This document shows positions 1 to 35,851 of a DNA stretch of 35,851 nt, piece after piece. Where the stretch lies: contig JAGGNB010000061.1 of NCBI GenBank assembly GCA_017886375.1, positions 1 to 35,851 on the forward strand, in the 5' to 3' direction. This DNA comes from Octadecabacter sp. (GTDB lineage Bacteria > Pseudomonadota > Alphaproteobacteria > Rhodobacterales > Rhodobacteraceae). The notes under the pieces were generated by a model that did not search any database, had not been told where the DNA came from, and saw nothing but the letters and a program-made list of their open reading frames with translations. Position 1 is the first letter of the stretch. The number at the start of each line of letters is the position of its first letter. Position numbers and translations under genes: made by a program.

Positions 1-617
1 AGGTGGCCCAAACACCTGTGGCTCTCGTCAGGTGGCCCTGTTCGTGCCTGCTGAATGAAGAACTGAGGAGGGTCTCGAAGATGGAGAAACTGGATTGATC
101 TTACGTCCCCTCCCGCTTCAAAGCGTTCAGGCCAATTGTTCCGCGAAGATTGTGGGCAGTTGGCCTGAAATTCATGTAACTTTGTACGCTGCATTATAGT
201 CAAGTAGCTCAGATTGGATCTGTTTTCGAAATTGACGACAATCATTCTTAACCGAGAAGCAGACCTTTGCTCACAGCGGAGCAATTGACACTTTGGGCTC
301 AAAGAAGACTTTCGCTACGGTGGGAACGAAGATCCGGTTTGGGCCGATAGCAGACCTGCGAACATGTCCGGTTAACGGCAGCTTCGCTTGAATAGCAGAC
401 CTAGGACATCGGCTCTGCGAACGTCCGGTTTTGGGAGCAAGCCACAAAACGTCACTCTGATCTGATGCATAAATCGGGACCGCTTTTAGGGCCATTCTTG
501 ATCATAAGGTAGGGCGTAAGTATCTATAATTGAATGGATAAATTGCGAGAAAGATTGCCTCTTCTGGGCACCATTATATTCAGATATCTTATTGATATTC
601 CTTCGAGATTAACCATT
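1..617. other. Left-edge intergenic DNA without a recognisable gene
   Basis: No convincing gene was found here. One plus-strand frame (from about position 3) stays open to a TGA near 98 and could be the tail of a gene cut by the window edge, but I cannot name it. The stretch is visibly richer in A and T than the operons to its right. It carries the short repeats listed separately and leads into the ribosome binding site of the recombinase remnant at 631. The combination suggests a rearranged island boundary. Confidence 0.5.
258..440. repeat. Short imperfect direct repeats in intergenic DNA
   Basis: The 9-mer AGCAGACCT occurs three times, at 258-266, 349-357 and 394-402. A second block, TGCGAAC followed by GTCCGGTT with or without two extra bases, occurs at 357-373 and 416-430. 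Together they form two imperfect copies of a unit of about 40 bases. From memory, similar degenerate non-coding repeats are scattered between genes in many Roseobacter-group genomes. A 74-codon minus-strand reading frame crosses the block, but it looks like a by-product of the repeats. Confidence 0.45.
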
Positions 618-630
618 GGAGGCTATCACC

Positions 631-1098
631 GTGTCACACATCCCGTACACAATTTGTCGTTCTGGCAGCTATTACTACAATCGTCGTGCCCCAAAACATG
701 CGGTTAGCGCCTATGGATCATTCATTCGGCAATCTTTGTCGCCAGACCCTGTAGAAGCAGAGCTATATTCCAGACGACTCAATGAGGTTCTTGAAAGCTT
801 TAAGCCAAGATCAGTCTTGTTCTCAGAGATGGCAGAGGAATATCCACCAGATACGGTTACGCCCCAGCTTGAGGCAGAGAACGCGACCAAACCGGTCGAG
901 ACAAAACAAATGACGAGCGCAGCAAAGCTTTGGTCTGCAGAGGCGATTGCACAATTGAGTGTGAAAGGCGCGGACCGCAATCGATTTGCGATTACTCCGA
1001 GCCTTCAAGTGTGGCTACTTTACCATCTATCCTCCGTCATCGTTCCCTTTGTGCAACTACGATTCTGGAATATTGCTCGCAAACAACCCGGCCAATAG
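631..1098 (+). pseudogene. Tyrosine recombinase/integrase N-terminal remnant (DUF6538-like)
   Basis: The start is taken as GTG at 631 because GGAGG at 618-622 sits eight bases before it; an in-frame TTG at 616 has no such site. The first 55 or so residues (SHIPYT, SGSYYYNRR, AYGSFIRQSL) resemble the N-terminal domain of the DUF6538 group of phage-type integrases common in Rhodobacteraceae. Around residue 55 the text appears to jump to what is normally a later segment (SFKPRS, SEMAEEY), suggesting an internal deletion. After about residue 80 the likeness is lost. The catalytic domain with its Arg...HxxR...Tyr residues is absent, so the protein cannot act as a recombinase. It marks past mobile-element activity at the island edge. 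Confidence 0.6.
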
Positions 1099-1214
1099 TT
1101 ACCTCTGGAACCTCAAGGGTCGTTGCGACAAGTTCGGCTGTCTTAGTTCCATCAGTTCTTCCCTGAATGCTTTTGTTGGTGTGCGCCATCCGAGGCATTT
1201 TCTGGGGGTGCCGT
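1099..1214. other. Gap between recombinase remnant and atpG
   Basis: This short gap lies downstream of both the recombinase remnant and the atp operon. A minus-strand reading frame from ATG 1198 to 1037 follows atpG closely and could be a truncated last gene of the operon. It lacks a clear ribosome binding site and I do not recognise it. No T-tailed hairpin that would end the atp transcript is visible. Confidence 0.4.
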
Positions 1215-2138
1215 TTAGGTGTCTGATGGTCGTGCACTTCGCAGGCTTGCCGCAGTCTTATCTTTCTTCAGCGCTTCGAACCCGATGATCACGTCTAGAA
1301 GTTCCGTCGTGATTTCATCTTGCCGCACAGCGCGTGTTTCTGCTCCGAGGTCATCCAACCTTTCGTCCACCGATCTTTCAGCCTGCTGCATCAGTGCCAA
1401 CCGTGCGGAATTTTCGGTCATCAACGCCTCGGCAATCGCGCCGAACAGTGTGGCAAAGAGATAACTCCGCACCAATGCCGTAAAGAGATCGTTGGCGGGC
1501 ATCGAAAAGAACGGCCGACTGCGTGACACCCAGGGCTTTGCCGAAAGAGCGGCCAGCAACCCTTTGTCGAGCGGAAGCAGGGCAGCAACCACTGGCCCTT
1601 GTCCCGTCATGCCGTCCTGAGTGACATAAGCCAGCGATACTACTAAATCGTGTGGATGGACCGTCTTACGGATCGCTTCCAGGCGTTGCGTGAGCAGGTT
1701 TGCCAAACGCCCGATCCCGTCAACAGAAGCAGCCGGGAAAAACGTCTCGTCAACTGTGATGTGCTGATCCGCCAATGCGTCCGCCATTTGTGCCCCGACG
1801 CACAGAACTGTTGGCAGACCATCGGCGGATTCGGTCTGTAGACCTGCAACATGGTCCGCAAGCGACTCATTGTAGTTTCCGCACAGCCCGTGATCCGATC
1901 CGAACACGATCAAGACCTGCGCGCCATGGACGGTTGAGTTCGTCTCAAGCGGGCCAAATGCCGTCAGAAACGCATGCAACCCATCCAAAACGGTCTCGCG
2001 ATAGGTCTCGATCGCCTTGGCAGCCTGTTCATAGGGGGCAGAATTGATCACAGAGAGGGTTTTCATCGTATGAACAACGCTACGGATCCCCCGCATGCTG
2101 GTTGTTCGACGCCCAAGGGTTTCAAGAGTTTGCGGCAT
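1215..2138 (-). CDS. atpG: N-ATPase gamma subunit
   Basis: This 307-residue protein is the central stalk subunit of the rotary ATPase and couples the catalytic head to the c-ring. The N-terminus has the helix typical of gamma ([24 protein letters not shown]), and the C-terminus carries the matching helix rich in E, R and L, ending in [15 protein letters not shown]. The middle keeps a Rossmann-like segment with [12 protein letters not shown], equivalent to the SDRGLCGxxN motif of gamma subunits. It is the last gene of the operon; its ATG overlaps the end of atpA by 17 bases and is preceded by GGGAGGG inside atpA. The sequence is divergent from housekeeping gamma, as expected for N-type enzymes. 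Confidence 0.93.
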
Positions 2139-3660
2139 CTTGCCCTCCCAAGTTAGCGCGCGCCTTTTGACCCAGATCCACCATTCTGGTCCGGTCGTTG
2201 TCGGCTAGCGGAGCGTTCTCGGCAATGCGGGTGGCGACATCGCCAAGCTCTCGCGCTGCGGCTAACCGGACGCCGGTCATGACTTGGGCAGTTTCGGCCT
2301 CACTCAACCCATCGAACTGTCCCTCCATCGCCGCAACCAGAACAGTTAACTGCTCCACGGCGGGGATCGGATCGCGTTCAGGCTGTCGCAAGGCCGCCCG
2401 GACGGCTGCACCGCGCGTCAGCCGCGCGCGCGTGGCCTCGTCAAGCCGGGTGCCAAAGCGGGCGAAATCCTCCAATTCCTCGAATTGCGACAGGGTCACA
2501 CGCAGGTTGCCTGCCACGGACCGGAACGCCTTGGATTGCGCCTTCCCGCCGACACGCGACACCGACACGCCCAAATCCACCGCAGGGAACTGGTTTTTGC
2601 GCACCAAGCGCGGCGACAGATAGATCTGCCCATCGGTGATGGAAATCAGGTTGGTGGGAATATAGGCCGCCAGGTTCTCGGCCTGCGTTTCGACCACCGG
2701 TAGGACTGTGATTGAACCACCGCCAGCGGCTTGGGTGAACTGCCCTGCCCGTTCCAGCAACCGCGCATGAATATAGAAAATGTCGCCTGGAAAGGCCTCG
2801 CGCCCTGGGGGGCGACGCAGCAGAAGCGACAACTCGCGATATGATCGCGCGTGATGTGTCAGATCATCCAGCACGACGAGCACGTCCTTGGCCTGGCCTG
2901 CAAAATACTCTGCCATGGTCATTGCCGCGTAAGGGGCCACATAGGCGAGACCCGCCGGGTCTTCGTCCCCTGCCGACATAACGATGCTTTGGCCCATCAT
3001 GCCTCCCTTGCGCAGCGATCCAATGACTTTGGCGACCGCATCGCCACGTTGCCCGATGGCACAGTATATGCAGATCACGCCGGTCGTCTTCTGGTTCAAG
3101 ATTGCATCCACCGCCAGCGACGTCTTGCCAGTTTGACGGTCACCGATAATCAGCTCGCGCTGTCCAAGGCCCACCGGCACGGCCGCATCGATTGCCTTGC
3201 TCCCTGTCGCTAGTGGGCGCGTTATGGCCTGCCTGTCGAGGATTTTGGGGGCCTCCGCCTCCACCGGTCGCGTCGCATCGGTCTTGATCGGGCCTTTGCC
3301 ATCTCTTGGATTGCCAAGTGCGTCCACAACGCGACCCAAAAGTGCCGCGCCGACCTTGGTGCTGACGACTTTGTGGGAGCGCGTGACGCTTTCACCAACA
3401 GTCACTCGGTCGCTTGAGCCAAGCAGAACAACGCCAAGGCGGCCTGGTTCCAGATCGAGAACGATGCCCTGCACGCCGCTGGCAAAGTGCAGCAACTCGT
3501 CAGATAGGGCGCGTTCCAGTCCGGCAACAATGGCGATGCCATCTGCCACCTCAGCTACCTGCCCAATCTCGCTGAGGCGCGGGGACGGAGACCGGCTGGC
3601 CAAAAGCGCCTCTACCAGCGCCTCGGGGTCCGACATCAGGTTTGTAGTCGCGTTAGTCAT
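2122..3660 (-). CDS. atpA: N-ATPase alpha subunit
   Basis: This 512-residue protein is the nucleotide-binding, non-catalytic alpha subunit of the F1 head. It shows the P-loop GDRQTGKT at residues 173-180, a Walker B region [12 protein letters not shown], and [10 protein letters not shown], which holds the arginine finger that reaches into the catalytic site of beta. Length and motif order match ordinary alpha subunits. The start codon overlaps the atpF stop as ATGA, and the stop overlaps atpG, so translation is probably coupled. The alternating atpD...atpA order, with beta first and alpha near the end, is characteristic of N-type operons rather than the housekeeping order. Confidence 0.96.
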
Positions 3661-4421
3661 TTCGGAACCACCTTTAGGTCAACGCCAGCGGCCAATTGCT
3701 CGTCCATCAGATCGCCCAAGCTGTCGATATACCCATCGACCGTCCAATCCAGTTGTGCGCCCCCGATGCGCAGAACCAGGCCAGGAGGCTGATCAACATC
3801 GGTTTCAAACTGAACCGAGACGTCTGGGAATACAGTTTGAAGGCTGCTCATCAAATCGTCCTTTGCGGACGGTGGCAAGACATCCCTGCTAGTGATCACG
3901 GCCGAGTTGCTCTTGCCTGCAGCAATACGCAGGTCAGCCACCATCGGCGCGATCCCCTTGGCAAGATGTTGGGCAATCCGGCCCTCCAGCGTTTCGTCGG
4001 CAAGGTCAGTCAACGCCTTGCGGGTCAAGGACAGCAAGGCCCCGCCCCCCGCGCGTTGCAATTTTACAGCGTATTTGCGCGACTCTTCGTCTTGGTGGGC
4101 AACCCAAGCGGCCTGTTCTTGCTCCAGCCGGTTGCGAGCATCAGCCAAGAGAGCGTCGCGCTGTGTCTCAGCCTCCTGTTGCACTGCATCTGCCATATCT
4201 GCTTGTTTGGCATTCAGCGCCCTGACCTGATCCAAATGCAACTGTTCCGCTGCCTGTGCCTTTTCCTTTGCAAGCACAGCCTCTTGCATTCTGTTGGTGA
4301 TCTTGGCCTCGCGGGCGTCGATCCCATCCAGAATTGGGCGGTACAAAAACCGCTTCAAAAGCCAGACAAGAACCAGAAAGTTCGCGATCTGGGCGGCCAC
4401 AGTGATCCAGTCAATTGACAT
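3657..4421 (-). CDS. atpF: N-ATPase subunit b with fused delta-like C-terminus
   Basis: At 254 residues this is much longer than an ordinary b subunit (about 160). Residues 1-30 form one membrane span ([25 protein letters not shown]). A long charged coiled coil follows to about residue 120 ([32 protein letters not shown]). The last 120 residues, with [15 protein letters not shown] and [17 protein letters not shown], resemble the C-terminal part of delta/OSCP. No separate delta gene exists in the operon, so this extension probably replaces delta in tying the peripheral stalk to the head. That arrangement is known for N-ATPases. The start lies four bases after the atpE stop and the end overlaps atpA. 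Confidence 0.9.
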
Positions 4422-4424
4422 TCG

Positions 4425-4712
4425 TCAGCTTCCCGTCGCCTGAGAGGCTGCGAGAGCGGCAATCCAGAACGGGTTGGCGAAGATCAGGATCATCGCGACG
4501 ACGAAACAATAGATCGCAGTGGATTCGATCATCGCCAGGCTGACGAACAGCGTTCTGGAGATGGTCGATGCCGCGTCAGGTTGCTGTGCAATTGCGCTTA
4601 ACGCCGATGACGCGGTGCGTCCTTCACCGAGCGCGGGGCCGATTGCTCCGAAGGAGACGGTCAATCCTGCGGTAAAGATCGAAATGGCGGCGATGATGCC
4701 AAGGTCTGTCAT
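4425..4712 (-). CDS. atpE: N-ATPase c subunit (rotor ring)
   Basis: This 95-residue double-span hairpin is the proteolipid that forms the rotor ring. The first helix has GAIGPALGEG with glutamate E30 where Na+-type c subunits carry glutamine. The second helix has MIESTAIY, giving the ion-binding E63 with S64, T65 and Y68 as in Na+-binding c subunits. The pair E30/E63, 33 residues apart, is the two-carboxylate site described for N-ATPase rotors. The family was first proposed to carry Na+, but a Burkholderia rotor of this type was later reported as proton-binding, so the ion is undecided here. AAGGAAA four bases before the ATG is a strong ribosome site, which suits a subunit needed in many copies. 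Confidence 0.95.
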   Translation of the reverse strand: MTDLGIIAAISIFTAGLTVSFGAIGPALGEGRTASSALSAIAQQPDAASTISRTLFVSLAMIESTAIYCFVVAMILIFANPFWIAALAASQATGS

Positions 4713-5404
4713 GGGATTTCCTTTTCAGGCTGAGATGGTTTGGGAGGTGCTGTCGCGCTGGAAATGTAGACCGTGGCTAAAATTGCGAAGATATAGGCCT
4801 GGATCACGCCGGTCAGCAGACCAAGCACATCCATGACGACAGGAAAGAAGAACGGCGCGACGCTGAGCAGGATGGCCGCGATGACGGCCCCACTCATGAT
4901 GTTGCCGTAGAGCCGGATCGCCAGCGAAATGCCCCGAGAGAATTCCGAGATGATGTTGAAGGGAAGCATGATGAACGACGGCTGAAGGTAAGTCTTGAGG
5001 TATCCACCCAGCCCTTGGCTGGTAATACCGAATAATGGGACGGCAATTAGAACCGACAGCGCCAGAGCCGTGGTCGTGGAAAGCGATGCAGTAGGCGGCT
5101 CGAACCCCGGAACAACCAGCAAAAGGTTCGACATGGCGACAAACAAAAACAGCGTGCCCACGTAGTAGAGCAGGTGGCGCGATGGGCCAGGCGCGACTTC
5201 TTCGATCTGGCTTTGGATCCCTTGCACGATGACCTCTAGCATTGTCCGCCACCGGTTTGGCGGCACATCCGGACGCAGGTTGCGGGTAATCAGAAGCGAC
5301 GCCACAGTCAGCAGTGCCATGACGATCCATGTATAAAATATCGTGGCATTGATGGGGATATCCCATACCTCGAACATGATCGTTTGATCCGGTGAAAGAT
5401 TCAT
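4709..5404 (-). CDS. atpB: N-ATPase a subunit
   Basis: This 231-residue multi-span membrane protein forms the stator half-channels next to the c-ring. The conserved fourth-helix region reads ISEFSRGISLAIRLYGNIMSG, containing the essential arginine (SLAIRLYGN) that deprotonates the c-ring glutamate. The C-terminus has LGLLTGVIQAYIFAILATVYI, matching the last helix with its Q-A-Y-IF signature. The chosen ATG overlaps the atpR stop as ATGA. A longer reading frame runs upstream to 5761, but it would pass through atpR and reads as nonsense there. The stop overlaps the atpE start. Confidence 0.95.
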   Translation of the reverse strand: MNLSPDQTIMFEVWDIPINATIFYTWIVMALLTVASLLITRNLRPDVPPNRWRTMLEVIVQGIQSQIEEVAPGPSRHLLYYVGTLFLFVAMSNLLLVVPGFEPPTASLSTTTALALSVLIAVPLFGITSQGLGGYLKTYLQPSFIMLPFNIISEFSRGISLAIRLYGNIMSGAVIAAILLSVAPFFFPVVMDVLGLLTGVIQAYIFAILATVYISSATAPPKPSQPEKEIP

Positions 5405-5700
5405 GGCGCGCCCACGGCAGGCACACCCGCACGGGCGATTGCGGTCGCTATGGTGCGCGCGATGAAGAACGCTAAGGCAAATCCTGCCAAAGCGAAGGGG
5501 CCAAAAAAGATGACGACTGCCCAACCGATCCCTAGCAAAGCCGCGATACGTACAATGGCGCTCAACACCAATATGTTGACGGGTCGCTCTGTTCGAAGCG
5601 CAAGGCGCATCCCAAAGCTGAGGCCAGCAAAAAACACCGCCGATATGGCAGCACCAATCATCAGTCCAAACGCCACCGCGTTCCAATCCACAACTATCAT
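5401..5700 (-). CDS. atpR: N-ATPase-specific small membrane subunit AtpR
   Basis: This 99-residue hydrophobic protein has three predicted spans (about residues 6-30, 43-66 and 67-90). It is the AtpR type found only in N-ATPase operons. Arginines lie in or near the membrane segments (R32, R36, R39, R51). In the family, such conserved arginines have been proposed to meet the acidic residues of the c-ring and to help ring assembly. Both ends overlap neighbouring genes by four bases (ATGA), upstream with atpQ and downstream with atpB. Its presence distinguishes this operon from a housekeeping ATP synthase. Confidence 0.88.
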   Translation of the reverse strand: MIVVDWNAVAFGLMIGAAISAVFFAGLSFGMRLALRTERPVNILVLSAIVRIAALLGIGWAVVIFFGPFALAGFALAFFIARTIATAIARAGVPAVGAP

Positions 5701-5980
5701 TTGTTGCCTCCTTCCTTGTTAATCCATGACGCGGCAATAAAGGCCCCGAGCACGACCCCACCCAAGATTAGCGCGATAGTCCATGCGAAATTCTGAGGCG
5801 CGACCCGATCCAGCCAAAGCCCCAGAAACGCCCCGCCAACGGTCGGCACCGCAATTGACCAGCCTATCATCCCAAAGGTGCCGATACCGCGCAGTGGGCT
5901 TGGTCCCGGATTGTCGCGCGCGGATTTCAACCGCTTTGCGTGGCGGGCGATATCCTCGGCCGATTTGTCCGGCTTGGGCG

Positions 5981-5984
<4 letters not shown>
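5697..5984 (-). CDS. atpQ: AtpI/AtpZ-like membrane protein AtpQ
   Basis: This 95-residue protein has a charged N-terminus (about residues 1-30) and two membrane spans joined by a short loop: GMIGWSIAVPTVGGAFLGLWLDR, then WTIALILGGVVLGAFIAASWI. The G-x2-x3-G spacing and the WLDR loop fit the AtpI/AtpZ family, whose members assist assembly of the c-ring and may carry Mg2+ or Ca2+. In N-ATPase operons this position is called atpQ. The start overlaps the atpC stop and the end overlaps the atpR start, each as ATGA. Confidence 0.88.
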
Positions 5985-8035
<2,051 letters not shown>

Positions 8036-8185
8036 CTGCTTTCTCTCCTATTTGACAGTGAAAACCTGGATGTCCGAACAAAGCGTAATGTACGAAAGAT
8101 TCGTCACCGGAGCCCTGCGATCTGTCACTCAAGGCATTAGTAGTCGTTCGATGGACGAAGATTGACAGATGGCGCTGGTTCGAAA

Positions 8186-8199
8186 TTGACTTGCATCAA
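8186..8199. promoter_or_regulatory. FNR/FixK-type box upstream of the N-ATPase operon (proximal)
   Basis: TTGACTTGCATCAA fits TTGAY-N4-RTCAA at all ten defined bases. It lies about 150 bases before the ATG of the first operon gene. A clear -10 element at the spacing expected for activation from this box was not obvious. Confidence 0.75.
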
Positions 8200-8281
8200 T
8201 CACCACACGGAATCCGCAAATTGCGTTAACAATGTACTGAAGACTAGGTGAGGAAATGGAAGAGCCAAATCTGCGCGCCAC

Positions 8282-8295
8282 TTGACCCACATCAA
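8282..8295. promoter_or_regulatory. FNR/FixK-type box upstream of the N-ATPase operon (distal)
   Basis: TTGACCCACATCAA is a second full match to TTGAY-N4-RTCAA, 96 bases from the first. Two boxes in front of one operon suggest strong control by oxygen, or activation from one box with modulation from the other. Confidence 0.75.
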
Positions 8296-8299
8296 TTCA

Positions 8300-8863
8300 G
8301 GGTTTGGTCTTCCGACTTAAACTTCCGACAAGTCTTCCATGATTTGCCCGGATTCAAATGATGGCCAAGACCACTAACCTTCGCGATGATACTGCGTCAG
8401 CCGCCAAAATCCATCTCGCATTCCTCCCGGTTGACGAATTGCGAACAAATCGCGCTCTTCCTGGGGTCGAGTCCAGCTGGGGGCGGACTCGTAACATAAG
8501 AGCCCTTGGCGTTGTCCCAATTGAACCCTCTCCGATTTTTGCCATGTAAATTGTTGATTCTATTGGAGTGTATACTGCCCAAAACAGACTAGTGTTTTAT
8601 TGGGACAGGAGTTGATGAGCAGACGTTCGTTGCCTCCTATGCGAACTCACACAGTGCGGACAAAGCGGTTGTTCGAATGGTGAGCTGTCAGTCCAAAAGT
8701 AGACATTGATAGAGTTAGCAGCGGACCATCAGTTTGGGACCGTGGCGAGCGGATATGTTCGAGTACAAAATGGAATTTCTTATTGATCTTACATCAGAAA
8801 GCCCCGATAGATCGCCAGATAACTCCCCTATTTTGGGCTTTCAACGTCTTAAGGATTATCAAT
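8300..8863. other. Intergenic region without a supported gene
   Basis: Reading frames of 60 or so codons occur on both strands around 8354-8582, but none has a ribosome binding site or a recognisable product. A stretch near 8462-8485 vaguely recalls a tRNA T-arm, but no cloverleaf can be built. The last 80 bases form the leader of the exported protein at 8864. Confidence 0.5.
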
Positions 8864-9259
8864 TTGCGTATTGTCTTGCTCTCCACGCTTCTTCTTTCTT
8901 TCGCCGCACCCGCTTTGGCCGACCCAACCGTCGGACTTGGATTGACCTTGGGATTTGGAGGCGGTCAACCGCAGGCGGCTGTCGGACTGCGCGTGTTTTC
9001 TGACAATAAGCGCGACGAATTTGCTGGTACTGTCGGTGTCGACTACGTGCTGGGTAGCCAGTCTTGGCGCGGCACAGTGGGCGCTGCCTATCTGGATGAC
9101 GATATCTATATTGGGGTTGATCTGGGCTACGGCCTGAGCGGTGGCGGTCTTGATTTCAGCATCGGCGCTGGCGGTGTAAAAACGGTAGAGCAGCCGACAA
9201 TTGCAGAGGCTACTCCTCAGGTACCTATAAGTGTAAACGATGGATTAACCCCTGAGTGA
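8864..9259 (+). CDS. Small exported glycine-rich beta-type protein
   Basis: The start is placed at TTG 8864: AAGGA lies eight bases upstream, and translation from there gives a clean signal peptide (MRIVLLSTLLLSFAAPALA, cut after ALA near residue 19). An earlier in-frame TTG at 8783 would bury the signal in the middle. The mature part of about 112 residues alternates hydrophobic and polar residues with many glycines (VGLGLTLGFGGG, VGVDYVLG, VGAAYLDDDIYIGVDLGYGLSGGG). This pattern suggests a small beta-sheet periplasmic or outer-membrane protein. I recall similar hypothetical proteins in Roseobacter genomes, but no function is known to me. A hairpin follows the gene. Confidence 0.7.
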   Translation: MRIVLLSTLLLSFAAPALADPTVGLGLTLGFGGGQPQAAVGLRVFSDNKRDEFAGTVGVDYVLGSQSWRGTVGAAYLDDDIYIGVDLGYGLSGGGLDFSIGAGGVKTVEQPTIAEATPQVPISVNDGLTPE

Positions 9260-9313
9260 GACTTCTGTTTCTACTAAACTCGAATTGGTGAACCCCAGTG
9301 CGTTTCTCGGATG

Positions 9314-9345
9314 ATTGCCCCTTTCACAAAAGTGTCAGGGGCAAT
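9314..9345 (+). terminator. Hairpin downstream of the exported protein gene
   Basis: ATTGCCCCT at 9314-9322 pairs perfectly with AGGGGCAAT at 9337-9345 across a 14-base loop. The following bases hold only a short run of T, then another T5 ten bases on, so termination may be partial. It lies 54 bases after the stop codon. Confidence 0.6.
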
Positions 9346-9789
9346 TTCGACGATTTTTCCCGCTGCAGGACTATCTTGATCACAAACACAGAATTGACAC
9401 ACAGCTCAACTTACATTTCTCGGCGAGAACGGCCGCCTTCTGCTTGAGGTCAGCTATTCTATCAAACCGCAGCATTGGCCAACAAGGGCTCAATCCCGTC
9501 ATTAGCTGCGTTGATCAGGAATGGCTGGTGTGACCAACGTCCGACCCTGCCCCCTTATGTCAAGATTCCGACCCCTGATAGAGGCTCACAAAGAAATCCA
9601 GCAGGACGAAGGGATCAACTACTGAATGGGTCACAGGCGCAGTCAGGACGACCACCGGACACGCACCCGCAATGTAAGGGCCCAGTTTTTGTTTGATCCC
9701 ATCAAATCATAACTAGATGCTGCAGCCTCACTGGTTCGTTTGGGATCAAGCCCAATTCTTGCTCTTGAACTTCAGCAATCACCGGAACG
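9346..9789. other. Intergenic region without a supported gene
   Basis: About 440 bases contain only short, unrecognised reading frames without ribosome sites. Near 9693-9705 there is TTGAT-CCC-ATCAA, which resembles an FNR box but has a three-base spacer and lies downstream of the adjacent gene. Confidence 0.5.
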
Positions 9790-10314
9790 TTATAAGTCCA
9801 AAAACGCATCCACCTTACGGCTTAACGCGTCCCAGTCCGTAAATTCACACACGCCATCGACCAGTTCTATCTTACGGCCCTTCAATGCGACATTCTGCAC
9901 AATCTGGCTTTCGAAATAGCCGTAACTGGCCGTGCGTACCGCACCAGCAAGCAGCAATTCCTTATCGGGCTCAAATCCTGTTCGCATTTCCATTTCGACC
10001 AGATAGTCCTGCGCTTCTTCCAAACCTTCCGGAAACGCTGCCTTCAGGCTAACCGAGATCAAAAGCGTGTCTCGTGCACTCAATTCCTCAAGACTTGTAC
10101 CCACCAGAACCTCAAAACCCTCTGGATGGCGTCGTTCATGGACAGGCGCCGCCAATACAACCTTGTCAATGCCGTCAAATGACAAGGCCGCCAACTTGTC
10201 AGACGCATCAAAATGCCGAACGTCATGGCCCGCTGCGCGCACCTGATGTTCTATGGCATCCACAATCTTGCGCGTTTGCCCTTCAACGGTCTCAAAAATA
10301 ATGAGGACTTTCAT
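9790..10314 (-). CDS. HemG-like flavodoxin-domain protein
   Basis: This 174-residue protein has the flavodoxin FMN-binding start MKVLIIFETVEGQTRKI. Its overall pattern matches the menaquinone-dependent protoporphyrinogen oxidase HemG: DKVVLAAPVHERRHPEGF in the middle and a C-terminal FTDWDALSRKVDAFL, like the TDW motif of HemG. The true HemG reaction oxidises protoporphyrinogen IX to protoporphyrin IX in haem synthesis without oxygen. Whether this protein does that or another flavin redox task cannot be decided from sequence. AGGAAGGG six bases before the ATG supports the start. An FNR-like box inside the end of nnrD lies 97 bases upstream, which would suit a role under low oxygen. Confidence 0.75.
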   Translation of the reverse strand: MKVLIIFETVEGQTRKIVDAIEHQVRAAGHDVRHFDASDKLAALSFDGIDKVVLAAPVHERRHPEGFEVLVGTSLEELSARDTLLISVSLKAAFPEGLEEAQDYLVEMEMRTGFEPDKELLLAGAVRTASYGYFESQIVQNVALKGRKIELVDGVCEFTDWDALSRKVDAFLDL

Positions 10315-10395
10315 TCGGAACCCTTCCTATCTTCCACGTCGGATGATGTGCCTCCCAATTTGACGGAGTCACCATGCCCTGCAAGCCTAGACATT

Positions 10396-11286
10396 CTAAG
10401 GCGTCGGTCTTTGTTCTATATCAATCGCTTTGCTGGAAATGATCCTTCTTAGGACGCTTGGGACTGCATGTGGAATGTCTTCGGCAATTAGGCCGGGGCC
10501 AATGGCGTCGGCGCATTGGACGTGAATATGTGCGCCAACCGCCGCCGCCTCGAACGCCTCAAAGCCACGTGCCATCAGTCCCGTTATGAGACCACTCAAA
10601 ACATCGCCAGACCCAGCCGTCGCAAGCCATGTCGCATATTTGAAAGTCCTTGAGTCTATCGCGACACAATAGCCATCCGGTTGCGCGACAATGGTCGTCT
10701 CTCCCTTGAAAAGAACGACACATCCGAACTCTTGCGCCGCGGTCTTCGCCAAAGTGATACGACACGTCGTTTGATCAAAGGCATGAGGTATCAAACGCCG
10801 CAACTCGCCCTCATGCGGCGTCATAACCACCTGTGACTGGGTTGAAGAACGGATCAGATCCGGCTCCCGTGCGAGCAAAGTAATTGCATCCGCATCAAGG
10901 CAAATCGGGATAGGGACCGGCAGAGTTTGGATTAGTTTGGATCGGCTGTCAGCGCCCAACCCGAAATTAGGGCCGACGCAAACAGCCGCAGGTTTCAACG
11001 CCAGCAATTGTTCCTCTAACCCGCTTTGGCCGTCAAAGGGCTTGACCATAACGGCATCTAAACGCGCGGCATGTTCGCTGACGCTTTGGTGTGAACAAAA
11101 GACACTGACAAGCCCCGCACCAATCCGCAGTGCCCCGTGGGCCGCCAACCTTGCAGCACCACCCTGCCCCGCTGGACCGGAGATGATGACGGCATGACCA
11201 TGATCATGTTTATGCTGATCCCCACGTTTGTTCAAACGTCGGGCCTGATCAGCCGTGATAGAAAAACCTGCGATGTCGGGGGTCAC
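10396..11286 (-). CDS. nnrD: ADP/ATP-dependent NAD(P)H-hydrate dehydratase
   Basis: This 296-residue protein is the stand-alone C-terminal (carbohydrate-kinase-like) half of YjeF/Nnr. It repairs hydrated NADH and NADPH by dehydration, using ADP or ATP. Visible motifs are the N-terminal HGHAVIISGPAGQGGAARLAA, VMTPHEGELRRL (residues 154-165), and LATAGSGDVLSGLITGL (221-237), which contains the catalytic aspartate D228. The epimerase half present in fused Nnr proteins is missing. Translation starts at GTG 11286 with AAAGG upstream. A perfect FNR-type box lies 65 bases before the start, with TAAACA at the expected -10 distance. The presence of this repair enzyme among stress genes suggests a role in keeping cofactors usable during stasis. 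Confidence 0.88.
   Translation of the reverse strand: MTPDIAGFSITADQARRLNKRGDQHKHDHGHAVIISGPAGQGGAARLAAHGALRIGAGLVSVFCSHQSVSEHAARLDAVMVKPFDGQSGLEEQLLALKPAAVCVGPNFGLGADSRSKLIQTLPVPIPICLDADAITLLAREPDLIRSSTQSQVVMTPHEGELRRLIPHAFDQTTCRITLAKTAAQEFGCVVLFKGETTIVAQPDGYCVAIDSRTFKYATWLATAGSGDVLSGLITGLMARGFEAFEAAAVGAHIHVQCADAIGPGLIAEDIPHAVPSVLRRIISSKAIDIEQRPTP
10411..10424. promoter_or_regulatory. FNR-like box inside nnrD, upstream of the HemG-like gene
   Basis: On the minus strand the site reads TTGATATAGAACAA, one mismatch from TTGAY-N4-RTCAA. It overlaps the last codons of nnrD. A TAGGCT sequence lies at about the -10 distance for the HemG-like gene. Confidence 0.5.
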
Positions 11287-11350
11287 ACTGATAGTTGCCT
11301 TTGGTTTATGTCCTAAGACTTATGTTTATCAGGTCCAAAGACGGCGTTCG

Positions 11351-11364
11351 TTGATCGGCATCAA
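11351..11364. promoter_or_regulatory. FNR/FixK-type box upstream of nnrD
   Basis: TTGATCGGCATCAA is a perfect palindromic match. On the minus strand it lies 65 bases before the nnrD GTG, with TAAACA about 22 bases further on. On the plus strand TTACAT lies at the equivalent distance, so the site may once also have served the antiporter gene now reduced to a remnant. Confidence 0.8.
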
Positions 11365-11447
11365 TTCGAACCGCCTGCGAAACCGTTACATCTCCATCAG
11401 GCTTGTTAGAGAGTTAACAGTGGCACACACATCAAATCGCAGGCGTC

Positions 11448-11816
11448 GTGTCAGGTGCCTTAATCGTCAATCCTGCACGCTGCCATAAACAGGCGTTTCA
11501 TGAAATTGAAGACATCAAGCTGCCCTTCATGATCTTGTTTTTCATCTTGGCTGGTGTGTCGTTTGATCTGGCCGCGCTCGTTTGTTTGGGTTTGATTGGC
11601 TTGGCTTTGGTGGTGTTGCGCCTGATCGCGCGCCTGATTGGCGGATGGATCGGCGCGGTCTTGGCGGGTGCGCAGGCATCCCAAGTCATCTCTATGGCCC
11701 TGATTGTCGGCTCGACGGTTGTGTTAGGGAATATAGGACCGATCTCCACATTGTGGGCCCTTGAAAAAAGCGAAGTCAGACCGCTGACGGTTTCACACAA
11801 GTCTTGCACAACATAG
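11448..11816 (+). pseudogene. CPA2-type cation:proton antiporter C-terminal remnant, internally deleted
   Basis: The frame opens without a proper start. It reads GALIVNPARCHKQAFHEIEDIKLPFMILFFILAGVSFDL, typical of the middle of Kef/NhaA-like CPA2 sodium or potassium:proton antiporters. Two membrane-like stretches follow (LVCLGLIGLALVVLRLI, GGWIGAVLAGA). The text then jumps to ISMALIVGSTVVLGNIGPISTLWAL, equivalent to the final span of the family. The N-terminal 250 or so residues and about 30-40 residues between the last spans are missing, so this is a relic. Its end overlaps the convergent dksA-like gene. No upstream part of the antiporter is left in the adjacent sequence. Confidence 0.7.
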
Positions 11817-12105
11817 CATAAGGAACCGCGTTCAGGCGGTCTTGCGAAATGGGATCGCCGCATTTCAAGCAGGTTCCGTAGGTCTTGTTTTTGATCCGCG
11901 CCAACGCTTGCTGAAGAAGGGCAATTTCCTTTTGCACGGCCAGACCCAGCCCCTCCAGTACTTCGTCGTCCTCGATGTCGACGGCTTGTTCTTCCCAATC
12001 GGCGGGCTTTGGAACACTCAATTCTGTATCGATTTCGTGCAACCTGACGCCTAACTCCTGAAGGCGGTCGGACATTAGGGTTTTGTAGTGCTGAAAGTCT
12101 ATCAT
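11776..12105 (-). CDS. DksA/TraR-family zinc-finger protein
   Basis: This 109-residue protein belongs to the DksA/TraR family, which binds in the secondary channel of RNA polymerase and alters promoter response, often with ppGpp. The N-terminal half forms a likely coiled coil (residues 5-30). An acidic linker follows (EEQAVDIEDDEVLEGLG), then the helix AVQKEIALLQQALARIKNKTYGTC. The zinc site is C79, C82, C100 and C103. It is shorter than housekeeping DksA (about 150 residues) and resembles the short family members. GAGG precedes the ATG at 12105. A perfect FNR-type box lies 56 bases upstream with TAAACT at the -10 distance, predicting induction without oxygen. Confidence 0.85.
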   Translation of the reverse strand: MIDFQHYKTLMSDRLQELGVRLHEIDTELSVPKPADWEEQAVDIEDDEVLEGLGLAVQKEIALLQQALARIKNKTYGTCLKCGDPISQDRLNAVPYAMLCKTCVKPSAV

Positions 12106-12160
12106 GGGTGTGCCTCATCTTTTGCTATCGCTAGTTTAGCTCCCGCGTTGGCCCTTGCAC

Positions 12161-12174
12161 TTGATGAAAATCAA
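12161..12174. promoter_or_regulatory. FNR/FixK-type box upstream of the dksA-like gene
   Basis: TTGATGAAAATCAA is a perfect match and overlaps the stop codon of the upstream channel gene. The box centre is about 41 bases before a predicted start site near 12126, and TAAACT lies at the -10 position. This is typical class II geometry. Confidence 0.8.
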
Positions 12175-12596
12175 CGGGTGCGCCTTCGTGTAGGAAATCT
12201 GAAAACTTCAACCAGAAACGCCGTGAATATCCCGAAGATCAACAAACCATGCGTTGCGGTCATCCCCGCCAACAGTCGCCATCCTGGTTCCAACACGACA
12301 TCGCCGTACCCGACCGTAGTGAACGACACGACCGAGAAATAAAGAGCGGGCTCAAGTGCGTCGAACAAACCCAAAGCCATGTACAAAACCGCCCACCCCC
12401 AAACCGTTGAGGTCAAAACAACAAGAATCCACAGGATTGCCACCCCGAGATCAAACACCAACGACAGACGCGGATATCCGAAGGCATTGGTTTCATCCAT
12501 CCACTGCAACAGCCGCATCGCCACGCCAAACAACGCGATAGCGACCGCCAGAGATCCGATGATCATCACCGACCCAATGGTGAGTGCAAAAACCAT
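12171..12596 (-). CDS. Two-span potassium-channel-like protein
   Basis: This 141-residue membrane protein shows the potassium selectivity filter TTVGYGD at residues 93-99, preceded by a pore helix (ALEPALYFSVVSF). Hydrophobic spans lie before the pore (about 46-76, with an additional N-terminal span at 5-28) and after it (LLAGMTATHGLLIFGIFTAFLVEVF). There is no cytoplasmic RCK domain, so gating by ligand is not evident. The gene lies between the DUF2892 gene and the dksA-like gene on the same strand. Potassium flux could adjust membrane potential when the N-ATPase is active; that is inference. Confidence 0.8.
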   Translation of the reverse strand: MVFALTIGSVMIIGSLAVAIALFGVAMRLLQWMDETNAFGYPRLSLVFDLGVAILWILVVLTSTVWGWAVLYMALGLFDALEPALYFSVVSFTTVGYGDVVLEPGWRLLAGMTATHGLLIFGIFTAFLVEVFRFPTRRRTR

Positions 12597-12619
12597 ACGT
12601 GTGTCTATTCTCTTCGCTC

Positions 12620-12838
12620 TCAGATTTTACAGCTCGAGATGCCCAGAATCCGGTACAGGGGGCAGAACCGCACCAGCGCCGTTAACGCCAGAACAATGCC
12701 TACGCCCATGCTGGCGTAGGCCAGCCCCGCGCTCGACCATATTGCTGGTTGGTTCAACAGCGGAGCCATAAAAAGCGCCAAACCGATGAACACGCGCACC
12801 GCACGATCAAAATTGCCAAGATTAGCCGTCATTTTCAT
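12620..12838 (-). CDS. DUF2892 inner-membrane protein
   Basis: This 72-residue protein fits the DUF2892 family: an N-terminal NLGNFDRAVRVFIGLAL, two membrane spans, and the C-terminal VRFCPLYRILGISSC, equivalent to the GWCPLYxxLGxxTC signature. The same domain forms the membrane anchor of some rhodanese proteins such as YgaP, but no rhodanese is attached here. The two cysteines C59 and C70 are the usual conserved ones. It lies 23 bases upstream of the channel gene on the same strand. Confidence 0.82.
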   Translation of the reverse strand: MKMTANLGNFDRAVRVFIGLALFMAPLLNQPAIWSSAGLAYASMGVGIVLALTALVRFCPLYRILGISSCKI

Positions 12839-12886
12839 AATCCTTCGATGACATCAGTCCCTTTAAAGTGGGGAACCAGACGCATC

Positions 12887-13246
12887 CTATCGCGCTCGAA
12901 AGCCCACCTTTTGACATCGCTCAATGCTGACAAGCCTATTTTGTTGATACGGAGTCGAATAGGCACCGATACGCACGGCTGCGATGCTCGTGCTGAGTTC
13001 AGGCAACGATGTGGCCGCAGCCAACAGCGTCACACCATTAAACACAGCCCTAAGGTCCGATTGTTCTGCGATCCGGCCGGCGAACAGAACAAAAAGCAGC
13101 AAACCCACAAGGGATTTGGCCAATTTGAACCGGTCCGCTAATGAATCGGCCAGATAGGCCAACCGCGCCCCCGAAAACCACACCACGGCGGCGCACATCG
13201 CAAAAACGGCCATGCTTTCAATTAAGGTCGTTTCGGGCATCATCAT
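12887..13246 (-). pseudogene. Sodium/calcium exchanger remnant (CaCA family), internally deleted
   Basis: Residues 5-48 (AVFAMCAAVVWFSGARLAY, LADSLADRFKLAKSLVGLL) resemble the N-terminal start of NCX-type exchangers. Residues 54-95 (FAGRIAEQSDL, VTLLAAATSLPELSTSIAAV, RIGAY) resemble the second alpha-repeat in the C-terminal half of the same proteins. The intervening 200 or so residues are absent. The last 25 residues are unrelated. The simplest reading is an internal deletion joining the two halves, with loss of the end. No good ribosome site precedes the ATG. The product cannot form a complete exchanger. Confidence 0.6.
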
Positions 13247-13279
13247 GCCCCAGCGCTAACAAATGGATCACCCCTTTGG

Positions 13280-13293
13280 TTGACCTGCATCAA
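13280..13293. promoter_or_regulatory. FNR/FixK-type box upstream of the VIT1-like gene
   Basis: TTGACCTGCATCAA is a full match. Its centre lies 41.5 bases before the A of the start codon at 13328, and GCATAA at 13315-13320 fits a -10 element. Class II activation would therefore start transcription at or next to the ATG. Confidence 0.78.
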
Positions 13294-13327
13294 TCACACC
13301 GCGTCAGCATCCGTGCATAACAGGTCC

Positions 13328-14044
13328 ATGACCGACCAGCATGATCACAGCCCCGAAGGCATCAAACGCCGCCTATCCGCGCGCGCGCGCACCAGTACCC
13401 TTAAGGACATGATCTATGGCGGGATCGACGGGGCGGTCACGACGTTTGCGATTGTCGCGGGCGTGCAGGGGGCCGGATTGTCACCAACGATTATCGTCGC
13501 CCTTGGCATTGCCAACATTATCGCCGACGGGTTTTCCATGGCCGCCAGCAATTATTCGGGCACAAAGGCCGAATTGGACGACCGCCACCGCATCATCCAG
13601 ATCGAGGAAACCCATATCACCACCCATCCAGAAGGCGAGCTTGAAGAATTGCGCCAAATTTTGGAATTTCGTGGATTGTCGGGCGAGGTTCTGGAACGGG
13701 CCACCCATCAAATCGCCCAAGACAAGGACAATTGGATCGCTTTGATGTTGACGGATGAATACGGATTGCCCCGCGATGAGCCCCATCCGATGCGCGCAGC
13801 ACTGGCGACATTCGGGGCATTCCTGATTGCCGGATCAATCCCATTATTACCTTTCATTTTGGCCGTGCCATCCGCGTTTCAGGTGTCAATTGGCGCGACC
13901 TTGATCACCTTTTTCTTGATTGGCAGCGGCAAAAGCCGTTGGTCCCTGTCCAGTTGGTGGCGCTCGGGAAGTGAGACCCTCGCGATAGGGGCAACGGCCG
14001 CGCTGTTGGCGTACGGCGTCGGTGGATTGTTCCACCCCGGTTGA
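13328..14044 (+). CDS. VIT1/CCC1-family transporter
   Basis: This 238-residue membrane protein belongs to the VIT1/CCC1 family of Fe2+/Mn2+ transporters. It has the family start RARTSTLKDMIYGGIDGAVTTFAIVAGVQGAGLS, followed by IANIIADGFSMAASNYSGTKAE, where the acidic and methionine residues line the metal path. A charged cytoplasmic segment (about residues 88-150) separates the first two spans from three C-terminal spans. The start ATG 13328 is chosen over an upstream in-frame codon because the latter lies inside the FNR box. Only a weak AGG precedes it, which fits the idea of a leaderless message. The family usually moves metal out of the cytoplasm, which would limit iron damage on return of oxygen (inference). 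Confidence 0.88.
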   Translation: MTDQHDHSPEGIKRRLSARARTSTLKDMIYGGIDGAVTTFAIVAGVQGAGLSPTIIVALGIANIIADGFSMAASNYSGTKAELDDRHRIIQIEETHITTHPEGELEELRQILEFRGLSGEVLERATHQIAQDKDNWIALMLTDEYGLPRDEPHPMRAALATFGAFLIAGSIPLLPFILAVPSAFQVSIGATLITFFLIGSGKSRWSLSSWWRSGSETLAIGATAALLAYGVGGLFHPG

Positions 14045-14050
14045 TCCGGT

Positions 14051-14064
14051 TTGAGCGATATCAA
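14051..14064. promoter_or_regulatory. FNR/FixK-type box upstream of the site-2 protease gene
   Basis: TTGAGCGATATCAA matches nine of ten defined bases. TAGGAT at 14087-14092 lies exactly where a -10 element is expected for class II activation, giving a start near 14099 and a short leader before ATG 14117. Confidence 0.75.
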
Positions 14065-14116
14065 TCGATCCTGATAAATTCGTGGGTAGGATGCGATTAC
14101 GAAATCGAGGCGCCCC

Positions 14117-15247
14117 ATGTTTGCAAACGCAACAAAGCTATGCACGATCAACGGCTTCACCATCAGGGTCGATCCAAGCTGGTTGGTGATTGCTGCCCTC
14201 GTCACCTGGAGCCTGTCACAACAGTATTTCCCGAATGTATTGCCCGATGCCCACCCGAACACCCACATGACAATGGCCTTGGCGGCTATGGTGTGTTTTT
14301 TCACATCCTTGCTGGCCCATGAATTGGCGCATTGCGTTGTCGCGCGCCGCTTGGGCGTTCCCGTCAAAAACATCACGTTGTTTTTATTCGGTGGCGTCGC
14401 CGAGCTTGAGACCGAACCACAATCCGCCGTCGTTGAATTCTGGGTGGCCTTGGCCGGACCCGCCATGTCATTCACTCTTGCCTTCGGCTTTTGGGGTCTA
14501 ACCATCGTCGCAGGGGCCGCGCCCGGGGCTGATCCCGTGGTTTTGGTTCTATCCTATCTCGCGTTGATGAATCTGATCCTTGCACTGTTCAATCTGATCC
14601 CTGCCTTTCCACTGGATGGCGGGCGCGTGCTGCGGGCCTACCTTTGGCACCGCAGTGGCAATAGTCTGAGTGCGACCAGAACAGCCGCAAAATCCGGTGG
14701 CATCTTGGGGTACGTGTTGATCGGTCTGGGGGTTTTGGCCCTGTTTCGTGGCGCGTTGGTAGCCGGCCTTTGGCAGATGATGATTGGCGGGTTCATCCTT
14801 ATGGCTGCCCGATCAAGTTATCAATCGCACTTGGCGCGGGCCGCGTTTGATCACAAGGCCGTCCGTGACCTGATGGAACGCGACCCCATCACCATTGGCC
14901 CCGAAATCACACTGGCGGACTACGTCAATAGAACCGTTTTGGCACAAGGGGTCACCTTTGTTCCCGTCGTCGAGGACGGTGTGCTGCTTGGCCATATGGA
15001 CCGCAACGTCCTGTCGGGCATTGACCGTGAACATTGGGGCAGCACGCAGGTTGGCGACGTCTTTGTCGGCCTTAATGGCGAGAATTCGACAGGTCCCAAT
15101 GTGCCCATTCAGGATCTGATGGCGCGCATAAGTAAAACAAATCGACGCAAATTCATGGTGGTCCAGAACCACAATCTGATCGGCGTCATAACACTCACTG
15201 ATCTGATCCAGTATTTGCAAGCGTCCGAACGGGCGATGGACCTTTAA
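14117..15247 (+). CDS. Site-2 protease-like membrane metalloprotease (M50) with CBS-like C-terminus
   Basis: This 376-residue protein has the intramembrane zinc site HELAH at residues 68-72 and the third ligand in NLIPAFPLDGGRV (D167). About six membrane spans occupy residues 20-270. The C-terminal third (DLMERDPITIGPEITLADYVNRTVL, and KFMVVQNHNLIGVITLTDLIQYL) has the pattern of a pair of CBS domains. This layout is the M50B group of bacterial site-2 proteases, which cut membrane-bound regulators such as anti-sigma factors; CBS domains often sense adenosine nucleotides. No partner anti-sigma factor is visible nearby. It is followed after 16 bases by the oxidoreductase gene and probably shares its transcript. 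Confidence 0.9.
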   Translation: MFANATKLCTINGFTIRVDPSWLVIAALVTWSLSQQYFPNVLPDAHPNTHMTMALAAMVCFFTSLLAHELAHCVVARRLGVPVKNITLFLFGGVAELETEPQSAVVEFWVALAGPAMSFTLAFGFWGLTIVAGAAPGADPVVLVLSYLALMNLILALFNLIPAFPLDGGRVLRAYLWHRSGNSLSATRTAAKSGGILGYVLIGLGVLALFRGALVAGLWQMMIGGFILMAARSSYQSHLARAAFDHKAVRDLMERDPITIGPEITLADYVNRTVLAQGVTFVPVVEDGVLLGHMDRNVLSGIDREHWGSTQVGDVFVGLNGENSTGPNVPIQDLMARISKTNRRKFMVVQNHNLIGVITLTDLIQYLQASERAMDL

Positions 15248-15263
15248 ACGGAGCTTTCTGACT

Positions 15264-15842
15264 ATGACCAACATTTTGATTGTTCTCGGGCATCCCGATC
15301 CCGACGGCGGCCATTTGTGCCACGCCATCGCCGACGCCTATCAATCCGCAGCTCAAGAAAGCGGGCACTTCGTGGACCGGATCGAGATTGCACATCAACA
15401 CATTCCCTACATCACATCCTCAGTGGATTGGGAAAGCGGCGATCTACCTGTCGTAGCCGTGGACGGTCAGGCCGCGGTCCGCAAGGCGCAGCACATTGTG
15501 TTTATTTACCCCCTTTGGATGGGGGACATCCCTGCGAAATTGAAGGCATGGATCGAACAGGTGATGCGGCCCAGCTTTGCCTTTGACACCAACGGCGCCC
15601 AGAAACGCCCTGCCTTAAAAGGGAAGTCCGCGCACGTTATCGTCACCATGGGTATGCCGGGTTTCGTTTATAAGTGGTTCTTTCTGGCCCATTCGCTGCG
15701 CAGCCTAGATCGCAACATTCTAAAATTCTGTGGGATCAAGCCTGTAGGTTGGAGCATTTTGGGAAACGCCGAAGATCCGAAAGGACTGGCACAAAGGCGT
15801 CACCTAAAAAAGGCGACCCAACTTGGTCGGGCCGCTCGGTAA
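15264..15842 (+). CDS. NAD(P)H-dependent oxidoreductase, flavodoxin-like fold
   Basis: This 192-residue protein matches the NQO/MdaB-like quinone reductase family. It begins ILIVLGHPDPDGGHLCHAIADAY (phosphate-binding loop for FMN or FAD) and contains IVFIYPLWMGDIPAKLKAWIEQVM, a strongly conserved flavin and quinone site. Such enzymes reduce quinones by two electrons with NAD(P)H. GGAG nine bases before the ATG supports the start. It follows the site-2 protease gene closely on the same strand and converges on the USP gene at 15871. Confidence 0.85.
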   Translation: MTNILIVLGHPDPDGGHLCHAIADAYQSAAQESGHFVDRIEIAHQHIPYITSSVDWESGDLPVVAVDGQAAVRKAQHIVFIYPLWMGDIPAKLKAWIEQVMRPSFAFDTNGAQKRPALKGKSAHVIVTMGMPGFVYKWFFLAHSLRSLDRNILKFCGIKPVGWSILGNAEDPKGLAQRRHLKKATQLGRAAR

Positions 15843-15870
15843 TCATCAGTTCTGAATCTTGCCTGGTGCA

Positions 15871-16317
15871 CTACACCAAGGACAAACACGCGCATTTCGC
15901 CAGATGATTGATGCGTTGGGTGGTGCTGCCCAACACGAGGCTAGAAATCCCGCTTAGGCCGCGTCGTCCTGTTACGATAAGATCGGCGCCGATCTTATCT
16001 GCATGGGCCAGTATCTCAGTTGCAGCATCGCCCTGCGGCATATGGATTTTGACCCCTTCGCAGTTCATCTCTGCGGCAATCTCGAGCGCCTCGTCGATGA
16101 CCTTTTGACCTGCGGCATTGATCTCGGCAACAGACGGCTTAGTGATCGCCGCATGATACCCCGCGACGGCACCAACAACAAAGGCTGCCGTTTCGGCGTG
16201 CGGCACATGTACAAACGTCACCCCGCCTGAAGATTGATTGGCCAGCTCGCATCCGACGCGCACAGCTTTCTTAGATATTTCGGACCCGTCGAGGCCAATA
16301 ATGATTTGTTTAAACAT
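15871..16317 (-). CDS. Universal stress protein, single domain
   Basis: This 148-residue protein is a one-domain UspA-type protein. The N-terminus MFKQIIIGLDGSEISKKAV and the C-terminal ATP-binding motif GRRGLSGISSLVLGSTTQRI (G-x2-G-x9-G-S/T) are both present, so it probably binds ATP. The start is ATG 16317, preceded by AAGGAAG; an extension to 16380 has no ribosome site. The FNR-type box at 16453 lies 136 bases upstream, with CAGAAT in a -10 position. It is one of three USP genes in this window. Confidence 0.92.
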   Translation of the reverse strand: MFKQIIIGLDGSEISKKAVRVGCELANQSSGGVTFVHVPHAETAAFVVGAVAGYHAAITKPSVAEINAAGQKVIDEALEIAAEMNCEGVKIHMPQGDAATEILAHADKIGADLIVTGRRGLSGISSLVLGSTTQRINHLAKCACLSLV

Positions 16318-16452
16318 CTTTTGCTTCCTTAAAAACTGGCCAGACGGCCTAGAACCTGAGATCCTGTGAGGGTTCTGCATGTCTCAATGGGTTTCACTTG
16401 AGCATGATCAGTTTGGGTGTCTTGAATTCTGGCAGATAATGTCTCCCTCCCA

Positions 16453-16466
16453 TTGATCCATATCAA
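16453..16466. promoter_or_regulatory. FNR/FixK-type box between the USP and FixL-like genes
   Basis: TTGATCCATATCAA is a perfect match in the divergent region. For the USP gene, CAGAAT lies at the -10 distance; for the kinase gene, CATTAG lies near it. The site could therefore let the Fnr/FixK-type protein act on its own upstream sensor, a feedback loop. Confidence 0.78.
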
Positions 16467-16521
16467 TTGAGACTTGCGCCAAAGGCACAGCATTAGGCAG
16501 GCTGGCGCAAAGGAACAGCAG

Positions 16522-18066
16522 ATGACCGACCCCGTGAAAGACAGCGCGATACTTGACACGATCCTTGCCGCAGCGGTCGACGGTATGGTTGTGACGGATC
16601 AAAACGGAACGATCCTGCAGTCAAACGCTGCCACCACAAAGCTGTTCCAGCGCGGTCCGGAAGAATTGGTCGGACAGAACGCAAGGATCTTGATGCCGAC
16701 TGACGTGGCAAGTCATCACGACGGTTACATGGCCCAGTATATGAAAACAGGACAACGCCGCATTATCGGCATCGGGCGCGATGTCGAGGGGCTGCGCAAA
16801 GATGGAACCGTCTTTCCACTGCACGTGTCAGTGGGCAATGCTGAAGTCGATGGCCAGAAATTGTTCGTAGCGATCATGCACGATCTGACCAACCGCAAGG
16901 CCACGGAGGACGCACTGGCACGGTCTCAGCGGCTGGATGCCATTGGCCAGATGACGGGCGGGATCGCCCATGATTTCAACAACCTACTAACCGTCATCAT
17001 CGGCAATCTTGAATTGCTGGAAATGCGCGGCGCGGATGACCGCCAGCTTGCACTGATCAAAGACGCGCTGGAGTCCGCGGAACTGGGTGCTGATTTGACG
17101 TCACGATTGCTGATTTTTGCACGAAAGGGGAACCTCAAGCCCGTGAAATCCGACCTGCGCGAGGTTTGTTCACAAACGTTAAAGATGCTCAACCGCACCC
17201 TCGGCGCGAGCTATCACATCAAGACCGATTTTGCGCCCTACGTAAGCCCCGTCATGATTGACCCTGTTCAACTTCAATCGGCTTTGATGAACTTGGCCCT
17301 AAACGCACGGGACGCCATGGGTGCCGGTGGCGAGCTGTTAGTGTCCATAGCGAACGTGACCATTGACGACACATACATGGCGCAAGAAATCGACATGGAG
17401 CGCGGCAGTTATGTTCGCCTGTCCGTCAGCGACAACGGTGAAGGAATGACCCCAGAGGCACAAAAACGCGCGTTCGAACCGTTCTTTACCACCAAGCTCA
17501 ACACTGGCGGTACCGGCCTTGGGCTGGCAATGGTGTACGGCTTTGTCAAACAATCCGGCGGCCACATCACGCTGTATAGCGAATTGGGTTTGGGCACGAG
17601 TTTTGGGCTTTATTTTCCTGCCTTGTCAAATGAGCAAAGTGAACGCATCCCGCAATCCGGCGGGGCCAATATAGCCTATATCGGCAAGGGTGAAACGGTG
17701 CTGGTGGTCGAAGACAATTCAAAAGTGCGCAAACTGTCCATCGAACGCATCCGTGACCTAGGGTACAAAACGCTTGAAGCTGGGACCGGCGATACCGCCT
17801 ATCAAATGCTGAAAGACGGCGCACAGGCGGACATCGTGTTTTCGGATCTGGTTATGCCGGGTGTCTTGAACGGCTATGACCTTGCAGCGAAAATCGCCAA
17901 AGAATTCCCGCAGCTCAAGGTGCTTATTACGTCCGGTTACGCCAGTGACGTTGTTACCGATACCTTCGCCCATGAAACGTCTTTTGACATTTTACACAAA
18001 CCTTATCGCCAGTCCGATCTGGCCGAACGGCTCTACGCACTTTTGGCAGGGTCGACTGCTGTTTGA
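16522..18066 (+). CDS. FixL-like hybrid histidine kinase with haem-type PAS domain
   Basis: This 514-residue protein starts at ATG 16522 (AAAGGAA seven bases upstream). A PAS domain covers residues 8-125. Compared with FixL, H66 in SHHDGY matches the haem-ligating histidine, and R86 in IIGIGR matches the oxygen-contacting arginine. They are 20 residues apart, as H200 and R220 are in Bradyrhizobium FixL. The kinase part has phospho-accepting H150 in GGIAHDFNNLL, an N-box around N257-N261, DNGEGM (304-309) and TGLGLAMV. A receiver domain follows (about 392-510) with phospho-accepting D442. No membrane span is seen, so it should be cytosolic. It is likely an oxygen sensor whose kinase is active when oxygen is absent; haem binding itself is inference from residues. 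Confidence 0.88.
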   Translation: MTDPVKDSAILDTILAAAVDGMVVTDQNGTILQSNAATTKLFQRGPEELVGQNARILMPTDVASHHDGYMAQYMKTGQRRIIGIGRDVEGLRKDGTVFPLHVSVGNAEVDGQKLFVAIMHDLTNRKATEDALARSQRLDAIGQMTGGIAHDFNNLLTVIIGNLELLEMRGADDRQLALIKDALESAELGADLTSRLLIFARKGNLKPVKSDLREVCSQTLKMLNRTLGASYHIKTDFAPYVSPVMIDPVQLQSALMNLALNARDAMGAGGELLVSIANVTIDDTYMAQEIDMERGSYVRLSVSDNGEGMTPEAQKRAFEPFFTTKLNTGGTGLGLAMVYGFVKQSGGHITLYSELGLGTSFGLYFPALSNEQSERIPQSGGANIAYIGKGETVLVVEDNSKVRKLSIERIRDLGYKTLEAGTGDTAYQMLKDGAQADIVFSDLVMPGVLNGYDLAAKIAKEFPQLKVLITSGYASDVVTDTFAHETSFDILHKPYRQSDLAERLYALLAGSTAV

Positions 18067-18785
18067 GCGATCTGAACAGGGCTTGCGAATGTATACCCGA
18101 TTCCGCGTACGGTCTTGATCAGTTTTGGGCTGGATGGGTCGCGTTCGATCTTTTTGCGCAAACGTGCGACCTGATTGTCAATCGTGCGATCCAGCGGGGA
18201 CCAATCCACCCCTCCGATCAGGTCCATCAACTGATCGCGCGACAATACCCGTTCAGGACGATTCAAAAATACAGTCAACAATTTGAAATCGCCGCTGGTC
18301 AATTCACAATGCGCACCGTCACGATCTAGCAGTTCCAACCGGACGGGGATCGCAGTCATGCCATCAAATCTGAATTGCTGAATGTCTTGTACAACACCGG
18401 CACCGGTGACGCCCCCGTCGCCCTTGCGGCGCAAAACGCTTCTGGTCCGCGCAATGACTTCGCGCACATGAAAAGGTTTGGTAATGTAGTCATCCGCCCC
18501 CACCTCAAGCCCGACAACGCGGTCAATCACATCATCTTTGCCAGTGACCATAATAATCGCAACGTCTGATATGCGGCGGATTTCACGCGCAAGGTCCACA
18601 CCGTTGTCAGCCCCCAAATGAATGTCCAACGTGATCAATTCAACTGTCGACGTTTGCAACGCGGCCAACGCTTCTGCCGCCGTCCCCGCCTCCAGCGTGG
18701 TGAACCCTTCGTCTTGCAATACATTGCGCAACACGGCTCGGATCTTAGGATCGTCATCAACTATTAATACGGTCTGAGGTGTCAT
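18033..18785 (-). CDS. OmpR/PhoB-family response regulator (FxkR-like)
   Basis: This 250-residue protein has a receiver domain with the acidic pocket D10-D12, phospho-accepting D54 (LITLDIHLG), the switch threonine in IIMVTGKDD and lysine in YITKPF. A winged-helix DNA-binding domain follows (DQLMDLIGG, DRTIDNQVARLRKKIE, IKTVRGIGYTF). It converges on the kinase gene with a 34-base overlap of coding ends. AAGGGG precedes its ATG. Its type and its place between a hybrid FixL and a FixK match the FxkR regulator of Rhizobium etli, which links hFixL to fixK. The pairing with this kinase is inferred from context. Confidence 0.9.
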   Translation of the reverse strand: MTPQTVLIVDDDPKIRAVLRNVLQDEGFTTLEAGTAAEALAALQTSTVELITLDIHLGADNGVDLAREIRRISDVAIIMVTGKDDVIDRVVGLEVGADDYITKPFHVREVIARTRSVLRRKGDGGVTGAGVVQDIQQFRFDGMTAIPVRLELLDRDGAHCELTSGDFKLLTVFLNRPERVLSRDQLMDLIGGVDWSPLDRTIDNQVARLRKKIERDPSSPKLIKTVRGIGYTFASPVQIAQTAVDPAKSA

Positions 18786-18860
18786 TTGAGCCCCTTCGGG
18801 CGAAATGGAGGTGTGCTGTGTTAGCCAAGGTCGTTAACGTTATGGACAACAATACTCTGC

Positions 18861-18876
18861 GTTACAAAACGATACA
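18861..18876 (+). promoter_or_regulatory. K-box-like direct repeat upstream of the Crp/Fnr gene
   Basis: GTTACA-AAAC-GATACA is a direct repeat of a hexamer with a four-base spacer. As I recall it, the FxkR binding site (K-box) upstream of fixK in Rhizobium etli is GTTACA-N4-GTTACA, so this copy differs at one base. It lies 79 bases before the ATG of the Crp/Fnr gene and 76 bases before the response-regulator gene, in their shared divergent region. Confidence 0.6.
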
Positions 18877-18954
18877 ATTCTCTCAATCACAACAGTAACG
18901 TAGAATACCTTTGCTGTTCAAGGTGGCCTCCTTACACATAGGAGGATTACGCCG

Positions 18955-19632
18955 ATGTACGTCACGCTGCCAACAGAACACACAGCGGCCGTCACAGCGA
19001 CGGCGCCTTTATCCAAAACCTGCCTGTCATTTCCGGAAACGCGCCTAAAGACAGGGTCTTATCTGTATTACGAAGGCGATAACGTTGATTGGCTTTATCA
19101 GGTCACATCAGGCGTTGTTCGCCTCACACGGCTTTTGTCTAATGGGAGGCGTCAGGTCATCTCCTTTGGCTTTCCCGGTGATATCGTCGGCTTTCCGTCA
19201 GCCGGTGATCATCATACAGATTGCGATGCTTTGGTTGATACCCGCTTGCGGCCATACCGACGCAAATGCCTCGAAAGCAGTACCTGCGACGCGCCGTTGC
19301 ATCGCGCTTTGCTTCAGGCCGCCCTGCGCGAAATTAGCGCAATGCAGGACCATTTCATGATGCTTGGACGTAAATCAGCCGCCGAAAAGGTCGCATCGTT
19401 TCTGAATGTCATGTCTGAACGGGTCGGCGATGATATGGGCGTCCATACACGTTTCGCCCTTCCCATGAGCCGTTCGGACATTGCCGATTTCCTTGGTCTT
19501 ACGACAGAAACGGTCAGCCGTACCTTGACACAATTGCGCAAAAGCAAAATCATCGAAATCGAGAACATTCATACGATTGTGGTGTTGCGCCCGACGGCGT
19601 TGCTCGGGTTGTGTTTGGGCGAAGGTGACTGA
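18955..19632 (+). CDS. Crp/Fnr-family regulator, FixK-like
   Basis: This 225-residue protein has an N-terminal cyclic-nucleotide-type beta-roll (about 25-110), a dimer helix (about 118-155) and a C-terminal helix-turn-helix. The recognition helix contains E185-T-V-S188-R189 (LGLTTETVSRTLTQL), the combination that reads TTGA half-sites in FNR and FixK. The cysteines (C23, C90, C105, C111) do not form the N-terminal cluster that binds an oxygen-sensing [4Fe-4S] centre in FNR or FnrL. This suggests a FixK-like protein controlled by its expression. AGGAGG nine bases before the ATG supports the start. It is the likely reader of the twelve boxes in this window, although a chromosomal FnrL could share them. 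Confidence 0.9.
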   Translation: MYVTLPTEHTAAVTATAPLSKTCLSFPETRLKTGSYLYYEGDNVDWLYQVTSGVVRLTRLLSNGRRQVISFGFPGDIVGFPSAGDHHTDCDALVDTRLRPYRRKCLESSTCDAPLHRALLQAALREISAMQDHFMMLGRKSAAEKVASFLNVMSERVGDDMGVHTRFALPMSRSDIADFLGLTTETVSRTLTQLRKSKIIEIENIHTIVVLRPTALLGLCLGEGD

Positions 19633-19703
19633 CTTTCTGTTCAACAAATTTTTATGACGGCTCCATTCAACGACTCTCATTTAACGATTACAATTTAACT
19701 GTG

Positions 19704-19735
19704 CGCCACAGACTTTCGGGCCTGTGGCGTTTTTT
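19704..19735 (+). terminator. Rho-independent terminator of the Crp/Fnr gene
   Basis: CGCCACAG at 19704-19711 pairs with CTGTGGCG at 19722-19729 across a ten-base loop, directly followed by T6. It lies 71 bases after the stop codon and just beyond the end of the convergent DUF2267 gene. Confidence 0.9.
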
Positions 19736-19742
19736 GCAAACC

Positions 19743-20174
19743 TCACGGCGCTGGCCAGATCTCGCGAATTGCGGACGGCAGGCTGGCGCGAATGTCGTTG
19801 ACCTCTCCTGCGCTGATACGCGCGTTCAGCAGATCGAAAACCTTGATGACATCCGGCCGCCCGCGGTACTCCTCCGTATCCCCCATCTGGGTGCGGATGT
19901 AATCGTCAAGATCACCAACGTGACGTTCTTTGATAGGGGTGTGTTTTGGCACCCATTCTTCAAACATCATACCCCGTAAAAGGAGCGGCAATTGCGCGGA
20001 GAACTGCGCCAGTTCGTCAATCAATAAATGATCCCGCACATGGTGCAAAACCGTCCTGAGCAGCCGCAGCGCGCTTCGCTTGGACGTCCAATCCAATCGT
20101 CCGGCAAGTTCGTTTATCCACTCGTGGGTCGTGTGAACAGTATGATCAATTACTTCGAGGCCCTGTGCAGTCAT
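19743..20174 (-). CDS. DUF2267 protein
   Basis: This 143-residue soluble protein matches the DUF2267 family. It has the N-terminal THEWINELAGRLDW, SKRSALRLLRTVLHHVRDHL, and AQFSAQLPLLLRGMMFEEW, followed by a shorter C-terminal half. The molecular function of the family is unknown to me; members often accompany stress genes. ATG 20174 is preferred to ATG 20180 because AGGAGA is about seven bases before the former and only one before the latter. It follows the bactofilin-like gene by 21 bases on the same strand and probably shares its transcript. Confidence 0.85.
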   Translation of the reverse strand: MTAQGLEVIDHTVHTTHEWINELAGRLDWTSKRSALRLLRTVLHHVRDHLLIDELAQFSAQLPLLLRGMMFEEWVPKHTPIKERHVGDLDDYIRTQMGDTEEYRGRPDVIKVFDLLNARISAGEVNDIRASLPSAIREIWPAP

Positions 20175-20195
20175 GATCATTCTCCTATCTGGTGA

Positions 20196-21377
20196 TTAGT
20201 CTTCGATCGGTTTCATATCGACATCCAACGCGAGGCCGGGATTGCCGATAAAATACAAGAAAAGCGCACGGGTCATCGCGCCGATGCCAAGCAAAACCAG
20301 CGTATAATTCGCGACCCAGCCAACAAAGGGAATGAAATTCAACAGTGCAACGACGCAGATCGCCGCCGCGAACACCAGAATACGGGTCATGTTGCTTGGG
20401 TCACCCGCGCTGCTAAATCCGGTCCAAACCCGCATTGCAACGCTATATGCGCCCAAGGCGTATCCGAAAATCCATGCCACCACGATGGCCAGCAGAACAA
20501 CGGGTGTGAATGGCAGGCCGACAATGGTCAAAGCCAGAATTGGAACCATGCCAAACAATATCGACAGCCCGACAACACCAAGCAGAAACGACGTCCCCGG
20601 TGCACGAGCAATGCTTTGGCGCAAATGTTCGAGGCGTCGTGGCATGACACCAAGTACGAGAAGCCCCAACACCATAAAGAACAGCAGCGAAATAACGAAC
20701 CCCTTCAGAAGCGACGCAATTGTTGGAAAGACCGGGAACTCGTGTTTGAAGTCCTCAAAGTCATCCCAGATCATGTCGCCGGACACCTCTTCAAATGTGA
20801 CGCGCTCCGCAGGGGCCACGCGGTCAGGCACTAACATCTGATCCTCGGTCCGATACGTCAAAGTCCCTTCGATAACGGCATCCGGACCAAAGGAAAGCGT
20901 TTGCGCTAAAATTTGAACATCCCCAAGGATCACTGCATTCACGATCACATCGCGCCCGACCACTGACAGCGCACCCGTTACCGGCCCGTCTACCGAAACC
21001 GAATTCCCCAAAAGGCGCACGTTGCCCGATGCTTGTGCGCTGCGTTCCGTTCTGATCGACAGACCCGCCGCTGTGATGTCTTGCGCAACCGTCCCTTGTA
21101 AAACGACTGTTGCGCCGACCGCATATAAGTCGCCGTCGGTGTCCGCGCTGACGGTCACATCATATCCCGACACGTGCAAATCACCTTGTGTATCGCCTGA
21201 AATCCGTGCGGTGCGCGCAGTCAGAAATGTGTCTCCAGATGTGTCAATTGTCTGGTTCAGCTGCGGTGCGACAATAAATGTATCGCCACCATTCTCGAGG
21301 GTTTCACTTTGCGCCCAAGACGGAACACACAAACACGCAAAGACGGCAGCGGCGAATGAAAGTTGAACACTTCTCAT
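20196..21377 (-). CDS. Exported bactofilin-like polymer-forming membrane protein
   Basis: This 393-residue protein has a signal peptide (RSVQLSFAAAVFACLCVPSWAQ, cleaved near residue 23). Residues 25-180 are a repetitive beta-helix-like region with many short units (ISGDTQGDLHVSGYDVTVSADTDGDLY and similar), as in bactofilin/polymer-forming proteins. The C-terminal half has about four membrane spans (residues 225-380). The beta-helix would therefore lie outside the cytoplasmic membrane and the spans would anchor it. AGGGGAA precedes the ATG. An FNR-type box lies 61 bases upstream with TAGCAA near the -10 position. The cellular role is unknown. Confidence 0.8.
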   Translation of the reverse strand: MRSVQLSFAAAVFACLCVPSWAQSETLENGGDTFIVAPQLNQTIDTSGDTFLTARTARISGDTQGDLHVSGYDVTVSADTDGDLYAVGATVVLQGTVAQDITAAGLSIRTERSAQASGNVRLLGNSVSVDGPVTGALSVVGRDVIVNAVILGDVQILAQTLSFGPDAVIEGTLTYRTEDQMLVPDRVAPAERVTFEEVSGDMIWDDFEDFKHEFPVFPTIASLLKGFVISLLFFMVLGLLVLGVMPRRLEHLRQSIARAPGTSFLLGVVGLSILFGMVPILALTIVGLPFTPVVLLAIVVAWIFGYALGAYSVAMRVWTGFSSAGDPSNMTRILVFAAAICVVALLNFIPFVGWVANYTLVLLGIGAMTRALFLYFIGNPGLALDVDMKPIED

Positions 21378-21437
21378 GATGAATTCCCCTGAAACTGGCG
21401 GCTTGGGGTCTTGCTACAGCGTTGCGCGCTGACCCAA

Positions 21438-21451
21438 TTGACTGAAATCAA
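21438..21451. promoter_or_regulatory. FNR/FixK-type box between the bactofilin-like and USP genes
   Basis: TTGACTGAAATCAA is a full match in a divergent region. For the plus-strand USP gene, TTACAT at 21472-21477 lies near the -10 distance, giving a start near 21486. The site is 61 bases from the start codon of the bactofilin-like gene on the other strand. Confidence 0.8.
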
Positions 21452-21552
21452 TCTCCTGCGCGGAGCCCCCGTTACATCTGTTCGTGCAAACGACAGTCGT
21501 GCTGTCTTCATCAGATCAGTACGTGTCATCCAAAATACAAAGGATTTTACCC

Positions 21553-22392
21553 ATGGGACTGAAAACAATTCTCGTTTGTCTGACGACAACGCAGCATGCA
21601 GAAACGCTACTGAAAGTAGCCGTACCCCTTGCGCGTAAACATGGTGCACATCTGATTGGCTTGCATACGTTAGAGGCTTTATTGGTCTATCCAGGAATAG
21701 CCATGCACATTCCTGACACCGCCTTTGCCAGCTTCAACGCCAGCCAGAAATTGGCCGCCGAGGCGATCAAGACCACCTTCGAGAAACACACCGCTGTTGA
21801 GGATTTCACCAGCGAATTCCGCCTTGTCCGCGCAGAGGCCGTATCCGCGAGCGAGCGCATGGTCGAAAGCGCCCGCGCGGCGGATATCGTCATTATGTCC
21901 CGTCCGGATCAGGACGGCGAGCGGTACGATCAACGCCACGCACAACAGCACGTTATCCGTGACAGTGGCCGCCCTGTTATCGTAGTTCCGCTGGACTATG
22001 ACGGACCTGACATCGGCGACAACATCGTACTGGGCTGGAGCGACACCAAAGAAGCCGCGCGCGCAGCCCACGATATGTTGAACGTTACCCTGCCGGGGGC
22101 CGCCGTTACGGTCACGCGCGTCCGCCGCCAGACACAGGATGCTTTGAAGGATTACAGCGGAATCGACCTTACCGAAATATTGTCGCGCCATGCCCTTAAA
22201 ACAACTTTGGAGACCCGCGATCCAATGAGCGACTCCATCGCAGAAGTCCTAAACAAGACTGCATTCGAAAAAGGCGCAGACCTGATCGTGTCCGGCGCCT
22301 TTGGCCATTCGAAGGCTTATGACATCGTTAGGGGGGCGACGTCACACGCGCTTTTACGCGACGCGAAATTTCCCGTGCTGTTCAGCAATTAA
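21553..22392 (+). CDS. Universal stress protein, tandem domains
   Basis: This 279-residue protein has two UspA domains. The first begins MGLKTILVCLTTTQHAETLLKVAVPLA and lacks a clear ATP motif. The second ends with SGAFGHSKAYDIVRGATSHALL, which keeps G-x2-G-x9-G. The start is ATG 21553 with AAGGA eight bases upstream; the frame is open further upstream but without a ribosome site. It converges with and slightly overlaps the endonuclease-family gene. The tandem form is common in alphaproteobacteria living with changing oxygen. Confidence 0.9.
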   Translation: MGLKTILVCLTTTQHAETLLKVAVPLARKHGAHLIGLHTLEALLVYPGIAMHIPDTAFASFNASQKLAAEAIKTTFEKHTAVEDFTSEFRLVRAEAVSASERMVESARAADIVIMSRPDQDGERYDQRHAQQHVIRDSGRPVIVVPLDYDGPDIGDNIVLGWSDTKEAARAAHDMLNVTLPGAAVTVTRVRRQTQDALKDYSGIDLTEILSRHALKTTLETRDPMSDSIAEVLNKTAFEKGADLIVSGAFGHSKAYDIVRGATSHALLRDAKFPVLFSN

Positions 22393-23087
22393 GCGACCAC
22401 AGGGTAAACGGCGACGTTGGCCCAAATCGGAAGATGATCCGATGCCCGCCGTGCAAGCGCGTCCTGCACGACCCCCGCATCGTGCAGATGCAGCCCTTGG
22501 GACAGGGCGAACCGGTCCAACCCAGCGACAGGTCGGCGTGCATGAAACGTCCGGCCCGGAGAATGAATTGCGAAACGTTCCGCCAGAGGTTCCAACCCGC
22601 CTTGCGCGGACCATTCATTGAAATCCCCCGCAATCACCGTACGGCGGCAATCGGCGGTCGCAGCACAGATCGCATCGAGTTGAACGATGCGATCCCGACG
22701 ACGCAATCCAAGATGGGTGGCGACTACGCTCAACCCACCCGCAAGATCAAGACGCACAGCCCCGCGCGGCTCCAGTCCCGTAAGATCAATCCGTTGCACA
22801 TCAATGACTTTGATCCCCTTGCGCACAAGAATTGCGTTGCCGTGCCAGCCAAGACTGATTTCGTTGTGCGAAACTTCAACCAGCTGATAATCGGTCTCGG
22901 CCTCGATCATTTTTCTGGGGATGGCAGGATGGCGCGCGCCTAGCCGCTTGTCGGCCTCTTGCAATGCCACCACATCCGCATCAAGACTGTTGATAACCTG
23001 CAACGTCCGGTCTGGACGACGCCGCTGATCAAGACCACGCGCCTTTCGCATGTTATAGCTGCCGATGCGTATCGTTTTTTCATACAT
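22389..23087 (-). CDS. Endonuclease/exonuclease/phosphatase-family protein
   Basis: This 232-residue protein has the metal-dependent EEP fold: RIGSYNMRKARGLD at the start, DADVVALQEAD with the metal-binding glutamate, TVIAGDFNEW with catalytic Asp and Asn, and RASDHLPIWANV at the end with the Asp-His pair. The family includes DNA-repair nucleases and phosphodiesterases of lipids or signalling molecules. The short size and lack of a signal peptide do not settle the substrate. It ends tail-to-tail with the tandem USP gene, sharing four bases. Confidence 0.88.
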   Translation of the reverse strand: MYEKTIRIGSYNMRKARGLDQRRRPDRTLQVINSLDADVVALQEADKRLGARHPAIPRKMIEAETDYQLVEVSHNEISLGWHGNAILVRKGIKVIDVQRIDLTGLEPRGAVRLDLAGGLSVVATHLGLRRRDRIVQLDAICAATADCRRTVIAGDFNEWSAQGGLEPLAERFAIHSPGRTFHARRPVAGLDRFALSQGLHLHDAGVVQDALARRASDHLPIWANVAVYPVVA

Positions 23088-23142
23088 ACCCTAAGGTAGG
23101 CATCGCGATGACCAGTTTTAAGACCTCCAAGGCGACCAGGCC

Positions 23143-23796
23143 ATGCGATTGATCCCTAACACCAGTCCCAAAATACTGTTGCTTTGGGCCGCTTTGTTGA
23201 TCGCGGGGTTTGTGGCACTGGGCTTTGCGCGCTGGTCTTTGGCTTTCGTCAGCTTCGTAACTCTGGGCCTGTCGCTGCTGCCCCCGCTACTGGCGGCACG
23301 GTGGTCCTTAAAACTGCCCCTACCCTTCTTAGTCGCGACCACCCTGTTCTTTTTTGCCTCCATTTTCCTTGGCGAAGCGTTTGATTTTTATGAACGGGTC
23401 TGGTGGTGGGATCTGGCTCTTCACGGATCCTCTGCCGTAGGGTTTGGGCTGACTGGCTTCTTGCTGGTCTTCATGCTGTTCGAGGGCGACAGGTTTGCCG
23501 CCCCACCGTCCGCCATCGCCGCAATCACCTTTTGCGTTGCCATGACAATCGGTGCCACATGGGAGGTTTTTGAGTACACGATGGACGTATTTTTCGGGCT
23601 GAACATGCAAAAATCAGGGCTGGACGACACGATGGGTGATCTGATCGTCAACGGCCTCGGCAGCCTTACAGCAAGCCTGACAGGATACATCTATTTGACC
23701 CGCGATTCTGAGGGTTGGATCGGGCGCCGCCTGTCCCAATTCATTAACATCAACAAGAAATTCTATCAAAAATACAAAGCGCGTCTGAAAAAATAG
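23143..23796 (+). CDS. Multi-span membrane protein of unknown function (DUF2238-like)
   Basis: This 217-residue protein has about six membrane spans and a basic tail. The segment WEVFEYTMDVFFGLNMQKSGLDDTMGDLIVN, between the last spans, holds conserved-looking acidic and asparagine residues of the DUF2238/YjdF type, and DFYERVWWWDLALHGSSA is similar. No function is known to me. It is transcribed towards the arginine cluster and ends 84 bases before it, with an FNR-like palindrome in between. Confidence 0.7.
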   Translation: MRLIPNTSPKILLLWAALLIAGFVALGFARWSLAFVSFVTLGLSLLPPLLAARWSLKLPLPFLVATTLFFFASIFLGEAFDFYERVWWWDLALHGSSAVGFGLTGFLLVFMLFEGDRFAAPPSAIAAITFCVAMTIGATWEVFEYTMDVFFGLNMQKSGLDDTMGDLIVNGLGSLTASLTGYIYLTRDSEGWIGRRLSQFININKKFYQKYKARLKK

Positions 23797-23803
23797 CCGC
23801 CGA

Positions 23804-23817
23804 TTGAGCAATCTCAA
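23804..23817. promoter_or_regulatory. FNR/FixK-like palindrome upstream of the arginine deiminase operon
   Basis: TTGAGCAATCTCAA is a perfect palindrome of the TTGA-N6-TCAA type; it departs from TTGAY-N4-RTCAA at the two central flanking bases. It lies 64 bases before the antiporter ATG. A convincing -10 element is not obvious. Confidence 0.65.
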
Positions 23818-23880
23818 TTGCCTGCTTGAATGCCACGTCATCGTCTCCTTGGGGAAACCAATCCTCAGGAGGACGATCGT

Positions 23881-25317
23881 ATGACACCGCCAACCTCACC
23901 ACCAGACCCTGCTTCGACCAGCAGATTTCCCACCGCCTATACCATTCTGTTTGCCCTCGTGGTGGTGATGGCCGCCCTGACATGGATTATTCCGGCAGGC
24001 GAATATCAACGCGCGCCCAATGCCGCATTGGGCCAAGACGTTCCAGTGCCCGACACTTACAGTCAGGTCGACGCGGCACCCCAAGGACTTCTCGACGTAT
24101 TAATGGCACCCATCGCGGGCTTTTACGATCCGACATCCTACACCGCGAATGCTATTGATGTGTCGTTGTTTGTGCTGATCGTCGGCGGTTTTCTGGGCGT
24201 CGTAACAGCTACGGGGGCGATCAATACTGGCGTGGCGCAGGCGATGCGCAAACTGGAAGGGCGCGAAAAGTGGATGATCCCGATTATGATGGCACTGTTC
24301 GCCGCCGGTGGCACAACCTACGGCATGGCCGAAGAAACGCTGGCGTTTTACGTGTTGTTGATCCCGATTATGATCGCAGCCGGCTATGACGCTCTAACAG
24401 GTGTCGCTATTATCATGCTCGGCGCTGGCGTTGGCGTTATCGGGTCAACGATTAATCCGTTTTCTACGGCGATCGCGTCAGATGCCGCTGGAATCCCGTT
24501 CACCCAAGGCATGACATTGCGTTTTGTGATCCTCGGCCTCTCTTGGATTGCAGCTGTCACCTTCGTCATGCGCTACGCCGAACGGGTCCGAAAAGATCCG
24601 TCGCTGTCGTTGGTCGCAAACATGAAGGACGCGAACGAGGCACATTTTCTGCAAAAACACGCCCCCGCTGAAAACCCGCACTTAACGGGCATGCAGATCA
24701 TCATTCTGATCCTGTTTGCAGCCACTTTCGTGGTCATGGTCTGGGGCGTTGCGTCACAGGGATGGTGGATGGCCGAAATGTCGGCACTGTTTCTCGGGGC
24801 GTCTATCGTCATCGGCACCCTTGGCTGGCTTGGTGAAAAGGTGTTCACAAACGCATTTGTCGAAGGTGCGCGCGATCTACTGGGGGTCGCCCTTGTGATC
24901 GGGCTGGCGCGCGGGATCGTCATCATCATGGATCAGGGGCGCATCACCGATACGTTCCTGCATACCTTCGAGGGCTGGATCACGGGCATGTCGCAAGTGG
25001 CCTTCATCAACGCGCTGTTCGGGATTGAGGCATTGATGAGCTTTCTGGTCCCATCGACCTCCGGCCTTGCCGTGCTGTCCATGCCGATCATGGCGCCGCT
25101 GTCGGATTTTGCGGGCGTTAGCCGTGACCTTGCCGTCACTGCGTTTCAGACCGCGATCGGCATCACAAACCTTGTCGCCCCTACCTACGCCGTGGTCGTC
25201 GGTGGTCTGGCCATCGGGCGCGTACCTTACAACACATGGCTGCGGTTCGTCTGGCCGCTGTTGTTGATCCTGTCGTTGATGTCCATGGCCCTTCTTAGTG
25301 CCGCGGTGATGTTATGA
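23881..25317 (+). CDS. YfcC/DcuC-type transporter, probable arginine/ornithine antiporter
   Basis: This 478-residue membrane protein has about 11-12 spans and belongs to the YfcC family (DcuC superfamily). Recognisable segments are [44 protein letters not shown] and [21 protein letters not shown]. The start is ATG 23881 with AGGAGG eight bases upstream. It leads an operon with arcA, whose ATG overlaps its stop (ATGA), so exchange of extracellular arginine for ornithine is the likely task. It is not related to the classic APC-type ArcD. Exchange of this kind costs no energy, fitting growth on arginine fermentation. Confidence 0.82.
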
Positions 25318-26537
25318 GTGCCCCTCTCGGCGTGTACTCGGAAGTCGGAAGACTGCGCACCGTCATGGTATCGCGGCCCGGTCTTGCGCACGAACGACTG
25401 ACGCCGTCCAACTGTGACGCGCTGCTGTTTGACGATGTTTTCTGGGTCGATGAAGCCCGTAAAGATCACTTCGCTTTCTGCGACAAAATGCGGGATCGTG
25501 GGGTCGAGGTGTTGGAACAGCATGACCTTCTGACCGACATCCTCGATCTGCCAGACGCGCGCAAATGGCTACTGGATCGCAAGATCACCGAAGACCACAT
25601 CGGTGTCGGCATGATGGATGAATTGCGCGGCTGGCTGAACGAAATGCCGTCGCCCGCGCTCACTCGATTTCTAACAGGCGGCATTACAGTGCACGACCTG
25701 CCTTTCAAACCGCATAGTATGTTCGGCCGGTTCCTTGGGCCGAACGGGTTTGTCTTACCACCCCTGCCAAACCTGATCTTCACCCGCGACACCAGTTGTT
25801 GGATCTACGGTGGTGTAACGCTCAACCCGATGCATTGGCCCGCACGCCAACAAGAAACACTGATCGCCGCTGCCATCTACAAATTCCATACCCGATTTGA
25901 CGGCAAGGCCGATGTTCTTTGGGGCAATCCCGATCAGGACTTTGGCCCCGCAACCCTTGAGGGCGGCGATGTCATGCCAATCGGACAAGGCTGCGTTCTG
26001 GTCGGCATGGGCGAACGCACAACACCGCAAGCCGTCGGCCAACTGGCGGTTGCGCTATTTGATCAAGGCGTCGCTGAGCGGGTCATCGCCTGCCAGATGC
26101 CGCCGTCGCGCGCCGCGATGCACCTCGATACGGTTTTTTCGTTTTGCGACCGTGATCTTGTCACCAGCTTCACGCAGGTGGCCGACGCGATTAAATGCTA
26201 TTCGCTCTATCCCGATGAAAAACACGCACTATCCGTCGTCGAAGAAGACAACACAATCTTCGAAGTCGTCCAAGAGGCTCTGAACATCCCGAAGCTCCGC
26301 ATCATCGGCACAGGCGGCGACAGTTTCGAGCAAGAGCGCGAACAGTGGGACGATGGCAACAACGTGGTCGCGCTCGAACCCGGTGTCGTGCTGGCCTACG
26401 ACCGCAACGTCCAAACCAACACACGTCTGCGCAAAGCCGGCGTCGAAGTCATCACCATCCGCGGAGCCGAACTTGGCCGTGGGCGCGGTGGTGGCCACTG
26501 CATGACCTGCCCCATTTCACGCGACGCATCGGAGTAA
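25314..26537 (+). CDS. arcA: Arginine deiminase
   Basis: This 407-residue enzyme converts arginine to citrulline and ammonia, the first step of the arginine deiminase pathway. It has the N-terminal [18 protein letters not shown], the substrate motif [31 protein letters not shown] with the catalytic histidine, and the nucleophile C396 in [10 protein letters not shown]. Length is typical. The ATG overlaps the transporter stop and is translationally coupled to it; arcB follows after four bases. Confidence 0.97.
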
Positions 26538-26541
26538 TCAC

Positions 26542-27543
26542 ATGGCTTACAATCTCAAAAACCGGTCCTTCCTCTCCTTGCGCGATTTTACCCCGCAAGA
26601 AATCAAGTACCTGCTAAAACTGTCCACCGATCTAAAGGCCGCCAAATACACCGGAACCGAACAACAGACCCTGAGGGGCCGTGAAATAGCGTTGATCTTC
26701 GAGAAAAACTCAACCCGCACACGCGTCGGATTCGAGGTCGCGGCGTCCGATCAGGGCGCGAATGTCACCTATCTGGGACCTTCAGGCAGTCATATCGGCA
26801 AGAAAGAAAGCATCAAAGATACTGCCCGGGTTTTGGGCCGCGTTTACGATGCAATCGAGTATCGCGGCTTTGGCCAAGGCATCGTTGAAACACTGGCGCA
26901 GTGGTCCGGTGTGCCCGTCTACAACGGGCTGACGGATGAGTTTCATCCGACACAAATTCTCGCTGATGTGCTGACCATGACCGAACATTGCGACAAGCCC
27001 CTTGGCCAGATCGCGTTCTGCTTTTTGGGGGACGTTGGCAACAACATGGGTGACAGCCTGCTCATCGGGGCTGCAAAACTGGGCATGGACGTGCGTCTGT
27101 GTGGGCCAAAATCCCTGTGGCCAGACAAGAAGATCGTCAACGCGGCACTGGCCGAAGCCAAAGCAACCGGCGCGCGTATTCTGTTGACAGAAGACGTGCA
27201 GCAAGGCGTCTCCGAATGCGATTTCGTTTACACCGACGTCTGGGTGTCCATGGGCGAACCCGAAGATGTCTGGGCCGAACGGATCAAGCTGTTGATGCCC
27301 TATCAGGTCAACACAGAGACGATGGCGATGACCGGCAATCCACACGTCAAATTCATGCACTGCCTGCCTGCGTTTCATAATACGGAAACCGAAATCGGCC
27401 AGCATATCCGCGAAACCTTCGGCCTTGACGCAATGGAGGTGACCGACGACGTGTTCGAGTCCCCTGCGTCAATCGTCTTTGATCAGGCCGAAAACCGAAT
27501 GCACACCATCAAGGCCGTTCTCGTTGCAACGTTGGGGTCCTAG
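26542..27543 (+). CDS. arcB: Ornithine carbamoyltransferase, catabolic
   Basis: This 333-residue enzyme splits citrulline with phosphate into ornithine and carbamoyl phosphate. The carbamoyl-phosphate site STRTR is at residues 57-61, HPTQ at 135-138, DVWVSMGEP at 232-240 and HCLPAF at 273-278. Its place between arcA and arcC argues for the catabolic role rather than biosynthesis. GGAG lies before the ATG at 26542. Confidence 0.96.
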
Positions 27544-28440
27544 GTGCGGATCGTTGTCGCCTTGGGAGGAAACGCCCTGTCCGAACGGGGTGAGGCGCTG
27601 AGCGGTGAAGCGCAACGCGCAACGATCCGAAAGGCCGCAAAATCGCTCGTCATGTTGCTTGAGGCTGACCATGAGGTTGTGATCACCCACGGCAATGGAC
27701 CGCAGGTCGGATATCTGGCCATGCAAGGGGGCGCATTTCCACTTGATGTGTTAGGCGCCGAAACCGAAGGGATGATCGGTTATGTCCTACAGCAGGAACT
27801 GGATAACGCCTACACGCCCGACGCCAAATTCGCGACACTTTTGACCCAGATCGAAGTGGACCCCGATGATCCTGCATTTCAGTCCCCCACGAAATTTGTT
27901 GGCCCCGTCTATAGCGAGAAAGATGCAGCCCGCCTAAGTGCGGATCGCGGCTGGAGCATCGGCAAAGACGGTGAATATTTTCGCCGCACTGTCCCGTCAC
28001 CGCGTCCCAAGCGCATTCTGGAAATCGACGTGATACGATTACTGGTGGGCCAAGGCGTGGTCGTAATCTGCGCTGGCGGTGGTGGCATTCCTGTTGTTCA
28101 CCGCGCTGACGGTACAATGATCGGCATCGAAGCGGTCATCGACAAAGACCACGCCAGCGGCCTGCTGGCCCGCGATCTGGGTGCAGATGCCTATCTGATG
28201 CTGACAGATGTGGAAGGGGTCTTTGAAAACTGGGGCACGCCCAATCAATCCCTGGTTACTAAGACAACCCCGCAGGATTTGCAGCGCATGTCGTTTCCAG
28301 CGGGATCAATGGGCCCTAAAGTGCAGGCAGCCTGTGAATTTGTCACAGCAACGGGCGGTTTTGCGGCCATCGGCGCGTTAGGCGATGCGGCGGACTTAAT
28401 CGCCGGAACCGCAGGCACCCGAATAAATGCTGACTGGTGA
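27544..28440 (+). CDS. arcC: Carbamate kinase
   Basis: This 298-residue enzyme transfers phosphate from carbamoyl phosphate to ADP, the ATP-yielding step of the pathway. The N-terminus MRIVVALGGNALSERGE, THGNGPQVG, and CAGGGGIPVV are family motifs; DKDHASGLLARDLGADAYLMLTDVEGVF forms the nucleotide region. Translation starts at GTG 27544, the codon immediately after the arcB TAG, with only a weak G-rich ribosome site inside arcB. It converges on the cbpM gene with a gap of ten bases and no visible terminator. Confidence 0.95.
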   Translation: MRIVVALGGNALSERGEALSGEAQRATIRKAAKSLVMLLEADHEVVITHGNGPQVGYLAMQGGAFPLDVLGAETEGMIGYVLQQELDNAYTPDAKFATLLTQIEVDPDDPAFQSPTKFVGPVYSEKDAARLSADRGWSIGKDGEYFRRTVPSPRPKRILEIDVIRLLVGQGVVVICAGGGGIPVVHRADGTMIGIEAVIDKDHASGLLARDLGADAYLMLTDVEGVFENWGTPNQSLVTKTTPQDLQRMSFPAGSMGPKVQAACEFVTATGGFAAIGALGDAADLIAGTAGTRINADW

Positions 28441-28450
28441 CCCGCCCCGT

Positions 28451-28750
28451 TCAGTCAAATTCATAGCGCGCCAGTCGACGCCGGATTTCATCACGTTCCT
28501 CCAACAGTGACAAAACCAGCGCGACCCCTGCGGTATTAATCCCGAGATCGCGCCTCAAGCGGCTCGCCTTTTTGGCACGGGCAATATTAGGACCGTAGAA
28601 ACGCCATTTCTCAATCACTGATCCTTTGGGTTCAATCACTCCAAACTCGACCAATTCAACGACCCAGGTTTCTTCTGTCCCGCAAAACCTGCAGAGATCA
28701 TGCAAAGACAAAGCATCGATAATGTCACTACGTGGCGTTGTTTTTTTCAT
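28451..28750 (-). CDS. cbpM: CbpM-like chaperone modulator
   Basis: This 99-residue protein matches the MerR-like CbpM family, which binds the J-domain of CbpA and restrains it. It reads LSLHDLCRFCGTEETWVVELVEFGVIEPKG, then AKKASRLRRDLGINTAGVALVLSLLEERDEIRRRL. The start is ATG 28750 with AAAGGA upstream; an extension to 28801 lies inside cbpA. It begins directly after the cbpA stop, so the two are co-transcribed, as in other bacteria. Confidence 0.88.
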   Translation of the reverse strand: MKKTTPRSDIIDALSLHDLCRFCGTEETWVVELVEFGVIEPKGSVIEKWRFYGPNIARAKKASRLRRDLGINTAGVALVLSLLEERDEIRRRLARYEFD

Positions 28751-28751
28751 G

Positions 28752-29657
28752 TTATGATCCTTTAAAATGGGCACGCGGGTCGAAAGAAATCTCCTTCGCA
28801 AGGTTCTCGAACAATGCGCGCTCTCGCGGTGTAGAAACCGGTGGATTGACGATTTTCAAAGTAGCGTAGATGTCACCAGCAGGCGCGCCGGGCAGACCTT
28901 TGCCTTTCAGTCGAAGTTTTTGACCGCTACGTGCGTTCTTGGGAATACGAATATCCACCCTCCCAGCCGGTGTCGGCATGACGGCGTGCCCGCCAAGTGC
29001 TGCTTCCCAAGGGGTGATCGGCAAATCAGCATACAAATCACGCCCGTCAGGGCGGTAGATAGGATGCGGCGCAAACGCGATTTCCAGAAACAGATCACCC
29101 GTTGCCTCCCCCTTACCTGAAACGCGAAGATGCTGGCCTTCGGCAACGCCTTTTGGGATCGTGACTGAGATTTTTTGGTTCTCCATAGTCACCCGTCCGT
29201 CAGGGCCAACGGTGGGCGTCCGAAGTGTTAGCGTTCTATTTGCCCCGCGATAAGCGTCTTCGATGTCGATCTGAACTTTTGCGTGATTGTCTCTGGGCAT
29301 ACCGGTGGACGGACGCGCCTGTTGTCGAAATAGAGTCTCAAAGAAGTCGCTGAAGTCCTGATCGCCGCCCGCAGTCCCGCTCTCAGAGAACGCGTAATCC
29401 GCGTCCCAACCGGGTGGCGCTTGGTACCGCTCGCCGCGAGGTGGCTCCGCGCCCAATTGATCGTAGGCCGCGCGTTTTTCTGGATCTTTCAGAACTTCAT
29501 AGGCTTCGTTCACATCTTTGAACTTAGCTTCTGCGTCCACACTTGTATTTATATCAGGGTGATATTTGCGCGCACCTTTTCGAAAGGCCTTCTTTATCTC
29601 GTCCGCACCGGCAGTTCGAGCCACACCAAGTACTTTATAATAGTCCTTATAATTCAT
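28752..29657 (-). CDS. cbpA: CbpA-type DnaJ co-chaperone
   Basis: This 301-residue protein has an N-terminal J-domain with the HPD motif (ARKYHPDIN), a glycine- and phenylalanine-rich linker ([14 protein letters not shown]) and two C-terminal substrate-binding domains. It lacks the cysteine-rich zinc region of DnaJ, which makes it the CbpA (class B) type. J-proteins stimulate ATP hydrolysis by DnaK. GAAGG seven bases before ATG 29657 supports the start; a longer frame upstream has no ribosome site. An FNR-like box lies 59 bases upstream. Confidence 0.93.
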
Positions 29658-29715
29658 GTGCAGACCTTCACTGGAGGAATTTAGAACCAGGCTATCGAAC
29701 CGCGGCCAACGCCTT

Positions 29716-29729
29716 TTGATCCATGTCAG
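29716..29729. promoter_or_regulatory. FNR-like box between cbpA and a USP gene
   Basis: TTGATCCATGTCAG matches nine of the ten defined bases of TTGAY-N4-RTCAA. It sits in the divergent region, 59 bases from cbpA and 83 from the USP gene. TAGCCT (minus) lies near the -10 distance. A perfect inverted repeat, AGTTTCA-CATC-TGAAACT, overlaps its end at 29728-29745 and could be another operator. Confidence 0.6.
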
Positions 29730-29811
29730 TTTCACATCTGAAACTCCTGTCATCCTAATCGTAACGGGCCCAGCGCATCCGCGTCGCACCCATTTTGGAC
29801 GGAGAAATAAT

Positions 29812-30657
29812 ATGAAGAACACAACCACACTTCTGGTGATCAACCCCGACACACCGGATACCGTAATCGCCGAACATGCGGAGGCGGCGCGCGAGCGCGA
29901 CATTCACCTGCGGTGTCTGATGCTGGGGTCTGCCCCTGCGATGCCTGTTTATGCTTACGGCACGCCCCCCTACGGTGGCATGAATATTCCTGACAACTGG
30001 GGTGAGACGTTGAATGGCGTGCGAAAGGAGTTGACCCGTCGCGAAGCCGCGATCGAAGCGGTTCTGGCGCACAGCGGTGCATCTGCAGACGTTCAATCCC
30101 TGCTGTGCGCAACCATCGACATTAAAAATATTGTCGCTCTTCATGCGCGTGTTTGCGATGTCGCCTACATCGCACCCGACTTGCACAACACCCTTGGCGT
30201 GATGCGAGAAGCCACCCACGGTGTTTTGTTCAAATCCCCTGTGGGCGTGATCATCAACGGCGCACCTTCCAAGCCGATCAAACGAGTTTTCATCGCATGG
30301 AACAGTAGCGAGGCTGCAGCAAAGGCCGTACATGTCGCGCTTCCCTACCTGCGCGAGGCCGACGAAGTTATCATTGCGTGTTTTGATCCCGACACATCCC
30401 GCGACAAAGAAGGTGGTGATCCTGGCACTGACGTGGCCGCATGGCTAAGCCATCATGGCTGCAACGTAACCGTATCCCAGTTTCCGACAGGTGGGCGCGA
30501 AGTTGCACAGTGCATTCAGGATCGCGCTAATGAGCAAGGCGCCGATCTGATCGTATTGGGGGCATACGGACATGCGCGAATGATGCAGGCTGTCTTCGGT
30601 GGCACGACCCGAACGATGACCGAACAGACCACGCAGCAGGTTCTTCTGGCGCATTAG
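29812..30657 (+). CDS. Universal stress protein, tandem domains
   Basis: This 281-residue protein has two USP-like halves. The first (from [23 protein letters not shown]) is degenerate, without an ATP motif. The second begins [22 protein letters not shown] and ends in [20 protein letters not shown], with G-x2-G-x9-G-T kept. GGAG eight bases before ATG 29812 supports the start. It is divergent from cbpA and may share its FNR-like box. Confidence 0.88.
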
Positions 30658-30665
30658 CCCCGCCA

Positions 30666-30700
30666 TGATGCAGGGACCGTAACGCTTCGTCGCTGCATCA
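30666..30700. other. Inverted repeat between convergent USP and SulP genes
   Basis: TGATGCAG at 30666-30673 pairs with CTGCATCA at 30693-30700 across a 19-base loop. It lies between the ends of two convergent genes. No T-run follows on either strand, so a terminator role is possible but not shown. Confidence 0.4.
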
Positions 30701-32383
30701 GTCATTGTCGCATAGATCGCGGAACGCATCATATTGCGACCGGTACAGGTCGCCGGTCAAATGCTTCAGCAAATCGCCGCGTTTTAGTTTGTCCATCACA
30801 GGTCCCTTCACTTCGGACAGCGACAGGGTGACGCCCATCTCATCCAGACGGGTGTTCACCATCTCAAGCGTTTCAAGCGCGCTAAGATCAATTTCGTTCA
30901 CTGCCGAACACATCAGCACCACGTGATTGGGGGCTTTGTCGTCGATCACACGGTCATAAATGTATTCTTCCAGAAACCGCGCATTGGCAAAATAAAGGCT
31001 TTGGTCAATTCGCAGGGTCAGCACCGACGGATCGGTCTGCACAGTGTGGCGTTTGATGTTTCTGAAATGCTCCGTCCCCACAACGCGTCCAACTTCTGCG
31101 ACATGCGGGCGCGACGTATCATACAGAAACAACAGGATCGATAACGTGACCCCCGCAGTTACACACGCCTCAACCCCGACCGCCAGAGTCAAGACCATCG
31201 TGACAATCACAGCCCAGAAATCCCGTTTGGAATAGATCCAACTGTGCTTGAGCATTGTGAAATCCACCAAGGACAACACGGCGACAATGATCGTGGCGGC
31301 CAGAGTCGCCGTTGGCAGAAAATAAATCAGCGGCGTCAGAAACAGGGCGGCGATCGCCAGCCCGATGGCCGTAAACGCGCCCGCCGCCAGCGTATCAGCC
31401 CCCGCATCGAAATTCACAACTGATCTGGAAAATCCACCCGTGACAGGAAAGCCCCCCGTCAAAGCGGCCCCTATATTAGCAGCCCCCAGCCCGATCAATT
31501 CCTGATCCGGATCGATCCGCTGACGTTTCCTGGCCGCCAGCGTTTGCGCCACTGAAATGGATTCAACAAACCCGATGATTGAAATGAGCAACGCGGGCAC
31601 AAACAAGGCTGACAACAGATCGAACGATAGATCAGGGAACGTCAGAGGTGGCAAACTTTGGGGCACGGGTCCAACAATGCTGACACCCGCCGTGGCCAAG
31701 TCCCAATTCCAAACCACAAATGTGCTGACCAAAATGGCCATCACCGGCCCGCCCTTCGCCAGTAGATCAGCCGCGCGCGGTCTGAGGCCAAACGTCACTA
31801 AAATCGGGCGTATTCCGTGGCGCACCCAAAACAAGAAAGCGAGCCCAGCCACCCCAATCACCAAAGTAACATGATTTGTTTGCGGCAGATTTACGCCAAT
31901 ATTCCACAGCAACGCTGGCATCGTATGGCCGCTTGCCGAAACACCGAGAATACTTTTCAGCTGACTGGCCGCAATCAAAAGACCGGACGCAGTGATGAAC
32001 CCCAGCTGCAAAAGACCCATTGCCATCAAAATGCCGCCCGACACTGCGGCAAGGCTAAGGGCCGCCGCCGCGTAGCCGATATCCATGCTGGTTGTCAGGT
32101 TTGAAATGGCCGCTGCGGTCATCAACGAAACCACGGCAACAGGACCGACGGCCAACACCCGACTGGTTCCAAAAATGGTATAGAGCAAGATCGGCACGAT
32201 CGACGCATACAACCCCGCCTCGGCGGGCAATCCCGCAAGCAACGCATAGGCAAGTGATTGTGGGATTAACATGATCGTCACAATCAGGGCTGCGATCAGA
32301 TCATTCACCGCCGCCTGTCTAGAATAGCTACGCCCCCAATCAAGGATCGGGATAAACTGCGCAGCCCCTTTTGCCTTGCCCAT
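30698..32383 (-). CDS. SulP-family anion transporter with STAS domain
   Basis: This 561-residue protein has about 10-12 membrane spans. Family motifs include IVTIMLIPQSLAYALLAGLPAEAGLYASI and GGFPVTGGFSRSVVNFDAGA. A cytoplasmic STAS domain follows (about residues 440-555) with VLTLRIDQSLYFANARFLEEYI and VNEIDLSALETLEMVN. SulP proteins carry sulfate, bicarbonate or other anions. MGKAKG at 32383 is the likely start, because GAGGC lies before it while the ATG at 32407 has no ribosome site. Being downstream of persulfide dioxygenase and SQR genes, it may export sulfite or sulfate formed from sulfide; this is inference from context. Confidence 0.9.
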   Translation of the reverse strand: MGKAKGAAQFIPILDWGRSYSRQAAVNDLIAALIVTIMLIPQSLAYALLAGLPAEAGLYASIVPILLYTIFGTSRVLAVGPVAVVSLMTAAAISNLTTSMDIGYAAAALSLAAVSGGILMAMGLLQLGFITASGLLIAASQLKSILGVSASGHTMPALLWNIGVNLPQTNHVTLVIGVAGLAFLFWVRHGIRPILVTFGLRPRAADLLAKGGPVMAILVSTFVVWNWDLATAGVSIVGPVPQSLPPLTFPDLSFDLLSALFVPALLISIIGFVESISVAQTLAARKRQRIDPDQELIGLGAANIGAALTGGFPVTGGFSRSVVNFDAGADTLAAGAFTAIGLAIAALFLTPLIYFLPTATLAATIIVAVLSLVDFTMLKHSWIYSKRDFWAVIVTMVLTLAVGVEACVTAGVTLSILLFLYDTSRPHVAEVGRVVGTEHFRNIKRHTVQTDPSVLTLRIDQSLYFANARFLEEYIYDRVIDDKAPNHVVLMCSAVNEIDLSALETLEMVNTRLDEMGVTLSLSEVKGPVMDKLKRGDLLKHLTGDLYRSQYDAFRDLCDND

Positions 32384-32407
32384 CAGACAGCCTCGATCCG
32401 GGCGCAT

Positions 32408-34072
32408 CTAAAGTTTTTCAGGCTTGGCAAGCCATTCGCGCCCTTTAAGCATGGCTTGCCAATAGATCGGCGGCAGGATTTTTTCCTTGAGGAGCCACGC
32501 AAGACGGCTGGGTTGCGTACCGTCAATCAGCCAGCTGGGAAAACTGGGTTGCAACGCCCCGCCATATCCAAATTCAGCGAGTACGATTTTGCCACGTTCA
32601 ACCGTCAACGGACACGACCCGTAGCCGTCATATTGCGATACAGCCGGTCTACCCCGGATGTCGGCGATGATATTGTCCGCCACAACCGGTGCCTGTTTGC
32701 GCGCCGCAGCGGCAGTTTTCGCGTTCGGGGCGTTCATCACATCCCCCAACGACCAGATGTTGTCATAAGTCTTATGGCGCAGGTTTGCCTGATCCACATC
32801 GACCCAACCGGCGCGGTCCGCCAATGGCGACGCGGCAATGAAATCCGGCGCACACTGGGGCGGGGTGACATGCATCATGTCGAAATCAACCTCGACGCGT
32901 TCGACGGGTAAGTCCGGTTTCGAGACCTCAAACCACGCTTTGCGGGCAGGCCCATCCACCGCGACCAAATTATGGTGAAAGTTCAAACCAATGCTGTATT
33001 TCTCGATGTATTTTTCCAATGCGGGCACGTAATCCTTGATCCCGAACAACACGCCGCCCGCGTTATGAAACTCGATGTCGATGTTCTTGATCACGTTTGT
33101 CCGCGTCCAGTGATCTGCGGACAGATACATGGATTTTTGCGGCGCACCGGCGCATTTGATCGGCATAGGCGGCTGGGTAAAAAGCGCTTTACCTTCCTTA
33201 AGGCCTGACACCAATTCCTATGTGTAAGGTGCCAGATCATAGCGGTAGTTCGATGTCACCCCGTTACGGCCTAGTGTGTCCACAAGCCCTGCGACACCCG
33301 CCCAGTTCAGTTTCAATCCGGGACACACCACAAGGCGTTTGTATTTCACCACCCGGCATCCATCCAAAAAAGACCGCATCTTTTTCGGGTTCGAATGCGG
33401 CCACAGCAGCCTTGACCCAATGAACGCCTTTCGGGATCAACGACCCCATCGTGCGAACGGTGTCTTCGGCGTCAAAAATGCCGCCGCCCACCATCGTCCA
33501 TCCGGGTTGATAATAATGCGCGTCAGCCGGATCGATAATCGCGACCTCAAGTCCGGGCTTGCGGGCTTTCAGGCTGGCAGCCATCGCGATGCCTGAGGTC
33601 CCTGCCCCAACAATAACCACATCATAGGACACATCCGCCTGATCAACAGGGGTCTTACCGCCATTTGCGATCCGGCGGACAACACCGGACATGTCGTAGC
33701 CTGCCTGTTTTGTCGCGCTCAGAATGTCTGCCACGGGCAGGTCGTTTGCGCGCGCCAGCGACCATAACGTGGCCGATCGTGTTTCGGTGCGACAATACGC
33801 AAGAACCGGCTTGGGCAATGCGGCCATCGTTTCACCGAAATTTACTGCATTTTGATCGCTGCCAATCCCCCTTCAATCGGGATATACCGCATGATCAGGT
33901 CCAGTTTTTGCGCGGTTCGTGAAAGCACTTTGAAAGTGGGCTGATCGGCACCTTCCCCGTCGGGTCGATTGCAGATGATCGACTTGATACCTTTGTCGGA
34001 TAGTGCTGCCAGATCGATCTCGCTGATCTGGGGCGCAACAAAGAACTGGTCCGTTATTTTGCGGATATCCAT
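32408..34072 (-). pseudogene. Blh (DUF442)-sulfide:quinone reductase fusion, broken
   Basis: Assembled over its frames, this would be a protein of about 555 residues: an N-terminal DUF442 phosphatase/sulfurtransferase-like domain, then an FAD-dependent sulfide:quinone reductase (VVIVGAGTSGIAMAASL; PPMPIKCAGAPQK; SLGDVMNAPNAKTAA). Three lesions interrupt it. An extra base in the G5 run (plus strand C5 33867-33871) ends the first frame after about 76 residues. An extra base in the T6 run (plus strand A6 33366-33371) shifts the frame after about 150 residues of the second part. A TAG at 33218-33220 replaces a likely TGG. Correcting all three restores convincing text (e.g. KYKRLVVCPGLKLNWAGVAG). 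The DUF442 loop reads CRTETRS where I expect glycine in place of E. Either the gene is dying or the two homopolymer changes are sequencing errors; the TAG is harder to explain so. Confidence 0.85.
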
Positions 34073-34110
34073 GGGCGTAACTCCTTTGGGATTGTTCGTC
34101 CTGCACCACG

Positions 34111-34995
34111 TCAGATGGCATTGACGGGCACTTTCAGCATGGGTTTGCCGTCTTTGGTTTTGGGGACGTCGCCTGCGCGCATGTTCACCTGTAAGGACGG
34201 CAGGATCAATTTGGGCACATCCAACGTCGCATCACGCGCCTCGCGGAATATGATAAACTCTTCGCGGGACTTACCTTGGCCAACATGAATGTTCTCGGCC
34301 TTTTCCTCCGCCACGGTTGTTTCCCACATAATGTCGCGCCCGTCAGGCCCGTAGTCGTGGCACATGAACAGACGCATATCGTCAGGCAGCGCCAGAACCT
34401 TCTGGATGCTGTCATAAAGCTCCCCCGCATCGCCACCGGGAAAATCAGCGCGCGCCGACCCGCCGTCAGGCATGAACAAGGTATCGCCCACAAACGCCGC
34501 ATCCCCAATGACATGCACCATGCAAGCCGGGGTATGGCCGGGGGTGTGTATCGCAACTGCCGTTAGGCCCCCGATTTCGTAGGTGTCACCATCTTTAAGC
34601 AGCAGGTCGAACTGAGATCCGTCGCGCTGAAAATCAGTGCCTTCGTTGAACACTTTGCCGAACGTGTCCTGCACAACCGTAATTTGATCACCGATCCCAA
34701 TTTTCCCACCAAGCTTTGACTGGATATAAGGCGCTGCTGACAGGTGATCGGCGTGCACATGTGTCTCGATCAACCACTCAAGCGTAAGCTTGTTCTTTTC
34801 AATATAACTGATGATTTCATCGGCATGCTCATACGTGATCCGCCCAGCTGCATAGTCGATGTCCATAACGGAATCGATTACGGCACATGACGTTGAAGAA
34901 GGGTCCATCACAACATAGCTGATCGTGTTGGTTTGAGGATCGAAAAAGGATTCCACGATTGGATGAACGTGCATGTTAATGGGATATTGGGACAT
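34111..34995 (-). CDS. Metallo-beta-lactamase-fold persulfide dioxygenase-like protein
   Basis: This 294-residue protein has the metal site THVHADH (H79, H81, D83, H84), HTPGHTPACMV and FVGDTLFMPDGGSARADFPGGDA. It belongs to the ETHE1/Blh group, whose members oxidise glutathione persulfide to sulfite. The iron-binding pattern of two His and one Asp is plausible from these motifs. GGAGAG four bases before ATG 34995 supports the start. It is the first gene of the operon with the Blh-SQR pseudogene and the SulP transporter; with SQR broken, the source of persulfide would have to be another enzyme. Confidence 0.9.
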   Translation of the reverse strand: MSQYPINMHVHPIVESFFDPQTNTISYVVMDPSSTSCAVIDSVMDIDYAAGRITYEHADEIISYIEKNKLTLEWLIETHVHADHLSAAPYIQSKLGGKIGIGDQITVVQDTFGKVFNEGTDFQRDGSQFDLLLKDGDTYEIGGLTAVAIHTPGHTPACMVHVIGDAAFVGDTLFMPDGGSARADFPGGDAGELYDSIQKVLALPDDMRLFMCHDYGPDGRDIMWETTVAEEKAENIHVGQGKSREEFIIFREARDATLDVPKLILPSLQVNMRAGDVPKTKDGKPMLKVPVNAI

Positions 34996-35106
34996 GTTTC
35001 TCTCCGTGCTTGGTTAGGACACCAACGCTGACAAATAGAATGAAGACAGGGCCGAAATTGCAAAGGGTTCGCGTGTCATTTCTAGCGCCGCAGTCACATG
35101 CCAAAA

Positions 35107-35120
35107 TTGACATATCGCAA
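35107..35120. promoter_or_regulatory. Weak FNR-like site upstream of the persulfide dioxygenase gene
   Basis: TTGACATATCGCAA has one good half-site and a poor second one. It lies 112 bases before the gene. It could be a relic or chance; the surrounding intergenic sequence is AT-rich. Confidence 0.25.
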
Positions 35121-35270
35121 GAGTGTGAAAATCAATTGACCCATCATCGCAAAACGGGTGCCCCAACCGGCGCTGGATCACCCATGCGAAGTTTGTCAGC
35201 CTGAAAACTTGTAGTAGGGTTATTGAACAAACTGATCGTTGTTGCCCGTAACAACGATGAAAGCCGCTCC

Positions 35271-35834
35271 ATGACATCAGATGCCTCTGGCGATCTTCCA
35301 CTAGAAGAAACTGGCCTCACTAAAACCGAACCCGTATCCGCAGCCAACGCGTCGGGGTGATTGAGGTTGTTTTTAATCCCTTTGTTCATGGTCACGTTGT
35401 TTACCGGTGCGGTTATAGGCATGTATTTCCAGCCGCCCGGCTTGCGCGTGTTTTTCAATGCAACGGGGCTGGAACCCGGGGCCGGAACAGACACACCCAT
35501 CGCCATCCAGTAGGTCGTGGCCCAAGAACAGATCGCCGTCATCAGCGAAGGCGATGTTGTCGCCTTGGGCCGGATCATTCAACGCTGCGATGTGATCGGC
35601 GTCGCAACGCCGTCAGGGGCGGGTGACGCGCGGATCGCAGACGTGCAGGTTGTCGTGGGGGATGAGGTCGAGGCGGGGGATATAGACGCGCTGACAAAGG
35701 GTAGGCAGTTCAGTTTTGAAACTGGCGGCAACACCCTAACGGCGATCGGCACTATGGATGTGGGTAGTGGGTTTCTGGCAGACGGGATGATGATCATGTC
35801 CGATCAAACGTTCCTGCGTGTGTTTCCAAATTGA
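35271..35834 (+). pseudogene. HlyD-family membrane fusion protein remnant
   Basis: One frame from ATG 35271 reads an N-terminal tail (MTSDASGDLPLEETGLTK), a TGA at 35358-35360, then a membrane span (LRLFLIPLFMVTLFTGAVIGMYF). A periplasmic start follows (FFNATGLEPGAGTDTPIA), a TAG at 35511-35513, and ISEGDVVALGRIIQR...DARIADVQVVVGDEVEAGD, the first half of the lipoyl-like domain of HlyD-type adaptors. Both stops are one C-to-T change away from Arg (CGA) and Gln (CAG). After about 35690 the likeness fades, and the frame stops at 35834. The rest of the adaptor and its ABC transporter are not in the window. Confidence 0.65.
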
Positions 35835-35851
35835 ACCAGCGGTGCGCCCAA

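Follow-up and report, generated by a model that had tools for sequence, protein, structure and literature searches.

A probable low-oxygen cascade of the hFixL–FxkR–FixK type in a stress and energy gene island of Octadecabacter

Introduction

The closest described relatives of the locus reported here are rhizobial. According to the accessible text of two studies, FxkR of rhizobia binds the K-box and the cascade is controlled by oxygen (PMC4999443; PMC7888657), and the available part of a comparative study, in whose genome set FxkR was confined to Rhizobiaceae, places the origin of the cascade in that family (PMC4999443). In Rhizobium etli (p42f) and R. leguminosarum (pRL9) the cascade comprises the same three protein types as the present locus. 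An exact K-box points at fixKf in R. etli, and on pRL9 a K-box also lies between the divergent genes fixK9b and fxkR9, as it does here. On both replicons fixK and hfixL lie next to each other in the same orientation, beside cbb3 oxidase genes. The S. meliloti trio (pSmeSM11a/pSymA) has adjacent Crp and kinase genes on one strand, carries an exact GTTACACTCTGTTACA box on pSymA, and shares its island with genes of the universal stress, site-2 protease, MBL and trypsin-like protease types.

The FixLJ–FixK systems of S. meliloti, Bradyrhizobium and Caulobacter likewise combine a FixL-type heme PAS domain with a FixK-type output. FixJ is a LuxR/NarL-type regulator. The S. meliloti FixL sequence ends without a receiver, and the accessible text of PMC7888657 describes the protein as membrane-bound. 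The Burkholderia lxa locus and the mycobacterial DosR regulon are also low-oxygen blocks rich in universal stress proteins and have other regulators, a likeness drawn at the level of the whole block rather than gene by gene. The DosR regulon offers further parallels in a site-2 protease with CBS domains, Hsp20, a P-type ATPase and heme sensor kinases. For Burkholderia, FixLJ–FixK control is suggested in the available part of PMC6127331.

Results

The DNA analysed (the window) is a 35,851-nucleotide stretch from Octadecabacter sp. (Rhodobacteraceae; contig JAGGNB010000061.1). A preliminary description based on its letters had placed a hybrid kinase, an OmpR-type regulator and a Crp/Fnr gene side by side, with a direct repeat between the last two, and all of these are present:

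16522–18066, + strand: hybrid histidine kinase of the hFixL type, with a heme-type PAS domain near the N-terminus, HisKA, HATPase_c and a C-terminal receiver (Pfam)
18033–18785, − strand: OmpR-type response regulator of the FxkR clade, with Response_reg and Trans_reg_C (Pfam)
18851–18856: weaker half-site AATACT beside the K-box-like repeat
18861–18876, + strand: K-box-like direct repeat GTTACAAAACGATACA (GTTACA-AAAC-GATACA), pointing to the Crp/Fnr gene
18955–19632, + strand: FixK-like Crp/Fnr activator that lacks the FNR cysteine cluster, with cNMP_binding and HTH_Crp_2 (Pfam)

The kinase and regulator genes are convergent and overlap by 34 bp, and the regulator and Crp/Fnr genes form a divergent pair. 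The separate, convergent kinase gene distinguishes this layout from those of p42f/pRL9 and S. meliloti, and the stress and energy gene neighbours and the form of the operator are further differences from p42f/pRL9. A second trio of the same kind is found elsewhere in the Octadecabacter genome.

The window regulator shares 47% identity with the R. etli regulator and 46% with that of S. meliloti. In the regulator phylogeny, which the preliminary description had proposed as a check, it forms one 52-row clade with the rhizobial FxkR proteins (support 99/88). The four reference regulators, two of them near-identical S. meliloti proteins, lie within a 7-row subclade (100/99); the best p42f match is taken as R. 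etli FxkR, and position identifies the R. leguminosarum row as fxkR9. The window protein thus belongs in a clade with the regulators of R. etli, R. leguminosarum and S. meliloti, and an unrelated OmpR regulator is ruled out.

The repeat matches 11 of the 12 specified bases of the K-box consensus GTTACA-N4-GTTACA and so is K-box-like without being exact. Taken within the window this match is weak, since two matches with at most two mismatches were found where 2.0 are expected. It would on that count suit an assembly of ordinary, unrelated parts, in which a generic OmpR regulator happens to stand near a chance repeat beside a Crp gene. The comparison across the family contradicts such an assembly. 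TACA-N6-TACA directed toward the Crp gene is present in 30 of 33 distinct Rhodobacteraceae intergenic regions and in the opposite direction in none (0/33); other spacings from 0 to 20 reach at most 6 of the 33, shuffled sequences give a mean of 0.18 and a maximum of 2, and the three regions lacking the pattern are each no more than one mismatch away from it. Because conservation is specific to spacing and direction, the repeat stands above chance, and the FxkR clade and the conserved linkage of the three genes also contradict unrelated parts, which we regard as a most improbable explanation.

The family consensus is GWTACA-AWWY-GWTACA. At zero mismatches, GWTACA-N4-GWTACA occurs in the 3.26-Mb genome only at the window repeat, and three trios from other alphaproteobacterial families carry GTCACA-N4-GTCACA in the same position and direction. 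The likeness to the K-box that had been pointed out earlier is therefore borne out by conservation across the family, and the element stands and points as it does in the R. etli and S. meliloti loci. A genome-wide search allowing one mismatch gave 14 further matches compared with 26 for the reversed control, so that no additional FxkR targets are claimed.

The PAS domain of the window kinase has FixL PAS structures as its closest matches (best E 1.3e-26), and in alignment the kinase is 41% identical to R. etli hFixL and 44% identical to S. meliloti hFixL. The FixL heme histidine and distal arginine are kept (His-x14-II-G-I-G-R), so the description of the PAS domain as FixL-type holds, and with its C-terminal receiver, which S. 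meliloti FixL lacks, the protein has the make-up of an hFixL: a hybrid kinase with a FixL-type heme PAS. It is probably soluble, as its sequence leaves no space for an N-terminal membrane part. The heme motif was found in 29 of 36 kinases with a pattern tolerating some variants around II-G-x-G-R. Among the seven without it, four are long open reading frames, and these four Rhodobacteraceae kinases lacking the His/Arg motif, together with the fact that sequence does not fix ligand specificity, would fit a sensor of another ligand, such as NO or CO, or of redox state, such as that of quinones, in place of O2. The kept heme residues and the FixL-like PAS of the window kinase itself speak against this, and we consider it unlikely. 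The kinase scores below the NCBIfam FixL cut-off (174/850 bits), as does R. etli hFixL (253/850 bits), so this cut-off does not discriminate hybrid forms. In a quick tree with long branches the Rhodobacteraceae kinases do not form one group (2 changes), and one of them (L149) stands weakly beside the rhizobial kinases.

The best solved relative of the window Crp/Fnr protein is FixK2 (E 2.7e-35). It has the recognition helix ETVSR, which is of the FNR type, and no N-terminal cysteine cluster, the combination that characterizes FixK. Among 40 trio Crp proteins (33 from Rhodobacteraceae and 7 from elsewhere) the cysteine cluster is found in none and ETxSR in 36; lacking the cluster, they are ruled out as Fe-S sensors. 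The window protein falls short of the NCBIfam FixK cut-off (155/300 bits), and so does R. etli FixKf (128/300 bits). As the R. etli proteins miss them as well, the NCBIfam cut-offs were dropped as a decisive test. The Rhodobacteraceae trio Crp proteins do not group specifically with rhizobial FixKf in a tree whose deep branches lack resolution.

The motif TTGAY-N4-ATCAA, which covers the anaerobox TTGAT-N4-ATCAA whether its user is FixK or FnrL, occurs at seven distinct places in the window:

8186–8199: FixK/FNR box TTGACTTGCATCAA, upstream of the operon for the N-type ATP synthase
8282–8295: FixK/FNR box TTGACCCACATCAA, upstream of the same operon
11351–11364: FixK/FNR box TTGATCGGCATCAA, upstream of an NAD(P)H-hydrate dehydratase-like gene (10396–11286)
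12161–12174: FixK/FNR box TTGATGAAAATCAA, upstream of an open reading frame with no Pfam family (11498–12118) and touching the end of the preceding one
13280–13293: FixK/FNR box TTGACCTGCATCAA, where a VIT-family open reading frame has its mechanical TTG start; the true start probably lies further in
16453–16466: FixK/FNR box TTGATCCATATCAA, flanked by a universal stress gene and the kinase gene
21438–21451: FixK/FNR box TTGACTGAAATCAA, flanked by a bactofilin-like gene (match under Pfam's cut-off) and a universal stress gene

There are 34 such boxes in the genome, and the window, 1.1% of its length, is enriched 19-fold (binomial p 8e-8). This agrees with the earlier view that the module is embedded among genes it seems to control. 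The box upstream of the kinase is present at only 9 of 36 loci and is absent at the second copy in the Octadecabacter genome; it is not a general feature. Three further features of the island are of interest:

1215–7776, − strand: N-type F1Fo ATP synthase operon (Pfam families including ATPase_gene1), candidate target
14117–15247, + strand: site-2 protease with CBS domains, found beside the trio more often than any other gene (20 of 42 loci)
23830–28440, + strand: arginine deiminase pathway (DcuC-type carrier, arcA, ornithine carbamoyltransferase, amino acid kinase), candidate target

The window scan found no exact box before the arginine deiminase genes, where upstream matches have one or two mismatches, and a literature search for arginine deiminase together with the N-ATPase returned nothing. 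The locus had been called far from nitrogen fixation; a nifH search of the genome (90% complete) gave no match above the cut-off.

The same boxes could be worked mainly by FnrL, with the trio real but its Crp regulon narrow or different, an explanation compatible with the first steps of the cascade. FnrL, with four N-terminal cysteines and an ETVSR helix, is encoded in the same genome on contig C153 together with ccoN, which has two boxes upstream, and in Dinoroseobacter shibae universal stress genes are directly activated by FnrL according to the accessible text of PMC5398030. Against a leading role for FnrL stand the clustering of 7 of the 34 boxes around the trio and the case of R. leguminosarum at 1% O2, where the available part of PMC7888657 attributes box-controlled genes to the hFixL route and not to FnrN. 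We regard control by FnrL as a serious possibility, though at less than even odds; it weakens the earlier description of the module as self-contained.

The regulator was found in 38 of 394 sampled Rhodobacteraceae genomes, that of Octadecabacter included. Its 40 places have a divergent Crp gene in 34 cases, a kinase in 36 and both in 31, and the module is doubled in 2 of the 38 genomes. It is also found in a few other alphaproteobacterial families. Among cultured environmental relatives, Sulfitobacter sp. DSM 110093 is one carrier of the trio.

Discussion

We propose that the locus encodes a low-oxygen cascade of the hFixL–FxkR–FixK type, a reading made very likely (probability about 0.8) by the operator conservation, the FxkR clade, the heme residues, the second trio and the box enrichment. 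The kinase would bind O2 through its PAS heme and, as O2 falls, phosphorylate the OmpR-type regulator, which would then bind the tandem GWTACA-N4-GWTACA half-sites and activate the FixK-like gene. The FixK-like protein, lacking an Fe-S cluster motif, would in turn activate genes with TTGAY-N4-RTCAA boxes, the predicted targets being the N-type ATP synthase operon, universal stress genes and VIT-family genes; in the window copy the kinase gene may be a target too, giving positive feedback. The trio probably activates low-oxygen survival genes, and its output seems directed at supplying energy and surviving stress and not at nitrogen fixation.

The system is of a known kind, found here in Rhodobacteraceae, for which our literature search returned no description of such a cascade. 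Since the module is present in this family and in other alphaproteobacterial families, nitrogen fixation is not its sole job, and its origin may be older. With the cascade, Rhodobacteraceae would have a heme-sensing route to low-oxygen life in addition to FnrL, and the operator is clear enough for direct testing.

More tentatively, a Rhodobacteraceae-specific branch of the cascade (about 1 in 10 genomes, doubled in 2 of 38) might act as master switch over a portable island for low-oxygen survival, the operator having drifted by lineage (GTTACA, GWTACA, GTCACA) with spacing and direction constant. This extension is less likely than not. If true, the N-type ATP synthase, and perhaps arginine fermentation, would energise cells without respiration, in a counterpart of the mycobacterial dormancy regulon.

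The earlier interpretation thus stands in its FxkR clade, FixL-type heme PAS, K-box and boxes, and is unsupported or overstated in calling the module exported, self-contained and marine, the last of which is a surmise. In the regulator tree the Rhodobacteraceae and Rhizobiaceae proteins branch as sisters, a shape that gives no direction and no support for a recent transfer from rhizobia. A mobile-island search found no tRNA in the window, and of the 24 kb queried 1% matched one plasmid record, at 74%. The stress-island setting is not special to Rhodobacteraceae, as the S. meliloti trio has one too.

Gene trio and its second copy

The kinase, regulator and Crp/Fnr genes of the window represent a well-supported branch of the cascade known from rhizobia, placed in a stress and energy setting. 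They lie side by side as the preliminary description had it, with the domains of all three proteins found and the repeat between the last two genes:

16522-18066, plus strand: kinase with PAS, HisKA, HATPase_c and receiver domains
18033-18785, minus strand: regulator with receiver and Trans_reg_C domains
18861-18876: direct repeat GTTACAAAACGATACA, inside the regulator/Crp intergenic stretch
18955-19632, plus strand: Crp/Fnr gene with cNMP-binding and HTH_Crp_2 domains

The convergent kinase and regulator genes overlap by 34 bp, and 169 bp separate the divergent regulator and Crp genes. The window is one whole contig of a 3.26 Mb genome (225 contigs, 90% complete), which holds a second full trio (Crp, regulator, kinase) at 4369-7684 of contig C208, with 63% (regulator), 53% (Crp) and 47% (kinase) identity to the first. 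A diverged K-box, ACTACA-AAAC-TTTACA, stands between its divergent genes and is also directed at Crp. The two regulators fall on separate branches within the family clade of the regulator tree.

Identity and origin of the regulator

FxkR references were taken from annotated plasmids: R. etli p42f, R. leguminosarum pRL9 (fxkR9) and two S. meliloti plasmids. The position of fxkR9 on pRL9 agrees with Table 1 of PMC7888657. On p42f, fixKf and hfixL are followed further along by the best-matching regulator of the plasmid; PMC4125696 places fxkR on p42f, and we infer that this regulator is that gene. The tree had 87 rows, 33 of them further OmpR-type regulators, of which six belong to the window's own genome. 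The outgroup rows, several of them on long branches, were drawn from the best 80 loci of one scan plus own paralogues. One clade (support 99/88) unites the four references with three further Rhizobiaceae rows, every one of the 42 Rhodobacteraceae rows, and single rows from Terrarubrum, Devosia and an unplaced alphaproteobacterium. Grouping with unrelated OmpR proteins, which the preliminary description had named as one outcome that would speak against its reading, is therefore not what is seen. Within the clade, Rhizobiaceae (100/99) are sister to all others (99/94). The proposed oxygen cascade in a stress and energy island stands as regards the trio, the FxkR clade and the conserved operator; the further suggestion that the module was exported finds no support, since the Rhizobiaceae and the remaining rows are sister branches. 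In the literature searched (listings and the beginnings of abstracts, with most subscription papers outside its scope), no description of an hFixL-FxkR-FixK cascade in Rhodobacteraceae was found.

Distribution and gene order

Among 394 sampled genomes of the family, regulator matches at E ≤ 1e-60 occur in at least 40 places and at least 38 genomes, own genome counted, which may be an undercount because six candidates were scored per genome. None was found at this threshold in the sole other sampled genome of the genus. Flanks were examined at 38 places beyond the window and its paralogue, plus those two. With a distance filter, 34 of these 40 loci have a divergent Crp gene, 36 a kinase and 31 both. 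Among the six counted without Crp, one is cut by a contig end (L162), two have long overlapping ORFs removed by the filter (L168, L175), one has the gene at a different position (L166), and two have none in their flanks (L160, L174). In 34 of the 36 loci with a kinase, that gene sits behind a convergent regulator gene; the other two (L149, L152) have it past the Crp gene and on the same strand as Crp, which is the rhizobial order. A Tropicibacter oceani plasmid (L028, 3067-4635) carries regulator, Crp gene and K-box with no adjoining kinase, beside genes for a CBS protein and phosphoenolpyruvate synthase.

The operator

Judged from the window alone the repeat carries little weight (with two mismatches or fewer, 2 matches occur and 2.0 are expected), and regulator loci across the family were therefore surveyed. 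TACA-N6-TACA directed toward the Crp gene is present in 30 of 33 distinct family intergenic regions and in the opposite direction in 0 of 33; the other three regions are each within one mismatch. Shuffled regions gave a mean of 0.18 and a maximum of 2, and other spacings from 0 to 20 occur in at most 6 of 33 regions, the maximum being at spacing 16, which is the next half-site. The family consensus is GWTACA-AWWY-GWTACA, with a downstream third half-site TAC in 13 of 30 operators, and in 29 of 30 cases the site begins 72-98 bp upstream of where the Crp gene is modelled to start (126 bp in one). R. etli fixKf has an exact K-box in the same orientation as the window's repeat. There are strong indications for the wiring as far as the operator; the biochemical steps of the cascade are predicted ones.

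Exact matches were also found at three of eight loci with a divergent Crp gene beyond the family set: Tropicibacter (whose plasmid is also represented by one locus of the family set), Sulfitobacter and S. meliloti. In the other five (Terrarubrum L030, Sulfitobacter contig L040, Devosia L041, Rhizobiaceae L044 and L045) the repeat is one to two mismatches off GTTACA-N4-GTTACA. Sampling at class level gave matches to the regulator (E ≤ 1e-50) in 96 of 385 genomes; other OmpR-type regulators make up many of these matches. Three of the 27 class-level loci examined with short flanks (L190, L193, L194), all from other alphaproteobacterial families, have regulator, kinase and Crp together; exact TACA-N6-TACA is absent there, and all three carry GTCACA-N4-GTCACA toward Crp (noticed post hoc, without a chance control). 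Relative to GTTACA the change is identical in both half-sites, which suggests that operator and regulator changed together.

Sensor and Crp/Fnr protein

The PAS domain of the window kinase matches S. meliloti FixL structures (E 1.3e-26), and the protein contains the motif His-x14-Ile-Ile-Gly-Ile-Gly-Arg, in which the opening His and the closing Arg correspond to FixL's heme ligand and distal Arg. A slightly relaxed pattern is met by 29 of 36 family kinases and lacking in four long ORFs (L154, L161, L164, L185) and three short ones (L162, L166, L168). The long kinases without these residues beside a regulator suggest sensor input exchanged or lost with the relay kept. A quick kinase tree did not hold the family kinases together as a single group. 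The closest solved structure to the window Crp protein is FixK2 (2.7e-35). A tree of Crp/Fnr proteins, its deep branches not separated, did not place the family's trio proteins specifically with rhizobial FixKf. An FNR-like N-terminal Cys cluster, present in FnrL of the same genome, is found in 0 of 40 trio Crp proteins (33 family, 7 others), and ETxSR in 36 of 40. The NCBIfam FixL and FixK cut-offs were missed by window and R. etli proteins alike.

Candidate targets and the surrounding island

The genome has 34 distinct TTGAY-N4-ATCAA sites (reversed control 0), and seven of them fall in the window, which is 1.1% of the genome (expected 0.37, p 8e-8):

two before the N-type ATP synthase operon
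one before an NAD(P)H-hydrate dehydratase-like gene
one before ORF 11498-12118
one before a VIT-family gene
one before the kinase/universal stress pair
one before a bactofilin-like/universal stress pair

At up to two mismatches, TTGAT-N4-ATCAA gave 40 matches in the window versus 16.7 expected (largest shuffle 27). Across the 40 family loci, 639 kb contain 64 TTGAY-N4-RTCAA boxes (two scrambled patterns, 0 and 0); seven loci have none, and only 9 of 36 family kinases have a box upstream. Upstream of the window's arginine deiminase genes there are imperfect matches alone. The trio probably controls the N-type ATP synthase operon, the stress genes and the other box-bearing genes. FnrL is encoded on the ccoN contig, which has two boxes, and may therefore share or dominate these sites.

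The oxygen module is flanked by N-type ATP synthase genes (1215-7776) and arginine deiminase pathway genes (23830-28440); arginine-derived ATP and an ion-driven ATPase could supply energy without respiration. No nifH match over the cut-off was found in the genome (90% complete). Neighbours were tallied in the flanks of 42 loci (the 40 places minus one near-duplicate, plus L029, L030 and L031): a site-2 protease with CBS occurs at 20 of them, DUF2267 at 12, each of two universal stress families at 11, a bactofilin-like protein at 10, a P-type ATPase at 9 and Hsp20 at 6.

At 32408-33827 lies a sulfide:quinone reductase-like gene, perhaps split over two ORFs: 32408-33214 matches the later part of a type III model, and 33264-33827 has an FAD-binding start. 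A frameshift, pseudogene or assembly error may account for the split. The match of the MBL gene close by (34111-34995) to the Blh model is confined to model positions 138-423. DUF6538 occurs in phage-type integrases; a weak match under the Pfam cut-off at 616-1098, near the contig edge, would fit a mobile island.
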